Origin: a bacterium | Lineage (GTDB): Bacteria; Pseudomonadota; Gammaproteobacteria; Burkholderiales; Thiobacillaceae | Direction of reading: 5' to 3' | Assembly: GCA_009772925.1 (NCBI GenBank) | Contig: WOUQ01000001.1 | Coordinates: 124,001 to 188,000, forward strand | DNA: 64,000 nucleotides | Shown: positions 1 to 64,000 of the stretch, piece by piece | Layout: each line of letters begins with the position of its first letter | Numbering within the stretch: the stretch's first letter is position 1 | Made by a program: the position numbers and the translations under genes | Notes under the pieces: model-generated | What the model was told of the DNA's origin: nothing | The model's input: the letters and a program-made list of their open reading frames with translations, nothing else | The model's database searches: none

Positions 1-1
1 G

Positions 2-826
2 CAGGGCATGGGGGTCTTCCAGCTGGTCACCGTGCACGATGGCCGCGCCTACAGCCTGCTGGTGTTCGTGCCGGGCACGGCGACCACGCTGCCCGCACCG
101 GCCCGGCAACTGCTCGACGGCATCCGCTTTGGACCCGCGCAATCCTCACCACCCCCCAGCGCGCCCGCCGCCACGCGCTGGCTGCGCACGCAGACCTACC
201 GCTGGCAAGCAGCCGCCGAGGTCTTGGAAAACCAGGCTTTGGCGGAGGTCCGCCGCCTGGGGGACGGGATGCTGACCGGCTATGGCCTGCGCTATGGCGA
301 ATCCAGCGCGGAGTGGTTCATGGACGGTTATGTCTGGCTGGATGCCAGCGCCAATCCGCAGCGCTCGACCTGGGAAGTGCGCGGCACCCTGCGCGCGGAG
401 GTGCCGGCGGAATGGAGCGACACGGCGCCATGGAGCCTGAGCCTCAGCCTGCCGGAAGGACAGGAGGCGGTGTCGGCGCGCCTGAACACGCGTCTCCTCT
501 GCGGTCGCCGCGACGCCTTGCGCGCGGCGCTGGAGGGGCTTGGCCGCGGCGACACCGGGGCGACGCAAGGCCTGGCGTCGGATTGCGGTACGGCCGCGAT
601 ACCGCCGGGCCCCACTGTCCTGCGCGGCGAGCCGGGCAAGGCCACGAGCGCCACCTGGCTGTTGCCTGTGCCCGTGCGCAAGCGCGAGCGCATTCGCGAT
701 GGGGAGGCGGCGATTGGCCTGGTCGAGGTCCTGCTCGAAACCGAACCGGGCCGCCGCCTGCCGGGGCAAGCGCTGATCGGCGGTGTGCGCCTGTACTTCG
801 CCTACGAGCCCGCCGCGCCGCAATAG
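2..826 (+). CDS. Hypothetical protein, 5'-truncated by the window edge
   Basis: The reading frame is open to the first bases of the window, so the true start probably lies upstream; the first internal ATG is at 8. About 272 residues are visible. The first 40 look like the end of a beta-rich domain, followed by a Pro/Ala linker (about residues 45-57) and a second domain of about 215 residues rich in Trp, Leu and Arg. I see no transmembrane segment, lipobox or catalytic motif and do not recognise the family. Codon use matches the neighbours. An inverted repeat followed by a T-rich stretch lies just downstream. Function unknown. Confidence 0.6.
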   Translation, partial: QGMGVFQLVTVHDGRAYSLLVFVPGTATTLPAPARQLLDGIRFGPAQSSPPPSAPAATRWLRTQTYRWQAAAEVLENQALAEVRRLGDGMLTGYGLRYGESSAEWFMDGYVWLDASANPQRSTWEVRGTLRAEVPAEWSDTAPWSLSLSLPEGQEAVSARLNTRLLCGRRDALRAALEGLGRGDTGATQGLASDCGTAAIPPGPTVLRGEPGKATSATWLLPVPVRKRERIRDGEAAIGLVEVLLETEPGRRLPGQALIGGVRLYFAYEPAAPQ

Positions 827-835
827 TCCACATTG

Positions 836-872
836 GGCGCAATCTCCGAAGGGCATTGCGCCAGGTTTTCTT
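836..872 (+). terminator. Candidate rho-independent terminator
   Basis: Arms GGCGCAAT (836-843) and ATTGCGCC (855-862) form a perfect 8-bp stem with an 11-nt loop, followed closely by a T-rich stretch (865-872). It lies 10 nt after the stop of the first gene and well before ugd, so it probably ends that transcript. Confidence 0.5.
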
Positions 873-1023
873 AAATCCGACCTGCTGGTTGTGTGATGGT
901 TTCGTTGGTCGGGCTTGTCCAACATTGGGGAAGGCAACCCGATGGGGTGGGCGGTTCAGATTGTGCGGATAAGTGTAATCTTTAAGTGCGAGTCTCTATG
1001 CGCATCATGCATGGGGGATCGTC

Positions 1024-2190
1024 ATGAAGATTGCCGTTGCCGGCTCCGGGTATGTGGGTCTTTCCAACGCGGTGTTGCTGGCTCAGCACAATGAGGTCGT
1101 GGCCCTGGATATCGTTCCGGAGCGGGTTGCGATGATCAACTGCAAGCAGTCGACCATCGTCGATGCCGATATCGAGGCGTTTCTGCGGCTGCGCCCGCTG
1201 CATCTGCGCGCCACCCTGGATCCGCGCGAGGCGTATGCCGGGGCGGACTACGTGGTGATCGCGACGCCGACCGACTACGACCCGGAGACCAACTATTTCA
1301 ATACCGCCTCCGTCGAGGCGGTGATCCGGGATGTGATGGCGATCCATCCTGAGGCGGTGATGGTCATCAAGTCCACCGTGCCGGTGGGCTATACCGCGCG
1401 GATTCGCGCGGAGCGGGGTTGCGCCAATCTGTTTTTCTCGCCGGAGTTCTTGCGCGAGGGGCGTGCCCTACATGACAACCTATATCCTTCGCGCATCGTC
1501 GTCGGCGAGCATTCGCAGCGCGCCGAGACCTACGCGGGCATGCTCAAGGCGGCCGCCATCCGTAGGGATGTGCCAGTGTTGTTCACCGGTTCGACCGAGG
1601 CGGAGGCGATCAAGTTGTTCGCCAATACCTTCCTGGCCATGCGCGTGGCGTATTTCAATGAACTGGATACCTACGCGGCGACGCACGGGCTGGATACCCG
1701 CCAGATCATCGAGGGGGTTTGCCTGGATCCTCGCATCGGCGACCACTACAACAATCCATCCTTCGGTTATGGCGGGTACTGCCTGCCCAAGGACACCCGG
1801 CAACTGCTGGCGAATTATCGCGATGTGCCGCAGAACTTGATCCATGCGATCGTCGAGGCCAATACCACGCGCATGGATTTCATCGCGGAGGAGGTATTGC
1901 GGCATAAGCCAGGGGTGGTGGGGGTGTATCGGCTGACCATGAAGGCGGGTTCGGACAATTTCCGCGCGTCGAGCATCCAGGGCATCATGAAGCGCATCAA
2001 GGCCAGGGGCATTCCGGTGATCGTCCACGAGCCGGTGCTGACCGAGCCCGAGTTTCTCCACTCCCGCGTGGTGAACGACCTGGATGCCTTCAAGCGCGAG
2101 GCCGACGTGATCGTGGCCAATCGCGTCACGGAGGATATCCGCGACGTGGCACATAAGGTGTATAGCCGCGATCTGTTCGGCCAGGATTAG
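1024..2190 (+). CDS. ugd: UDP-glucose 6-dehydrogenase
   Basis: Oxidises UDP-glucose to UDP-glucuronate with two NAD+, supplying precursors for exopolysaccharide or lipopolysaccharide; cytosolic. The 388-residue product has the same length as E. coli Ugd and closely resembles it throughout. It begins with the Rossmann motif GSGYVG (residues 7-12), has the FSPEFLREG substrate-loop segment, and carries the catalytic cysteine in [10 protein letters not shown] (Cys253). The C-terminal UDP-binding domain contains the [13 protein letters not shown] helix. A purine-rich GGGGGAT lies just before the ATG. No polysaccharide cluster is adjacent, and the flanking 197-nt and 177-nt gaps suggest a single-gene transcript. 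Confidence 0.95.
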
Positions 2191-2325
2191 TGGTTTGTAA
2201 GTCTCGATCCGCTCAGCGCGTGAGAACCATGGCGTGTCCAGGCGGGCCGCATCAGCCGTTCACCACTAAAAGGTCATATTGACATGGCAATGAAGGGGGA
2301 GCATCGCGCCATGTGGTTCGCTTCC

Positions 2326-2353
2326 GGCGGATTACGCCTTCAGCTAATCCGCC
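2326..2353. repeat. Palindromic repeat (REP-like)
   Basis: Arms GGCGGATTA (2326-2334) and TAATCCGCC (2345-2353) are perfect 9-bp complements around a 10-nt loop. The element sits 14 nt beyond the stop codon of the minus-strand membrane protein and may act as its 3' stabiliser or weak terminator. Sequences of this type recur in many proteobacterial genomes; only one copy is seen here. Confidence 0.6.
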
Positions 2354-2367
2354 CTACTCGCTACTCC

Positions 2368-3030
2368 CTACTTGCCCAGCAGATAGCGACGGTCGTCGAA
2401 GGTGGCGACCCAGGCGGGCTTGTAGACCACCATCAGGGTGATCAGCATGCCGGTGGCGAAGGCTTCGCTCCAGGCGATCAGCAGGTAGTAGGGCAGGTAT
2501 TCCTCCAGCAGGTAGTCCAGGCCATAGGCCCCCGCCGTCGCCAGGAAGGCGGTCGACGCCAGGCCCACGGCGCTGATGGCGAGGGCGGCGCCGAAGAAGG
2601 CGTTGAGGAAGACGTAAATGAAGAAGTGATTGGGCAGCTTGCGGTCGATGAGCCGGAACAGCACCCACGACACCGCCACCGGCACCGCTCCCATGATCAG
2701 CCAGTTGGCGGCGAAGCTGGCGTATTCACCCCGCCACAGGGAGATTGCGGCGGTGACCAGGGCCAGCGCCAGCAGCGCGAACAGGGGACGGAACATGAGG
2801 GTGAGGGCGGTGGCGCCCAGCAGATGGAAGCTCAGGCCCGGCTTGACGCCGGTTTTGATCAGCCAGAGCCCCAGCACCGCGACGGTGGCGGCCAGGAAGA
2901 TGTTGAGGTTGCCGGCGTCGCGCAGCATGCCCCAGCCCGCGCGCAGGGCGACAAGAAGACCGAGCAGAAGGGCGGGCACCCAGACGCCCCAGAGCAGGGA
3001 GTACGGTAGGTTGGCGGAAATAAGGTCCAT
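2368..3030 (-). CDS. CbiM-like energy-coupling factor permease family membrane protein
   Basis: A 220-residue integral membrane protein with about six or seven hydrophobic segments. The ending, with a conserved-looking YKPAWVATFDD stretch and terminal YLLGK, fits the proteobacterial predicted membrane protein family related to CbiM, the substrate-specific component of cobalt/nickel ECF transporters. No CbiQ/CbiO partner or N-terminal metal-binding His is visible, so metal transport is uncertain. It is divergent from the HAD phosphatase gene, with 50 nt between the starts, so the two promoters must share that gap. Family assignment is from memory of the motif pattern; function is inferred. Confidence 0.65.
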   Translation of the reverse strand: MDLISANLPYSLLWGVWVPALLLGLLVALRAGWGMLRDAGNLNIFLAATVAVLGLWLIKTGVKPGLSFHLLGATALTLMFRPLFALLALALVTAAISLWRGEYASFAANWLIMGAVPVAVSWVLFRLIDRKLPNHFFIYVFLNAFFGAALAISAVGLASTAFLATAGAYGLDYLLEEYLPYYLLIAWSEAFATGMLITLMVVYKPAWVATFDDRRYLLGK

Positions 3031-3080
3031 ATTCGGCCTCGGCTACAATGCTGCGATTCTAAACGGCCAACGACTTGCCC

Positions 3081-3755
3081 ATGCGCCTCGCCCTGTTCGA
3101 CCTGGACAACACCCTGCTGGCCGGCGACTCCGATTTCGAATGGGCCCAGTTTCTCATCGAAAAGGGGGTGCTCGACCGCGAGGTCTACGAGGCCCGCAAC
3201 CAGGCGTTCTACGATCAATACAAGGCCGGCACCCTGGATATCCTCGAATTCCTGGATTTCCAGCTCAGGCCGCTGTCGCGCCACCCGCGCGCCCAACTCG
3301 ACGCCTGGCACCATGAATTCATGGTGCGCCGGATCGTGCCCATGGTCGCCGCCGGCACCCCGGAACTGCTTCGTCGGCACGCCGACCACGTGTGTGTGAT
3401 CGTCACCGCCACCAACAGTTTCGTCACCGCGCCCATCGCCGCCCACCTGGGCGTGCCGCACCTGATCGCCACCGAGCCGGAAGTGGCGGGCGGCGAATTC
3501 ACCGGCAAGCCGTTCGGCATCCCATCCTTCCGGGAGGGCAAGGTGGCGCGCCTGGAACAATGGCTCATGGAACGCGGACGCACCTGGGCGGACGTCGAGG
3601 AAAGCTGGTTCTACAGCGATTCCCTCAACGATCTGCCCCTGTTGCAGCGGGTGCATCATCCCGTCGCGGTGGACCCGGATCCCACCCTGAAAACCCATGC
3701 GGAAAGTAGGGGTTGGCCGGTCATATCTCTTCGCCGCGGTCAAGAACTCGCCTGA
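3081..3755 (+). CDS. HAD-IB family hydrolase (SerB-like phosphatase)
   Basis: A cytosolic 224-residue phosphatase of the haloacid dehalogenase superfamily. Motif I is FDLDNT at residues 6-11 (nucleophile Asp7, acid/base Asp9), motif II is the VTATNS segment, and motif III/IV is SDSLNDLPLL near residue 180. This is the HAD-IB pattern of phosphoserine phosphatase-like and CicA-like proteins. A TTG two codons upstream could extend it, but the ATG at 3081 places the motif at the usual distance from the N terminus. The natural substrate cannot be told from sequence. It stands alone, divergent from the CbiM-like gene. Confidence 0.85.
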   Translation: MRLALFDLDNTLLAGDSDFEWAQFLIEKGVLDREVYEARNQAFYDQYKAGTLDILEFLDFQLRPLSRHPRAQLDAWHHEFMVRRIVPMVAAGTPELLRRHADHVCVIVTATNSFVTAPIAAHLGVPHLIATEPEVAGGEFTGKPFGIPSFREGKVARLEQWLMERGRTWADVEESWFYSDSLNDLPLLQRVHHPVAVDPDPTLKTHAESRGWPVISLRRGQELA

Positions 3756-3880
3756 ATCGCTCTTGCCATCAGTCTCTTCCGGCACTAGCATGACCTATAA
3801 GGAGTTGCTTATCCGCTTATGGAGCGTGCGCGGAACGGCTCCCCATATCCTTCCGACCGGACTTTTTTGAGGGGAATCTC

Positions 3881-4885
3881 ATGCGTCTGCGTTCTTCCTT
3901 GCTGGCCCTTGCCCTGGGCCTCGCCACCTTCACCGCCCAAGCCGCCGAACCCATCGTCATCAAGTTCGCCCACGTGGTGGCGCAGAACACGCCCAAGGGC
4001 AAGGCGGCGGATTACTTCAAGCAGCGCGCCGAGGCGCTGACCAAGGGCGCGGTGAAGGTGGAGGTTTACGCCAACAGCACCCTGTACAAGGACAAAGAGG
4101 AAATGGAGGCCCTGCAACTGGGCGCGGTGCAGATGCTGGCGCCGTCGCTGGCCAAGTTCGGCCCCCTGGGCGTGAAGGAATTCGAGGTCTTCGACCTGCC
4201 CTATATGTTCGACAACTACCAGGAACTCAATAAGGTCACCCAGGGCCCCATCGGCCGCGAACTGCTCAACCGCCTCGAACCCAAGGGCATCAAGGGCCTG
4301 GCTTTCTGGGACAACGGTTTCAAGTCGTTCTCCGCGAACAAGCCGCTGCGGACCCCGGCCGACTTCCGCGGCCAGAAGATGCGCATCCAGTCCTCCAAGG
4401 TGCTCGACGCGCAGATGCGCGCCCTCGGCGCCTTGCCCCAGGTGATGGCCTTCTCCGAGGTCTACCAGGCCCTGCAGACCGGCGTGGTGGACGGCACCGA
4501 GAACCCCATCTCCAACCTCTACACTCAGAAGATGCACGAGGTGCAGAAGCACCTGTCGCTGACCGAGCACGGCTACCTGGGCTACGCGGTGATCACCAAC
4601 AAGAAGTTCTGGGACGGCCTGCCCGCCAACATCCGGGCGCAGCTCGAACAGGCGTTGAAGGAATCCACCGAGTACGCCAACAAGATCGCCAAGCAGGAAA
4701 ACGACGAGTCCCTGGAGGCGGTGCGCAAGTCGGGCAAGACCACGATCTACACGCCCACCGCCGCCGAGAAGGCCGCCTTGAAGAAGGCCCTGGTCAGCGT
4801 GCACGAGAAGATGGACGACCGCCTGGGCGTCGAGATAGTGCAGCGCATCTACAAGGAAACCGGGTTCGATCCATCCAAGCTGTAA
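3881..4885 (+). CDS. dctP: TRAP transporter substrate-binding protein DctP
   Basis: Periplasmic binding protein of a tripartite ATP-independent transporter, 334 residues. A Sec signal peptide ends near AQA|AEP (about residue 22). The GTENPISN and HLSLTEHGYLGYAVI segments are typical of C4-dicarboxylate-binding DctP proteins, and the Arg in KMRIQSS matches the conserved carboxylate-binding arginine of the family. Preceded by GAGGGG about 6 nt before the ATG. It heads the dctP-dctQ-dctM unit; a stem-loop lies between it and dctQ. A close paralogue lies at 7119-8192. The ligand is likely a dicarboxylate or other organic acid, by family only. Confidence 0.92.
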   Translation: MRLRSSLLALALGLATFTAQAAEPIVIKFAHVVAQNTPKGKAADYFKQRAEALTKGAVKVEVYANSTLYKDKEEMEALQLGAVQMLAPSLAKFGPLGVKEFEVFDLPYMFDNYQELNKVTQGPIGRELLNRLEPKGIKGLAFWDNGFKSFSANKPLRTPADFRGQKMRIQSSKVLDAQMRALGALPQVMAFSEVYQALQTGVVDGTENPISNLYTQKMHEVQKHLSLTEHGYLGYAVITNKKFWDGLPANIRAQLEQALKESTEYANKIAKQENDESLEAVRKSGKTTIYTPTAAEKAALKKALVSVHEKMDDRLGVEIVQRIYKETGFDPSKL

Positions 4886-4929
4886 GCCCCGGCTTCACCC
4901 ACAAACCGACCGCGTCCCCTCGCCCCCGT

Positions 4930-4952
4930 CCATCCCGGCTCAGCCGGGATGG
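4930..4952 (+). other. Intercistronic stem-loop between dctP and dctQ
   Basis: CCATCCCGGC (4930-4939) and GCCGGGATGG (4943-4952) form a perfect 10-bp stem with a TCA loop and no following T-run. A hairpin after the binding-protein gene commonly stabilises the upstream mRNA so that more binding protein than membrane subunit is made; that role is inferred here. Confidence 0.6.
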
Positions 4953-4997
4953 GGAGCATGGGGTTGAGGGCGCCGGACACAGCCTCGGGATGCCGCT

Positions 4998-5717
4998 ATG
5001 TTCATGAAGATCCTCGATCACCTGGAGGAGATCTTCATCTCCCTCCTCATCGGCGCCGCCACGCTGATCACCTTCACCGCGGTGGTGCACCGCTACCTGG
5101 CCAGTTCAACCTGGATTCCGTCCGAGGCCGCGCAGGACTGGCTGATCCAGCTCAACCTGGCCTGGGCGCAGGAACTGACCATCATCCTGTTCGTGTGGAT
5201 GGCCAAGTTCGGCGCCGCCTACGGCGTGCGCACCGGCATCCACGTCGGCGTCGACGTGCTCATCAACCAGCTGAGCGACCGCAAGCGCGGCGTCTTCATC
5301 GTCTTCGGCCTGCTCGCGGGCGCCTTCTTCACCGGTGTGATCGGCACCCTGGGCGCTCATTTCGTCTGGGAGAACGGCGCCCATTACGCCTGGCTGACCT
5401 GGCGCGGCCTGGACGTCGGCGACATCCCCGAGGGGCCCACCACGCCCGACCTGGAATGGCCGACCTGGATCGTCTATTCGGCGATTCCCCTGGGTTCCTT
5501 CCTGATGTGCTTCCGTTTCCTGCAGGTGGCCTTGAGCTTCCTGCGCACCGGCGAACTGCCGCACCACGACCACGGCAAGGTGTCCGGGGTGGAGGACGAG
5601 GCGGTCCCGCCCAAGCCCGGCGAGGACGACCGCATCTACCGCATGGATGACGGCCTGCACCCGCATGAGCTGAAGGAACCGCTGCTGGGCGACGAGGACA
5701 AGGAGAAACGGACATGA
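4998..5717 (+). CDS. dctQ: TRAP transporter small permease DctQ
   Basis: Small membrane subunit of the TRAP transporter, 239 residues with four hydrophobic segments (about residues 10-32, 55-85, 97-122 and 155-182), as expected for DctQ. An unusually long hydrophilic acidic tail of about 50 residues (from about 188) follows the last helix and contains several His and Asp/Glu residues; its purpose is not evident. The stop overlaps the dctM start (ATGA), so the subunits are translationally coupled. It pairs with DctM in the inner membrane. Confidence 0.9.
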   Translation: MFMKILDHLEEIFISLLIGAATLITFTAVVHRYLASSTWIPSEAAQDWLIQLNLAWAQELTIILFVWMAKFGAAYGVRTGIHVGVDVLINQLSDRKRGVFIVFGLLAGAFFTGVIGTLGAHFVWENGAHYAWLTWRGLDVGDIPEGPTTPDLEWPTWIVYSAIPLGSFLMCFRFLQVALSFLRTGELPHHDHGKVSGVEDEAVPPKPGEDDRIYRMDDGLHPHELKEPLLGDEDKEKRT

Positions 5718-6997
5718 CCGAACTGATCATCTTCGGCCTGCTGGCCGCCCTCATGCTCACCGGCATGCCGATTTCCATCGCCCTCGGCCTGACGGTGCTG
5801 ACCTTCCTCTACACCCTGACCCAGGTCCCCATCGACGCGGTGGCCTTGAAGCTGTTCACCGGCATCGAGAAGTTCGAGATCATGGCCATCCCGTTCTTCA
5901 TCCTGGCCGGCAACTTCCTCACCCACGGCGGCGTCGCCAAGCGCATGATCCGCTTCGCCACCTCCCTGGTGGGGCACTGGCACGGCGGCCTCGGTCTCGG
6001 TGCGGTGTTGGCCTGCGCCCTGTTCGCGGCCGTGTCCGGCTCCAGCCCGGCCACCGTGGTGGCGATCGGCTCCATCCTGCTGCCGGCCATGGTCAAGGCC
6101 GGCTATCCCAGGCGCTTCGGCGCCGGCGTGGTGGCGAGTTCGGGCGCGCTGGGGATCCTCATCCCGCCGTCCATCGTCATGGTCATGTACGCGGTGTCCA
6201 CCAACAGCTCCATCGGCGCCCTGTTCATGGCTGGCGTCATCCCCGGCCTGGTGCTGGCCGCCATGCTGATGTTCACCACCTGGTACCGCGCCAAGAAGCA
6301 CGGCTATCCGCGTGAGCCGCGTGCCAACTGGGGCCAGCGCTGGAAGGCCTTCCGCGAGTCGGTCTGGGGGCTGCTGCTGATCGTAGTGGTGATGGGCGGC
6401 ATCTATTCCGGCCTGTTCACGCCCACCGAGGCGGCGGCCATGAGCGCGGTCTACGCCTTCATCGTGGTGGTGTTCGTGTACCGCGATTTCTCCATCCGCG
6501 ACGTGCCCAAGGTGCTGCTGGCCTCGGCCAACATGAGCGCGATGCTGCTGTACATCATCACCAACGCGGTGCTGTTCTCCTTCCTGCTGACGCACGAGAA
6601 CATCCCGCAGCAGATCTCGGACTGGATCGTTGCCAGCGGTCTGGGCGTGATTGGCTTCCTGATCGTGGTGAACGTGCTGCTGCTGGTCATGGGCAGCTTC
6701 ATGGAGCCCTCGTCCATCATCCTGATCACCGCGCCCATCCTGTTCCCCATCGCCATGGCCCTGGGCATCGACCCGGTGCACTTCGGCGTGATGATCACGG
6801 TGAACATGGAGATCGGCATGATCACGCCACCGGTGGGCCTCAACCTGTATGTGGCGAGCGGCATCAGCAAGCTGGGCCTGACCGAGATGTCCATCGCGGT
6901 ATGGCCGTGGCTGCTCACCATGCTGGTGTTCCTGATGATCGTCACCTACTACCCGCCCCTGTCGCTGTGGCTGCCGCGCACGCTGGGCATGATGTAG
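5714..6997 (+). CDS. dctM: TRAP transporter large permease DctM
   Basis: Large transport subunit, 427 residues with about a dozen hydrophobic segments spread over the whole length, the standard DctM size. Family-typical stretches include FFILAGNFLTHGGVAKR, SGSSPATVVAIGSI and the ITPPVGLNLYVASG region near the C terminus. It uses the ion gradient to drive uptake of substrate delivered by DctP. The start overlaps dctQ by 4 nt. A second binding-protein gene follows after 121 nt. Confidence 0.95.
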   Translation: MTELIIFGLLAALMLTGMPISIALGLTVLTFLYTLTQVPIDAVALKLFTGIEKFEIMAIPFFILAGNFLTHGGVAKRMIRFATSLVGHWHGGLGLGAVLACALFAAVSGSSPATVVAIGSILLPAMVKAGYPRRFGAGVVASSGALGILIPPSIVMVMYAVSTNSSIGALFMAGVIPGLVLAAMLMFTTWYRAKKHGYPREPRANWGQRWKAFRESVWGLLLIVVVMGGIYSGLFTPTEAAAMSAVYAFIVVVFVYRDFSIRDVPKVLLASANMSAMLLYIITNAVLFSFLLTHENIPQQISDWIVASGLGVIGFLIVVNVLLLVMGSFMEPSSIILITAPILFPIAMALGIDPVHFGVMITVNMEIGMITPPVGLNLYVASGISKLGLTEMSIAVWPWLLTMLVFLMIVTYYPPLSLWLPRTLGMM

Positions 6998-7118
6998 CAA
7001 GCGGATAGGCCGGCCGTTGCCTGACCGGGAGCGGTCGGGCGGCGGCGAGGTTCTGCTTGTCATCCTTGCCGGCGGGTCTAGGATCAATCATCCCTCCCGC
7101 ATCGAGGATGTCTTCGTC

Positions 7119-8192
7119 ATGTCACCGCGCGCAACCCTGTTTGCCCTGCTGCTGGGACTCGCCGCCGGCGCCGCCCAGGCGGCAGAGCCCATCGTCATCA
7201 AGTTCTCCCATGTGGTGGCGCCCGATACGCCCAAGGGCAAGGCCGCCGAATATTTTAAGAAACTGGTCGAGGAACGCAGCCGCGGCCGGGTCAAGGTGGA
7301 GGTGTATGCCGCCGGCCAGCTCTACCAGGACCGTGAGGAAATGGAGGCGCTGCGCCTGGGCGCGGTGCACATGCTGGCGCCGTCGCTGGCCAAGTTCGGG
7401 CCCCTGGGCGTGCACGCCTTCGAGCTGTTCGATCTGCCCTACATCTTCCCCAACCCGGAAACCCTGCATCGGGTGATGGACGGCGAAGTCGGCGCGCGGC
7501 TGTTCGCCCTGCTCGCGGAACGCGGCGTCAAGGGCCTGGCCTATTGGGACAACGGTTTCAAGCAGATGAGCGCCAATACCCCACTGCGCCGGGTGGAGGA
7601 TTTCCAGGGCCTGAAGATGCGCATCCAGTCCTCGCGGGTGATCGAGGCGCAGATGCGCGCCCTCGGCGCGCAGCCGCGGGTGATGGCGTTTTCCGACGCC
7701 TACGAGGCCTTGCGCCAGGGCGCGGTGGACGGCACCGAAAACCCCCTGTCGAATCTGGCCACGCAAAGGATGCACGAGGTGCAGAAGCACCTGACCCTGT
7801 CCGACCACGGTTACCTGGGCTACGCGGTCATCGTTAACAAGCGCTTCTGGGAAAGCCTGCCCGCCGACCTGCGCGCCATGCTGGAGGGCGCCATGCACTC
7901 CGCCACGGTGTTCGAGCGCGGCATTGCCCAGGAGGAGAACGACGCCGCGCTGGCCCGCGTCAAGGCCGCCGGCGGCACGCAGATCTACGTGCTGCCCTAC
8001 AAGGACCGCGTGATCTGGCAACAGGCCCTGCTGCCCGTGCATCGCGCTTTCGAGGACAAGATCGGCCGCGACCTGCTGCAGGCCGTGTACCGTGTGGCGG
8101 CCGAGGTGGAAAAGGAGCGTGCCGCTCGTCCCGATACGGCGACACCCAAGGACAAACCCGGTCCCATCCGGCCCCGGCCCGAGCGGCGCTGA
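7119..8192 (+). CDS. Second TRAP transporter binding protein (DctP paralogue)
   Basis: A 357-residue periplasmic binding protein closely similar to DctP at 3881 across the mature domain (shared GTENPLSN, HGYLGYAVIVNK and MRIQSS segments). I chose the ATG at 7119 because it begins a clean signal peptide ending at AQA|AEP and is preceded by GAGGA; a longer frame from TTG 7017 would put 34 unlikely residues before it. The C terminus carries about 30 extra Pro/Arg/Lys-rich residues absent from the first copy. It may supply the same DctQM with a different ligand. Confidence 0.9.
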   Translation: MSPRATLFALLLGLAAGAAQAAEPIVIKFSHVVAPDTPKGKAAEYFKKLVEERSRGRVKVEVYAAGQLYQDREEMEALRLGAVHMLAPSLAKFGPLGVHAFELFDLPYIFPNPETLHRVMDGEVGARLFALLAERGVKGLAYWDNGFKQMSANTPLRRVEDFQGLKMRIQSSRVIEAQMRALGAQPRVMAFSDAYEALRQGAVDGTENPLSNLATQRMHEVQKHLTLSDHGYLGYAVIVNKRFWESLPADLRAMLEGAMHSATVFERGIAQEENDAALARVKAAGGTQIYVLPYKDRVIWQQALLPVHRAFEDKIGRDLLQAVYRVAAEVEKERAARPDTATPKDKPGPIRPRPERR

Positions 8193-8270
8193 GCCGCCAT
8201 GCGGCGGTCCCGGCAGACTCACCGAACGCCGGACCAATACAAAGCATTGAACTAAGCAAGGCCGCTGGCT

Positions 8271-8299
8271 TTGACAAGCATATAAGCAGATACTAACGT
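8271..8299 (+). promoter_or_regulatory. Candidate sigma-70 promoter for the hdr-mvh operon
   Basis: A perfect TTGACA (8271-8276) is followed after 17 nt by TAACGT (8294-8299), a poor -10 match (3 of 6). It lies about 95 nt upstream of the chosen hdrC start in the 200-nt gap after the TRAP genes. No operator was recognised. Confidence 0.35.
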
Positions 8300-8392
8300 C
8301 CAATTAACGCCTCCCGCCGCCGGTCATCACGACGCCCGACGCTGCCAACTTCTCCGGCGGCCGTGCATTTCCTCCCTTACGAGGAGCTGATC

Positions 8393-8977
8393 GTGAACGC
8401 GGCAACCGCAATTCCCTCCACCTCCAGCCGTCCCGGCTTTCTCGGTGAAGTCATGGACAGGACGCCGGGCGACAACCGGCTCGACCTGTGCATCCAGTGC
8501 GGCTCCTGCGGCGGTTCCTGTCCAGCCGGGCGGGAAATGGAGCACACCCCGCGCCGGCTGTTCGCGCTGATCCGCGCCGACGAGCGGGAACAGGTGCTGC
8601 GCAGCAACGCCCCCTGGTACTGCGTGTCCTGCTACTACTGCACCGTGCGATGTCCGCAGGAGGTGCACATCACCGACCTGATGTACACGCTGAAGGCCAT
8701 GGCGATCGAGGCGGGGCTCTACCACGACGCCTCGCTGCCGGATTTCTCCGAGACCTTCGTGGACTACGTCGAGAAATACGGTCGCAGCTTCGAGCTGGGC
8801 ATCGCCACCCGCTTCAATCTTCGCCATCACCCCTTGAGCCTGGCGGGCATGGCGCCCCTGGGCCTGGGCATGCTGAAACGCGGGCGCATGGACCTGACGC
8901 CGCACCGCATCGACGGCATGGCGCAACTCACGGCCATCCTGGAAAAAGCCAAGGCACTCGAGGGGGGATTGCAATGA
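8393..8977 (+). CDS. hdrC: Heterodisulfide reductase subunit C-like iron-sulfur protein
   Basis: A 194-residue electron-transfer subunit. Two ferredoxin-type motifs bind [4Fe-4S] clusters: Cys33/36/39 with Cys43, and Cys77/80/83 with Cys87. The helical C-terminal part matches HdrC, which passes electrons between HdrA and HdrB. I chose GTG at 8393 because GAGGAG lies 6 nt upstream; a GTG at 8363 would add ten residues without a visible binding site. First gene of the hdr-mvh unit; its stop overlaps the hdrB start (ATGA). Confidence 0.9.
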   Translation: MNAATAIPSTSSRPGFLGEVMDRTPGDNRLDLCIQCGSCGGSCPAGREMEHTPRRLFALIRADEREQVLRSNAPWYCVSCYYCTVRCPQEVHITDLMYTLKAMAIEAGLYHDASLPDFSETFVDYVEKYGRSFELGIATRFNLRHHPLSLAGMAPLGLGMLKRGRMDLTPHRIDGMAQLTAILEKAKALEGGLQ

Positions 8978-9939
8978 AAGCGCTGTTCTACCCGGGCTGT
9001 TCCATGCAGAAGAACGCGCGGCCCTATCTGGATTCCTTGCTGGCGATCAGGGAGGTCATCGACCTGGAACTCCAGGAAATCGAGGATTGGAACTGCTGCG
9101 GGGCCACCGAGTACATGTCGGTGCACCGGGTTGCCGCCCACTCCCTGGTGGGCCGCAACCTGGCCCTGGCGCGGCAGCAGGCGCGGGATACCGACCTGCT
9201 CACCGCCGGCTGCAGCGCCTGCTACCTGAACCTGGCCAAGACCGACACGCAGATGCGGGAAGACGCCGGCCTCAAGAATACGGTCAACCAGGCCCTGGCC
9301 GCGGGCGGGCTGGAGTACAAGCCCGGTTCCATCAAGGTCCGCCATCTGCTGGATCTGGTTTGCCACGACATCGGTTACGACGCGGTGAAGGCCAGGGTGG
9401 TGAAACCGCTGCACGGCCTCAAGGTGGCGGCCTATTACGGCTGCCAGGTGGTGCGTCCGGATTACGACGGCCGCTGGGACAGCCACGAGCATCCCACTTC
9501 GATGGACAAGCTGCTCGCCGCGCTGGGTGCCGAGCCGGTGGACTGGGCGCTGAAGACCCAATGCTGCGGCGGCCACATGACGGTGATCGGCCCGGACGTT
9601 GCCTTCGGGCTGATCCGCCGTCTGATCCACGGCGCCCGGGAAGCCGGCGCCGACCTGGTGGTGACCCTGTGCCCCATGTGCCAGTTGAACCTGGACGCCT
9701 ACCAGGTGGAGATGAACAAGCATTTCCACACCGACTACCAGGTGCCGGTGCTGTATTTCACGCAGTTGATGGGCCTGGCCTTCGGCAAGAAAGCGAAGGA
9801 ACTGGGTATCGGCAAGGAGTTCGTCGACGCCGCGCCGGCCCTGGCCAAGATCCAGGCCGAGGCGCCCAAGGTGGCCGAGACCAAGCGCAAGCGTCGCCCG
9901 AAGCCGGGTGACGCGCTGCCCATGCCGGGGATGGAGTAA
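8974..9939 (+). CDS. hdrB: Heterodisulfide reductase subunit B-like protein with two CCG domains
   Basis: The 321-residue catalytic-type subunit of the Hdr complex. Both cysteine-rich CCG domains are intact: Cys9, Cys41-Cys42, Cys80 and Cys83 in the first; Cys157, Cys197-Cys198, Cys233 and Cys236 in the second. In methanogen HdrB these domains bind two noncubane [4Fe-4S] clusters that split the CoM-S-S-CoB disulfide. The last 45 residues are Lys/Arg/Pro-rich and variable. Since coenzyme B is not expected in a proteobacterium, the physiological disulfide or other acceptor is unknown. Coupled to hdrC by a 4-nt overlap; hdrA begins 3 nt after its stop. Confidence 0.9.
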   Translation: MKALFYPGCSMQKNARPYLDSLLAIREVIDLELQEIEDWNCCGATEYMSVHRVAAHSLVGRNLALARQQARDTDLLTAGCSACYLNLAKTDTQMREDAGLKNTVNQALAAGGLEYKPGSIKVRHLLDLVCHDIGYDAVKARVVKPLHGLKVAAYYGCQVVRPDYDGRWDSHEHPTSMDKLLAALGAEPVDWALKTQCCGGHMTVIGPDVAFGLIRRLIHGAREAGADLVVTLCPMCQLNLDAYQVEMNKHFHTDYQVPVLYFTQLMGLAFGKKAKELGIGKEFVDAAPALAKIQAEAPKVAETKRKRRPKPGDALPMPGME

Positions 9940-9942
9940 GCC

Positions 9943-11985
9943 ATGAGCGATCAACAGAAGCCTGAAAGAATCGGCGTCTACGTCTGCCACTGCGGCACCA
10001 ACATCGCCGGGGTCGTCGACGTGGAAGCCGTGGCCCACTTCGCCGCCGAGGACCTGAAGGACCGCGGCGTGGTGCTGGCGCGGGACTACACCTTCATGTG
10101 CTCCGTGGCCGGCCAGGAACTCATCGAGCAGGACATCCACGAACAGCAATTGACCCGCGTCGTGGTCGCCGCCTGTTCGCCCCACCTGCACGAGAAGACC
10201 TTCCGCGGCGTGTGCGAGCGCTCCGGCATGAACCCCTATCTCTCCGAGATGGCCTCCATCCGCGAGCACGTGGCCTGGGTGCATACCGACAAGGTCGCCG
10301 CCACGGCGAAGGCCAAGGCCATCGTCAGCGGCACCGTGGAGCGGGTGCTGAAGAACGATCCGCTGGAAGCCATCCGCGTGCCCATCGACGCCCAGACCCT
10401 GGTGGTGGGCGGCGGCATCGCCGGCATCCAGGCCGCGCTGGAAGTGGCGGAGGCCGGTTATGAAGTCATCCTGGTCGAGCGCGAGGCTTCCCTGGGCGGC
10501 CACATGGCGCAGTTCGACAAGACCTTCCCCACCCTGGACTGCGCCGCCTGCATCCTGACGCCGAAGATGGCGGCGGCCGGCTCGCATCCGAAGATCCACC
10601 TGTTCACCTGGAGCGAGGTGGAGAAGGTGGAAGGCTTCGTCGGCAACTACACGGTGACGGTGAAGAAGAAGCCGCGCTACGTGGACGAGGACGTCTGCAC
10701 CGGCTGCGGCATCTGCGTGGAGAAGTGCCCCATCCTGGTGGTGGACGACAAGTTCGAGGCCGGCATCGGCTACCGCAAGGCGATCTACTGGCCGTTCGCC
10801 CAGGCGGTGCCCAATCTGCCCGTTCTGGACACGGAGACCTGCACCTACTACATCGGTGGCAAGGGGGGGTGCCGGGCCTGCGAGAAATTCTGCCCGACGG
10901 TGCCCAACTCCATCCTGTTCGACCAGAAGGAAGAGCGTGTCACCCTGCGTGTCGGCAACATCGTCCTCGCCACCGGCTGGGATCTGTTCGACGCGCGCCG
11001 CATTCCGCAATATGGCTATGGCCGCCTGGCCAACGTTTTCACCAGTCTGGAACTGGAGCGCATGTGCAATGCGGCCGGCCCCACCGGCGGCAAGGTGGTG
11101 ATGCGCGACGGCAAGAGCGCACCGCAACGCGTCGCGATCGTGCACTGCGTCGGCAGCCGCGACCGCAACTACAACCGCCACTGCTCCGCCATCTGCTGCA
11201 TGCAGAGCCTGAAGACCGCGCACCTGGTGAAGGAGCGCACCGGCGCCGAGGTCTACAACTTCTACATCGACATCCGCACGCCCGGCAAGGAATACGACGA
11301 GTTCTACCAACGGGTGCTGGACGACGGCATCCATTTCGTGCGCGGCAAGGTCGCCGAGATCACCGACATTCCCTTCGATCCGGCCGAGGCGAGCCGCAAT
11401 GGCGCCGGCACCCTCTACGTCCAGGTGGAGGACACCCTGGCCGGTATGCAGCGTCGCATCCCGGTGGATATGGTGGTGCTTTCCGCCGGCCTGGAACCGC
11501 GCCGCGACAGCGCGGAAGTGGGCAAGACCTTCGGCATCGCCTGTTCCAGCAACGGCTGGTTCATCGAGAAGCACGCCAAGATGGACCCCATCGCCACCAT
11601 GACCGAGGGTGTCTTCATCGCCGGCTGCGCCGCCGGGCCCAAGGACATTCCCGCCAGCGTCTCGCAAGGCTCAGCGGCTGCGGCGCGGGTGCTGAACTAC
11701 ATCCGCCAGGGCGAGCTGGCCCTGGAGCCGGTGCGCGCCAGCGTACTGGCCGAGCAGTGCTCCGGCTGCCGCCTGTGCAACGGCCTGTGCCCGTTCAACG
11801 CCATCTCCTTCGACGCGGCGCGCAAGGTCACCGAAATCAACGCCGCCCTCTGCCAGGGCTGCGGCACCTGTGTGGCCGCCTGTCCGGCCGGCGCCATCCA
11901 GGGTACCGGCTTCAGCAACGAGCAGTTGTTCGCGCAGATCGAAGGCTTGTTGCGGGACTTCAGCCGAGCACCGGAGGTCGTATGA
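9943..11985 (+). CDS. hdrA: Heterodisulfide reductase subunit A-like FAD/iron-sulfur protein
   Basis: The 680-residue flavoprotein core of the complex. An N-terminal iron-sulfur domain starts with CHC (Cys15, Cys17); a thioredoxin-reductase-like FAD domain has GGGIAG near residue 156. An inserted ferredoxin domain has a standard motif from Cys252 and a second, oddly spaced C-X9-C-X2-C-X3-C motif. The C terminus has two [4Fe-4S] motifs starting at Cys606 and Cys637. In methanogen HdrA the FAD performs electron bifurcation, splitting hydrogen-derived electrons between disulfide and ferredoxin; bifurcation here is inferred from architecture. It overlaps mvhD by ATGA. Confidence 0.92.
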   Translation: MSDQQKPERIGVYVCHCGTNIAGVVDVEAVAHFAAEDLKDRGVVLARDYTFMCSVAGQELIEQDIHEQQLTRVVVAACSPHLHEKTFRGVCERSGMNPYLSEMASIREHVAWVHTDKVAATAKAKAIVSGTVERVLKNDPLEAIRVPIDAQTLVVGGGIAGIQAALEVAEAGYEVILVEREASLGGHMAQFDKTFPTLDCAACILTPKMAAAGSHPKIHLFTWSEVEKVEGFVGNYTVTVKKKPRYVDEDVCTGCGICVEKCPILVVDDKFEAGIGYRKAIYWPFAQAVPNLPVLDTETCTYYIGGKGGCRACEKFCPTVPNSILFDQKEERVTLRVGNIVLATGWDLFDARRIPQYGYGRLANVFTSLELERMCNAAGPTGGKVVMRDGKSAPQRVAIVHCVGSRDRNYNRHCSAICCMQSLKTAHLVKERTGAEVYNFYIDIRTPGKEYDEFYQRVLDDGIHFVRGKVAEITDIPFDPAEASRNGAGTLYVQVEDTLAGMQRRIPVDMVVLSAGLEPRRDSAEVGKTFGIACSSNGWFIEKHAKMDPIATMTEGVFIAGCAAGPKDIPASVSQGSAAAARVLNYIRQGELALEPVRASVLAEQCSGCRLCNGLCPFNAISFDAARKVTEINAALCQGCGTCVAACPAGAIQGTGFSNEQLFAQIEGLLRDFSRAPEVV

Positions 11986-12458
11986 GTGATTCCACGTTCG
12001 AGCCCGTCATCATCGGCTTCACCTGCAACTGGTGTTCCTACCGCGCCGCCGACCTGGCCGGCACGGCGCGTATCAAGTACCCGCCCAACGTGCGCCTGAT
12101 CCGCGTCATGTGCAGCGGCCGCATCGATCCCACCTTCGTGCTCAAGGCCCTGTCCGAGGGCGCCGACGGCGTGCTCATCGCCGGCTGCCATCCGGGCGAG
12201 TGCCATTACCTGGAACAGAACTACAAGGCCCTGCGGCGGCATCGTCTGTTGCAGAAGACCCTGGCCCAGTTCGGCATCGAACCTGCGCGGGTGCGTCTGA
12301 CCTGGGCCAGCGCCGCCGAGGGCGCCTTGTTCGCCCAGGAGATCGCGGAAATGGTGGACGAGGTGAAGGCGCTGGGGCCGCTGAACTGGCCGGCGCGGCC
12401 GATGCCGATGGCCACGGCGCCCGCCGAGATTCCCGTGTTGAGCGAGGAGGCGGCATGA
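11982..12458 (+). CDS. mvhD: MvhD-like [2Fe-2S] subunit linking hydrogenase to Hdr
   Basis: A 158-residue protein of the MvhD/FlpD (delta subunit) family, which carries electrons from hydrogenase to HdrA. Five cysteines fit the family pattern: Cys15 and Cys18 in FTCNWCSY, Cys44 in VMCSG, and Cys69 and Cys74 in GCHPGECHY. The central LIAGCHPGECHY stretch is strongly diagnostic. The last 20 residues are a Pro/Ala tail. Its overlap with both hdrA and mvhG (ATGA at each junction) supports one physical complex. Confidence 0.92.
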   Translation: MSDSTFEPVIIGFTCNWCSYRAADLAGTARIKYPPNVRLIRVMCSGRIDPTFVLKALSEGADGVLIAGCHPGECHYLEQNYKALRRHRLLQKTLAQFGIEPARVRLTWASAAEGALFAQEIAEMVDEVKALGPLNWPARPMPMATAPAEIPVLSEEAA

Positions 12459-13441
12459 AACCCAAGTTCGCCATGTACTGGGCCGCTTCCTGCGGCGGCT
12501 GCGAGATCGCGGTGCTCAACATCGACGAGAAGGTGCTGGATCTGGACGCGAATTTCGACGTGGCCTTCTGGCCGGCGGCCATGGACGCCAAGTACAAGGA
12601 CGTGGAGGCCATGGAGGACCAGTCCATCCTGGTCACCCTGTTCAACGGCAGCATCCGCACCGACGAGAACGAGCACATGGCCAGGCTGCTGCGGCGCAAG
12701 TCGAAGCTGCTGGTGGCCTTCGGTTCCTGCGCCAACGAGGGCTGCATTCCCGGCCTGGCCAACCTGTCCAGCCGCGAGAGCATCTTCGAACGCGCCTACA
12801 CCAGTCCGAGCACCGAAAACCCGCAGCATCTGCGCCCGCTGGTTTCCTGCCAGGTGCCGGAAGGCACCCTGACCCTGCCGCCCCTGCAACCGGTGATCCG
12901 TACCCTGGATCAGGTCGTCGAGGTGGATTACCACGTGCCCGGCTGTCCGCCGGAATCGCATCAGATCGCCGCCGTGCTGGACGTACTCATCCAGGTGGTG
13001 AAGGGCGAGGCCGAGTTGCCGCCGAAAGGCGCGGTGCTGGGCGCCGGCAATTCCACGGTGTGCGACGAGTGCGCGCGCAAGCGCGACGTGAAGTTGATCG
13101 ACAGGTTGTCCCGCATCCAGGACCTGCCGCAACTGAACACCACCGATTGCCTGCTGGAACAGGGCCTCCTCTGCGCCGGTCCGGCCACCCGCAGCGGCTG
13201 CAATTCGCGCTGCCCGAATGTCGGCGCGCCCTGCATCGGCTGCTACGGCGCCGCCCCCGGCGTGCTCGACCAGGGCGCGCGGCTGATGAGCGCCATCGCC
13301 TCGGTGGTGGACGAGAACGAGCCGGACGCCATCGACCGGGTGCTGGACGGCCTTCCCGACCCGGCCGGCAGCTTCTACCGCTTCAGCCTGGCGCACTCGT
13401 TGCTCAGGGCCAACCGGGAAGCGTTCGACGACAAACCGTAA
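12455..13441 (+). CDS. mvhG: [NiFe] hydrogenase small subunit (MvhG-like)
   Basis: The 328-residue small subunit carries the electron-relay clusters. Cys13 and Cys16 (ASCGGCE) start the proximal-cluster motif, followed by FGSCANEGC, VPGCPP and a C-terminal cysteine-rich region (about residues 204-270) for the medial and distal clusters. There is no twin-arginine signal peptide and no C-terminal helix, so the enzyme is cytoplasmic, as in group 3 hydrogenases. Coupled to mvhD by a 4-nt overlap, but separated from mvhA by 114 nt containing a palindromic element. Confidence 0.92.
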   Translation: MKPKFAMYWAASCGGCEIAVLNIDEKVLDLDANFDVAFWPAAMDAKYKDVEAMEDQSILVTLFNGSIRTDENEHMARLLRRKSKLLVAFGSCANEGCIPGLANLSSRESIFERAYTSPSTENPQHLRPLVSCQVPEGTLTLPPLQPVIRTLDQVVEVDYHVPGCPPESHQIAAVLDVLIQVVKGEAELPPKGAVLGAGNSTVCDECARKRDVKLIDRLSRIQDLPQLNTTDCLLEQGLLCAGPATRSGCNSRCPNVGAPCIGCYGAAPGVLDQGARLMSAIASVVDENEPDAIDRVLDGLPDPAGSFYRFSLAHSLLRANREAFDDKP

Positions 13442-13447
13442 TCACCC

Positions 13448-13537
13448 CCCTCCCCCGCAAGCGGGGGAGGGGCCGGGGGAGAGGGAAATCGCTGCAAACG
13501 CCCCTCTCCCTAACCCTCTCCCGCCTGCGGGAGAGGG
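13448..13537. repeat. Composite two-hairpin palindromic repeat between mvhG and mvhA
   Basis: Two perfect 11-bp hairpins: CCCTCCCCCGC/GCGGGGGAGGG (13448-13458 and 13461-13471) and CCCTCTCCCGC/GCGGGAGAGGG (13514-13524 and 13527-13537), separated by G-rich, spacer and C-rich segments. The same architecture lies in frame inside acnA (58164-58271) and in altered form after flgL. There is no T-run, so this is not a classical terminator, but the hairpins could alter the mvhG:mvhA ratio. Confidence 0.8.
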
Positions 13538-13555
13538 GACCGAACGGAGAACGAC

Positions 13556-15013
13556 ATGCAACGCATCAGCATCGATCCCCTGACCCGGCTGGAAGGCCAC
13601 GGCAAGATCGAGATCTTCCTGGACGACGCCGGCGACGTCGCCAACGCCTATCTGCAAGTGCCGGAACTGCGCGGCTTCGAGCGCTTCTGCGTGGGCCGCC
13701 CGGTGGAGGAAATGCCCACCCTGACCAACCGCATCTGCGGCGTCTGCCCGGAAGCCCACCACATGGCCGCTGCCAAGGCCGCCGACGCGGTCTATGGCCT
13801 CACCCCGCCGCCGGCAGGCCGGAAATTGCGCGAGTTGCTCTATTCCGCCTTCTTCTTTGCCGACCACACCACCCACTTTTTCATCCTCGGCGGTCCGGAC
13901 TTCATCATGGGGCCGGATACCCCGGTGGCCGAGCGCAACATCCTGGGCGTGATCAAGAAGGTGGGCCTGGAAATCGGCGGCAAGGTGATCCAGGCGCGCA
14001 AATTCGGCCACACCACGGTGGAAATCATCGGCGGCCGCAAGGTGCACCCCTGCACCGCCGTACCGGGTGGGATGACCAAGGCGATATCCGAAGCGGAACG
14101 CCAGGAAATCGAGAAGATGGGCCGCTGGGCAGTGGAGTTCGGCCAGTTCGCCCTGCAGGCCTTCCATGACCTGGTGCTCGGCAACAAGGAGTATCTCGAC
14201 CTGATCCTGGGTGATGCCTACACCCACAAGACCTATTACATGGGCCTGGTGGATGCGCAGAACAAAGTGAATTTCTACGACGGCCGCGTGCGCATCGTCG
14301 GCCCCGACGGTGCTTTGCACGGGATGTACTCGCCCAACGAATACACCGACTGGATCGCCGAGCGTGTGGAACCCTGGAGTTATCTGAAATTTCCCTATCT
14401 CAAGAAAGTGGGCTGGAAGGGTTTCGTCGACGGCGCCGACTCCGGCGTCTACATGGCTACGCCGCTTTCCCGCCTGAATGTCTCGGAAGGCATGGCCACG
14501 CCCCTGGCCCAGGCCGAGTACGAGAAGTTCGTCGCCACCCTGGGCAAGCCGGCGCACAGCCGCCTGGCCATCCACTGGGCACGCCTGATCGAGCTGCTCT
14601 ACGCCGCCGAGCGCTGGGTGGAACTGGCCACCGATCCGGAAATCACCTCGCCCGAGGTGCGCGCGTTGCCGACGAAGCCGCCGACGGAAGGCATCGGCAT
14701 CGTCGAGGCACCGCGCGGCACGCTGACCCACCACTACCGCACCGATGAAAAAGGCCTGCTCACCATGGTCAACCTGGTGGTGGGCACCACCAACAACAAC
14801 GCCGCCATGGGCATGTCCATCAAGAAGGCGGCGCAGTCCTTTATCCAGGCCGGCACGGTGGTCACGGAGGGCCTGCTGAACCGCATCGAGATGGCCTACC
14901 GCGCCTACGACCCCTGCCTGGGCTGCGCCACCCATGCCCTGCCGGGCAAGATTCCGCTGCAGGTCAGCATCCACGACGCTGCGGGCGAGGTGATCGAGGT
15001 GGTGCGCGGATGA
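13556..15013 (+). CDS. mvhA: [NiFe] hydrogenase large subunit (MvhA-like, group 3c type)
   Basis: The 485-residue subunit holds the NiFe(CN)2CO active site. The L1 motif RICGVCPEAHH has Cys61 and Cys64; the L2 motif DPCLGCATH has Cys454 and Cys457. About 25 residues follow His460, the peptide normally removed by a specific maturation protease, whose gene overlaps directly downstream. Association with hdrABC and mvhD indicates group 3c (Hdr-linked, cytoplasmic). Hyp accessory genes are not in the window and must lie elsewhere. An AGGAG-like AACGGAGAA precedes the ATG. Confidence 0.94.
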   Translation: MQRISIDPLTRLEGHGKIEIFLDDAGDVANAYLQVPELRGFERFCVGRPVEEMPTLTNRICGVCPEAHHMAAAKAADAVYGLTPPPAGRKLRELLYSAFFFADHTTHFFILGGPDFIMGPDTPVAERNILGVIKKVGLEIGGKVIQARKFGHTTVEIIGGRKVHPCTAVPGGMTKAISEAERQEIEKMGRWAVEFGQFALQAFHDLVLGNKEYLDLILGDAYTHKTYYMGLVDAQNKVNFYDGRVRIVGPDGALHGMYSPNEYTDWIAERVEPWSYLKFPYLKKVGWKGFVDGADSGVYMATPLSRLNVSEGMATPLAQAEYEKFVATLGKPAHSRLAIHWARLIELLYAAERWVELATDPEITSPEVRALPTKPPTEGIGIVEAPRGTLTHHYRTDEKGLLTMVNLVVGTTNNNAAMGMSIKKAAQSFIQAGTVVTEGLLNRIEMAYRAYDPCLGCATHALPGKIPLQVSIHDAAGEVIEVVRG

Positions 15014-15474
15014 TCGCCACCACCCTGGTCGTCGGTCTCGGCAATCCAATCCTCGGCGACGACGGGGTGGGCTGGCGGGTGGCGGAACGGGTGCGCGAGG
15101 CGATCGACGATCCCGAGGTGGATGTGCTGTGCCTCTCCCTGGGCGGACTGTCGCTGGTCGAGCACCTGGCCGGCTATCGCCGGGCGATCATCGTCGATGC
15201 CATGACCACCGGCGCCGCGCCCGGCAGCCTGCACCGCTTCGCCGCCCGCGACTTGGACGAGCTGGGTGTGCAGCACACCGCCTCCGTGCACGACCTGAGC
15301 CTGCGCTCCGCCCTGGCCTTCGCCCGGGAGTTGGGCCTGGATCTGCCGGACGACATCCGCGTGGTGGGGGTGGAAACCCGGCCGGAATTCGAGTTCGGAG
15401 AAGGGCTGGGCGAGGCGGTGGGGCGGGCGGTACCGCTCGCCGTGGCGGTGGTGATGGACGCCCTGCAAAGCTGA
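15010..15474 (+). CDS. Hydrogenase maturation endopeptidase (HyaD/HycI family)
   Basis: A 154-residue M52-family protease that cleaves the C-terminal peptide of the large subunit after nickel insertion. GLGNPILGDDGVGWRV at the N terminus supplies the first metal-sensing Asp; the Asp in IIVDAM and the His in HTASVHDLSL fit the other two nickel-binding positions. The start overlaps mvhA by 4 nt, consistent with dedicated processing of MvhA. Last gene of the cluster. Confidence 0.92.
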   Translation: MIATTLVVGLGNPILGDDGVGWRVAERVREAIDDPEVDVLCLSLGGLSLVEHLAGYRRAIIVDAMTTGAAPGSLHRFAARDLDELGVQHTASVHDLSLRSALAFARELGLDLPDDIRVVGVETRPEFEFGEGLGEAVGRAVPLAVAVVMDALQS

Positions 15475-15587
15475 GACCTCTCATGCCGCCGTATTCGGCA
15501 AGGCCCGGCGCGTGGCTTGTCCGCGCCGGTCGATGCTCTATCATCGCCAACTAATATTCCCCAGCCACCCCGTCCACAGGTCCTGCC

Positions 15588-16748
15588 ATGCAGTCCGGTC
15601 CCCGCGAAATCGTCACCCCCTTCCGCCCCATTCCCCTCGACGTGCCCGAGGGCATGAAGCCCAACGAGTTCTTCAACAGCACCGAGAACCTCAACGACCT
15701 GGTGCACAACAACGGCCTGCTGCAGAACCCGGAAGGGCTGCTGCTCTACCGCAAGGCCCTGGGCCACAGCAACGAGTTCGACACTTCGATCATCTACAAC
15801 ACCTCGCGCTCGATCCTCGACCCGCTCGGCCGCCCGGTGCGCCGCACCCAGGTGCCGGAGGCGGTGAAGAACGTGTGGAACCGGATGAACCAGATCCTGT
15901 TCGACTACATGCTGGAACAGTATCCGGACCCGGACAAACACCTGGTCCTCGCCGGCGAGGCCAGCCTCGACGCCACCTGGCCCCTGACTTCGCCGGGCGT
16001 GCCCAGCATCCGCATGCTGCACAATCACTTCATCGTCTTCGACAAGCAGGCGCTGCGCGACGCCCCCCTCGCCGACGCCAGCAATCCCAACCTCACCGAC
16101 GGCGGCCAGCATTCCCTGTTCCAGCAATACATGCGCGACGTCTATCGCGCCTTCTTCGACGAACTGGACCTGGAAATCCTGCGCCCCTGCACGCCGGGCT
16201 CCTGCAAGATCGCCATCACCGGCTACCCGCAGGGACTGCCGAGCTGGGAAGTGACCGGCGGGGCGGAGTCCCTGAAGGAAGTCCGCTTCTGGAAGGAATA
16301 CGACACCATCCTCAAGGGCTTCATCGACTTCTACCGCGCCTTCTTCAGCCAGGTATCCACGCGCAACGCGCCCCTGCCCAGGGACATCTACTTCCCGGCC
16401 CTGGTGGAGGAAAAACTTCAGTTCAACAACGACTTCCTGAAGTCCGCCAAGATGGTGCGCGACCGCTGCATCAAGGACGCCAAGTACGCCAACTCCATCC
16501 GCTGGCAGCCCGCCTTCAAGCAACTCATCTACCGCAACGACGCCGGCAAATTGATCGTCACCATCAGCCAGAACTCCATCGGCAACGCCATCACCGAACT
16601 GCTGGGCGTGGTCGTCAAGCGCGTGCCGGATGCCGAGGCCTATGGCCAAGCCGAGCCCGCCCTCATCGAGAAGCTGCTGGAGGCGCGTCGCCGCCTGGTC
16701 GATGCCGATCTGGGCGAGGGCATCGCGACACCGCACTGGGGCGCGTGA
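15588..16748 (+). CDS. Conserved-looking protein of unknown function
   Basis: A 386-residue, apparently soluble cytosolic protein with no signal peptide or membrane helix. It is rich in aromatic residues and has balanced, structured-looking composition throughout, with segments such as MLHNHFIVFDKQ (about 145-156), RPCTPGSCKIAITGYPQG and ISQNSIGNAITELLG. I could not match it to a family. It stands alone, 113 nt after the hydrogenase protease and 63 nt before the GGDEF-EAL gene, on the same strand as both. A 6-bp hairpin (16754-16768) follows it. Confidence 0.75.
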   Translation: MQSGPREIVTPFRPIPLDVPEGMKPNEFFNSTENLNDLVHNNGLLQNPEGLLLYRKALGHSNEFDTSIIYNTSRSILDPLGRPVRRTQVPEAVKNVWNRMNQILFDYMLEQYPDPDKHLVLAGEASLDATWPLTSPGVPSIRMLHNHFIVFDKQALRDAPLADASNPNLTDGGQHSLFQQYMRDVYRAFFDELDLEILRPCTPGSCKIAITGYPQGLPSWEVTGGAESLKEVRFWKEYDTILKGFIDFYRAFFSQVSTRNAPLPRDIYFPALVEEKLQFNNDFLKSAKMVRDRCIKDAKYANSIRWQPAFKQLIYRNDAGKLIVTISQNSIGNAITELLGVVVKRVPDAEAYGQAEPALIEKLLEARRRLVDADLGEGIATPHWGA

Positions 16749-16811
16749 CGTTTGCCCCGCAGCGGGGCTATATTCGCGCGCAATCCACAAACAAGAAGAA
16801 GGTAAGCCCCC

Positions 16812-18671
16812 ATGATGCCAGCGTCGAATGCCTCCGCACAGGAGGATGCGCCGGGACAGGGTTTGGGCTCGGCGTCGCCGAGCCATACCGAACTGTCCCG
16901 CCAGACTGCCCGCCTGAATGCCCTTTGGCGCCAGGCCACCCGCCACGACCTCAGCGACGCCGAGCGTTCCCGCGCCATCCTGCGCGAGGCGGCCCTCGCC
17001 CTGGGCATGGATCTGGCGGTGCTGGGCGAATTCAACGAGCACTACCGGGTGCGGACGGCCTTCGATCCCCTGGACATCCTGCCCGAGGGCACCCTGCTGT
17101 CCCCCCGCGAAGTCGTCTGCCAGGCGGTGCACCTGGCACGGGCGCCGCTGTTCATCGGCGATCTGGGCGCGCATCCGGAGTTCTCCGGGCACCCTCTGGT
17201 GCGCGAGCATGGCATGCGTACCTACGCCGGCATCCCGGTGTGGACCGGCGAGGAGGTCGAGGCAGTGCTGGCTTTTATGCGGCGCGCGCCGACGCCGGAG
17301 TGCTTCGACGATGCCGACATCGCCTTCATGGAACTGGTGGCGGGCTGGCTGGGCCATCATCTCTATCAGGCGCGCCAGAAAATCCAGCTGGAGCGTTATG
17401 CCCTCACCGACGCCCTTACCGGCTTGCTCAACCGCCGTGCCGCGGAGGTGCGCCTGCAGGAGGAAATGGCGCGCGCGCGCCGGCACAGCGAGGGCTTTGC
17501 CGTGGCCCTGGTGGACATCGACCACTTCAAGCGGGTGAACGACCGCTACGGCCACGCGGTCGGCGATCAGGTCCTGCAGGTGGTGGCCCGCCGCCTCGAA
17601 TCGGGCTTGCGCGAGGACGACTGGCTGGCGCGCTGGGGTGGCGAGGAGTTCCTGATCTTCCTGCGCGGGGCCGACCAGCAGGAATCCGTCTATGTCATGC
17701 AGCGGCTGATCGGCCACGTCAAAGCCCAGCCCATCCACACCGAGGCGGGCGATATTTCCGTTACCCTGTCCGCGGGCATTGGCCTGCCGGCGCGCGAGGA
17801 CGCCGATTGCCAGGCCGCCGTCGAACTGGCGGACGCCTGCCTGTATCAGGCCAAGAGCGGCGGCCGCGATCGCGTCGAGATCCGCGACGGCAACACCGAA
17901 TACTGGCCGGCCCAGATCATCAAGCGCGCCTTGCGCGACGACCGTCTGCGCCTGGCCAGCCAGGTCATCGTCGATCTGGAGAGCGGCCAGGTGGTGGCGG
18001 ACGAGGCCCTGGCGCGGGTGGTGCTGCCGGACGGCCGGGTGATCGCCGCGGGCGAGTTCATCGAGGCCGCCGAAGGCCTAGGCCTGATGCCGGAGATCGA
18101 CCGCTACATCACCCGCCAGACCATGGCGCGCTGCACCAGCAAGCTGGGCAACCATCTGGTGGGTCCGGATTTCGCCCACTTCGTCAACCTGTCCCCGCAG
18201 TTCCTCGCGCGCCGCGACATGGTCGAGGAGATGCTGCAGAACGCGCAGAACTATTGCCAAGCCTGCGGCATCTCCCTGGGGCCGGTGAAACCGATCGTCT
18301 TCGAGATCACCGAGCGCCAGTTTCTGACCAACCTCGATTCGCTTGAGGCGGACCTGAAACCCCTGCTGGATTTCGGCTTCCGTCTCGCCCTGGATGATTT
18401 CGGCAGCGGCTATTCCTCATTCCTCTACCTGGCGCGCCTGCCCATCAGTTTCCTGAAGATCGAGGGCTGGATGGTGGCCAACCTGCGCAGGGAAAGGAAA
18501 ATCGCCGCCATCGTCGAGAGCCTGGCCGGTTTTGCCCGGCGCGAGGGCATCCTCACCGTCGCGGAATGCATCGAGGACGCCGAAACTGCGCGCATCCTGC
18601 GGGAAATGGGGGTCAATCTGGGGCAGGGGTGGCATTTTGGCCGCCCTGAACTTGATGAAAATCAGAACTGA
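16812..18671 (+). CDS. GAF-GGDEF-EAL cyclic-di-GMP signalling protein
   Basis: A 619-residue cytosolic protein. An N-terminal GAF-like sensor (about residues 45-185) precedes a GGDEF domain with intact GGEEF at 276-280 and an inhibitory I-site RxxD (REDD) five residues upstream. A C-terminal EAL domain follows, with EAL at 398-400, FVNLSP, EITE, DDFGSGYSS, LKIE and a QGWHFGRP ending. Both catalytic signatures look complete, so it could make or degrade c-di-GMP; the net activity cannot be read from sequence. No membrane helix. AAGAAGG lies upstream of the ATG. Confidence 0.9.
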   Translation: MMPASNASAQEDAPGQGLGSASPSHTELSRQTARLNALWRQATRHDLSDAERSRAILREAALALGMDLAVLGEFNEHYRVRTAFDPLDILPEGTLLSPREVVCQAVHLARAPLFIGDLGAHPEFSGHPLVREHGMRTYAGIPVWTGEEVEAVLAFMRRAPTPECFDDADIAFMELVAGWLGHHLYQARQKIQLERYALTDALTGLLNRRAAEVRLQEEMARARRHSEGFAVALVDIDHFKRVNDRYGHAVGDQVLQVVARRLESGLREDDWLARWGGEEFLIFLRGADQQESVYVMQRLIGHVKAQPIHTEAGDISVTLSAGIGLPAREDADCQAAVELADACLYQAKSGGRDRVEIRDGNTEYWPAQIIKRALRDDRLRLASQVIVDLESGQVVADEALARVVLPDGRVIAAGEFIEAAEGLGLMPEIDRYITRQTMARCTSKLGNHLVGPDFAHFVNLSPQFLARRDMVEEMLQNAQNYCQACGISLGPVKPIVFEITERQFLTNLDSLEADLKPLLDFGFRLALDDFGSGYSSFLYLARLPISFLKIEGWMVANLRRERKIAAIVESLAGFARREGILTVAECIEDAETARILREMGVNLGQGWHFGRPELDENQN

Positions 18672-18683
18672 TGCCTGGAAAGG

Positions 18684-18712
18684 GAACTTTTCCCCATCGC
18701 CAGGGTTAGAAT
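18684..18712 (+). promoter_or_regulatory. Candidate hfq promoter (-10 only)
   Basis: A TAGAAT at 18707-18712, 37 nt before the hfq start, is a good -10 match in an A/T-rich leader; the hexamer 17 nt upstream (GAACTT, 18684-18689) is a poor -35. The preceding gene ends at 18671, so a promoter is expected here. Confidence 0.35.
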
Positions 18713-18748
18713 CCCAACCCCATAAAATAAATTTGTTAAGGAATCGCG

Positions 18749-18985
18749 ATGACCAAAGGGCTGCAACTACAAGACCCCTTCCTGAACGCTTTGCGTCAGG
18801 AACAGGTGCAAGTTTCCGTGTATCTCGTCAACGGCATCAAGCTCCAGGGTCATATTGAAAGCTTCGATCAATACGTCGTGCTGCTGAAGAACGCCGTCAC
18901 CCAGATGGTCTACAAGCACGCCATTTCCACCGTGGTACCCGCGCGCCCGGTCATGCTGCAACGCGCCGGCGGAGACGACGCCTGA
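18749..18985 (+). CDS. hfq: RNA chaperone Hfq
   Basis: A 78-residue Sm-like protein forming hexamers that pair small RNAs with mRNAs. Conserved RNA-binding positions are present: Gln8 in LQDPFLN, the VNGIKLQG Sm1 strand and YKHAIS (55-60) Sm2 motif with Lys56/His57. The C-terminal tail is short, as in betaproteobacteria and pseudomonads rather than enterics. A clear AAGGA precedes the ATG. It heads the hfq-hflX-hflK-hflC-DUF2065-hisZ-purA block, with hflX 21 nt downstream. Confidence 0.98.
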
Positions 18986-19006
18986 CCCCGAACCGCCACC
19001 CTCGTC

Positions 19007-20251
19007 ATGTTTGAAAGGCCGGACCGGGGGGCGGCCGTGGTGCTCGCCGCCCTCGATTTCGGCGAAGACGATTACGCGGACAGTCTCGACGAACTCAAGC
19101 TGCTGGCCGACAGCGCCGGCCTCAAGGTGGCGGCGGTGGTCGAGGGGCGGCGCGCCAAAGCGGACGCGGCCCTGTTCGCCGGGTCGGGCAAGGCCGACGA
19201 GATCGGCGACGCGGCCCGCGCCGCCGATGCTTCCCTGGTCATCTTCAACCACGAGCTGTCGCCCATCCAGGAACGCAACCTGGAACGCCGTCTGCAATGC
19301 CGGGTGCTGGACCGCACGGCCCTGATCCTCGATATCTTCGCCCAGCGTGCGCGCAGCAACGAGGGCAAGTTGCAGGTCGAACTGGCCCAGTTGCGCCATT
19401 ACGCTACCCGACTGGTGCGCGGCTGGACCCACCTGGAACGGCAGAAGGGCGGCATCGGCATGCGCGGCGGCCCGGGCGAAACCCAGTTGGAGCTGGACCG
19501 GCGCATCATCGCCCAGCGCATCAAGACCATCGAGTCGCGCCTCGATAAACTGGCCCGCACCCGCCTCCTGCAGCGCCGCAGCCGCCAGCGCGGCGGAGTG
19601 TTGCAGGTCTCCCTGGTGGGCTACACCAATGCCGGCAAGTCCACGCTGTTCAATACCCTGACCAAGGCCGGGGCCTACGCCGCCGACCAGTTGTTCGCCA
19701 CCCTGGACACCACCTCCCGCCGCGTCTGGGTGCCCGAGGTGGCAGGGAACGAGCCCCACGTTGACTCGCGTTCGCTGCCCCCCGAGGCGGCACACTGCCC
19801 GCCTTGGGGCGGCCCGGCGGCAGGCAGGGAGGTGGTGCTGTCCGACACCGTCGGCTTCATCACCCGCCTGCCGCATTCGCTGGTGGCCGCCTTCCACGCC
19901 ACCCTGGAGGAGACCGCGCATGCCGACCTGCTTCTGCACGTCGTGGATTCGGCCAGCGCCAATCGCGATCGGCAGATGCTGGAGGTGGAGAAGGTGCTGA
20001 AGGAGATCGGCGCGGAACAAGTGCCGCAGATCCGGGTCATGAACAAGGTCGATCTGACCGGAGCCGAGCCGCAATTGGCGCGGGATGAGTATGGTAAGAT
20101 CGCCGCCGTTTGGCTTTCCGCGAGGACAGGTGCGGGCACCGACCTGCTGCGGAGCGCCTTGGGCGAATTCGCCAACTCCTCACGCCATGATCGTGCCAGA
20201 CCACTCCGAGACCTCCCCGAACCCGATGCGGAAATCCATGCACCCGATTAA
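19007..20251 (+). CDS. hflX: GTPase HflX with an in-frame repeat-derived insert
   Basis: A 414-residue ribosome-associated GTPase that splits stalled ribosomes under stress. The N-terminal domain (residues 1-200) includes the RGPGE-like RGGPGETQLELDRR segment. The G domain starts with G1 GYTNAGKST near 205, G3 DTVGF, and G4 NKVD. Between the beta strand RRVWVPE and VVLSDTVGF lies a 30-residue insertion (245-274) encoded by a palindrome-containing DNA segment, in a position where HflX normally has a short turn. The frame is preserved, so the protein is probably functional. Confidence 0.95.
   Translation: MFERPDRGAAVVLAALDFGEDDYADSLDELKLLADSAGLKVAAVVEGRRAKADAALFAGSGKADEIGDAARAADASLVIFNHELSPIQERNLERRLQCRVLDRTALILDIFAQRARSNEGKLQVELAQLRHYATRLVRGWTHLERQKGGIGMRGGPGETQLELDRRIIAQRIKTIESRLDKLARTRLLQRRSRQRGGVLQVSLVGYTNAGKSTLFNTLTKAGAYAADQLFATLDTTSRRVWVPEVAGNEPHVDSRSLPPEAAHCPPWGGPAAGREVVLSDTVGFITRLPHSLVAAFHATLEETAHADLLLHVVDSASANRDRQMLEVEKVLKEIGAEQVPQIRVMNKVDLTGAEPQLARDEYGKIAAVWLSARTGAGTDLLRSALGEFANSSRHDRARPLRDLPEPDAEIHAPD
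19739..19828. repeat. Repeat-derived insertion inside hflX
   Basis: Ninety nucleotides (30 codons) between conserved HflX segments, rich in C/G palindromes around 19779-19826 (CTGCC and GGCAG arms with nested GCC/GGC pairs). The encoded peptide is Pro/Ala/Gly-rich and unlike HflX. The length is a multiple of three, leaving the G domain in frame. I infer the boundaries from where conserved HflX sequence stops and resumes. Confidence 0.7.
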
Positions 20252-20336
20252 GGAACTATTACGCGCGCCCCTCTGGCTCGTGCAACGCTATGTGCTCTGG
20301 CCCATCGCCGCGCTGCGCCGCGGCGTGCCCATCGCC

Positions 20337-21551
20337 ATGGCCTGGAACGACCCGCAATGGGGCAATCAGGGCGGCGGCAAGAACAATGCCGGACCGCCCG
20401 ATCTCGACGAGCTCTGGAGAAACTTCAATCGTCGCCTGAACGGCATGTTCGGCCGCAAGGGCGGGGGCGGCAACGGCGGTGGCGACAGTGAGCCGCCGCG
20501 CATCGGCGGCGGGCGCGAATTCAACATCCCCGGTGGCGCCGGCTTGCTGGTCGGCCTGGCCGTGCTGGTCTGGCTGGCTTCCGGCTTCTACATCATCAAC
20601 GCCGGCGAGCGCGGCGTCGTCCTGCGCTTCGGCAAATTCCTGGAGACCACCCAGCCCGGTCCGCGCTGGCACCTGCCCTATCCCTTCGAGTCGGTGGAGA
20701 AGGTCAACATCGAGCAGGTGCGTACCGTCGAGGTGGGCTATCGCAACAACGTCAAGTCCAAGGTGCTGTCCGAATCCCTCATGCTGACCGACGACGAGAA
20801 CATCATCGACCTGCAGTTTTCCGTGCAATACCTGCTGAAGAGCCCGGAGGACTTCCTGTTCAACAACCGTTCCCCGGACGACGCCGTCAAGGGTGCGGCC
20901 GAGTCCGCCATTCGTGAGGTGGTCGGCAAGAACAAGATGGACTACGTGCTGTACGAAGGACGCGCCGATATTGCCGACCGCGTCACCAAGCTGATGCAGG
21001 CCATCCTCGACCGCTACAAGACCGGTGTCTCCATCAGCAAGGTGAACATGCAGAACGCCCAGCCGCCCGAGCAGGTACAGGCCGCCTTCGACGACGCGGT
21101 GAAAGCCGGCCAGGACCGGGAACGCCTGAAGAACGAGGGCGAGGCCTACGCCAACGACGTCATCCCGCGCGCCAAGGGCGTCGCCTCCCGCCTCAGCGAG
21201 GAGGCGGAGGGTTACCGGCAGCGGGTCATCGCCAACGCCCAGGGTGAGGCTTCCCGCTTCAGCCAGGTGCTCGCCGAGTACACCAAGTCGCCGCAGGTCA
21301 CGCGCGAGCGTCTCTATCAGGATGCCATGCAGCAGGTGATGGCCAACACCACCAAGGTGCTGGTCGACGACAAGCAGGGCGGTAACCTGCTCTACCTGCC
21401 GCTCGACAAGCTGATGCAGGCCGCGGGTGCCGTCGATGCAACCGCCCGCGCCGAACCGGCGGCTCCAGCCGCTCCAGTGGCGCCTCAGATCGATAACACC
21501 AGCCGTTCGCGTGACGCCTTCCGCAGCCGTGAAAGGGAGGTGCGGCCATGA
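20337..21551 (+). CDS. hflK: FtsH-modulating membrane protein HflK
   Basis: A 404-residue inner-membrane SPFH/band 7 protein that with HflC surrounds FtsH and controls its proteolysis. The N terminus is Gly/Asn-rich and acidic, one transmembrane helix lies at about residues 65-87, and the band 7 domain follows (AGERGVVLRFG onward). A Pro/Ala tail ends it. I chose ATG 20337 because MAWNDPQWG matches the family N terminus; the frame is open further upstream, with an ATG at 20239 overlapping hflX, which would add 33 residues. Overlaps hflC by 4 nt. Confidence 0.93.
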   Translation: MAWNDPQWGNQGGGKNNAGPPDLDELWRNFNRRLNGMFGRKGGGGNGGGDSEPPRIGGGREFNIPGGAGLLVGLAVLVWLASGFYIINAGERGVVLRFGKFLETTQPGPRWHLPYPFESVEKVNIEQVRTVEVGYRNNVKSKVLSESLMLTDDENIIDLQFSVQYLLKSPEDFLFNNRSPDDAVKGAAESAIREVVGKNKMDYVLYEGRADIADRVTKLMQAILDRYKTGVSISKVNMQNAQPPEQVQAAFDDAVKAGQDRERLKNEGEAYANDVIPRAKGVASRLSEEAEGYRQRVIANAQGEASRFSQVLAEYTKSPQVTRERLYQDAMQQVMANTTKVLVDDKQGGNLLYLPLDKLMQAAGAVDATARAEPAAPAAPVAPQIDNTSRSRDAFRSREREVRP

Positions 21552-22417
21552 AGAATCCCGCCGTACTCGTCGTTGCCCTGGTCGTCGTCCTGCTGGTCGC
21601 CGCCCTGTCCATCTTCACCGTCGACCAGCGCCAGGCCGCCCTCGTTTTCCAACTCGGCGAGGTGGTCAGCATCAAGCGCGAGCCCGGCCTCTATCTCAAG
21701 CTGCCCGTGGTGCAGAACATCCGCTACTTCGACACCCGCATCCTGACCCTGGACTCCGCCGAGGCCGAACGCTTCATCACCTCGGAAAAGAAGAACGTGC
21801 TGGTGGACTATTGGATCAAGTGGCGCATCGATGACGTCCGTCTCTTCTACGTCAGCTTCGCCGGCGATGAGATGCGCGCGGAGAACCGCCTGCAGCAGAC
21901 CATCAACGACGGCATGCGCGCGGAGTTCGGCAAGCGCACCGTGCACGACGTGGTTTCCGGCCAGCGCGACGATGTCATGGAAAACCTGCGCAAGTCCGCC
22001 GATGCGGAAGCCCGCCGCTTCGGCGTGCAGGTGATAGACGTGCGCATCAAGCGCGTGGACCTGCCCAGCGAGGTGAGCGAGTCCGTCTACCGGCGCATGG
22101 AAGCCGAGCGAAAGGGGGTGGCCAACGAACTGCGTTCGACCGGTACCGCCGAGGCCGAGAAGATCCGCGCCGACGCCGACAAGCAGCGCGAGGTGATCAT
22201 CGCCGAGGCCTACCGCGAAGCCCAGAAGATCAAGGGCGAGGGCGACGGTCGCGCGGCCGGCATCTATTCCGCCGCCTATTCGAAGAACCCCGAGTTCTAT
22301 GCCTTCTATCGCAGCATGGAGGCCTACAAGGCCAGCTTTGGCAGCAAGAGCGACATCATGGTGCTGCAGCCCAACTCGGACTTCTTCCGTTACATGCGGT
22401 CACGCGGTGGCAAGTAA
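21548..22417 (+). CDS. hflC: FtsH-modulating membrane protein HflC
   Basis: The 289-residue partner of HflK. A single N-terminal transmembrane segment (about residues 5-24) is followed by the band 7 domain (VDQRQAALVFQLGEV) and a long charged helical stretch (AEKIRADADKQREVIIAEA). It ends with the family-typical SDFFRYM motif. The start overlaps hflK, implying co-translation and assembly in equal amounts. DUF2065 follows after 9 nt. Confidence 0.96.
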   Translation: MKNPAVLVVALVVVLLVAALSIFTVDQRQAALVFQLGEVVSIKREPGLYLKLPVVQNIRYFDTRILTLDSAEAERFITSEKKNVLVDYWIKWRIDDVRLFYVSFAGDEMRAENRLQQTINDGMRAEFGKRTVHDVVSGQRDDVMENLRKSADAEARRFGVQVIDVRIKRVDLPSEVSESVYRRMEAERKGVANELRSTGTAEAEKIRADADKQREVIIAEAYREAQKIKGEGDGRAAGIYSAAYSKNPEFYAFYRSMEAYKASFGSKSDIMVLQPNSDFFRYMRSRGGK

Positions 22418-22426
22418 CGCCGGTCC

Positions 22427-22621
22427 ATGAGTCTGTGGGAGCTGCTCGTGCCCGCCCTGGCCCTGATGCTGGTCCTCGAGGGCGTGCTGCCTTTCCTCGC
22501 TCCCACTGCCTGGCGTGACGCCTTTTCGCGCATGCTCCAGTTTTCCGACGGTCAACTGCGCTTCATGGGCCTGTTCTCCATGCTCGCCGGCCTGCTTCTG
22601 TTATTCATCTCCCAACAATGA
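22427..22621 (+). CDS. DUF2065 family small membrane protein (YjeT-like)
   Basis: A 64-residue protein with two hydrophobic helices (about residues 4-25 and 45-61) separated by a conserved-looking WRDAFSRMLQFSDGQLR segment. This matches DUF2065, which usually sits directly after hflC. Function unknown; the context suggests a link to the HflKC/FtsH membrane complex. Its stop overlaps the hisZ start (ATGA). Confidence 0.92.
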   Translation: MSLWELLVPALALMLVLEGVLPFLAPTAWRDAFSRMLQFSDGQLRFMGLFSMLAGLLLLFISQQ

Positions 22622-23766
22622 CGCCCGCCTGGCTGCTGCCCGAATACGTCGAAGACATCCTGCCCCACTATGCCCGGGCGGGGGAACTGCTGCGCCGCAA
22701 TCTGCTGGATCTGTTCGACGCCCACGGCTACGAGCTGGTCGCGCCGCCCCTGGTGGAGTACCTGGAATCCCTGCTTACCGGCGCCGCCCGCGACCTCGAC
22801 CTGAAAACCTTCAAGGTGGTGGACGGCCTTTCCGGCCGCATGCTCGGCGTGCGCGCCGACATGACGCCGCAGGCCGCCCGCATCGACGCCCATCTCATCA
22901 ACCACCAGGGTCCCACCCGGCTCTGCTACGCCGGCCCGGTGTTGCGTACCCGGCCCGCCGGCCTGGGCAGCCGGGAGCCCTTCCAGGTAGGGGCCGAGCT
23001 GTTCGGTCACGCCGGCATCGAGGCGGACCTGGAAATCCAGGGTCTGCTGCTGGCCGCCCTGAAGGTCGCCGGCGTGCCGGGTCCGCGCCTGAGCCTGGGC
23101 CATGCCGGAGTGTTCCGTGCCCTGGCCGACGGAGCCGGGTTGTCCCCGGAACAGGCCACCGCCCTGTTCACTGCCCTGCGTGACAAGGACGTGCCGGAAG
23201 TCGAGGCGCTGACCGCCAGCCTCGGCACGCCCTGGCAGGCCGCCTGCCGCGCCCTGCCGAATCTGTACGGTGGCCCGCAGGCGCTGGACCGCGCCCGTTC
23301 CGCCCTGCCCGCCCTGCCCGCCATACGCGACGCCCTGGATGATCTGGCACGCCTGCTGGCGGCGGGGGAGGGGGCCGACCTGGCGGTGGATCTCGCCGAC
23401 CTGCGCGGCGACGGCTACCACAACGGGGTCATGTTCGCCGCCTACGCCGGCGGCCAGTCCCGCGCCGTGGCCCTGGGCGGCCGCTACGACGGGGCCGGTG
23501 CCGTGTTCGGCCGCGCCCGCGCCGCCACCGGCTTCTCCCTCGATCTGCGCCAGATCCTGGACTGCCTGCCGGAGCCGGCGGCCCGCGGCGGCATCCTCGC
23601 GCCCCTGGCGGACGAGGCCGGCCTCATCGCGAAAATTGCCCAACTGCGCGCCGCCGGCGAGCGCGTGGTGGCGGTCCTGCCCGGCCACGACGCACACGTG
23701 GCGGAACTGGGTTGCGAGCGGGAACTGGTGAAGCAGGGCAAGGACTGGGTGGTGCGGTCACGCTGA
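22618..23766 (+). CDS. hisZ: ATP phosphoribosyltransferase regulatory subunit HisZ
   Basis: A 382-residue HisRS paralogue that activates the short form of HisG in histidine biosynthesis. It keeps the class II synthetase-like catalytic fold (for example MLGVRADMTPQAARI and ALGGRYDG) but lacks the C-terminal anticodon-binding domain of HisS, and its length fits HisZ. It implies a short-form hisG elsewhere in the genome. Translationally coupled to the DUF2065 gene; purA follows 48 nt later after a small hairpin. Confidence 0.95.
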   Translation: MTPAWLLPEYVEDILPHYARAGELLRRNLLDLFDAHGYELVAPPLVEYLESLLTGAARDLDLKTFKVVDGLSGRMLGVRADMTPQAARIDAHLINHQGPTRLCYAGPVLRTRPAGLGSREPFQVGAELFGHAGIEADLEIQGLLLAALKVAGVPGPRLSLGHAGVFRALADGAGLSPEQATALFTALRDKDVPEVEALTASLGTPWQAACRALPNLYGGPQALDRARSALPALPAIRDALDDLARLLAAGEGADLAVDLADLRGDGYHNGVMFAAYAGGQSRAVALGGRYDGAGAVFGRARAATGFSLDLRQILDCLPEPAARGGILAPLADEAGLIAKIAQLRAAGERVVAVLPGHDAHVAELGCERELVKQGKDWVVRSR

Positions 23767-25107
<1,341 letters not shown>

Positions 25108-25131
25108 GCCCTTTTCCGGCCGGGGTGGGAA

Positions 25132-25437
25132 ATGCCCAAGCTCTATGAGTACTTCGGCCTGATCGTGTTGTTCTATGCCAACGAGCACGAGCCTGTGCAT
25201 GTGCACGGCAAGTGTCAGGGGCGGGAGGCCAGGGCGGAACTGTTGGTGGTGAACGGGGCGGTGGTTGAAATACGATACGCGGCGACACCCGGAAGGCCGC
25301 CGCTCACGCCTCAGGAATTGCGTTACTTCGAGGAAGTGGTCTCGGCCAGGGCGGACGATATCGTCGCCAAATGGATCGATTTCTTCGTGCTGCACAAACC
25401 CGTGCGGGCGGAGCACATCACCAGGAGACTGAAATGA
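25132..25437 (+). CDS. DUF4160 family protein
   Basis: A 101-residue protein with the DUF4160 signature: an N-terminal FYANEHEPVHVHGK segment with closely spaced His residues, then an LTPQELRYFEEVV helix. Such proteins often pair with a DUF2442 gene, as here (ATGA overlap), and have been suspected of forming a toxin-antitoxin-like unit; no activity is established by the sequence. Its His-rich N-terminal motif suggests a metal or nucleic-acid site. Confidence 0.8.
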   Translation: MPKLYEYFGLIVLFYANEHEPVHVHGKCQGREARAELLVVNGAVVEIRYAATPGRPPLTPQELRYFEEVVSARADDIVAKWIDFFVLHKPVRAEHITRRLK

Positions 25438-25715
25438 TGCCTGCTGTCATCAACGTGGTTGCCGCGGAAATCGTCGGAGACCTCCAGTTGCGCATTCACT
25501 TCGACGATGGCACCGAGCAGACCGTCGATTTCCGGCCCTTTCTGACCGCCTCTCTGCACCCGGACATCCGCGCCTGGGCCTCTCAGGAACGTTTCTCCCA
25601 GTTCCGCGTCGAGAATGGGGAACTGCTCTGGGGCGACTATGAGTTGTGCTTCCCGGTCATGGATTTGTACCGCAACCGCATCGTCCATCAACAGGTGATG
25701 GAAGCAGTCGCGTGA
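25434..25715 (+). CDS. DUF2442 family protein
   Basis: A 93-residue partner of the DUF4160 protein. The IHFDDGTEQTVDFRPF and FRVENGELLWGDYELCFP segments match the DUF2442 beta-sheet fold. The ATG at 25434 (or the adjacent one at 25437) overlaps the upstream stop and has AGGAGA about 7 nt before it. Function unknown; a possible antitoxin-like or regulatory partner, inferred only from pairing. Confidence 0.8.
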   Translation: MMPAVINVVAAEIVGDLQLRIHFDDGTEQTVDFRPFLTASLHPDIRAWASQERFSQFRVENGELLWGDYELCFPVMDLYRNRIVHQQVMEAVA

Positions 25716-25754
25716 AGGGCGCATATCCAGTCGCCAGGCAGGTCCGATACGGGA

Positions 25755-27980
25755 ATGGCTGAAGATCCGGTTCCCGGGCAGGGTAAGGTGGCGAAGATTG
25801 CTTTCGCCATCCTTGCCGCCTGTGTCCTTGCCGCCTGCACGCAGCCGGTCAACAGTCCCTATTCCGCCGCCGAGTCGGGTGGATCGGTGCTCTATTCCGC
25901 CTTCGGCGAGCGCCCCAAACACCTGGACCCGGCCCGCTCCTACAGCGAGAACGAATACGTATTCCTCGGCAACATCTACGAGCCGCCGCTGCAATACCAC
26001 TACCTGAAGCGGCCCTACGAGCTGGAGCCGCAGACCGCCGCCGGCATGCCGACGGTGCGCTATTTCGACGCCGCCGGGCGCGAGCTGCCGGCGGACGCCG
26101 ACAGTGCGAGGATCGCCCTCTCCGAGTATGAAATCCGCATCAAGCCGGGCATCCGTTATCAGCCGCACCCCTGCTTCGCCCGCGATGCCGCCGGAAAACC
26201 GCGCTACATCCCCATGCGGCCCGAGGAGCTGGCGGGCATCGACAACTTCCTCGACTTCACCGAGACCGGCAGCCGCGAACTGACGGCGGACGATTACGTC
26301 TACCAGATCCGCCGGCTCGCCCATCCGCGCGTGCAGTCCCCCATCCTGGGGCTGATGTCGGACTACATCGTGGGCTTGAAGGATCTGGCCAAGGCCCTCG
26401 CCGAGGCCGCCAAGGCGCAGCCCAAGGAGGCCTACCTGGACATCAATGCCTTCGATTTCGAGGGTGCCTACGTGGTCGACCGCCACACCTACCGGGTGCG
26501 GCTCAAGGGCAAGTACCCGCAGTTCGTCTACTGGCTGGCCATGCCCTTCTTCGCGCCGGTGCCGGAGGAGGCGGAGCGCTTCTACCGCCAGCCTGGCATG
26601 GCGGCCAAGAACTTCAGCCTGGACTGGCAGCCGGTGGGCACCGGCGCCTACTACCTGGCGGAGAACGAACCCAACCGGGTCATGCGCCTGGAACGCAACC
26701 CGCATTACCGTGAGGATTTCTATCCCGCCGAAGGCGCGCCCGGCGACCGCGAGGCCGGCCTGCTGGCGGACGCCGGCAAGCGCCTGCCCATGGTGGACAG
26801 GGTGGTGTACTCCCTGGAGAAGGAGGACGTGCCCTACTGGAACAAATTCCTGCAAGGCTATTACGACGCTTCCGGCATCACCTCCGACAGTTTCGACCAG
26901 GCCATCCGCATGAACGCCGACGGCGAGCCGGACCTCACGCCGGACATGCGCGAGCGCGGCATCCAGTTGGCCACCACGGCGCGGCCCACCTTGAGCTACA
27001 TGGGCTTCAACATGCTGGATCCGGTGGTCGGCGGCCTCTCCGAGCCCGCGCGCAAGCTGAGGCAGGCCTTGTCCATCGCCATCGACTACGAGGAGTTCAT
27101 TTCCATCTTCCTCAACGGCCGCGGGCTGGTCGGGCAGGGACCGATCCCGCCGGGGATATTCGGCTATCGGGAGGGCATCGAGGGGGTCAATCCGGTGGTG
27201 TTCCGGACCGATTGCGCGGAGCGTGATTCCCGCTCGCGCGGGAACGACGGCGGATGCCAGCGTTTCAAGCGCCGCCCGCTCGAAGACGCCAGGCGACTCC
27301 TCGCCGAAGCCGGCTATCCGAACGGCCGCGATGCCAGGACCGGCCAGCCCCTGACCCTGTATTTCGACACCGCCGCCAGCGGTCCCGAGGCGAAGAGCCG
27401 CATGGACTGGTTCCGCAAGCAGTTCGCCAAGCTGGACATCCAGCTGGTCGTCCGCGCCACCGACTACAACCGCTTCCAGGACAAGATGCGCAAGGGCAGC
27501 GCGCAGATCTTCGAATGGGGCTGGAACGCCGACTACCCGGACCCGGAGAACTTCCTGTTCCTGCTCTACGGGCCCCACAGGAAGGTGGGCACGGGTGGCG
27601 AGAACGCGGCCAATTACCAGAACCCGCAGTTCGACCGCCTGTTCGAGCGCATGAAGGACATGGACAACAGCCCGGAGCGGCAGGCGGTGATCGACCGCAT
27701 GGTGCACCTCGTCCGCGAGGACGCGCCCTGGCTGTTCGCCTTCCATCCCAAGAGCTTCGGCCTGCGCCACGGCTGGGTGAAGAACGTCAAGCCCAATCTC
27801 ATGAGCCACAACCTGCTCAAGTACCGGCGCGTCGATCCGGCCGCCCGCGCCGCCTACCAGGCCAGGTGGAACCGGCCCATGCTGTGGCCTCTGGGGGTGA
27901 CCGTGGCGCTGCTGGCGGGCATGATCTGGCCGGCGGTGGCGGCCTACCGTCGGCGGCAGAAGGCGACGGCCAATGCTTAA
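25755..27980 (+). CDS. Peptide-type ABC transporter substrate-binding lipoprotein (YejA-like) with C-terminal helix
   Basis: A 741-residue family 5 (oligopeptide/microcin C type) binding protein. The N terminus has a lipobox (VLAAC, Cys28) and the C terminus a hydrophobic helix (about 712-731) followed by RRRQ, so both ends appear membrane-anchored, unlike E. coli YejA. The family-5 core is visible (FGERPKHLDPARSYSENEY; WGWNADYPDPENF). An in-frame palindrome near 27227-27244 adds residues in a loop. GTG 25788 is an alternative start giving a shorter lipoprotein signal. The gene overlaps the permease by 8 nt. Confidence 0.88.
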   Translation: MAEDPVPGQGKVAKIAFAILAACVLAACTQPVNSPYSAAESGGSVLYSAFGERPKHLDPARSYSENEYVFLGNIYEPPLQYHYLKRPYELEPQTAAGMPTVRYFDAAGRELPADADSARIALSEYEIRIKPGIRYQPHPCFARDAAGKPRYIPMRPEELAGIDNFLDFTETGSRELTADDYVYQIRRLAHPRVQSPILGLMSDYIVGLKDLAKALAEAAKAQPKEAYLDINAFDFEGAYVVDRHTYRVRLKGKYPQFVYWLAMPFFAPVPEEAERFYRQPGMAAKNFSLDWQPVGTGAYYLAENEPNRVMRLERNPHYREDFYPAEGAPGDREAGLLADAGKRLPMVDRVVYSLEKEDVPYWNKFLQGYYDASGITSDSFDQAIRMNADGEPDLTPDMRERGIQLATTARPTLSYMGFNMLDPVVGGLSEPARKLRQALSIAIDYEEFISIFLNGRGLVGQGPIPPGIFGYREGIEGVNPVVFRTDCAERDSRSRGNDGGCQRFKRRPLEDARRLLAEAGYPNGRDARTGQPLTLYFDTAASGPEAKSRMDWFRKQFAKLDIQLVVRATDYNRFQDKMRKGSAQIFEWGWNADYPDPENFLFLLYGPHRKVGTGGENAANYQNPQFDRLFERMKDMDNSPERQAVIDRMVHLVREDAPWLFAFHPKSFGLRHGWVKNVKPNLMSHNLLKYRRVDPAARAAYQARWNRPMLWPLGVTVALLAGMIWPAVAAYRRRQKATANA
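27227..27244. repeat. Palindrome inside the YejA-like gene
   Basis: TTCCCGC (27227-27233) and GCGGGAA (27238-27244) form a perfect 7-bp hairpin with a 4-nt loop, within the GTGATTCCCGC...GCGGGAACGACGG pattern common as a dispersed repeat in proteobacteria. It encodes the peptide RDSRSRGNDGG, out of character with the surrounding binding protein. Confidence 0.7.
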
Positions 27981-28950
27981 CTACATCGTCCGCCGCCTGC
28001 TCTACGCCATCCCCATCCTGCTGGGGGTGAACCTGCTCACCTTCGCCCTGTTCTTCATGGTCAACACGCCGGACGACATGGCGCGCATCCACCTGGGCGC
28101 CAAGCACGTCACCGAGGACGCGATCGAAGGCTGGAAGCGCGAACATGGCTATGACAAGCCCCTGTTCTTCAACGCCGGCGCGGAGGGCGCGGCGAAGGTC
28201 AGCGATACCCTGTTCGTGGAGAAGTCGCTGAAGCTGTTCGTGCTCGATTTCGGCCCCGCCGACGACGGCCGCGACATCGCCCGCGAGATCAAGACGCGCA
28301 TGTGGCCGTCCCTCGCCATCGCCCTGCCGACCTTCCTGGTGGGGCTGCTCGCCTACATCAGTTTCGCCCTGCTGCTGGTGTTCTTCCGCGGTACCCGGCT
28401 GGACACCGCCGGGGTGATCCTGTGCGTTGCCCTCATGTCCATCTCCGGCCTGTTCTACGTCATCGGCGGCCAGTACGTCATGGGCAAGCTCTGGCACTGG
28501 TTCCCCATTTCCGGCTACCAGCCCGGCCTGGACGCCTGGAAGTTCCTGCTCATGCCGGTGCTGGTCAGCCTGGTGGCGGGCATCGGCGATTCGGCCCGCT
28601 TCTACCGCGCCCTGTTCATCGAGGAGATCGGCAAGGACTACGTGCGCACCGCCCGCGCCAAGGGGCTGTCGGAACTGCGCGTGCTGTTCCGCCACGTGCT
28701 CGGCAACGCCATGATCCCCATCCTGACAGGGGTGGTGGTGGTGATCCCGCGCCTGTTCCTCGGCAGCCTCATCATCGAGTCCTTCTTCGGCATCCCCGGT
28801 CTCGGCAGCTACACCATCGACGCCATCCAGGCGCAGGACTTCGCCATCGTCCGCTCCATGGTGTTCCTCGGCTCGCTGCTGTACATCATCGGCCTGGTGC
28901 TGACCGACCTCTCCTACACGCTGGTGGACCCGCGGGTGAGGCTGGAATGA
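27973..28950 (+). CDS. ABC transporter permease (YejB/DppB-like)
   Basis: A 325-residue inner-membrane permease with about six hydrophobic segments and the coupling-loop motif EEIGKDYVRTARAKGLSE (about residues 216-233), the EAA motif that contacts the ATPase. The N terminus NYIVRRLLYAIPILLGVNLLTF is typical of DppB-type permeases. A charged periplasmic region of about 70 residues follows the first helix, as in YejB. It overlaps the upstream binding-protein gene by 8 nt and the next permease by 4 nt. Confidence 0.92.
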   Translation: MLNYIVRRLLYAIPILLGVNLLTFALFFMVNTPDDMARIHLGAKHVTEDAIEGWKREHGYDKPLFFNAGAEGAAKVSDTLFVEKSLKLFVLDFGPADDGRDIAREIKTRMWPSLAIALPTFLVGLLAYISFALLLVFFRGTRLDTAGVILCVALMSISGLFYVIGGQYVMGKLWHWFPISGYQPGLDAWKFLLMPVLVSLVAGIGDSARFYRALFIEEIGKDYVRTARAKGLSELRVLFRHVLGNAMIPILTGVVVVIPRLFLGSLIIESFFGIPGLGSYTIDAIQAQDFAIVRSMVFLGSLLYIIGLVLTDLSYTLVDPRVRLE

Positions 28951-30296
28951 ACTTCAAGCCCGTCCTGCTCTGGTCCGACGCCCTCATCCTGCTGCTGCTG
29001 GCGGTGGTGGCGGCGGGCGTCTGGCTGCTGCGCCACAACGAGACCTTCCGCGCGCCCCTGCGCCAGGTCCTGGCCAGCCGCATGGGTTCCGCCACGGCGC
29101 TGATCCTGGCGGTCTATGTCGGCATCGGCCTGCTGGATTCGCTGCACTATGTGGAGCGCCTGCCGGACGAGCCGGGCAAGGCGGCGCAGTACAGCGGCGA
29201 AGTGAAGTCGGTTCTCGACAAGCTGCTGACGCCGCTGCGGGAGCACGTGGAGAAGACCTATTCGGCGCCCTTCGCCACCCATCTCTACGCCAAGGAGACG
29301 ATGACCGGCCCGGATGGCCGCGAGCTGCGCGACTACCCGCGGCTGAAGCATGGCGGCGCGCATCTGGCGGATCCCGACACGGAGTTCTGGCCGGATGTGC
29401 TGAAGCGGGGTGGGCTGGGGGTGCTGGGTGGCATGGTTTTTTGGGCTTTGCTTGTCTTCCCCCTTTGGAAAAGGGGGAGAGCGCACAGCGCGCTTGCCTG
29501 GACCCTGCTTTGTGTCCTCGTCGTCACCGGCCTGCTCGTCGCCCTGGCTCCCCACTACCATGTGCTCGGCACCGACAAGGTGGGCCAGGACGTGCTCTAT
29601 CTCTCCCTGAAATCCGTGCGTACCGGCCTGCTCATCGGCACCCTCACCACCCTGGTGGTGCTGCCCTTGGGCCTGGGCCTGGGCATCGCCGCGGGCTATT
29701 TCGGCGGCCGGGTGGACGACGTCATCCAGTATCTCTACACCACCCTCAACTCCATCCCGGGGGTGCTGCTCATCGCCGCCGCGGTGCTGGTGGTGCAGGT
29801 ACAGATCGAGGCGCATCCGGAACTGTTCGACACCGCCGCCGCCCGCGCCGACATGCGCCTGCTCGCCCTCTGCGGCATCCTCGGCCTGACCGGCTGGACC
29901 GGCCTGGCCCGACTGTTGCGCGCCGAGACCCTGAAGCTGCGCGAACTGGAGTTCGTCCAGGCAGCGCGCGCCTTCGGCGTGTCGCGGATGCGCATCCTCG
30001 CGCGCCACCTGCTGCCCAACGTCATGCACCTGGTGCTCATCACCGTGGTTATCGACTTCTCCGGCCTGGTGCTGGCGGAGGCGGTGCTGTCCTACGTCGG
30101 CGTCGGCGTCGATCCGGCCATGATCAGCTTCGGCAACATGATCAACGGCGCCCGCCTGGAACTGGCGCGGGAGCCGGTGGTTTGGTGGCAACTGGTGGCC
30201 GCCTTCCTGTTCATGTTCGTCCTGGTGCTGGCGGCGAACCTGTTCGCCGACCAGGTGCGGGATGCGCTGGACCCGAAAGCCAAGGGGCGAGCATGA
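28947..30296 (+). CDS. ABC transporter permease (YejE/DppC-like) with an extended N-terminal part
   Basis: A 449-residue permease, about 100 longer than typical YejE. The C-terminal 230 residues are the transport domain, with EAA motif FVQAARAFGVSRMRILARHLLPN and the GTDKVGQDVLYL segment before it. The first 190 residues hold three or four hydrophobic segments and a periplasmic loop. A palindrome (29459-29477) lies in frame in the short loop between two of these helices and encodes PLWKRG. The ATPase gene overlaps by 4 nt. Confidence 0.9.
   Translation: MNFKPVLLWSDALILLLLAVVAAGVWLLRHNETFRAPLRQVLASRMGSATALILAVYVGIGLLDSLHYVERLPDEPGKAAQYSGEVKSVLDKLLTPLREHVEKTYSAPFATHLYAKETMTGPDGRELRDYPRLKHGGAHLADPDTEFWPDVLKRGGLGVLGGMVFWALLVFPLWKRGRAHSALAWTLLCVLVVTGLLVALAPHYHVLGTDKVGQDVLYLSLKSVRTGLLIGTLTTLVVLPLGLGLGIAAGYFGGRVDDVIQYLYTTLNSIPGVLLIAAAVLVVQVQIEAHPELFDTAAARADMRLLALCGILGLTGWTGLARLLRAETLKLRELEFVQAARAFGVSRMRILARHLLPNVMHLVLITVVIDFSGLVLAEAVLSYVGVGVDPAMISFGNMINGARLELAREPVVWWQLVAAFLFMFVLVLAANLFADQVRDALDPKAKGRA
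29459..29477. repeat. Palindrome inside the YejE-like permease gene
   Basis: CCCCCTTT (29459-29466) and AAAGGGGG (29470-29477) form a perfect 8-bp hairpin with a GGA loop, a pattern commonly found as a dispersed repeat in proteobacterial genomes. It encodes a short basic segment (PLWKRG) in a loop between hydrophobic helices, where it is structurally tolerated. Confidence 0.65.
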
Positions 30297-32197
30297 ACGG
30301 TCTTAGCGTCGAAAACCTGAGAGTGGAAATCGCCGGGGCCGGCGATCGCCGCTTCGTGCCGGTGGACGGGGTGGACTTCACGGTCGGCGCCGACCAGTGC
30401 GTCGCCCTGCTGGGGGAATCGGGCTGCGGCAAGTCGATGACCGCGCTGGCCCTCATGCGCCTGTTGCCGGAAGGCGGACGGGTGACGGCCGGCGAGGTCA
30501 ACCTGCAAGGCGATGACCTGTTCGCTCTGGCCGAGTCGGCCATGGGCGGCGTGCGTGGCGGGCGCCTGGCCATGATTTTCCAGGAGCCGCAGACCAGCCT
30601 GAACCCGGTCATGAGCGTCGCGGAGCAGATCGGCGAAGCCCTCGCCGCGCATCGCGGCCTGGCCGGCGCGGCGGCCCGCGCCGAGGCCGGCCGCCTGCTG
30701 GAGGCGGTGGGCCTGCCGACGGACCGGCTGGACGCCTATCCCTTCCAGCTCTCCGGCGGCCAGCGCCAGCGCGCGTTGATCGCCATGATGCTGGCCGGCG
30801 AGCCGGAGGTGCTGATCGCCGACGAACCCACCACCGCCCTCGACGTCACCGTGCAGGCGCAGATCCTCGATCTGTTGAAGGACCTGCGGTCGCGGCGCGG
30901 CATGGGCCTGCTGCTGATCACCCACGATCTCGACGTGGCGCGTGAAATGACCCTGAGTCCGAACGACCGGGTGGCGGTGATGTACGCCGGGCAAATCGTC
31001 GAATGGGCGCCCAGCGCCGGCCTGTATGCCGCGCCGCGGCATCCCTACACGCAAAAGCTGTTCGCCGTGCTGCCCCGCCTGGACCGGCGCGGCGAGCGCC
31101 TGGACAGCCTGCCGGGCAAGGTGCCGGCACCCGACGCGGTGTTCAGCGGCTGCCGCTTCGCCGAGCGCTGCCCGGCGGTGTTCGCCCGCTGCCACACGCA
31201 AATCCCCGGCTTCCATGAAGTGGCGCCCGGTCACTTCGCGCGCTGCCACCTGGCCGAAGCCGCCGCGATTCCCCCTTTATCCCCGTATGGGGGCTTGAGT
31301 AAAGGGGAGATTGAGGGGATTCCAGGCCGTGTCGAGGTGGTTGCCGCTGCGAATCCGACGCAAACCCCTATATCCCCCAATGGGGGCTTTACAAATGAGG
31401 GAAGCGAGCCGTCGGTACTCGAAATCTCCGACCTCGCGGTCCACTTCCCCATCCGCAAGGGCCTGCTCAAGCGCACCGTCGGCCATGTGAAGGCCGTCGA
31501 CGGTGTCAGCCTCGCGGTGGCGGCCGGCGAGACCCTGGCTTTGGTGGGCGAGTCCGGTTGCGGCAAAACCACGCTGGCGCGGGCGGTGCTGCGCCTCATC
31601 GAGCCCAGCTCCGGCACGGTCCGCCTGTTCGGAGAATCCCTGGCCGGCCTGACGGGCGAGGCCCTGCGCAGCAAGCGGGCGCAGATGCAGATCGTCTTCC
31701 AGGATCCCTTTTCCTCGCTCAATCCGCGCATGCGGGTGGGCGACATCCTGGAGGAGGGCATGGCGGCCCTGCTGCCGGAACTCGACAAGAGTGGCCGGAC
31801 GCACCGGGCGGCCGAACTGCTCGACCAGGTGGGCCTGCCCACCGACGCCGCCGGCCGCTACCCGCACGAGTTCTCCGGTGGCCAGCGTCAGCGCATCGCC
31901 ATCGCCCGCGCCCTGGCGGTGAACCCGAAGCTGTTGATCCTCGACGAGCCCACCAGCGCCCTCGACGTGTCGGTGCAGGCGCAAATCCTCAACCTGCTCG
32001 CCGATTTGCGCCGCGAGCACGGCCTGGCCTATCTGTTCATCAGCCACAACCTGTCGGTGGTCGGCTATCTGGCGGACCGGGTGGCGGTGATGCGGGAAGG
32101 CAGGATTCTGGAAAGCGGCAGCGCGGAGCAGATCTTCAACCGGCCGGAAAACGATTACACGCGGTTGCTGCTGGACTCGGCGCCAGGCCGACACTGA
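30293..32197 (+). CDS. Fused two-domain peptide ABC transporter ATPase (YejF-like)
   Basis: A 634-residue ATPase with two nucleotide-binding domains in one chain, as in YejF. Domain 1: Walker A GESGCGKS, signature LSGGQRQR, Walker B VLIADEPTTALD. Domain 2: GESGCGKT, FSGGQRQR, LLILDEPTSALD. Each half ends with the oligopeptide-ATPase C-terminal region; the first has the Cys-rich GCRFAERCPAVFARCH motif. The interdomain linker (about residues 326-378) is built largely from two palindromic repeat units. It energises the preceding permeases; last gene of the transporter operon. Confidence 0.94.
   Translation: MNGLSVENLRVEIAGAGDRRFVPVDGVDFTVGADQCVALLGESGCGKSMTALALMRLLPEGGRVTAGEVNLQGDDLFALAESAMGGVRGGRLAMIFQEPQTSLNPVMSVAEQIGEALAAHRGLAGAAARAEAGRLLEAVGLPTDRLDAYPFQLSGGQRQRALIAMMLAGEPEVLIADEPTTALDVTVQAQILDLLKDLRSRRGMGLLLITHDLDVAREMTLSPNDRVAVMYAGQIVEWAPSAGLYAAPRHPYTQKLFAVLPRLDRRGERLDSLPGKVPAPDAVFSGCRFAERCPAVFARCHTQIPGFHEVAPGHFARCHLAEAAAIPPLSPYGGLSKGEIEGIPGRVEVVAAANPTQTPISPNGGFTNEGSEPSVLEISDLAVHFPIRKGLLKRTVGHVKAVDGVSLAVAAGETLALVGESGCGKTTLARAVLRLIEPSSGTVRLFGESLAGLTGEALRSKRAQMQIVFQDPFSSLNPRMRVGDILEEGMAALLPELDKSGRTHRAAELLDQVGLPTDAAGRYPHEFSGGQRQRIAIARALAVNPKLLILDEPTSALDVSVQAQILNLLADLRREHGLAYLFISHNLSVVGYLADRVAVMREGRILESGSAEQIFNRPENDYTRLLLDSAPGRH
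31270..31402. repeat. Two palindromic units in the linker of the fused ABC ATPase gene
   Basis: Unit 1 (31270-31307) nests TCCCC/GGGG inside CCCCTTTA/TAAAGGGG; unit 2 (31364-31402) contains CCCCC AAT GGGGG flanked by imperfect CCCCTA and GAGGG arms. Both are in frame and encode Pro/Gly/Ser-rich linker peptide between the two nucleotide-binding domains. Confidence 0.7.
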
Positions 32198-32230
32198 ACC
32201 TCGCCTGCTGAACGAGGTTCCGGGCCAGGT

Positions 32231-33565
32231 TTAACTGGGCTGGGCAGGGATTTCCAGGGTGCTGCCGGGCATCAGTGGCTCGGCGTTTTCGTTCCAGCGG
32301 CGGATGTCGGCCACCTTCACGTTGTAGTGCCTGGCCACTCGCGACAGGGTATCGCCCTTGCGCACGGTGTGGGTGCGCATGACCGGCTTGGCCGGAGTTC
32401 TGGTCTGTTGCGCCCTGGAGGGGATGCTTTCCGCCGAGGCCACGCGACTCTCAGGCTTGCCGGCGGACGGCACCACCAGAGTCTGGGCGCTGGCCAACTT
32501 GCCGCCATGCAGCTTGATGGGGTTATGTTCTTTCATCCAGTCCAGGGACACGCCGAAGCGCTGCGCGATGGAGCCGACACTTTCGCCGCGCCGCGCCTGA
32601 TAGGTTTGCAGGCGCCTGTGCTCTTCCTGCCGGCTGGCGTTGAACTGGAAGGTTTCCACCCGGTCGACGGGCAGCAGCAGCATGCTTTGGCTGTCGGCGT
32701 AGATCACCCGGCGCTGGAAGGCGGGGTTGAGGGCGAGAAATTCGTCGACGTTCATTTCCGCCAGTTTCGCCGCTTTCTGTGCGGTCATCGGGTGGTCCAG
32801 GGTGACCTGCATGAAATACGCCTCGTCGGCGATGGGGTGCAGGCTGACGCCGAAACGTCCCGGATCCCGAATGACGTTGCGCACGGCCACCAGCTTGGGC
32901 ACGTAATTACGTGTCTCGTTGGGCAGGCGCAGACTGGCATAGGCCTTGCCGTGGCCTCGTCCGAGGGCACGGGCGACACAACCCTCGCCGCAGTTGTAGG
33001 CGGCCAGGGCCAGTTCCCAGTCGCCGAACATCCGATGCAGGGTTTGCAGGTAGTCGAGGGCCGCGTGGGTGGCCTTCAGCACGTCGCGGCGGCCGTCGTA
33101 CCAGGCGTTCTGCTCGAGTCCGTAGACGCGGCCGGTGGAGGGGATGAACTGCCAGATGCCGGAAGCCTTCATGGGCGAGAGCGCCTGGGGGTTGAAGGCC
33201 GACTCGATCATCGGCAGCAGGGCGATCTCCATGGGCATGCCGCGCTTTTCCACTTCCTCGACGATGTGGAACAGATACAGGCGGCTGCGCTGGATGGCGC
33301 GTTCCAGGTGGCGCGGATTCTTGTCGTACCACTGCTCATGGACGCGGGTGAGGCGGGGGTCGGATTCCGGCAGGCTGAAGCCGGCGCGGATCCGCTCCCA
33401 GATGTCGGCCTGGGAGTTTTCCCGGCCCTGGGCTTCAGACAGGGTGGCCAGCGAATAGCTGATCTTGAGTGCCGGAGCCGCCCCGGTCGCGCGGGCGGGG
33501 CCACTCAGTGCCAGACAGGCCAATATCAGCAGTCCAGCGCGGAAAAAAGAAGGGAAAGCAAACAT
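32231..33565 (-). CDS. mltD: Membrane-bound lytic murein transglycosylase D
   Basis: A 444-residue cell-wall enzyme that cleaves peptidoglycan glycan strands to 1,6-anhydro products. Signal peptide about residues 1-26; SLT domain with catalytic Glu in MIESAFNPQALSPMKASGIWQFIPSTG; then two LysM peptidoglycan-binding repeats (the second starts THTVRKGDTLSRVA) joined by a Ser/Thr/Pro linker. I chose the ATG at 33565, preceded by GAGGA, over a TTG 12 codons upstream. No clear lipobox cysteine at the cleavage site, unlike E. coli MltD. It follows gloB on the same strand, as in many proteobacteria. Confidence 0.93.
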   Translation of the reverse strand: MFAFPSFFRAGLLILACLALSGPARATGAAPALKISYSLATLSEAQGRENSQADIWERIRAGFSLPESDPRLTRVHEQWYDKNPRHLERAIQRSRLYLFHIVEEVEKRGMPMEIALLPMIESAFNPQALSPMKASGIWQFIPSTGRVYGLEQNAWYDGRRDVLKATHAALDYLQTLHRMFGDWELALAAYNCGEGCVARALGRGHGKAYASLRLPNETRNYVPKLVAVRNVIRDPGRFGVSLHPIADEAYFMQVTLDHPMTAQKAAKLAEMNVDEFLALNPAFQRRVIYADSQSMLLLPVDRVETFQFNASRQEEHRRLQTYQARRGESVGSIAQRFGVSLDWMKEHNPIKLHGGKLASAQTLVVPSAGKPESRVASAESIPSRAQQTRTPAKPVMRTHTVRKGDTLSRVARHYNVKVADIRRWNENAEPLMPGSTLEIPAQPS

Positions 33566-33674
33566 ACCGTCCTCGGCCGCGGGACCGGTGGCCACACGCA
33601 ACTTATTGATGTGCCTGCAATTTTATGCGCAACGCGGGGGGGAGGTCAAGTCTGGCGACCTGCGCGCGGACGCC

Positions 33675-34433
33675 TTAGGCCTCGTCCTTCCATGCGCGGA
33701 TGACAGCGAAGGTCTCCACGCCCGCAGTGACGGGGCATCCCGCATGTTGCGATGCGGCAACACGGACGCTTGCCTCGCCACAGCGCAGGAAGGGGTTGCA
33801 GTCTCGCTCCCGCGCCAGGCTGACCGGCAGGGTGGGGAGTCCGGCCTTGCGCATCGCCAGGGCCTCGCGCCGGCGTTCCCGCAGGGCCGCGTTGTCCGGC
33901 TCCACCTCCAGGGCAAAGGCGATGTTGGCCAGGGTGTACTCGTGCGCGCAGTACACCCGGGTGTCGCCGGGTAGGGTGGCCAAACGTTCGAGGGAGGCGT
34001 GCATTTGCGCCGGCGAGCCCTCGAACAGGCGACCGCAGCCGCAGGAGAACAGGGTGTCGCCGCAGAACAGCCGGCCTTCGCCGACATAACAGACATGATC
34101 CAGGGTGTGGCCCGGCGTGGAGAGAACCGTCATGCGCGTGTTCAGGCCGGGCAGCTCGAGACTCTCGCCGTCGGCCACCGCGCGCGCCGGCGCGGCGCCG
34201 CGCGTCGGCCCGAACACCGGCGCCGCGTGCTGCGCCAGGAGGCCGGCGATGCCGCCGACATGATCGGCATGGTGGTGGGTGACCAGGATGGCGGCGAGAT
34301 GAAGTGCGCGGGCGGACAGCCACGTTACAATCGGCGCGCTTTCACCGGGATCCACCAGCACGGCATGGTTGCCGTCATGGAGGGCCCAGACGTAGTTGTC
34401 CCGCAGGGTCGGGATGGCTTCCACTTCGATCAT
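33675..34433 (-). CDS. gloB: Hydroxyacylglutathione hydrolase (glyoxalase II)
   Basis: The 252-residue metallo-beta-lactamase-fold enzyme hydrolyses S-D-lactoylglutathione to lactate and glutathione in methylglyoxal detoxification. The binuclear metal motif THHHADH is at residues 52-58, with further ligands in TPGHTLDH and FCGDTLF, and the glutathione-binding C-terminal part contains CAHEYTLANIAFA and NPFLRC. The start at 34433 gives the usual IEVEAIPTLRDNYVW N terminus; an ATG 12 codons upstream abuts the divergent methyltransferase start. Divergent from the methyltransferase/rnhA/dnaQ genes and followed by mltD. Confidence 0.95.
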   Translation of the reverse strand: MIEVEAIPTLRDNYVWALHDGNHAVLVDPGESAPIVTWLSARALHLAAILVTHHHADHVGGIAGLLAQHAAPVFGPTRGAAPARAVADGESLELPGLNTRMTVLSTPGHTLDHVCYVGEGRLFCGDTLFSCGCGRLFEGSPAQMHASLERLATLPGDTRVYCAHEYTLANIAFALEVEPDNAALRERRREALAMRKAGLPTLPVSLARERDCNPFLRCGEASVRVAASQHAGCPVTAGVETFAVIRAWKDEA

Positions 34434-34470
34434 GGCTTGGGTGACCTGAGGTCCGTCACGGACGATCATT

Positions 34471-35199
34471 ATGCAGGGTTGGTACGAAAGTGATCTCGGA
34501 CGTTACGTGCTCGCGCGGGAACTGGACTGGTTCGACGCGGTGAGCAGCGACCTGTTCGGCTTCCATGCCCTGCAGGTTGGCGAGTGCGGCATCGATTTCC
34601 TGCGCGCCAACCGCATGCCGCAACGTTACTGCGCGGGAATCGAGGCGGGCTCGCCGCGCTGCCGTCCTGAACAATTGCCCTTCGCCACGCAAAGCCTGGA
34701 CCTGCTGGTGCTGCCGCATGTCCTGGAATTCTCCCCGCATCCGCACGAGGTTTTGCGCGAGGCCGAGCGGGTATTGCGGCCGGAAGGGCGGTTGCTGCTG
34801 GCCGGCTTCAATCCCCACAGCCTGTGGGGGCTGCGCCGCCGCTTCGCTCGGCCCGACACGGTGGGACCCTGGCACGGCCGCTTCATCGCCCTCAACCGCA
34901 TCAAGGACTGGCTGGCGCTGCTCGGCTTCGAACTGGCGGGCGGACGCATGGCCTGCTACGCCCCGCCCCTCAACCGGCAGACCTGGCTGAACCGGTTCGG
35001 CTGTCTGGAGGCGGCCGGTGATCGCTGGTGGGCCCTGGGCGGCGGCATCTATCTGATCCATGCCGTCAAGCGGGTGCATGGCATGCGCCTGATCGCGCCG
35101 AAATGGGAGGGCCGCTGGCGGGCGCGGCCGGCCTGGGCACAGCCCACGCGCAACGCCTCGCAGCGCACCGACTTGCGCCGGGAAAGGGGCGAGCCGTGA
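34471..35199 (+). CDS. SAM-dependent methyltransferase of the gloB-rnhA locus (YafS-like)
   Basis: A 242-residue class I methyltransferase-like protein. The glycine-rich motif I is weak, but [55 protein letters not shown] is a characteristic motif IV-VI region. The location between gloB and rnhA is the one YafS occupies in E. coli. Substrate unknown. Its stop overlaps the rnhA GTG start. Confidence 0.82.
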
Positions 35200-35672
35200 A
35201 TACCCTGAAGGGCATAAACGAGTCGGCGAAGATCGTCGACCTCTACAGCGACGGCGCCTGCAAGGGGAATCCCGGCTGGGGCGGCTGGGGGGTGCTGCTG
35301 CGCTTCGGCGAGGTGGAGAAGGCCCTCTGCGGCGGCGAGGCGGACACCACCAACAACCGCATGGAACTCTCCGCCGTTATCCAGGGCCTGAAGGCCCTCA
35401 ACCGGCCCTGCCGGGTGCGCGTGCACACCGATTCCCGCTACGTGCAGCAGGGCATTTCCGAGTGGTTGCCCAACTGGATCCGGCGCAACTGGAAAACGGC
35501 CGGCGGTGGCGCCGTGAAGAATCAGGACCTCTGGCGCGAGCTGGCCGAGCAGGCCGCCCGCCATGAGGTCGAGTGGTTGTGGGTGAAGGGCCATGCCGGC
35601 CACCCGGAGAACGAGCGGGCGGATGCCCTGGCCAACGAGGGCGCGCGTCTGGCGCGGGAAGGGAAACGCTGA
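35196..35672 (+). CDS. rnhA: Ribonuclease HI
   Basis: The 158-residue cytosolic nuclease degrades the RNA strand of RNA-DNA hybrids. Catalytic carboxylates fit Asp19 (YSDGAC), Glu57 (MELSAV), Asp79 (HTDSRYV) and Asp143 (ERADALAN), with the supporting His133 in KGHAGH. GTG at 35196 overlaps the upstream stop (GTGA) and gives a normal length; the frame is open further upstream but only inside the methyltransferase gene. The dnaQ ATG overlaps its stop (TGATG). Confidence 0.95.
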
Positions 35673-36349
35673 TGCGGCAGATCGTGCTGGACACGGAAAC
35701 CACCGGCCTGGATCCGGCGCAGGGGCACCGCATCATCGAGATCGGCTGCCTGGAGGTTCTCAACCGTCGGGTCAGCGGCGCCACCTACCACGTCTACCTC
35801 AACCCGGAACGGGACATCGACGCCGGCGCGGTGCAGGTGCACGGCCTGACGCGGGAATTCCTCGCCGACAAGCCGCGTTTCTCCGACGTCGCGCGCGAGT
35901 TCGTGGAGTTCGTGGGGGACGCCGAACTGATCATCCACAACGCCCCCTTCGATGTCGGCTTCCTCGACGCCGAACTGGCCAGACTCGGCGAGGGGCCGAT
36001 TGGCCGCCACTGCGCGGTGGTGGATACCCTGCGGCTGGCCAAGCAGTTGCACCCGGGCCAGAAGAACAACCTGGACGCCTTGTGCAAGCGCTATGCCGTC
36101 GACAATTCGGGACGCTCCTTCCACGGCGCCCTGCTGGACGCGCAATTGCTGGCCGAGGTCTATCTGGCGATGACGCGCGGTCAGGAAAGCCTGGGCATCG
36201 AGGTGGCGCCGCCGCCTCCGGCGGCCGACGCGGCCGGCGCGCGGCGCGGCCCGCTGCGGGTGATCCGCCCCAGCGCGGGCGAATCGGCCGCGCACGCCGC
36301 CTATCTGGCCGGTCTGGCGAAGGAGTGCGGGGAAGCGCCGGGCTGGTAG
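35672..36349 (+). CDS. dnaQ: DNA polymerase III epsilon subunit (3'-5' exonuclease)
   Basis: The 225-residue proofreading subunit. Exo I DTETTG has Asp7 and Glu9; Exo II is HNAPFDVGFLD; Exo III is HGALLDAQLLA with the general-base His. The C-terminal tail, which binds the polymerase alpha subunit, is Ala/Pro-rich. The start overlaps the rnhA stop by one base, the common rnhA-dnaQ pairing seen across proteobacteria. Confidence 0.94.
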   Translation: MRQIVLDTETTGLDPAQGHRIIEIGCLEVLNRRVSGATYHVYLNPERDIDAGAVQVHGLTREFLADKPRFSDVAREFVEFVGDAELIIHNAPFDVGFLDAELARLGEGPIGRHCAVVDTLRLAKQLHPGQKNNLDALCKRYAVDNSGRSFHGALLDAQLLAEVYLAMTRGQESLGIEVAPPPPAADAAGARRGPLRVIRPSAGESAAHAAYLAGLAKECGEAPGW

Positions 36350-36367
36350 GAACGCCGCGGTCAGCGC

Positions 36368-36577
36368 TCAGCCGACGACCGCATAGCCGCCGGCCTCGAT
36401 GGCGGTGCGCAGGGCGCTGGAGTCGATGCGGGCGGGATCGTGGCGGACCTCGACCCGGCCGGAAGCCAGATCGACATCGACGGCGATCACGCCCGGCAGG
36501 GCGGAGACCAGGTTTTTCACGCTGTTGACGCAGCCCATGCAGCTCATGCCGGTGACGGTCAGGGTGGTGGTGTTCAT
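36368..36577 (-). CDS. copZ: Heavy-metal-associated (CopZ-like) metallochaperone
   Basis: A 69-residue single HMA domain, the size of CopZ copper chaperones. The metal-binding motif GMSCMGC has Cys13 and Cys16; the rest follows the HMA beta-alpha-beta pattern ending in AIEAGGYAVVG. Its ATG overlaps the flgN stop (ATGA), so it is translated from the flgM-flgN mRNA, an odd partner for flagellar genes. No copper ATPase or CueR-type regulator is adjacent, so the metal is not certain; the symbol follows family usage. Confidence 0.85.
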   Translation of the reverse strand: MNTTTLTVTGMSCMGCVNSVKNLVSALPGVIAVDVDLASGRVEVRHDPARIDSSALRTAIEAGGYAVVG

Positions 36578-37029
36578 GCGGTATCGATGCTGCGGTTGAG
36601 ATTGGGGAAATCGCTCACCCGGCCGTCCGCGCCGTACAGGCCGCGGCTGGAGACGGCGCTTTGCAGAACCTGCATGGCGGCCTGGTTGCGGCGCATCTGC
36701 TCCTCGATCAGGCGACCGTTGATCTGGTTGAGCCGGGCCGCTTCCCGCGTCAGCGATTCCAGGTTGCGCCAGGCCGGCGCGGGCGGGGCGCCCGCCATGG
36801 CGCGATCGCGCAAGGCGGCGAAGCCGGCCTGCGGCGGCAGGCCGAGCAGGTCGGCGAGCTCTTTCCAATGGCCGGCCAGGCGCAGGCTGGCGTCCTGGCG
36901 CAGGCGCACCAGTTCGCCGATGCGGTCCGAATCGCCGGCGGCGAGGGCGCTGGCTTCCTCCTCGAGCAGGGCGAGGAAGGCTTCCAGTTCGCGCGTCAGG
37001 CCGGCCAGCTTGGCGTCCACCTGAGTCAT
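36574..37029 (-). CDS. flgN: Flagellar export chaperone FlgN
   Basis: A 151-residue helical chaperone for the hook-associated proteins FlgK and FlgL, both encoded downstream of flgB here. The N-terminal half is a long amphipathic helix rich in Leu/Glu/Ala; the C terminus contains a second helix with NQINGRLIEEQMRRNQ, the FlgN signature, and ends in a short tail with LYGADGRV. It overlaps flgM by 4 nt upstream and the CopZ-like gene by 4 nt downstream. Confidence 0.9.
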   Translation of the reverse strand: MTQVDAKLAGLTRELEAFLALLEEEASALAAGDSDRIGELVRLRQDASLRLAGHWKELADLLGLPPQAGFAALRDRAMAGAPPAPAWRNLESLTREAARLNQINGRLIEEQMRRNQAAMQVLQSAVSSRGLYGADGRVSDFPNLNRSIDTA

Positions 37030-37340
37030 CGGCGCGCCTGCTGGGTGATGTTGTCGATGGATTCCTGGATCAGGCCGTCGGCGACCACTTCCTCGTCCAC
37101 CGTGAAGCTGCCGTCGGCGAGCGCCTGGCGGACCGCTTCCACCTTGCCGGCGTCGGCCACGTCGACCCCCGCGAGTTCGGCCTCCAGATGGCGCAGCTTG
37201 GCGGAAGTCCCGGTCAGGCGCACCTCGTCGCTGACCGCCGCCGCCAGCCCGCTCGGCGAGGCCGCGGCCGAGTCCTTATCCGCCTTCACGTCCCGGCTGC
37301 GGGCGGGGACCACGCTCTTCACATTGGTGTCGATTTTCAC
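37026..37340 (-). CDS. flgM: Anti-sigma-28 factor FlgM
   Basis: A 104-residue inhibitor of FliA (sigma-28) that is exported when the hook is complete. The N terminus KIDTNVKS and the C-terminal sigma-binding helices (VEAVRQALADGSFTVDEEVVADGLI) are typical. I chose GTG at 37340, because AAGGAGA lies 5 nt upstream and the protein then starts at the family position; an ATG 11 codons upstream at 37373 has no such site. A near-consensus sigma-28 promoter lies about 77 nt upstream of the start. Confidence 0.93.
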   Translation of the reverse strand: MKIDTNVKSVVPARSRDVKADKDSAAASPSGLAAAVSDEVRLTGTSAKLRHLEAELAGVDVADAGKVEAVRQALADGSFTVDEEVVADGLIQESIDNITQQARR

Positions 37341-37416
37341 GACGTTCTCCTTGGAGGGGATATCGCTGGGCATGTCGATGGGACGGGCGAAGCCGGATTG
37401 GTCTGATGGCAGGCCT

Positions 37417-37443
37417 ATATCGGCAACGCGTCATTTGTCTTTA
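37417..37443 (-). promoter_or_regulatory. Sigma-28 (FliA) promoter for flgM-flgN-copZ
   Basis: Read on the minus strand, TAAAGACA (37443-37436) is followed by exactly 11 nt and GCCGATAT (37424-37417). The enteric FliA consensus is TAAAGTTT-N11-GCCGATAA, so both elements and the spacing match closely. Transcription would begin near 37410, about 70 nt before the flgM GTG. Confidence 0.88.
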
Positions 37444-37514
37444 ACACCAGGCGGGAATGTCCGGCAAGCCCCCCGTGAACCCCGCGTCGCCGCAGCTTCC
37501 ACCTAAACAGGTGT

Positions 37515-38279
37515 TCAGGGCGCCACCGCCACCGTCCCCTCGAGCGTGGCGATACCCTGCACGATGCGGCCGGTGGGCATTCTCACCTTCACGCTTTCGC
37601 CGGCCGCCGCGTTGTTGAGGGCGGTGCCTTCCTGGCTGACGCTGAAGCCGGCGCCGCCCGCTTCGACGCGTACCTTGCGGCCGGCCTGGATGACGTTGGG
37701 CAGCAGCAGCATGTCGATCAGGATGGCCTGTCCGGCGGCGACGGGCCGGGAAAGCCGGGTTCCGGGGGGCAGGGTGCGCGGGTGCAGGCCGGGTGCCTGG
37801 GCGTAGTCGATGATCCGCGATTCGACTTCGGCTGCCGTAGGCGCATGGCGGGCGGGCAGGGGCTGGGTGGCGACCAGGGCGGGGCCGCGCAGCCGGTTCT
37901 CAAAACTCAGATACAGGCTCCAGTTCGTCTCGCCGGCGCAGCGCGCGCCCAGGCTGCCCTTGTCCCAAAGGCGGGCGCCGGCGGGCAGAAAGAACTGGGG
38001 CTGCGGACAGGCCGGCAGACGCAGACGATCATCGACCGGGCCGATGCGGGCACGTGCCTGCACGCCGGGAAAGGTCCTGGCGACCTCCCCCTCCAGCCAG
38101 GCAACGGCCTGCGTGCGCAGGGCCTGGAAGTCCTGGGCGGGCGGCGGGGCGGCGCCCAGGTGCGGGGCCACGCCGGTCAGCCCCGGCAAGAGCAGGGCGG
38201 CGCGGGTCAGGTGGGAGACCAGGAAGGATTTGTATGACAATGCGTGGGTCCGCTTGCTGACGTTTACCGACCCGGACAT
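37515..38279 (-). CDS. flgA: Flagellar P-ring assembly chaperone FlgA
   Basis: A periplasmic chaperone that helps FlgI form the P-ring. The SAF-like C-terminal region is clear (LPPGTRLSRPVAAGQAI; VIQAGRKVRVEAGGAGFSVSQEGTALNNAAAGESVKVRMPTGRIVQGI). A hydrophobic signal segment (HLTRAALLLPGLTGVAPHLGA) precedes the mature part. The start is uncertain: ATG 38279 gives a signal peptide with a long n-region, whereas TTG 38240 gives a compact one; the frame also stays open up to 38399. Divergent from the GGDEF gene. It ends 174 nt before the flgM start. Confidence 0.85.
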   Translation of the reverse strand: MSGSVNVSKRTHALSYKSFLVSHLTRAALLLPGLTGVAPHLGAAPPPAQDFQALRTQAVAWLEGEVARTFPGVQARARIGPVDDRLRLPACPQPQFFLPAGARLWDKGSLGARCAGETNWSLYLSFENRLRGPALVATQPLPARHAPTAAEVESRIIDYAQAPGLHPRTLPPGTRLSRPVAAGQAILIDMLLLPNVIQAGRKVRVEAGGAGFSVSQEGTALNNAAAGESVKVRMPTGRIVQGIATLEGTVAVAP

Positions 38280-38304
38280 TCTCCCCGAGTTCACACGCAC
38301 CGTC

Positions 38305-39873
38305 ATGGAAACCCCCAAACAGCCCGTCGATATCGCCCGCGAAGCCATCCGCCTGCTCACGCGCAGGCAGTTGCCGCCGACCCCCGACAATTTCCGCAAG
38401 GCCTACGCCGATGTGTCGGGCCAGGACGCGCCGGAAGAGGCGTCCTGGCCGGCGGTCCTGCGGCCCCTGCTGAAACAGTGGGAAGCGCATCAGACCGGCC
38501 TGGCCCAGTCCAGGAAGCGGGAAATGCTGGAGCGCGTGCTCATCAACTTCGGCAAGGACGGCCGTCTGCTCCAGGAAAAACTGGCCGCGCTGGCGAAGAC
38601 CTGGGCGGAGGGCGCGGTCGGCGAACCAGAGGAGTCGCCCGCCTCCGCTCCGGCCGCGTTGGAGGCGACCGACGCCGCGCGCGACAACGGCGGGACGCTG
38701 CGCGCCCTGGCCGACAACCTGCGCCGCCTGGCCGCCGACTGCGACGCACGCTGGCCCGATCTGGCCGGCCGTGCCTTCGATCTGGCCCGCACCCTGGACG
38801 GCGGCTCCGGGCTCGACGCCGCGCGCTACGAGGCGTGGTCGGCGCTGTGGAAGGACCTGCTGGCCCGTGTCAACGAGGAGCACGAGTTGTCCGCCGGCCT
38901 CAAGCGCCTGATGGGACTGCTGTTCCTCAATATCGGTGAGCTGGTGGGCGACGAGGCCTGGCTGTCGGGCCAGTTCGCCGCCATGGAACAGCTCATGGCC
39001 GGAGATCTGCAAGCCGAGGCCTTGCTGGAGGCGGAACGTGGCCTGCGCGAGCTGGCGCACAAGCAGGGCGTGCTCAAGGGCAGCCTGGACGAGGCCAGGG
39101 ACCGCCTGAAAACCCTGATCACCACCTTCATCGACCGGGTGGGTGACATGAGCCGCGACGCCGACGGTTACCAGGCCCGCATCGGCGGATACTCCGAACG
39201 CATCGGCCAGGCGCGGGACATCGCCGAACTGGGCGACCTCATGGGCGACCTCAGCGCCGACGTGGGTGGCCTGCGCGACGCCTTGCTGCGCAACCACGGG
39301 GAACTCGTGGCGGCGCGCGCCGAGGCGGAACAGGCGGAAGAGCGGGTGCGCGAACTGGAACGCGAACTCGCCCAGGTTTCCGTGCTGGTGCGCGAGGACC
39401 AGCTTACCGGCGCGCTCAACCGGCGCGGCATGGACGAGGCCTTCGCGCGCGAGCTGGCGCGCGCCGATCGGCTGGGCGAGGCCCTGTCCGTCGGCTTGCT
39501 GGACATCGACCATTTCAAGAAGCTCAACGACGGCCATGGCCATCAGGCCGGCGACGAGGCCCTGCGCCATCTCGCCCGCGTGGTGCGTGGCCTGCTGCGG
39601 CCGACCGACAGCCTCGCCCGCTACGGCGGCGAGGAGTTCCTGATCCTGCTGCCGAATAGCGACGTGGCCGAGGCGGAACGCATCCTGCAACGCATCCAGC
39701 GCGAACTGACGCGGCAGTTCTTCATGCACGACAACGAGCGCGTGCTGATCACCTTCAGCGCCGGCGTCGCCCAGCGCCAGGCCGGCGAGGACGGCGCCGC
39801 CCTGCTGGCGCGCGCTGACGCCGCGATGTATCAGGCCAAGTCGCTGGGCCGCAACCGGGTGGAGCGGGGCTAG
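38305..39873 (+). CDS. Diguanylate cyclase (GGDEF protein) beside the flagellar genes
   Basis: A 522-residue cytosolic protein. About 340 residues of helical, Leu/Ala/Glu-rich N-terminal region, including a coiled coil just before the catalytic domain (AEAEQAEERVRELERELAQV), precede a C-terminal GGDEF domain. The active motif GGEEF is at 441-445 and an I-site RxxD (RPTD) lies five residues upstream, so synthesis of c-di-GMP with product inhibition is expected. No EAL domain. Its location between flgA and flgB suggests a role in flagellar or motility control; that link is inferred. Confidence 0.9.
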   Translation: METPKQPVDIAREAIRLLTRRQLPPTPDNFRKAYADVSGQDAPEEASWPAVLRPLLKQWEAHQTGLAQSRKREMLERVLINFGKDGRLLQEKLAALAKTWAEGAVGEPEESPASAPAALEATDAARDNGGTLRALADNLRRLAADCDARWPDLAGRAFDLARTLDGGSGLDAARYEAWSALWKDLLARVNEEHELSAGLKRLMGLLFLNIGELVGDEAWLSGQFAAMEQLMAGDLQAEALLEAERGLRELAHKQGVLKGSLDEARDRLKTLITTFIDRVGDMSRDADGYQARIGGYSERIGQARDIAELGDLMGDLSADVGGLRDALLRNHGELVAARAEAEQAEERVRELERELAQVSVLVREDQLTGALNRRGMDEAFARELARADRLGEALSVGLLDIDHFKKLNDGHGHQAGDEALRHLARVVRGLLRPTDSLARYGGEEFLILLPNSDVAEAERILQRIQRELTRQFFMHDNERVLITFSAGVAQRQAGEDGAALLARADAAMYQAKSLGRNRVERG

Positions 39874-39989
39874 GCCAGCGCCGCACCGGCCGGCAATTAT
39901 TGCCGCGCCTCCCCGGCGGAGCTTGCCGGGAGGGTGCCTCAACCCGCCAGATTCGATCCATAAAGGGCTCTCCGCGGCCCGATGCGAGT

Positions 39990-40005
39990 TGGCATGCCCG
40001 TTGCT
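39990..40005 (+). promoter_or_regulatory. Sigma-54 (RpoN) promoter for the flgB operon
   Basis: TGGCATG-CCCG-TTGCT matches the RpoN consensus TGGCACG-N4-TTGCW with one mismatch. GG (39991-39992) and GC (40003-40004) are separated by exactly 10 nt, the required -24/-12 spacing. Transcription should begin about 40 nt before the flgB ATG. It implies control by an NtrC-type flagellar activator such as FlrC/FleR, encoded outside the window. Confidence 0.88.
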
Positions 40006-40054
40006 TAAGTGTCCAGCAGCGTCCCGTTCCGTCGACGGGCGCCCAGGAGACGGC

Positions 40055-40468
40055 ATGCTGAGCAAGATCGACAAGGAAATGGCTTTTGTGCAGAACGCCC
40101 TGAATCTGCGGGCGCGGCGCCAGGAAATCCTGGCGTCCAACATCGCCAATTCCGATACCCCCAATTACAAGGCGCGCGACATGGATTTTCGCGCCGCGCT
40201 GGCGAGCGCCCTCGGCGCGGGCGGGGGTTCGATGACCCTGGCGAAGACCTCCGCGCGTCATCTCGATGCTGGCGCAGCCGGTGGCCAGGCCGGTGGTGCT
40301 CATATCAAGTTCCGCGCCGCCTTGCAGCCCAGCCTGGACGGCAACACGGTGGACCCGAACGTGGAGCGCGCGCAATTCACCGAGAACGCCCTGCACTACC
40401 AGTTCCTGATCGACCGCGCCACCAGCACGTTCCGCACCCTGGGCCGGGCGCTCGAATCCGGACGTTGA
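40055..40468 (+). CDS. flgB: Flagellar basal-body rod protein FlgB
   Basis: A 137-residue proximal rod subunit. The N-terminal LNLRARRQEILASNIANSDTPNYKARDMDF is the flagellar rod/hook family signature, and the C-terminal helix (HYQFLIDRATSTFRTLGRAL) completes the coiled-coil pair. AGGAGA precedes the ATG. First gene of the flgBCDEFGHIJKL operon, downstream of the sigma-54 promoter. Confidence 0.96.
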   Translation: MLSKIDKEMAFVQNALNLRARRQEILASNIANSDTPNYKARDMDFRAALASALGAGGGSMTLAKTSARHLDAGAAGGQAGGAHIKFRAALQPSLDGNTVDPNVERAQFTENALHYQFLIDRATSTFRTLGRALESGR

Positions 40469-40481
40469 CGGAGAACACGGC

Positions 40482-40895
40482 ATGTCCATGAACAATGTCT
40501 TCAATATTGCCGCCTCGGCCCTGACCGCGCAGTCCATGCGCCTGAACGCCGTCGCCTCCAACCTGGCCAACGCCGACTCGGCGCACGCTTCCACCGGCGA
40601 AGGCTACAAGGCCAAGCAGGTGGTGTTTCAGGCGGTGGCCATGGGCAAGGCCACACCCTGGGCGCAGGGCGTGCGCATGAAGGAGGTGGTCGAGGACCAG
40701 CGTCCATTCCGCCTGGTCTACGACCCCAAGCATCCGCTGGCCGATCCCAAGGGCTACGTCGGCTACCCGAACGTCGACCCGGTCGAGGAAATGGTCAACA
40801 TGATTTCCGCCTCCCGGTCCTACCAGACCAACGCCGAAGTGATGGCCACCACCAAGGGCCTGCTGCAGCGCACCCTGAGCATTGCCCAGACCTGA
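40482..40895 (+). CDS. flgC: Flagellar basal-body rod protein FlgC
   Basis: A 137-residue rod protein. The N terminus FNIAASALTAQSMRLNAVASNLANADS and C-terminal VEEMVNMISASRSYQTNAEVMATTKGLLQRTL are the two halves of the rod-type helical bundle. KPYVGYPNV-like text (PKGYVGYPNVDPVEEM) is FlgC-specific. It lies 13 nt after flgB and 12 nt before flgD. Confidence 0.96.
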   Translation: MSMNNVFNIAASALTAQSMRLNAVASNLANADSAHASTGEGYKAKQVVFQAVAMGKATPWAQGVRMKEVVEDQRPFRLVYDPKHPLADPKGYVGYPNVDPVEEMVNMISASRSYQTNAEVMATTKGLLQRTLSIAQT

Positions 40896-40907
40896 AGGAG
40901 CTGAAAC

Positions 40908-41594
40908 ATGTCGGTAAGCGCCCTATCCCCCCAGGACAGTTCGCTGGGACTGCTGTCCTCGCTGAGCGGAGCCCGCGAGGCCGCGGCCGCGCAGGTCAGC
41001 GCCACGCAGGAAATGAGTGACCGCTTCCTCAAGCTGCTGGTCACCCAGTTGCGCAATCAGGACCCCCTCAACCCCATGGAGAACGCCGAGCTCACCACGC
41101 AGCTGGCGCAGATGTCCACCGTCGAGGGCATCGCCAGCCTGAACCAGAGCATGACCGGCCTGGTCGACATGTTCCGCTCCTCGCAGGTGCTCCAGGGCGC
41201 CTCCCTGGTGGGACGCCAGGTCATGGCCGAAGGCAACCTCCTCAGCCTAGGCGCCGCCGGCGCCGTCGGCGGCATCGAGTTGGCCGGTCGCGCCGACAAC
41301 GTACGGGTCAGCGTGCTGGATGCCGGCGGCGCCACCGTGCGCAGCTTCGACCTGGGTGCGCAGGAGGCCGGTCTGGCGCGCTTCGTGTGGGATGGCCGCG
41401 ACCAGTTCGGCAATGTTCTGGCCCAGGGCGATTACCGCTTCCTGGCGGAGGCGAGCGCCGCCGGCAATCGGGTGGCCGCCGTGACGCAGAGTGTGGGCGG
41501 CGTGCTGAGCGTGTCACTCAGCGACAGCGGCATGCAGGCTGAGGTATCCGGCCTCGGCATGCGCGGCTTCGAGCAAATCAGACAGATCTACTAA
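40908..41594 (+). CDS. flgD: Flagellar hook assembly (capping) protein FlgD
   Basis: A 228-residue scaffold cap that directs FlgE polymerisation and is lost from the finished hook. The N-terminal FLKLLVTQLRNQDPLNPMENAELTTQLAQMSTVEGI is the FlgD signature; the C-terminal half contains the FlgD Ig-like and tudor-like region (ARFVWDGRDQFGNVLAQGDYRF). AAGGAG lies upstream of the ATG. Confidence 0.96.
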   Translation: MSVSALSPQDSSLGLLSSLSGAREAAAAQVSATQEMSDRFLKLLVTQLRNQDPLNPMENAELTTQLAQMSTVEGIASLNQSMTGLVDMFRSSQVLQGASLVGRQVMAEGNLLSLGAAGAVGGIELAGRADNVRVSVLDAGGATVRSFDLGAQEAGLARFVWDGRDQFGNVLAQGDYRFLAEASAAGNRVAAVTQSVGGVLSVSLSDSGMQAEVSGLGMRGFEQIRQIY

Positions 41595-41606
41595 GGAGCG
41601 GGCGAC

Positions 41607-42842
41607 ATGAGCTTTCAACAGGGTTTGAGCGGTCTTAACGCGGCGACTGCTTATCTGGACGTTACCGGCAACAACATTGCCAATACCGCCACGGTCGGCT
41701 TCAAGTCGGGCTCCACCCAGTTCGCCGACGTCTACGCCACTTCCCTGACCGGCAGCGGTTCCCTGCAGGTCGGCATCGGTGTGCAGGTCGCCGACATCGC
41801 GCAGAAATTCACCCAGGGCAACACCAGCGTCACCAACAATCCGCTCGATGTCGCCATCAACGGCGAGGGCTTCTTCCGCATCAACAACGCCGGCATGATC
41901 ACCTACACGCGCAACGGCCAGTTCCAGTTGGACAAGGACGGCTACGTGGTCAACAACGGCGGCATGCGTCTCACCGGCTACAACGTCTCCGGCGGGCAGA
42001 TCGTGCAGGCGGCGCCGGCGGATATCCAGATTTCGTTTGCCGACATCAGCCCCAATGCCACCAGTCGGGCCGGCCTGGTGCTCAACCTGGATGCGTCCAA
42101 GTCGGCGCCGGCGGTGGCTCCCTTCGACCCCGCCAACGCCAGTACCTATAACGATTCGACCTCCATGACCCTGTACGACAGTCTCGGCAACTCGCATGCC
42201 CTGACCCTCTTTTTCGTGAAGACCGCGAACCCGCGGGAATGGCAGGTCTATGGCCAGATCGACGGCACGGCTCTGGCCAACGTGAACCTGGGCGGTGGCG
42301 CCGGCCTGCCGGTGACCGTGGATTTCAATGCAAGTGGTCAACTCACCACGGGCATGCCCTTTGCCGCCTCGGCGGTAGTGGGCGGGGGCGCGGTGTCGCC
42401 GCTGGCCTTCGATCTAAACCTGACCGGCTCCACCCAGTACGGCAGCAATTTCGGCGTCAACTCGGTTTCCCAGGACGGCTATTCGTCCGGCCGCATCGCC
42501 GCGCTGTCCATCGCCCAGGACGGCATGATCATGGGCAGCTACACCAACGGCCAGTCCAACATCCTCGGGCAGGTGGCCCTGGCCAATTTCGTCAGCCCGC
42601 GCGGCCTGCAATCCCTGGGCAACAACCAGTGGGCGGAGACCTCCGAATCGGGCCAGCCCATCGTCGGCGCGCCCAGCACCGGCACCCTGGGTCTGGTGCA
42701 GTCGGGCGCGGTGGAGGAATCCAACGTGGACCTGACCGCCGAGCTGGTCAATCTCATCGTCGCGCAGCGCATGTACCAGGCCAACGCGCAGACCATCCGC
42801 GCCCAGGACCAGATCCTGCAGACGCTGATCAATCTGCGGTAA
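41607..42842 (+). CDS. flgE: Flagellar hook protein FlgE
   Basis: The 411-residue hook subunit. N-terminal GLSGLNAATAYLDVTGNNIANTATVGFKSG and C-terminal EESNVDLTAELVNLIVAQRMYQANAQTIRAQDQILQTLINLR are the conserved ends; the middle surface domains (about 150-300) are variable and Ala/Gly/Asn-rich. Length is typical of beta- and gammaproteobacterial FlgE. AAGGAG precedes it. After its stop comes an unusual 150-nt gap before flgF. Confidence 0.97.
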   Translation: MSFQQGLSGLNAATAYLDVTGNNIANTATVGFKSGSTQFADVYATSLTGSGSLQVGIGVQVADIAQKFTQGNTSVTNNPLDVAINGEGFFRINNAGMITYTRNGQFQLDKDGYVVNNGGMRLTGYNVSGGQIVQAAPADIQISFADISPNATSRAGLVLNLDASKSAPAVAPFDPANASTYNDSTSMTLYDSLGNSHALTLFFVKTANPREWQVYGQIDGTALANVNLGGGAGLPVTVDFNASGQLTTGMPFAASAVVGGGAVSPLAFDLNLTGSTQYGSNFGVNSVSQDGYSSGRIAALSIAQDGMIMGSYTNGQSNILGQVALANFVSPRGLQSLGNNQWAETSESGQPIVGAPSTGTLGLVQSGAVEESNVDLTAELVNLIVAQRMYQANAQTIRAQDQILQTLINLR

Positions 42843-42850
42843 GGCGTAAA

Positions 42851-42971
42851 GAGTGAGGCGTGAGGAGACGGCGATGAAGGTTGGCGAACGGTTTCAGGTA
42901 AGGAAGCGGGGCGAGAACCGGGGTGCCGTCGGCAGGTCCGCCTCGGGGGTTTCCCGCCTCACGCCTCACTC
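42851..42971. repeat. Long-range inverted repeat in the flgE-flgF gap
   Basis: GAGTGAGGCGTGAGG (42851-42865) and CCTCACGCCTCACTC (42957-42971) are perfect 15-nt complements separated by 91 nt. The left arm runs into the ribosome-binding site of a small ORF (GAGGAG, 42862-42867), so folding of the mRNA could hide that site. The TGAGG-type motif is also repeated within each arm. Confidence 0.75.
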
Positions 42972-42990
42972 CTCAGCCCTCACGATCTGA
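42874..42990 (+). CDS. Possible 38-residue small ORF or leader upstream of flgF
   Basis: An ATG at 42874 is preceded by GAGGAG at a good distance (6 nt), and the frame runs 38 codons to a TGA ending 2 nt before the flgF ATG. The peptide starts MKVGERFQVRKRGENRG and is basic and Ser/Arg-rich, with no recognised domain; its last third is encoded by the right arm of the inverted repeat. flgF itself has no visible ribosome-binding site, so translating this ORF could deliver ribosomes to flgF. It could equally be chance within repeat DNA. Confidence 0.4.
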   Translation: MKVGERFQVRKRGENRGAVGRSASGVSRLTPHSSALTI

Positions 42991-42992
42991 CC

Positions 42993-43736
42993 ATGGATCG
43001 CGTCATCTACCTGGCCATGACCGGAGCGCGGGAAATCACCCGCCAGCAGGCGGTGGTGTCGCACAACCTGGCCAACATCTCCACGCATGGCTTCCGCCAG
43101 GAGCTCAACGTGTTCCGCGCCCTGCCGGTGGTGGGAGAGGGCGCGAAAACCCGGGCGTTCGTGGTGGAGACCACGCCGCGCACCGATTTCAGCCAGGGTG
43201 CCGTGCAGGTCACCGGCCGCGCGCTGGATGTGGCGGTGCAGGGTGCCGGCTGGATCGCGGTGCAGGACGCCGCCGGCCGGGAAGCCTATACCCGCATGGG
43301 CCACCTGCAGATCAGCCCGAACGGCATCCTGCAGACCACCAACGGCCTCAATCTGGTGGGCGATGCCGGGCCCCTGGCGGTGCCGCCCGACCAGGACGTG
43401 CTCATCGGCAAGGACGGCACCGTGTCCTCCATACCGATCGGCCAGAATCAGGCGGCGGTGGCCATCGTCGGCCGCATCAAGCTGGTGAATCCCGAGGAGA
43501 ACACCCTGAAGCGCGGCGAGGATGGCCTGTTCCGCGTCGAAGGCGGCCGGCCCGTGCCTGCCGACGAGAACATCCAGCTCATCGCCGGAGCTCTGGAAAC
43601 CAGCAACGTCAATGCCGCCGAAACCCTGGTGAACATGGTGAGCCTGGCGCGTCAGTACGAAATGCAGATGAAGGTCCTGAGCGCCGCCCAGGAGAACCAC
43701 CGCATCTCCGACAAGATTTTGACCATGACCTTCTGA
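42993..43736 (+). CDS. flgF: Flagellar basal-body rod protein FlgF
   Basis: A 247-residue distal-type rod protein. N-terminal [38 protein letters not shown] and C-terminal [28 protein letters not shown] are the family ends, and [12 protein letters not shown] is FlgF-like. The start matches the family N terminus, but no ribosome-binding sequence is visible in the 20 nt upstream; the small ORF before it may couple translation. Confidence 0.96.
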
Positions 43737-43749
43737 GCCAGGATCCGCC

Positions 43750-44535
43750 ATGCTCCGTTCCCTGCACATCTCCCGCACCGGCCTCGACGTCCAGCAGACC
43801 AGCCTGGACGTGATCTCCAACAACCTCGCCAACGTCTCCACCACCGGCTTCAAGCGCGGCCGCGCGGTGTTCGAGGACCTGCTCTACCAGATCATCCGCC
43901 AGCCCGGCGCCCAGTCGTCGCAGCAGACCCAGCTGCCGTCCGGCCTGCAACTCGGCGTCGGTGCGCGGGTCGTCGCCACCGAGCGCATCTTCACCCAGGG
44001 CAGCCTGAACATGACCGGCAACGGCCTCGACGTCGCCATCAGCGGCCGTGGTTTCTTCCAGATCCAGAGGCTGGACGGCAGTACCGCCTACACCCGCGAC
44101 GGCGCCTTCCAGGTCGACAGCAATGGGAATCTGGTCACCTCCAGCGGTTATCTGGTCCTGCCCAACATGCAGATCCCGCCGGATACCCTGGCCGTCACCA
44201 TCGCCAAGGACGGCGTGGTCAGCGTCACCCAGCCCGGCAATCCCAACACCGTGACCCAGCTTGGCCAGATCCAGCTGGCCAACTTCATCAATCCGGCCGG
44301 CCTGCAAAGCCAGGGCGAGAACCTGTTCATCGAGACCGCCGCGTCCGGCACGCCGCAGGTCAACAATCCCGGCGACAGCGGGGTGGGGGTGCTCAACCAG
44401 ACTTACCTGGAAACCTCCAACGTCAACGTGGCCGAGGAACTGGTCAACATGATCATCACCCAGCGCGCCTACGAGCTGAATTCCCGCGCCATCACCACCT
44501 CCGATCAGATGCTGCAGCGTCTGACGCAGATCTGA
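43750..44535 (+). CDS. flgG: Flagellar basal-body distal rod protein FlgG
   Basis: The 261-residue distal rod subunit, of standard length. [47 protein letters not shown] is the diagnostic N terminus with the FlgG-specific extension; the C terminus [39 protein letters not shown] is nearly invariant in the family. It starts 13 nt after flgF. Confidence 0.98.
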
Positions 44536-44567
44536 TGAGGCGGGGCGTGGGAATCAAGGAGAACGCC

Positions 44568-45242
44568 ATGAGAACCGCGATCGCGCTGTTCGCCGCCGCC
44601 CTGCTGGCAGGCTGCGCCACGCCGCCGCCGGCGACCGCCATCAAGGAGCCCTTCAGCGTGCGCCCCGAGCCCCTGGTCCAGGTTTCCACCAATGGCGCCA
44701 TCTACCAGCTCGACAACCGGCCGCGGCCGCCCCTGGTGCTGTTCGAGGACCGTCGCGCGCGCCACGTCGGCGATACCCTCACCGTGCAGCTGGTGGAGAA
44801 GACCGAGGCCAAGCGCAAGTCCGACACCACCGACGAGCGCAAGGCCAACGCCGACATCAGTGTGCCCAGCCCCTTTATCCTGGGCCGCGGTCCGGTATTC
44901 GGCGAAACAACCTGGAATCCCTCTTCCAACAGCAAGCTGGAGTTCAAGGACAACCAGACCAACTCGAACGAGGTGAAGGGCGCCATCACCGTGACGGTGG
45001 TCGAGGTCCTGGCCAACGGCAACCTGGTGGTGGCGGGGGAGAACCAGATCGCCATCAACAGCGACACCGAATACATCCGTCTCAGCGGCATCGTCCAGCC
45101 GTCCCGCATCCGCGCCGACAACAGCGTGCTCTCCACCCAGCTGGCCAACGTCAAGTTCGAGTCGAAGAACACCCAGAGCATGGACACGGCCCAGGTGGGC
45201 AGCATGATGGCCAGGTTCTTCCTGACCCTGCTGCCGTTCTGA
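44568..45242 (+). CDS. flgH: Flagellar L-ring lipoprotein FlgH
   Basis: The 224-residue outer-membrane bushing protein of the flagellar rod. I chose ATG 44568, preceded by AAGGAGA, because it starts a short lipoprotein signal with lipobox LAGC (Cys17); an ATG 11 codons upstream overlaps flgG and lacks a good site. LFEDRRARHVGDTLTVQLVEKTEAKR and the C-terminal SMMARFFLTLLPF are typical of FlgH. Confidence 0.96.
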   Translation: MRTAIALFAAALLAGCATPPPATAIKEPFSVRPEPLVQVSTNGAIYQLDNRPRPPLVLFEDRRARHVGDTLTVQLVEKTEAKRKSDTTDERKANADISVPSPFILGRGPVFGETTWNPSSNSKLEFKDNQTNSNEVKGAITVTVVEVLANGNLVVAGENQIAINSDTEYIRLSGIVQPSRIRADNSVLSTQLANVKFESKNTQSMDTAQVGSMMARFFLTLLPF

Positions 45243-45279
45243 GATCAGGGTTCAGGTTACGGGTTACAGGAGACAGAAC

Positions 45280-46398
45280 ATGACCAGGCACTGGGGCGGA
45301 CGAGGATGGGGGCAGGCACTGGCGGTTTTTCTGCTCTCTGTAAGCTGTATCCTGAAACCCGAACCCGGCTACGCGCAGCGTATCAAGGACCTTGCCAATA
45401 TCGCCGGCGTGCGCAGCAACCAGCTGGTGGGCTACGGCGTCGTCGTCGGCCTGGACAACACCGGTGACACCCTCAACCTCACCGGCCTGACCCTGTCCAA
45501 CGTGATGTCGGTCCTCGGACTGGTGCCGACCCAGGGTTTCCAGACCAAGAGCGCCGCCTCGGTGATGGTCACCGCCACCCTGCCGCCGTTCGCCAAGCCG
45601 GGGCAGACCATCGACGTCACCGTCTCCGCGCTGGGCGGTGCCAAGAGCCTGCGCGGCGGCACCCTGGTGCTGACCCCGCTCAAGGGCGGTGACGGTCAGA
45701 TTTACGCCATGGCCCAGGGCAACCTGCTGGTGGGTGGCGCGGGCGGTTCCGCCGGCGGTTCCTCGGTACAGGTCAACCACCTGTCCGCCGGCCGCATTCC
45801 CGCCGGCGCCACGGTCGAGCGGGTGGTACAGACGCAGGTGGGGCAGGGCGATTTCATCGAACTGGAACTGAAAGAGACCGATTTCACCACCGCCAGCCGC
45901 GTCTCCGACGCCATCGAACTGAATTTCGGCAAGGGCGTTGCCATTGCCCTGGATGCGCGCCGCATTCAGGTGAAGGCGCCGGCCGACCCCGGGCAGCGCG
46001 TGGCCTTCCTGTCGCGCCTGGAAAACCTGACCCTGACCCCGGCCAGCCCGACGCCCAAGGTCATCATCAACCCGCGCACCGGCTCGGTGGTGATGAATCA
46101 GCTGGTCACCCTCGACTCCTGCGCCATCGCCCACGGCAGCCTGTCGGTGGTGGTCACCAGCGAGCAGCGCGTATCCCAGCCCGCTCCCTTCGGCGCGGGA
46201 CAGACCGTGGTCACCGAACAGGCCGACGTGCAGGTGAAGAAGGAGAGCGGCGAACTGGTTGTCCTGCCCGCTTCAGCCACGCTCAACGATGTGGTCAAGG
46301 CCCTCAACGCGGTCGGCGCCACGCCGCAGGACCTGCTCGCCATCCTGCAGGCGATGAAGGCGTCCGGCGCGCTGAAGGCCGACCTCGAGGTGATCTGA
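45280..46398 (+). CDS. flgI: Flagellar P-ring protein FlgI
   Basis: The 372-residue periplasmic P-ring subunit. A signal peptide ends near GYA|QRIKD (about residue 32). RIKDLANIAGVRSNQLVGYGVVVGLDNTGD and the C-terminal TLNDVVKALNAVGATPQDLLAILQAMKASGALKADLEVI are the family hallmarks. ACAGGAGA lies before the ATG. FlgA, its assembly chaperone, is encoded divergently 7 kb upstream. Confidence 0.97.
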   Translation: MTRHWGGRGWGQALAVFLLSVSCILKPEPGYAQRIKDLANIAGVRSNQLVGYGVVVGLDNTGDTLNLTGLTLSNVMSVLGLVPTQGFQTKSAASVMVTATLPPFAKPGQTIDVTVSALGGAKSLRGGTLVLTPLKGGDGQIYAMAQGNLLVGGAGGSAGGSSVQVNHLSAGRIPAGATVERVVQTQVGQGDFIELELKETDFTTASRVSDAIELNFGKGVAIALDARRIQVKAPADPGQRVAFLSRLENLTLTPASPTPKVIINPRTGSVVMNQLVTLDSCAIAHGSLSVVVTSEQRVSQPAPFGAGQTVVTEQADVQVKKESGELVVLPASATLNDVVKALNAVGATPQDLLAILQAMKASGALKADLEVI

Positions 46399-46402
46399 TT
46401 CC

Positions 46403-47341
46403 ATGCTCGCCGCGCCGGAAACCCTCGCCGTCGATCTCTCGGGTGCCCGCGCCCTGAAGCTGCGCGCCAGTTCCGGCGATCCGGCCGCACTGCGCGATGC
46501 CGCCAAGCAGTTCGAGGCGATGATGATCACGCAGATGCTGAAGACCCTGCGCGAGACCCGCTTCAACGACGAGGACGACCCCATGACCGGGGGCGAGAGC
46601 ATGAAGCTCTACCAGGGCTTGCTCGACCAGCAGTGGGCCGCGCGCATGACGGAGGGCCGTGGCCTGGGTTTCGCCGACATGCTGGCGCGCCATCTCGAGC
46701 GCCAGGCCGGTGTGCCCGCAGGGGCCTCGGAACGCCCGCCCAGCCCGCCAGTCTCCCCGCAGGGCGCAGGCTTGGCCCCGCTATCGGCACCCCCTGCCGC
46801 CGCCATCCCGGCCACCGCGGCAAGCGTCCAGGATGCCAAGCCGGCCAGCCTTGCCGCGGAACCCGCGGCGACAAGCGTGGCCGAGCGCAAACGCCGCTTC
46901 CTCGAGGCCCTGCGTCCCCACGCCGAAGCGGCGGAGGCCGCCACCGGCGTGCCGGCGCGCTTCATCCTGGCGCAGGCGGCCCTGGAATCCGGCTGGGGCG
47001 AGCGGCAGATCCGCGCCGCCGACGGCACGCAGAGCCACAACCTGTTCGGCATCAAGGCGGGCAAGGGCTGGACCGGCGAGGCGGTGGAAACCGACACCAC
47101 CGAATATCGCCAGGGTGTGGCGATGAAGCTGGCGCAGCGCTTCCGCGCCTATCCCGATTACGCCGCCGCCTTCGCCGACCACGCCCAACTGCTGCGCAGC
47201 CGCTACGCCGAGGCGGTGCGCGCGGGCGACGACGCGGCCGGCTTCGCGCGTGGCCTGGCGCAGGGCGGCTATGCCACCGACCCGGCCTATGCCGGCAAAT
47301 TGCAGTCCGTCATCGCCAGCGTGGCGATGGCGGGAGTGTGA
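46403..47341 (+). CDS. flgJ: Flagellar rod-cap/peptidoglycan hydrolase FlgJ (two-domain form)
   Basis: A 312-residue fusion. The N-terminal rod-binding domain (about 25-100; KQFEAMMITQMLKTLRET, DQQWAARM) caps the growing rod. After a Pro/Ala/Ser-rich linker (about 108-152) comes a glucosaminidase-type domain (about 160-310; RFILAQAALESGWGERQI with the likely catalytic Glu, then NLFGIKAGKGW) that opens the peptidoglycan. The start at 46403 lies 4 nt after flgI; no strong ribosome-binding site is seen. Confidence 0.95.
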   Translation: MLAAPETLAVDLSGARALKLRASSGDPAALRDAAKQFEAMMITQMLKTLRETRFNDEDDPMTGGESMKLYQGLLDQQWAARMTEGRGLGFADMLARHLERQAGVPAGASERPPSPPVSPQGAGLAPLSAPPAAAIPATAASVQDAKPASLAAEPAATSVAERKRRFLEALRPHAEAAEAATGVPARFILAQAALESGWGERQIRAADGTQSHNLFGIKAGKGWTGEAVETDTTEYRQGVAMKLAQRFRAYPDYAAAFADHAQLLRSRYAEAVRAGDDAAGFARGLAQGGYATDPAYAGKLQSVIASVAMAGV

Positions 47342-47378
47342 CGGCAGAAGCCGTCGAGACAGGTAACAGGAGGTTGCC

Positions 47379-49061
47379 ATGGGAACAGGAATTCTGGGAA
47401 TCGCGGTATCGGGCCTGAATGCGGCCCAGGCGGGCATACGCGCCACCCAGCAGAACATCGCCAACGTCAATACCGAGGGCTATCGCCGCCAGGAACTGCT
47501 GCAGTCCACGCAAAGGCCGCAGCTCACCGGCTATGGCTACGTCGGCAACGGCGTCGCGGTGGACGCGGTACGGCAGCAGTACAACCGCTTTCTCGACAAC
47601 GAGGTGCTGCACAACCAGGCCCAGTATGCCCACTACCAGGCGTCCTCCAGCCGCTCGGCCCTGATCGACAAGCTGCTGGGCAGTGAGTCCACCGGCCTCA
47701 ACGCCAGCCTCAGCCGTTTCTTCGCGGCCACCCAGGAAGTCGCCAACGACCCCGCCAGCAGCGCGACGCGGCAGAACCTGCTGTCCGCCGGCGAGAACCT
47801 GGCCGGTCGCTTCAACCAGCTGGCCGGTCAGCTGCAGGCACAGCGCACTGCCACGAACCAGGACGCGAGCGGTCTTGCCACGCGCATCAACGTGCTGGCC
47901 GGGCAGATCGCCCAGGCCAACACCGCCATTGCCCAGAACCGCGCCACCACGGGCCAGCCGGCCAACGATCTGGTGGACGCGCGCGACCAGCTGGTGGAGG
48001 AGTTGAGCAAGCTGGTGGACGTCAGCCGCCAGGACCAGGGTAACGGCGTCGTCAACGTCTTCATCGGTGGCGGCCAGGCGCTGGTGCTGGGGCAGGAGGT
48101 CCGCCGCCTGAACCTGGTGGCGAACGCCGCCGATCCCGCGTTGTACGACCCGGCCATCAACCTGTCGTTCGAGCGTTACAGCAGCATCCTCGCCGATCCG
48201 CAGGCGCGCGTCGTCACCTCCGGCGCCGCCAGCCTGGCGGACCGGGTATCCGGCGGCGAACTCGGCGGCGTGCTGTCCTATCGTGACGGCACCCTGCTGC
48301 CCGCGCTGCGCGACCTCGATCGTGTCGCCCTGCTACTGGCCAGCGCGGTCAACAACGTGCATCGGGCCGGCCTGGACTACAACCTGAATGCCGGCGGAGA
48401 TTTCTTCAGCAACCCGGTGGTGCCGCAGGGTGCCAGCGTCGGCGCACTGCACATGACGGTGACCGACGACAGCCTGCTGGATCCCGTCGGCTACGAGATT
48501 TCGCTGGCGGGTGGGGTGTATACGGTGACCGAGCTGTCGACCGGTACGGCTACCAACCATGCCAATCTGGCCGCCGTGAACGCAGGCGGTTACGGTTTCA
48601 CCCTGGCCGCCGGCGTACCGGCCCCCGCCAACGGCGAGAGCTGGCGCATTGCCGACAGCGCCCGCAACATGGCCATGGCCCTCAACAACACCAGCCAGAT
48701 TGCCGCCGCCCAAGCCGGCGCCACCGGACCGGGTAACAACGTCAACGCATTGGCTCTGGCCGACCTGCAAACCACCTCGCTGCTGAACTTCAGCGCCGGC
48801 GGCTTCACCGACACCCTGGCCGCCGCCTACAACAAGATGGTCAACCGCACCGCCAGCCTGGCTGCGCAGGACGACCTCAACCTGCGCGCCTTCGACACCC
48901 TGCGGCAGTCGGCCGTGGATGCCCGGCAGAGCCAGGTGGGGGTGAACCTGGACGAGGAGGCGGTGAACCTGGTGCGCTATCAGCAGGCCTATCAGGCCTC
49001 GGCGCGGGCCATGCAGATCGCCGCCAGCCTGTTCGAGGAACTGCTTGGCGCGGTCCGCTGA
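47379..49061 (+). CDS. flgK: Flagellar hook-associated protein 1 FlgK
   Basis: The 560-residue first hook-filament junction protein. The N terminus ILGIAVSGLNAAQAGIRATQQNIANVNTEGYRRQE and C terminus NLDEEAVNLVRYQQAYQASARAMQIAASLFEELLGAVR form the conserved terminal helices; the long middle contains the FlgK coiled coil (about 120-210). Exported with the help of FlgN. AGGAGG-type sequence precedes the ATG. Confidence 0.96.
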   Translation: MGTGILGIAVSGLNAAQAGIRATQQNIANVNTEGYRRQELLQSTQRPQLTGYGYVGNGVAVDAVRQQYNRFLDNEVLHNQAQYAHYQASSSRSALIDKLLGSESTGLNASLSRFFAATQEVANDPASSATRQNLLSAGENLAGRFNQLAGQLQAQRTATNQDASGLATRINVLAGQIAQANTAIAQNRATTGQPANDLVDARDQLVEELSKLVDVSRQDQGNGVVNVFIGGGQALVLGQEVRRLNLVANAADPALYDPAINLSFERYSSILADPQARVVTSGAASLADRVSGGELGGVLSYRDGTLLPALRDLDRVALLLASAVNNVHRAGLDYNLNAGGDFFSNPVVPQGASVGALHMTVTDDSLLDPVGYEISLAGGVYTVTELSTGTATNHANLAAVNAGGYGFTLAAGVPAPANGESWRIADSARNMAMALNNTSQIAAAQAGATGPGNNVNALALADLQTTSLLNFSAGGFTDTLAAAYNKMVNRTASLAAQDDLNLRAFDTLRQSAVDARQSQVGVNLDEEAVNLVRYQQAYQASARAMQIAASLFEELLGAVR

Positions 49062-49088
49062 GACGTTACCGCCACGGGAGACTGAATC

Positions 49089-50030
49089 ATGATGCGCATC
49101 GACTCGATGACTTTTTACACCACCAGCCTGCTCGGCATTCGCGACAACCAGGCGAGCATTGCCCGGCTCAGCGAGCAGATCGCCACGGGGCGCAATTTCC
49201 TGGCGCCGAAGGACGATCCCCTCGCCACCCAGAAAATTCTCGATCTCGGCGACCGCCTGGCCACGCGCGCGCAGTACGCCGCCAACCAGACCAAGGCGGA
49301 AATCGCCCTGAACTACGAAAGCACGGTGCTGAACGAATTCGAAAGCGCCCTGCGGCGCGCGCGCGGCCTGCTGGTGGGAGTCAGCAACAACTTCGACGCC
49401 GCCACGCGCGACGGTCACGCCCAGCAGTTGCGCGGCGTCTTCAACCAGTTGCTGGACCTCGCCAACACGCGCGATCCATCCGGCAACTACATCTTCGCCG
49501 GCGACCGCACCACCACCCGGCCCTATGACAACCCCGGCGGCGGTATTCCGCCCGCCGGTACGGCTTCCACCTTCAACGGATCGGCCTCCACCCGTGCGAT
49601 GGAGGTGGATCCCGGCCGCCGCGTGCAGATCAACGACAACCTGAACACGGTGATACAGGCCGGTGGCGGCGCCGGCGTGGATCTGCTGCAGACCCTCGAC
49701 GAAGCCAGCGTTCGCCTGCCGGTCAGCGTGCCGCCGGGCGCCGTTCCGGACCAGGCCACCCTGGACGGCTATGTGCAGACCTTGGATGCCGCCCTCACCG
49801 CGCTGTCGCGCATCCAGCATCGTGTCGCCGGCGCGCGCACCGAGCTGGCGGACCTGATGGTCACCACCAAAGGCCTGCAAACCCTGGAGCAGAACGCGCT
49901 CAGCGACCTCATTCTGGTGGACCAGGCCAGCGCCATCATGAGCCTGCAGACGCGGCAAACCACGCTGGAAGCGGCGCAACGCGCCTATGCCCTGACCTCG
50001 GGACTGTCGCTGTTCAATTTCCTCGGCTAA
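49089..50030 (+). CDS. flgL: Flagellar hook-associated protein 3 FlgL
   Basis: A 313-residue flagellin-related junction protein. The N-terminal half has LSEQIATGRNFLAPKDDPLATQKILDLGDRL, and the C terminus LEQNALSDLILVDQASAIMSLQTRQTTLEAAQRAYALTSGLSLFNFLG is the flagellin-like D0 helix. A second ATG lies one codon in. Last gene of the flg operon; a hairpin-rich gap follows. Confidence 0.95.
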   Translation: MMRIDSMTFYTTSLLGIRDNQASIARLSEQIATGRNFLAPKDDPLATQKILDLGDRLATRAQYAANQTKAEIALNYESTVLNEFESALRRARGLLVGVSNNFDAATRDGHAQQLRGVFNQLLDLANTRDPSGNYIFAGDRTTTRPYDNPGGGIPPAGTASTFNGSASTRAMEVDPGRRVQINDNLNTVIQAGGGAGVDLLQTLDEASVRLPVSVPPGAVPDQATLDGYVQTLDAALTALSRIQHRVAGARTELADLMVTTKGLQTLEQNALSDLILVDQASAIMSLQTRQTTLEAAQRAYALTSGLSLFNFLG

Positions 50031-50297
50031 CGGACATGACTTTGAGAAGACGCCCCGAAGCATGAATACCCTAAAGAGCTTAAAAGTCATGCCCGTTTCC
50101 CTCACCCCCAGCCCCCGCTCCGCGTCCCACGGCTGGCGCTGTATCGCCAGCCGGCTGCGAGGGCGGAATGCTGTGCATTCCGAATTTCCCTCTCGCCCCG
50201 CTTGCGGGAGAGGGGAGCTTCGAGAAGTCGCATCGCGACTTTCACGTTAGAGCTGCGCGGCGGCGCGGAGCGCCTGGCCCTGGGCTAGACTCCGCGC
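50031..50297. repeat. Hairpin cluster after flgL
   Basis: This gap holds CATGACTTT (50035-50043) / AAAGTCATG (50083-50091); CGGCTGGCG/CGCCAGCCG with a 6-nt loop; CGGAATGC/GCATTCCG with a 3-nt loop; an imperfect CCTCTC...GAGAGG hairpin; and AAGTCGC/GCGACTT with a 3-nt loop. The C-rich start (from 50098) and the CCGCTTGCGGGAGAGGGG end resemble the composite element at 13448-13537, with other palindromes inside. No long T-run and no gene is seen. Confidence 0.7.
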
Positions 50298-52256
<1,959 letters not shown>

Positions 52257-52357
52257 GCCTGGGTGCAAACACCTTTTGCCGTCTTGTTCATGGTCTATGC
52301 TGGAAGTGAGTCTCCCGTGTTTTCATAAGCTTGCGAGAGATTCTTAAGGAGGACATG

Positions 52358-52663
52358 ATGATTAGGCTGAGTTGTTGGGTCGGCGCGAAATACGGTCAGG
52401 TTCCACCTGACATGGCTTCGTCGAGGCCGATATCCCTACGCAACGATTTTCCCCCGGATGTGGAGGGTGCCGAGGCCGACCGGCTCGGTTTTTCCAGCGC
52501 CGCGTCGACGTTGCTGATGCATTTCGTGGAAGATAACGAGGCGTCCGCATCGCGCGAGGCCGGGGACGCGTCCGTGTTGGCCGCCAGCTTGCCTGCCCTC
52601 GTGCACCGTATCGACGAGGCTCTTGACCGGCGCCCGGGCAGGACGCGCGCAGCAGGCTCGTGA
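52358..52663 (+). CDS. Small hypothetical protein with a strong ribosome-binding site
   Basis: A 101-residue protein, not recognised. I chose ATG 52358 because a perfect AAGGAGG (52346-52352) lies 5 nt upstream; the ATG one codon earlier would be too close. The N terminus MIRLSCWVGAKYG is short and mildly hydrophobic; the rest is polar and Ser/Ala/Asp-rich and may be partly disordered. Its stop overlaps the GTG start of the HIRAN gene, so the two form a unit between yoaA and tsaB. Confidence 0.6.
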   Translation: MIRLSCWVGAKYGQVPPDMASSRPISLRNDFPPDVEGAEADRLGFSSAASTLLMHFVEDNEASASREAGDASVLAASLPALVHRIDEALDRRPGRTRAAGS

Positions 52664-53097
52664 AATTCCGGTTTTTTGATGCGCGACGGCGCGGGCTGCA
52701 TTGCCTGCTGGCGATGCTGGCCTGCGCGGCAGCCTCGCTGCATGCCGGGACGCCCGCCGCGCCGCTGGCGGATGCTTCCACCCGGCAGATCCTGCAAACC
52801 TCCCCCCTGGCCGGCTTCCAGCACTACGCCGGGCGCGCCCTGTTTCCCCTGATGCGCGTGGGCGATCCGCTTACGCTGCACCGCGAACCCGATAACCCGC
52901 ATGACCCGCGCGCCGTGCGCGTCGAATGGCATGGCGCGCAGATCGGCTACGCGCCGCGCGCGGACAACGTCGACCTGGCCCGGCTGATGGACCGCGGCGC
53001 GGCGGTGGCGGCGCGCATCCTGCACCTGCAGAAAAGCCGCGATCCTTGGAAGCGGGTGATGATGGAGATCTACATCCTGGAACCCGGCGCCCGCTGA
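52660..53097 (+). CDS. Exported HIRAN-domain protein
   Basis: A 145-residue protein consisting of a signal peptide (about 1-29, ending SLHA|G) and one HIRAN domain (about 45-140), seen in AGFQHYAGRALFPLMRVGDPLTLHREPDNPHDPRAVRVEW and GAQIGYAPRADN. HIRAN domains in SWI/SNF and repair proteins bind DNA ends, so a stand-alone, apparently secreted copy is unusual. GTG start overlaps the upstream stop (GTGA). Function unknown. Confidence 0.8.
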   Translation: MKFRFFDARRRGLHCLLAMLACAAASLHAGTPAAPLADASTRQILQTSPLAGFQHYAGRALFPLMRVGDPLTLHREPDNPHDPRAVRVEWHGAQIGYAPRADNVDLARLMDRGAAVAARILHLQKSRDPWKRVMMEIYILEPGAR

Positions 53098-53181
53098 CCG
53101 CTGGCCGTGCGCGTTGCCGTGAGCCGCCGCGCGATGCGCGAGGGCGGTAGAATCGCGCATCCGCCTCCCGCCGCCCAGACC

Positions 53182-53865
53182 TTGCAACTCCTCGCCTTCG
53201 ACACCGCCACCGAATGGTGTACCGCCGCCCTCTGGCGGGACGGCTCTGTCAGTGTGCGCGAAGTGCACGCCGGGCAAAGGCATTCCGATCTGCTGGTGCC
53301 CATGCTCATGGACCTGCTGGCCGAGGCCGGCCTCGGCCTGCGCGACCTCGACGGCCTCGCCTATGGCATGGGCCCCGGTTCCTTCACCGGCCTGCGCATC
53401 GCCTGCGGTGTCGCCCAGGGCCTGGCGCTGGGCGCCGACCTGCCGGTGCTGGGCGTCTCCACCCTGGAAGCCGTGGCCGAGGAATGCGGCGGCGAGGGCG
53501 TCGCGGTCTGCCTGGATGCGCGCATGCGCGAGGTCTATGCCGGCCTTTACCGGCGTCACCAAGAGGGCTGGCAATGCCTGGCCGGTCCTCGGGTCTGTCC
53601 TCCCGACCAGGCGCCATTGCCGGAGGAGGAGGCTTACGTGGGCGCCGGCTCCGGCTTCGCCGCCTACCCCGAACTGGAGGCGCGCTATGCCGGCCGCCTC
53701 GCGCGCATCGACGCGGCCGCCATCCCGCATGCCCGCGCCATCGCCCGCCTGGCCGCGCCCCGCTTCGCGCGCGGCGAGGGCCTGCCGGCCGAAGCCGCCG
53801 AGCCGCTGTACATCCGCGACAAGGTGGCGCTGAAGATCCACGAGCGCACCGCGAAATCGACATGA
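53182..53865 (+). CDS. tsaB: tRNA threonylcarbamoyladenosine biosynthesis protein TsaB
   Basis: An ASKHA-fold partner of TsaD needed for the t6A37 modification of ANN-decoding tRNAs. LLAFDTATEWC at the N terminus and YGMGPGSFTGLRIACGVAQGLALG are diagnostic. The start is uncertain: TTG 53182 gives the family N terminus and follows a -10-like TAGAAT (53148-53153); GTG 53107 or ATG 53134 would add 25 or 16 unconserved residues. It overlaps rimI by 4 nt; tsaB-rimI pairing is widespread. Confidence 0.92.
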   Translation: MQLLAFDTATEWCTAALWRDGSVSVREVHAGQRHSDLLVPMLMDLLAEAGLGLRDLDGLAYGMGPGSFTGLRIACGVAQGLALGADLPVLGVSTLEAVAEECGGEGVAVCLDARMREVYAGLYRRHQEGWQCLAGPRVCPPDQAPLPEEEAYVGAGSGFAAYPELEARYAGRLARIDAAAIPHARAIARLAAPRFARGEGLPAEAAEPLYIRDKVALKIHERTAKST

Positions 53866-54326
53866 GCGCCGTCCTCAAGCCGCTGGAATTCGATTTCCGC
53901 CCCATGCTGCGCGAGGACCTGGAGGCGGTCGTGCGCATCGAACGCGCCGCCTATCCCTATCCCTGGACCCTCGGCAATTTCCGCGATTGTCTGGATTCCG
54001 GCTATGCCTGCTGGGTGTCCGAACTGGACGGGCAACTGACCGGTTACTGGATCATGATGCTGGCCGCGGGCGAGGGCCATATCCTCAACTGCTGCGTGGC
54101 GCCGGCCTGGCAGGGCCGCGGCTTCGGCCGGCATCTGGTGGAGCACATGATCGACAGCGCGCGCGCCCACAACACCGAATTCCTGTTCCTGGAGGTGCGC
54201 CCCAGCAACCGTCCGGCCCTGGGTCTCTATCAGCGCCTGGGCTTCGCCACCGTCGGCCTGCGCAAGGCTTATTACCCGGCCGACCAGGGCCAGGAGGACG
54301 CCGTCGTCATGAGGCTGGACTTGTGA
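53862..54326 (+). CDS. rimI: Ribosomal protein S18 N-alpha-acetyltransferase RimI
   Basis: The 154-residue GNAT enzyme acetylates the N-terminal alanine of S18 using acetyl-CoA. The CoA-binding motif is VAPAWQGRGFGRHLVEHMI, followed by LEVRPSNRPALGLYQRLGFATVGLRKAYY, the characteristic RimI C-terminal half. Overlaps tsaB upstream and the uracil-DNA glycosylase GTG downstream by 4 nt each. Confidence 0.94.
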   Translation: MSAVLKPLEFDFRPMLREDLEAVVRIERAAYPYPWTLGNFRDCLDSGYACWVSELDGQLTGYWIMMLAAGEGHILNCCVAPAWQGRGFGRHLVEHMIDSARAHNTEFLFLEVRPSNRPALGLYQRLGFATVGLRKAYYPADQGQEDAVVMRLDL

Positions 54327-55054
54327 GCACCGGGCTCGGCCGCGAGGCGCGCCTGCGCGAGCTGGGCCTGTGGCCGCTGTGGCGGCTGCGGCGCTCGCCG
54401 ACGGCGGAAGTCCCGTCCGCCGCCGAGGCGGGCGCCCCCGCGTCGATCGCGCATGAAGCGCCGGCGGCGGACGACATCGCCGGGCTGGGCTGGGAAGACC
54501 TCATGGTGGCGGTGCGCGCCTGCACCCGCTGTCCTCTCTCCGCCAGCCGCACGCAGGGCGTGCCGGGTGTCGGCGACCGCGCCGCCGAATGGCTGTTCAT
54601 CGGCGAGGCGCCGGGGGGCGACGAGGACCGCCAGGGCGAACCCTTCGTCGGCCAATCCGGCAAGCTGCTCGACGCCATGCTGGCCGGCATCGGCCTGCAA
54701 CGCGAACGCAACGTCTACATCGCCAACATCGTCAAGTCGCGGCCGCCCGGCAACCGCGACCCGAACCCCGACGAGGTGGCGGCCTGCCTGCCTTACCTGG
54801 AACGCCAGATCGATCTGATCCAACCCAGGCTCATCGTCGTGCTCGGCCGTATCGCCGCGCAGACCCTGCTGGTTACCGACACCCCCATCGGCAAGCTGCG
54901 CGGCCACGTGCACCAATACCGCGGCGTGCCCATGGTGGTGACCTATCATCCCGCCTACCTGCTGCGCAGTCCGGCCGACAAGGCCAAGTCCTGGGAAGAC
55001 CTGCTGCTGGCGCGGCGGACCCTGGCCGCCTTGAAAAGCGGCGCGGCCGCCTGA
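54323..55054 (+). CDS. Uracil-DNA glycosylase, family 4, with one cluster cysteine replaced
   Basis: A 243-residue base-excision enzyme removing uracil from DNA. Motif A GEAPGGDEDRQGEPFVGQSG and the C-terminal YHPAYLLR fit family 4. Family 4 enzymes bind a [4Fe-4S] cluster with four cysteines; here CTRCPL supplies two and VAACLPYL a third, but the position normally in KCRPPGNR reads KSRPPGNR (Ser). The N-terminal 55 residues are a variable Trp/Arg/Ala extension. GTG start overlaps rimI. Confidence 0.88.
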   Translation: MSTGLGREARLRELGLWPLWRLRRSPTAEVPSAAEAGAPASIAHEAPAADDIAGLGWEDLMVAVRACTRCPLSASRTQGVPGVGDRAAEWLFIGEAPGGDEDRQGEPFVGQSGKLLDAMLAGIGLQRERNVYIANIVKSRPPGNRDPNPDEVAACLPYLERQIDLIQPRLIVVLGRIAAQTLLVTDTPIGKLRGHVHQYRGVPMVVTYHPAYLLRSPADKAKSWEDLLLARRTLAALKSGAAA

Positions 55055-55095
55055 TATTTCGGCTTGAATAGCCGGGCAATGCCCTGAACAATGTC

Positions 55096-55180
55096 GTCAT
55101 CGCGAGGAGCTCGGCGACGCGGCGATCCAGGAGTTCACCGCATGCAGAAACCTGGATTGCGTCACTTCGTTCGCAATGAC
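55096..55180. repeat. Inverted pair of GTCATTGCGAGG-type repeats
   Basis: The left arm (55096-55131), GTCATCGCGAGGAGC...GATCCAGG, is an imperfect inverted copy of the right arm (55151-55180), CCTGGATTGCGTCAC...GCAATGAC. The pair fills most of the 164-nt gap before lemA and could fold into one long stem. A related single arm lies at 59602-59636. Confidence 0.75.
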
Positions 55181-55218
55181 GACCTTGGACTCATCAAGCC
55201 TTACCCCTGGAGGAACCC

Positions 55219-55851
55219 ATGCGTAAATCCCTGTTCGCCGCCCTGGCCGTGGCGTCCGCCCTCAGCCTCTCAGGCTGCGGCTACAACACCCTGCAGGCCC
55301 AGGACGAGGCCATCCAGGCCGGCTGGTCCGAGGTGCTCAACCAGTACCAGCGCCGCGCCGACCTGGTGCCCAACCTGGTCAACACGGTGAAGGGCTACGC
55401 CGCGCACGAGGCCAAGGTGCTGACGGAGCTGACCGCCGCCCGCGCCAGGGTCGGGCAGATCGCCGCCACACCGGAACTGGTCAACGATCCAGCCGCCCTG
55501 GAGAAATTCCAGGCCGCCCAGGGCGAACTGTCGGGGGCCCTGTCGCGCCTGCTGGTGGTGGCGGAGAACTATCCGCAGTTGAAGGCCGACGCCGGTTTCC
55601 GTGACCTGCAGGCGCAGCTCGAAGGCACCGAGAACCGCATCACCGTGGCCCGCAACCGCTACATCCAGTCGGTACGGGAGTACAACACCACGGTGCGTTC
55701 CTTCCCCAGCAACCTCACCGCCATGCTGTTCGGTCACCAGACCAAGGCCAACTTCACGGTGGAAAACGAGAAGGCCATCGCCGCGCCGCCCAAGGTGGAC
55801 TTCGGCGGCGATGCGCCCGCCCCGTCGGGCGGCGCGCCGGGGTATCAGTAG
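55219..55851 (+). CDS. lemA: LemA family protein, predicted lipoprotein
   Basis: A 210-residue helical-bundle protein. The signal ends in lipobox LSGC (Cys20), followed by GYNTLQAQDEAIQAGWSEVLNQYQRRADLVPNLVNTVKGYA, the LemA signature. Many LemA proteins have an N-terminal transmembrane helix instead; here lipidation is predicted. The C terminus is Pro/Gly-rich. Function is poorly defined in the family. No TPM-domain partner gene follows. Confidence 0.92.
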   Translation: MRKSLFAALAVASALSLSGCGYNTLQAQDEAIQAGWSEVLNQYQRRADLVPNLVNTVKGYAAHEAKVLTELTAARARVGQIAATPELVNDPAALEKFQAAQGELSGALSRLLVVAENYPQLKADAGFRDLQAQLEGTENRITVARNRYIQSVREYNTTVRSFPSNLTAMLFGHQTKANFTVENEKAIAAPPKVDFGGDAPAPSGGAPGYQ

Positions 55852-55873
55852 GCCAGATGGCCAAGAGGGAGGC

Positions 55874-56683
55874 TTACCACTCCCCGTTGGCGCCTGCGCG
55901 CATGATCTCGTCCATCTTGTTGCGGATTTCGATGGCGCCCTGCGCGAGTTCCGGGGTGACGCCCATTGCGGCCTCGTAGCCCTTCACCCAGCTCAGGTCC
56001 CAGTCCAGCATCATCACCCAGATGTCCTTGTTGGCGTCTTCCATGATGCCGATGCGGCAGGGCAGGAAGACCAGGAATTCCGGGCTGATCTTCAGCAGGT
56101 CGCGGCCCACCTTGATGTCGCAGTAGCTGTGTACTTCGATGCGCGGCGCGTCCATGTCGCCCAGCACGGCCTGGAAATCCTTCCACATCAGGTTGGAACC
56201 CACGTACTTGAAGTTGAGCTTGTTGGCGCGCAGGTTCATCGACTCCAGCACTTCGTCGAAGGTGAGCCCCGGCTTGGCCTTGTACTTGTGCGACATCCAG
56301 GCCATGGCGTCGGGCATGGACATGCGGAAGACGTTGGTCATGAACGGCATCATCATCTGCATCATCTGCCGCTTGGCTTCCGGCGGGATGGTCTGGCGCA
56401 TGCTGTAGGGCTTGTTGGAGATGGGCTGGCCACTGCCCAGGATGATCAGGGGGTTGAAGCCCAGGCCGGGGATGGAGAGGTTGGGCAGGGCCGGCAGGGT
56501 AGGCAGGGTCGGAATGGGCAGGACCATCGGCGCGGCCGGCACCGGCATGTATTGCATGAAGGGGTTGGCCTGGGCCGGCGGCGTGATCGCGGCCGGCGGC
56601 TGGCCCGGCACGTACTGGGCGGCGGCGGCGGTGGAGAGGACAAGGCCGAGCAGGGCCAGGGCGGATTGCAGCGGTTTTTTCAT
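55874..56683 (-). CDS. Exported DUF302 domain protein, Met-rich
   Basis: A 269-residue protein with a signal peptide (about 1-22, AAA|AQY), a Pro-rich segment with PALP/PTLP-like repeats (about 40-75), a Met-rich stretch (KRQMMQMMMPFM, about 104-116), and a C-terminal DUF302-like domain (about 135-255; LTFDEVLESM...VEVHSYCDIKVGRDLL). DUF302 proteins are of unknown function; the Met cluster suggests possible metal binding. It lies 70 nt downstream of acnA on the same strand. Confidence 0.78.
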   Translation of the reverse strand: MKKPLQSALALLGLVLSTAAAAQYVPGQPPAAITPPAQANPFMQYMPVPAAPMVLPIPTLPTLPALPNLSIPGLGFNPLIILGSGQPISNKPYSMRQTIPPEAKRQMMQMMMPFMTNVFRMSMPDAMAWMSHKYKAKPGLTFDEVLESMNLRANKLNFKYVGSNLMWKDFQAVLGDMDAPRIEVHSYCDIKVGRDLLKISPEFLVFLPCRIGIMEDANKDIWVMMLDWDLSWVKGYEAAMGVTPELAQGAIEIRNKMDEIMRAGANGEW

Positions 56684-56753
56684 GGTGTCTCCTTCGTGGT
56701 TTGTCGCGGTTGTTCGTCGGGGGCACGGGGCCGCGCGTTCGGCCCCGGCGCTC

Positions 56754-59489
<2,736 letters not shown>

Positions 59490-59601
59490 GGCGATGGCTA
59501 AGGGATGGGAAAGAAATGGAATTCTACCCAAACCCAGCGAAACCCAGCGACGACGTCACGCCCAGGTCGCCTGGCAGGCGCCGCAATCCAACCCAAGCCA
59601 T

Positions 59602-59636
59602 GTCATTGCGAGGAGGCGAAGCCGACGCGGCAATCT
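59602..59636. repeat. Single GTCATTGCGAGG-type repeat arm
   Basis: GTCATTGCGAGGAGGCGAAG... continuing to GCGGCAATC matches the arms at 55096-55131 and 55151-55180 with a few changes, showing a dispersed family in this genome. Confidence 0.7.
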
Positions 59637-59742
59637 GTGGTGTGCCCCGCGCGTAGGAAGCCCCACAAGCGATTTTCTGCGGTTCCCCTATGGGGGTTGC
59701 ATTCCCCCACCCTGACCCGGCGCAACGCCGGGCATTCACGGC

Positions 59743-59763
59743 CCCGCTTCTGCGGGTTTTTTT
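59743..59763 (+). terminator. Rho-independent terminator in the acnA-tRNA gap
   Basis: CCCGC (59743-59747), loop TTCT, GCGGG (59752-59756), then TTTTTTT (59757-59763). Short but well formed, reading on the plus strand although no plus-strand gene precedes it, so it may belong to a lost gene. Confidence 0.6.
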
Positions 59764-59887
59764 GGGGTGGAAGCCTGACACGGCGACATTCGCCCTGTGC
59801 GAGCAAATGCCGTAAACCCTTCCGCTCTTCTTCGTCCTCCGATATACTGCGAGGCACGTCGGAACACGCTTCCGGGCTGGAGCAACT

Positions 59888-59932
59888 CTTACAAGGCGAA
59901 TGTCGGCGGTTCGACCCCGTCAGCACCCACCA
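59888..59932 (+). pseudogene. 3' fragment of tRNA(Val), broken at the anticodon loop
   Basis: From CTTACAAGGCGAATG through GGCGGTTCGACCCCGTC to AGCACCC-A-CCA, this reads as the anticodon loop (TAC), variable loop, T-arm and acceptor end of a valine tRNA. The upstream bases do not provide the D-arm or the GGGTGCT 5' acceptor strand that should pair with AGCACCC. The break falls at the anticodon, a site often used by tyrosine integrases. It lies just upstream of tRNA(Asp), where an intact tRNA(Val) is commonly found. Confidence 0.8.
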
Positions 59933-59971
59933 GCCAGGGTTAGCAGTTTTAAGTAGTAGTAAGCAGTACAA

Positions 59972-60048
59972 GGAGTGGTAGTTCAGTCGGTTAGAATACC
60001 GGCCTGTCACGCCGGGGGTCGCGGGTTCGAGTCCCGTCCACTCCGCCA
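59972..60048 (+). tRNA. tRNA-Asp (anticodon GTC)
   Basis: A complete cloverleaf: acceptor GGAGTGG pairs with CCACTCC, the D-arm contains GTTCAGTCGGTTAGAAT, the anticodon GTC is at 60006-60008, the T-loop is GGTTCGAGTC, the discriminator is G, and CCA is encoded (60046-60048). A strong terminator follows. Confidence 0.97.
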
Positions 60049-60055
60049 ACACCTC

Positions 60056-60085
60056 AAAGGCGAACGCGAGTTCGCCTTTTTTTTT
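60056..60085 (+). terminator. Rho-independent terminator after tRNA-Asp
   Basis: AAAGGCGAAC (60056-60065) and GTTCGCCTTT (60070-60079) form a perfect 10-bp stem with a GCGA loop, followed by an uninterrupted T-run to 60085. Confidence 0.92.
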
Positions 60086-60126
60086 GTTACGGGTTGCAAA
60101 GCCCATGACCGAGTGATTGCACCGCC

Positions 60127-61998
60127 ATGCTAGAAGCCATTCGCGAACGCGCCCAGGGCTGGATCGCCAAAGTGATCCTGGGCCTGCTCATCATTCCCTT
60201 CGCCTTCTGGGGCATCGACTCCTACTTCTCCGGCGGCGGACAGGAACCGCCGGCGGCGGAGATCGACGATCATCCCATCACCCAGCGTGAATTCGCCAAC
60301 ACCCTGCAGGAGCAACGGGAAGCCCTGGGCGGCCGGGTGGAGGAGGGCGCCCTGCGCAAGATGGTCATGGATCAGCTGGTGAACACCCGCGTGCTGTCGC
60401 TGGCGGCGGGCAAGGCCGGCTTTTCCATCCTGGAGCCGCAAATCCAGGCCGTGCTCGGCGGCCTGGAAATCTTCCAGGAGAACGGCGCCTTTTCGCAGAC
60501 GCGCATGGATGCCTGGCTGCGCAACCGCGGCCTGAGCCAGGGCGAACTGATCGCCATGATCAGCCAGGATATGCTGCTGCGGCAGGTGCAGATCGGCTAT
60601 GGTGAAGGCGCCCTGGTGCCCAGGCCGGTGTCCGAGCGCATGGCCCGGCTCCTCGCCGAGCAGCGCGAAGTGCGGGAGGCGGCCTTCGACGCGAATACCT
60701 ACATTGCTGCGGTGAAGATCGACGAAGCTGCCATCGAGGCCGACTACAAGGCGCGCCAGCAGGACTACACCACGCCGGATCAGGTGCGCGTGCAATTCCT
60801 GGTGTTGTCCCAGGCGCAGCTGGAATCCGCTGTGGCGGTCAGCGAGGCCCAGGCGCGCGCGCACTACGAGGCCAATGCCGCGCGCTACGCCGAACCTGAG
60901 CAGCGCCGCGCCGCGCACATCCTCATCAAGGTCGACGCCGGCGCCGACGAGAAAACCCGGCAGACGGCGCGGGACAAGGCCGAACTGCTGCTGGCCGAAC
61001 TGCGCGATCAGCCCGGCAAGTTCGCCGAACTGGCTCGCAAGCATTCGCAGGACCCCGGTTCCGGCGCGAAGGGCGGCGATCTTGGTGCCTTCAGCCGCGA
61101 GATGATGGTCAAACCCTTCGCCGACGCGGTCTGGGGCATGAAGCCGGGTGAGATTCGCGGCCTGGTGGAGAGCCAGTTCGGTTACCACATCATCCGTCTG
61201 GACGGCGTTGTGGGTGGCGCCAAGCTGGGCTTCGAGGTGGTCAAGGAAGACATTCGCCGCGAACTGCGTGAGCAGGAATCGCAGCGCCGCTTCCTGGATT
61301 CCGCCGAACGCTTCAGCAATCTGGTGTACGAGCAGCCCGACAACCTGGAGCCGGCAGCCAAGGAATTCGGCCTCAAGCTGGAGGAAAGCGGCTGGATCGC
61401 CAAGGGTCAGACCGTCCAGCCCGCCGTCCTCGGCAACCCGCGCCTGATGGAGGCGCTGTTCAGCGAGGATGCCCTGCGCAAACGCCAGAATACCGAGGCC
61501 ATCGAGGTGGCGGCCAACACGCTGGTAGCGGCCCGCGTGCTGGAGCATCGCCCGCCCGGTCTGCTGCCCCTGGCCGACGTCGCCGCCGACATCCGCGCTC
61601 GGCTCACCCGCGCGGCAGCTGGCAAGCTGGCCGTCGAGGCGGGTACCAAGGCTCTCGCAGCGGTGCAAGCGGGACAGGCGGATGTTAACTTCTCGGCGCC
61701 GATGACGGTGTCGCGGATGCGCCCCCTGGAACTGCAATCCGCTGCGGTACGCGCCATTTTCGCCGCGCCCGCGGACAAGTTGCCCACGCACGTGGGGGTC
61801 GAGTCGCCCGAGGGCTATCGCCTCTACCGCGTCAGTCGTGTGGTGCCCGTCGAGCCCGCCGCTGAACAGGCCGAGAAGATTCGTGTCGATCTGCGCCGAC
61901 TGCTGGCCCAGGAAGAAATGCGCGCCTACCTGGAAAGCGCCAAGGCGAAAGCCAGCATCAAGATCGCACAGACGGCGCTGGACGCGAAGGCGGAGTAA
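60127..61998 (+). CDS. ppiD: Periplasmic peptidyl-prolyl isomerase PpiD
   Basis: A 623-residue inner-membrane-anchored chaperone that assists proteins leaving the Sec translocon. One N-terminal transmembrane helix (about 14-33, VILGLLIIPFAFWGIDSYF), then a SurA-like N-terminal domain, and a parvulin domain (about 265-360; RRAAHILIKVDAGADEKTR, HSQDPGSGAKGGDLGAFSREMMVKPFADAVW). The C-terminal third is the usual PpiD chaperone region. It follows tRNA(Asp) and converges on fabI across a bidirectional terminator. Confidence 0.95.
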   Translation: MLEAIRERAQGWIAKVILGLLIIPFAFWGIDSYFSGGGQEPPAAEIDDHPITQREFANTLQEQREALGGRVEEGALRKMVMDQLVNTRVLSLAAGKAGFSILEPQIQAVLGGLEIFQENGAFSQTRMDAWLRNRGLSQGELIAMISQDMLLRQVQIGYGEGALVPRPVSERMARLLAEQREVREAAFDANTYIAAVKIDEAAIEADYKARQQDYTTPDQVRVQFLVLSQAQLESAVAVSEAQARAHYEANAARYAEPEQRRAAHILIKVDAGADEKTRQTARDKAELLLAELRDQPGKFAELARKHSQDPGSGAKGGDLGAFSREMMVKPFADAVWGMKPGEIRGLVESQFGYHIIRLDGVVGGAKLGFEVVKEDIRRELREQESQRRFLDSAERFSNLVYEQPDNLEPAAKEFGLKLEESGWIAKGQTVQPAVLGNPRLMEALFSEDALRKRQNTEAIEVAANTLVAARVLEHRPPGLLPLADVAADIRARLTRAAAGKLAVEAGTKALAAVQAGQADVNFSAPMTVSRMRPLELQSAAVRAIFAAPADKLPTHVGVESPEGYRLYRVSRVVPVEPAAEQAEKIRVDLRRLLAQEEMRAYLESAKAKASIKIAQTALDAKAE

Positions 61999-62008
61999 GC
62001 TTCGAACC

Positions 62009-62048
62009 GCCAACAAAAAAGCCGGACAAGTCCGGCTTTTTTGTTGGC
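62009..62048. terminator. Bidirectional terminator between ppiD and fabI
   Basis: A perfect 19-bp inverted repeat (62009-62027 and 62030-62048) with a 2-nt AA loop. The GC core GCCGGAC/GTCCGGC is flanked by A6 on the left and T6 on the right, so it terminates both convergent genes. Confidence 0.97.
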
Positions 62049-62064
62049 TGAAGTCGCAGGGCGT

Positions 62065-62856
62065 CTACTCTTCCACCGCCAGGCCGGCGGTGCAGTTGAA
62101 GCCCGCGTCCACATAGGTGATCTCGCCAGTGACGCCGCTGGCGAGGTCGGACAGCAGGAAGGCGGCGGTGTTGCCCACTTCATCAATGGTCACGTTGCGG
62201 CGCAGGGGGGAGTGTTTTTCGCCCCAGGCCAGCAGCTTGTTGAAATCGGCGATGCCGGCGGCCGCCAGGGTCTTGATGGGGCCGGCGGACAGGCCGTTGA
62301 CGCGGATGCTCTGCGGCCCCAGGCCGGCGGCCAGGTAATAGACGCTGGCCTCCAGGCTGGCCTTGGCCAGCCCCATGACGTTGTAATGCGGCACATAGCG
62401 CACCGCGCCCAGGTAGGACAGGGTGAGCAGGGCGGCGGGCCGGCCCTGCATCATGGGCAGCGCCGCCTTGGCCATGGCGGTGAAGGAATAGCTGGAAATG
62501 TCGTGCGCGATGCGGAAGTTATCGCGCGTGACGAAATCCTGGTAGTTGCCGGCCAGCGCCTCCTTCGGCGAAAAGGCGATGGAGTGCAGCAGGCCGTCGA
62601 GTCCATCCCAGTGCCGGGCGAGTTCGCCGAACAGGGTGGCGATCTCCTCGTCGCTGGCGACGTCGCAGGGGAACACCAGGGGCTGCGCGGAGAAATCCCC
62701 GGCCAGGCCCAGCACGCGCTCGCGCACCTTGTCGCCCTGGTAGGTGAAGGCCAGTTCCGCACCCTCGCGATGGCAGGCCTTGGCCACGCCGTAGGCGATG
62801 GAGCGGTTGCTGATCATGCCCGTGATGAGGATCTTCTTGCCGGCGAGAAAGCCCAT
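62065..62856 (-). CDS. fabI: Enoyl-[acyl-carrier-protein] reductase [NADH] FabI
   Basis: The 263-residue enzyme catalyses the last step of each fatty-acid elongation cycle. [15 protein letters not shown] is the NADH-binding signature; the catalytic tyrosine and lysine lie in HYNVMGLAK, with the second family tyrosine in the preceding [11 protein letters not shown] chose ATG 62856 because it gives the usual [13 protein letters not shown] start; an ATG 7 codons upstream is possible. Divergent from the ParA-like gene. Confidence 0.97.
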
Positions 62857-62885
62857 GTCGCGGTCCCGAGATTTCAAACACGAGA

Positions 62886-62891
62886 ATTATA
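62886..62891 (-). promoter_or_regulatory. Candidate -10 element for fabI
   Basis: A perfect TATAAT on the minus strand, 29 nt before the fabI ATG. No good -35 is seen 16-18 nt further upstream, so an activator or an extended element may be needed. Confidence 0.5.
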
Positions 62892-62953
62892 CCCGCGAGG
62901 CTGCATTCGCCGTATCACGGCGCTACCATCCGGGCTTGCTGAAAGGAGAGGTC

Positions 62954-63607
62954 ATGGCGGCGAAGATCATTGCGGTGGTGAACCAGAAGGGCGGGGCGGG
63001 CAAGACCACCCTGGCCATGTTGCTGGCGGGGGCGCTGGGCGACAGCCGCAAACGGGTGCTGGTGGCCGACGCCGACCCGCAGAACACCGCCGTGCACTGG
63101 GCCGGCATGAGCGAGAGCTTCCCCGCCGAGGTGGAGGACGTGTCCGGCGAGGAGGGCAAGCTGCACAAGGCCCTGCGCAAGCGCCAGGATGAGTTCGACT
63201 ACATCGTCATCGACAGCCCGCCCGCGGCTTCCGCGCCGGTGACCGGCAGCGCCCTGAGAGCCGCGCATCTCGCCCTGGTGCCGGTGATTCCCTCGCCGCT
63301 CGACCTGTGGGCTTCCGTGCGCATCCGCGAGGCCATCGCCCACGCCCGCCACAAGAACCCGGACCTGCAGGCCCGCCTGGTGGTCAACCAGATGCAGCCC
63401 AATACCCTGCTGGCGCGAGAGGTGCTCGGCATGCTGCCCGAGTTCGGCATCCCGATGCTGGCCGCCAGCCTCAAGAGCCGTACCGCTTACCGGCAATGCG
63501 CCGCCCTGGGCGCCACCATTCACGCCCTCGGCAGCCGGGCCGCCCTGGCGGTGCTGGAGGTGGACGCCCTGTGCCGCGAGGTGGAGCGCCTGCTGCGCAA
63601 TCGTTAG
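62954..63607 (+). CDS. parA: ParA/MinD-family ATPase
   Basis: A 217-residue partitioning-type ATPase. The deviant Walker A KGGAGKTT is at residues 12-19 (signature lysines 12 and 17), with ADADPQ (Walker A') and VIDSPPA (Walker B) following. It lacks an N-terminal DNA-binding domain and no parB follows, so it is a stand-alone small ParA, possibly positioning a protein cluster rather than a plasmid. AAGGAGAGG lies just before ATG 62954; the frame is open upstream, but only across the fabI promoter. Confidence 0.88.
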   Translation: MAAKIIAVVNQKGGAGKTTLAMLLAGALGDSRKRVLVADADPQNTAVHWAGMSESFPAEVEDVSGEEGKLHKALRKRQDEFDYIVIDSPPAASAPVTGSALRAAHLALVPVIPSPLDLWASVRIREAIAHARHKNPDLQARLVVNQMQPNTLLAREVLGMLPEFGIPMLAASLKSRTAYRQCAALGATIHALGSRAALAVLEVDALCREVERLLRNR

Positions 63608-63611
63608 CGCC

Positions 63612-64000
63612 ATGGCGGCCATGCACACCAGCCTGGATTTTCTGCGCCACGGCGAGCCCATCGGCGGTAAACGCTATCGCGGCCAGACCGACGATCCCCT
63701 GTCCGACAAGGGTTGGGCGCAGATGGCCCGCGCCACCGCCGGGGAACGTCCCTGGAACGCGATCGTCTCCTCGCCGTTGCGCCGCTGCCTGGCCTTCGCC
63801 ACCCGCCTGGCGGACGAAACGGGCCTGCCCCTGACAGTGGATGCGCGCCTGGCGGAAGTGGGATTCGGCGTCTGGGAAGGCCGCACCGCGGCGGAGCTGG
63901 AACGCGAGGAGCCCGGCTGCGTGTTCGCCTTCAAGCAGGATCCCCTGGCGCGACGTCCGCGCGGCGCCGAGGACCTGGCCGATTTTCAGGCCCGCGTGGC
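63612..64000 (+). CDS. Histidine phosphatase family protein, 3'-truncated by the window edge
   Basis: The first about 129 residues of a phosphoglycerate mutase-like phosphatase. FLRHGEP carries the phospho-accepting His and Arg; SSPLRRCLAFA and EVGFGVWEGRTAAEL are the next family motifs. This pattern fits CobC (alpha-ribazole phosphatase)-like proteins, but the specificity cannot be told and the end is missing. ATG 63612 or 63621 may be used; the gene starts 4 nt after parA, suggesting one transcript. Confidence 0.88.
   Translation, partial: MAAMHTSLDFLRHGEPIGGKRYRGQTDDPLSDKGWAQMARATAGERPWNAIVSSPLRRCLAFATRLADETGLPLTVDARLAEVGFGVWEGRTAAELEREEPGCVFAFKQDPLARRPRGAEDLADFQARV

Follow-up and report, generated by a model that had tools for sequence, protein, structure and literature searches.

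Which substrate do HdrBC proteins reduce in bacteria that are presumed to lack coenzymes M and B? A compact and conserved seven-gene operon in relatives of the culturable Thiobacillus makes this question directly askable and offers a system for asking it. In the window, i.e. the whole 64-kb stretch of DNA that was analysed, the seven plus-strand genes are arranged as hdrC-hdrB-hdrA-mvhD-mvhG-mvhA-protease, with all frames open and tightly packed between 8393 and 15474 (Table 1). We consider it likely that they encode a cytoplasmic, H2-dependent bifurcating HdrABC-MvhAGD complex belonging to the bacterial branch of group 3c, whose acceptor is something other than CoM-S-S-CoB and whose ferredoxin serves Rnf or 2-oxoacid enzymes. 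From the genes and their order, the ligand and marker residues, the predicted HdrB fold, the family placement and the genome context, we infer complex formation, bifurcation and its direction, ferredoxin use and the kind of acceptor.

Table 1. Features of the operon, with positions in the window and best-supporting matches.
Feature	Position	Strand	Description	Matches
hdrC	8393..8977	+	Electron relay with two [4Fe-4S] motifs, CIQCGSCGGSCP and CVSCYYCTVRCP	Fer4_8 1.9e-09; PDB 5odc_C 9.6e-17
hdrB	8974..9939	+	Predicted catalytic non-cubane cluster pair	Pfam CCG 1.8e-24, two stretches; best PDB 3.7e-46
hdrA	9943..11985	+	Predicted bifurcating FAD-binding subunit	Pfam FAD-type and Fer4 domains; best PDB HdrA 3.1e-197
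mvhD	11982..12458	+	Separate iron-sulfur linker between hydrogenase and HdrA	FlpD/MvhD 1.1e-53; PDB 8rvu_F 9.2e-50
mvhG	12455..13441	+	[NiFe]-hydrogenase small subunit	Oxidored_q6 1.4e-21; PDB 5odc_E 3.8e-55
Inverted repeat, 38-nt arms	13447..13538	.	Inside the mvhG-mvhA gap; incidental	
mvhA	13556..15013	+	Group 3c-type [NiFe]-hydrogenase large subunit	NiFeSe_Hases 2.7e-31; PDB 5odc_F 4.5e-122
Hydrogenase maturation protease	15010..15474	+		HycI 2.3e-13; TIGR00072 120.4 bits, above the cut-off of 47.45

The first-pass annotation had read a complete Hdr-Mvh operon here, and its gene identities were borne out by Pfam domains and by PDB searches, in which an archaeal Hdr or Mvh subunit was the best match of each of the six structural subunits; the six subunit genes of HdrABC-MvhAGD are all present and linked. 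The two intact CCG domains of HdrB and the FAD and clusters of HdrA that it had described were likewise recovered by Pfam. NCBIfam cut-offs were reached by the protease only and by none of the six structural subunits (HdrA, 800.1 against a cut-off of 1100). The attribution to a proteobacterium agrees with the occurrence of the operon in six betaproteobacterial loci (L007-L012), from five genomes of the same genus and one of the same family.

The six gene junctions comprise four 4-base overlaps, one 3-base gap and 114 bases between mvhG and mvhA that hold the inverted repeat, presumably a REP-like element; L007 and L008 have a similar palindrome in this gap, L009 and L011 have one that differs, and in L010 and L012 the gap measures 3 bases. 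Translation of hdrC starts at a GTG, with a second in-frame GTG at 8363 as an alternative. Core-subunit dN/dS values of 0.07-0.33 in four comparisons indicate that the operon genes are under purifying selection. A promoter and terminator scan returned no more sites than shuffled sequences, and a tRNA was the sole match of the Rfam scan. The TRAP transporter (3881-8192) and the gene at 15588, whose 386-aa protein has no Pfam match up to E 5, were rejected as parts of the operon: across the six betaproteobacterial loci the former lies upstream in L007 only and the latter downstream in L007 and L010 only, the sequence of L008 ending about 1 kb past the protease.

The MvhA motifs L1 (ICGVCPEAH) and L2 (AYDPCLGCATH) both satisfy the group 3c definition, given as ICGxCxxxH and AYDPCxxCATH in the excerpt available of PMC6085437. 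The protein carries a 25-residue tail beyond the last motif His, and the host's own HoxH-like protein reads AFDPCLSCATH at L2. VhuA was the best NCBIfam model at 389.4 bits (next family, 164.1); as this model was made for methanogen Vhu, its missed cut-off of 800 disfavours a Vhu equivalog rather than group 3c. Among PDB chains, 5odc_F scored 411.2 bits, the NAD-linked HydL chain 7t2r_D 395.9 and a HoxH 360.4, against at best 142.6 for hydrogenases that we take to be of groups 3a, 3b and 1. In a quick tree made without bootstrap and without 3a, 3b or group 1 rows, and with long reference branches flagged, the bacterial clade and three archaeal 3c chains were separated from HydL and two HoxH rows with an SH-aLRT of 98. 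The first-pass annotation had named beforehand a position of MvhA outside group 3c as the result that would overturn it; the protein appears instead to belong with group 3c, with the long branches as a qualification.

As for HdrA, equivalents of E356, K409, C386, C399, C403 and C404 occur in all 69 aligned sequences (this operon and 68 of the 70 extracted HdrA, each of at least 600 aa), the four cysteines being presumably cluster ligands. The Glu/Lys pair at the FAD N5 is present: counted from the PDB-match alignment, E356 and K409 of M. thermolithotrophicus correspond to E372 and K424 here. In the part of PMC12054007 at hand, these two residues are proposed to set bifurcating apart from non-bifurcating proteins. 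A plasmid search with HdrA yielded three records, and the sole one spanning most of the protein is only 45% identical.

In the mechanism that we propose, the [NiFe] centre of MvhA would oxidise H2, and electrons would travel by way of MvhG and the MvhD cluster to the HdrA FAD, where the pair would be split. One electron would reach ferredoxin via the HdrA ferredoxin domains and the second would be relayed by HdrC to the pair of non-cubane clusters in HdrB; these would reduce a disulfide, a related S-S bond or a persulfide other than CoM-S-S-CoB; reduced ferredoxin would be consumed by Rnf or 2-oxoacid:ferredoxin oxidoreductases of the host. The complex probably splits H2 electrons to give a very strong reductant, with the caveat that bifurcation needs a sufficiently positive acceptor.

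The nature of this acceptor was approached through HdrB, aligned for this operon and 62 of the 65 extracted sequences of at least 260 aa. C41, C42, C80, C83, C157, C197, C198, C233 and C236 are found in 63/63 sequences and C9 in 62/63, so that the cysteines for both non-cubane [4Fe-4S] clusters are kept, including the bridging Cys83 and Cys236, whose aligned counterparts in the methanogen protein are residues 81 and 234. Such bridging cysteines are tied to catalysis, and are coordinated differently in the non-catalytic relative EtfD, according to the portion of PMC13083937 available. On the other hand, the residue after Cys157 is Met, Gln or Leu throughout the branch (63/63), whereas all five solved CoB-CoM HdrB chains, two of them near-identical, have His; HdrB here reads YYGCQ and CCGGHM (the latter in 56/63 of the branch) in place of HYGCH and CCGAGGG. 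The scores also fall short of the CoB-CoM equivalogs (TIGR03288, 207.7 against 345.15; NF041780, 91.4 against 450). With the His beside the cluster cysteine absent, CoM-S-S-CoB is an unlikely substrate, in line with the earlier expectation that the acceptor is not the CoB disulfide.

It is improbable, in our judgement, that HdrBC feeds a non-disulfide acceptor such as a quinone, a fumarate-type compound or another redox partner, in the manner of SdhE or EtfD. The SdhE model gives HdrB 200.3 bits, close to the CoB-CoM value and likewise under its cut-off, and the Chloroflexota loci L047 and L078 lack hdrB and have other CCG proteins upstream of hdrA, in one of the two loci together with an ETF-domain protein. 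However, HdrB retains all cysteines for open non-cubane clusters, its AlphaFold model fits 5odc_B (rmsd 1.8; TM 0.85 by query length, 0.94 by target length) far better than EtfD 9ojn (rmsd 9.0; TM 0.56 by query length), and no membrane subunit is among the seven genes. Rather unlikely, too, is the reading in which HdrB acts on a sulfur-oxidation carrier of the host, most simply a DsrC disulfide or trisulfide, linking H2 to reverse Dsr. The host dsr operon encodes a two-Cys DsrC, and DsrC-family genes occur in all seven betaproteobacterial hosts searched (of eight known); yet only 4 of the 20 other hosts searched have a match, some genomes being perhaps incomplete, although the whole branch shares the HdrB cluster cysteines and the non-His residue, and no dsr gene was seen in the gene lists of the six betaproteobacterial loci. 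DsrC was therefore rejected as universal acceptor and is a possible, host-specific candidate.

The same complex might also run in reverse (confurcation), oxidising thiols and reduced ferredoxin and releasing H2 as a redox valve when oxygen or nitrate is scarce, which we think rather unlikely. Ferredoxin could come from 2-oxoacid:ferredoxin oxidoreductases and Rnf, the released H2 could be recycled by the two further host hydrogenases, and such a fermentative role is assigned to another bacterium's group 3c complex in the excerpt of PMC7509429. The direction cannot be read from sequence, however, and H2 would be the obvious donor for a lithoautotroph with RuBisCO, reverse Dsr and cbb3.

Besides these systems and Rnf, the host genome encodes QmoAB-HdrCB, two cbb3 oxidases and two further hydrogenases, and by gene content it resembles Thiobacillaceae. 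The first-pass annotation had suggested that the ferredoxin might serve CO2 fixation; with RuBisCO in the genome this role is unnecessary, as the Calvin cycle runs without ferredoxin. Likelier users for the preferred bifurcating complex are the Rnf cluster and the 2-oxoacid:ferredoxin oxidoreductases, one of which is intact and a second split. As 52 of 61 relatives encode such oxidoreductases, whether or not they have the operon, there is no specific link. In L012 an open gene for a pyruvate:ferredoxin-type oxidoreductase of 1201 aa, with a POR domain, lies upstream of hdrC at a distance of about 450 bases and in divergent orientation. Nitrogenase was rejected as a general ferredoxin sink, the host having only weak Fer4_NifH matches (best 3.7e-7); among eight operon-bearing genomes, NifH matches are strong in G007, G015 and G019, short and partial in G005 and only weak in G000, G003, G020 and G030.

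COX1-family proteins were found in all seven betaproteobacterial hosts searched (of eight known) and in six of seven other hosts searched; the present host has three, two of them the cbb3 oxidases. These hosts bear on PMC6085437, which, as far as excerpted, reports Mvh from obligate anaerobes; against this our host is unusual. If the complex works as predicted, H2-driven flavin-based bifurcation would be part of oxidase-bearing lithoautotrophy. We further speculate, as a long shot, that the bifurcating [NiFe] complex works in oxidase-bearing RuBisCO sulfur oxidisers, where low-potential ferredoxin for Rnf would be made from H2 together with the disulfide of a sulfur carrier (DsrC or a relative of it). 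Sulfur chemistry would then power the H2-based reduction of ferredoxin in a cell of aerobic type, and in the wider family HdrBC would be exchangeable and the H2-HdrA core constant.

Complexes of this type are best known from methanogens. Compared with methanogen HdrABC-MvhAGD and related Hdr complexes (5odc, Methanothermococcus thermolithotrophicus; 8rvu, Methanothermobacter marburgensis), the six structural subunits, the HdrA Glu/Lys and Cys positions, the HdrB bridging cysteines and MvhA L1/L2 are held in common, whereas, besides the HdrB differences, the second inserted cluster motif of HdrA is C-x9-C-x2-C-x3-C here and C-x2-C-x2-C-x3-C in the methanogen chains. NiFe-HydABCSL has HydABC subunits adjoining hydrogenase genes, and no HydABC gene was recognised in 8393-15474 or on reading the neighbours. 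The host's QmoAB-HdrCB on contig C22 (Qmo labels by reading) likewise sets an HdrC/HdrB module beside HdrA-like flavoproteins, but no hydrogenase or MvhD gene was seen there and its HdrB is 38% identical to that of the operon. In the available part of PMC6397845, this sulfur-oxidiser module is known as HdrAACB/QmoABHdrCB and the sHdr cluster as HdrCBAHypHdrCB. Both sHdr and the operon start with hdrC-hdrB-hdrA, but the latter continues with mvhD-mvhG-mvhA, without hyp or a second hdrCB. No sHdr was seen around the host CCG matches read, in a search that also missed a DsrK gene on contig C27.

The proposed search for the same gene order in relatives, made among the best 80 of 586 confirmed loci, found the seven genes compact and in the same order in 56, which excludes chance; 18 are cut by the locus end (by the script's rule), four are in order with a gap or a distant protease and two have no hdrB match. 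Within these 80, Chloroflexota sequences with the same gene order are 72-78% identical in MvhA, and the MvhA of the operon appears to sit in a bacterial branch that they dominate, the fork uniting Chloroflexota and Betaproteobacteria having an unstarred SH-aLRT of 85. The Chloroflexota group 3c HdrABC-MvhADG mostly shares the HdrB signature but differs in host and neighbours, with HdrB divergent or missing in several loci. Among the neighbours, one family of small proteins turns up in 38 of these 80 loci, and its member in L013 has a cyclic-nucleotide-binding domain. Since Chloroflexi and Proteobacteria are already described in print as sharing an MvhA clade (PMC6085437, in the excerpt), what is new here is another member of that branch, and the surprise is below what the first-pass annotation implied.

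That Chloroflexota genes were misassembled into this genome, or form a decayed island, is highly improbable. The MvhA identities and the palindrome in the mvhG-mvhA gap might suggest so, but operon G+C (0.65-0.67) is inside the range of the window (0.63-0.70), all frames are open with low dN/dS, and the seven betaproteobacterial MvhA rows form one clade (SH-aLRT 100). Shared neighbours argue strongly against it as well: L010 has the same downstream neighbours, and L007 the same TRAP genes and adjacent downstream gene. The operon is rare in the family (8 of 117 genomes). As betaproteobacterial operon identities mostly follow aconitase divergence, recent transfer among these hosts is disfavoured, and an older acquisition followed by losses or relocation fits better; discordant pairs are G000-G030 (MvhA 92%, aconitase 83%) and G000-G015 (86% and 91%). 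The mvhGA part also occurs in four other Pseudomonadota genomes; in three of these the stretches read contain hdrA-mvhD but gave no match to hdrBC, so that not every member of the wider family couples to HdrBC.

The seven-gene Hdr-Mvh set read by the first-pass annotation was borne out, as hdrC, hdrB, hdrA, mvhD, mvhG, mvhA and the protease gene are all open on the same strand, and Pfam, NCBIfam and solved-structure comparison agreed on the subunit identities, with the NCBIfam cut-offs being missed by all six structural subunits and reached by the protease only. Four of the six junctions are 4-base start/stop overlaps, the hdrB-hdrA junction is a 3-base gap, and the 114-base gap between mvhG and mvhA contains an inverted repeat. 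The operon is real, well formed and functional-looking. Among the six betaproteobacterial loci (L007-L012), the mvhG-mvhA gap holds a similar palindrome in L007 and L008, a different one in L009 and L011, and only 3 bases in L010 and L012. MvhA carries the group 3c motifs and a 25-residue tail beyond the final motif His, which fits the adjoining maturation protease gene. Its best PDB score was to 5odc_F (411.2 bits), followed by HydL 7t2r_D (395.9), two archaeal chains (369.2 and 365.2) and a HoxH (360.4), and the chains that we take to belong to groups 3a, 3b and 1 scored far lower.

The same gene order, which the annotation had proposed to look for in related genomes, was found compact and complete in 56 of the 80 best among 586 confirmed loci; these 80 comprise six betaproteobacterial loci (81-96% MvhA identity), 72 from Chloroflexota, one from Desulfobulbaceae and one Armatimonadota record. 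By the rule of the script, 18 of the 80 are cut by the locus end, while the order persists in L056, L060, L073 and L084 despite a gap or a distant protease, and L047 and L078 have no hdrB match. In an MvhA tree of 91 rows (quick method, with SH-aLRT as the sole support measure), the window grouped with the six betaproteobacterial rows in one clade (100) inside a bacterial clade (100), which the three archaeal 3c chains were next to join (98), leaving HydL and two HoxH rows outside; MvhA is thereby placed with group 3c and not outside it, a position on which the earlier reading hung, on long reference branches flagged by the tool. The fork between Betaproteobacteria and most Chloroflexota reached an SH-aLRT of only 85. 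Passages of Poudel et al. (PMC6085437) already describe a clade of MvhA from Chloroflexi and Proteobacteria.

Coordinates of the operon and of related features, by locus
Locus	Coordinates	Feature	Remark
Window	3881-8192	TRAP transporter genes (DctP, Q, M), then a second DctP-family gene	Directly upstream of hdrC; likewise in L007
Window	8393-15474	hdrC-hdrB-hdrA-mvhD-mvhG-mvhA-protease	One strand
Window	13447-13538	REP-like palindrome	Within operon, mvhG-mvhA gap
Window	15588-16748	386-aa protein	99% identical in L007, 91% in L010; no Pfam or NCBIfam match
L013 (Chloroflexota)	12066-12536	Member of recurring small protein family	Shortly after protease gene; cyclic-nucleotide-binding domain
L047 (Chloroflexota)	1527-6495	CCG/Fe-S proteins upstream of hdrA-mvhDGA	In HdrB's place
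L078 (Chloroflexota)	1021-6284	CCG/Fe-S proteins upstream of hdrA-mvhDGA	In HdrB's place; accompanied by one ETF-domain protein and, by reading, another ETF-like protein
L137 (host contig C22)	3136-8100	1654-aa fused 2-oxoacid:ferredoxin oxidoreductase	Between rnfB (by reading) and rnfC
L139 (host contig C25)	2478-6187	Second such gene, pyruvate:ferredoxin-type oxidoreductase	Two overlapping frames

HdrA residues E372 and K424, the equivalents of E356 and K409 in M. thermolithotrophicus, are kept in all 69 aligned sequences (the window and 68 of 70 extracted, two of less than 600 aa being left out), and so are the cysteines matching C386, C399, C403 and C404, which we presume to be ligands. 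The E356/K409 pair is proposed as a mark of bifurcating HdrA in a passage of PMC12054007. An H2-dependent bifurcating complex is the best reading, in which flavin-based bifurcation would yield reduced ferredoxin while HdrBC would reduce a disulfide. The suggestion that this ferredoxin serves CO2 fixation was not supported, as the RuBisCO in the genome argues against it, and nitrogen fixation is made less likely as a sink by the absence of a strong nifH match in the genome. Rnf and 2-oxoacid enzymes are plausible ferredoxin users. A 1201-aa pyruvate:ferredoxin-type oxidoreductase gene stands open beside hdrC in L012, and its split counterpart on C25 is either a pseudogene or an assembly error; a POR match was detected in 52 of 61 genomes, operon-lacking ones included.

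On the acceptor side, HdrB retains ten Cys positions for its pair of non-cubane clusters, bridging Cys83 and Cys236 included, in 63 of 63 aligned sequences, except C9 in 62 (the window and 62 of 65 extracted, three of less than 260 aa left out). Passages of PMC13083937 tie the bridging Cys to catalysis and describe the coordination in EtfD as different. An AlphaFold model of HdrB (42 sequences, mean pLDDT 90.4) matched 5odc_B at an rmsd of 1.8 and a TM of 0.85 by query length, compared with 9.0 and 0.56 for EtfD. In contrast to the solved CoB-CoM HdrB chains, where His follows the Cys157-aligned Cys in all five matched (8rvu and 8rvv being near-identical), this position is Met (48), Gln (12) or Leu (3) in all 63 sequences of the branch, i.e. 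the bacterial 3c set, and never His. Likewise, the second CCG motif reads CCGAGGG in the solved chains, whereas the branch has CCGGHM in 56 of 63, or else CCSGHM (3), CCGGSL (2), CCGGAL (1) and CCGASL (1). Since these acceptor-site residues differ and HdrB also falls below the curated CoB-CoM NCBIfam cut-offs, we infer from sequence that the branch probably has its own substrate, common to Chloroflexota and these betaproteobacteria.

DsrC is one candidate for this acceptor, and DsrC-family genes were found in all seven betaproteobacterial hosts searched; as only 4 of 20 other hosts have them, however, DsrC is unlikely to serve the entire branch. The acceptor module itself looks exchanged in L022, L048, L063 and L065, where HdrB and HdrC are 42-45% and 35-43% identical to those of the window, yet HdrA is 68-72% identical. 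Together with the other CCG proteins that replace HdrB in L047 and L078, these divergent HdrCB pairs suggest that the acceptor side is interchangeable. Eight DsrC/TusE-family matches occur in the 3.2-Mb host genome (contigs C22, C26 and C27), and by reading only some have the C-terminal DsrC Cys.

At 81% identity or above, 8 of 101 relatives had a match, as did 8 of 117 family genomes; a hydrogenase match of some kind was present in 69 of the 101. Seven of the eight operon-bearing family genomes belong to the window's genus (window included), which has 23 genomes among the 101, and one to another genus. Even samples gave 2 of 399 genomes for the order, both of the window's genus, and 5 of 398 for the phylum at E <1e-130, possibly an undercount as only some candidates per genome were scored. 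In the remaining four genomes of the phylum sample, at 61-63% identity, mvhG-mvhA-protease is present, followed by hdrA-mvhD in three, with no hdrB/hdrC match in the 9-16 kb stretches of those three; the fourth contig stops after the protease. L147, L149 and L150 (G130, G153 and G244), from other Pseudomonadota families, show the arrangement mvhG-mvhA-protease-hdrA-mvhD, with neither hdrB nor hdrC matched in the stretch covered. Operon identities across seven genomes mostly follow aconitase, and dN/dS in four comparisons was 0.07-0.33 for the six core subunits and 0.21-0.49 for the protease. In the family, the set looks old and functional, and also often lost or moved, because the flanks vary among loci.

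Matched by contig position, the same-genus hosts correspond to records under the names Thiobacillus denitrificans FI88_66_23, Hydrogenophilales 28-61-23 and Gallionellaceae STA_18, plus a further two with broader names, and the host from outside the genus to Thiobacillus sp. UBA3361. RuBisCO, dsrA, a DsrC-family protein, dsrK, rnfC and two ccoN exceed the NCBIfam cut-offs in the window's genome, which also has a QmoA-QmoB-HdrC-HdrB cluster (labels by reading) and two further hydrogenases, one HoxYH-like that groups with HoxH in the MvhA tree and one on contig C75, presumably group 1, Isp-type. COX1-family proteins were found in 13 of 14 hosts searched: in every one of the 7 betaproteobacterial ones (of 8 known) and, among 7 further hosts drawn from the 20 used for DsrC, in 6; these oxidase genes do not by themselves place the operation of the complex in air. 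The host is unusual for such an operon, and passages of Poudel et al. (PMC6085437) report Mvh from obligate anaerobes. Judged by titles and abstract openings, no description of the operon in Betaproteobacteria was recognised in the open library searched, nor does a 3c complex appear in the passages covered of sulfur-oxidiser and groundwater-hydrogenase papers (PMC6397845, PMC10945355); passages of PMC7565565 and PMC7509429 also belong to this literature basis. The operon is a known type in an unusual host, with an acceptor question amenable to testing. Besides, a small protein family, exemplified by the L013 member, recurs in 38 of the best 80 of 586 loci.
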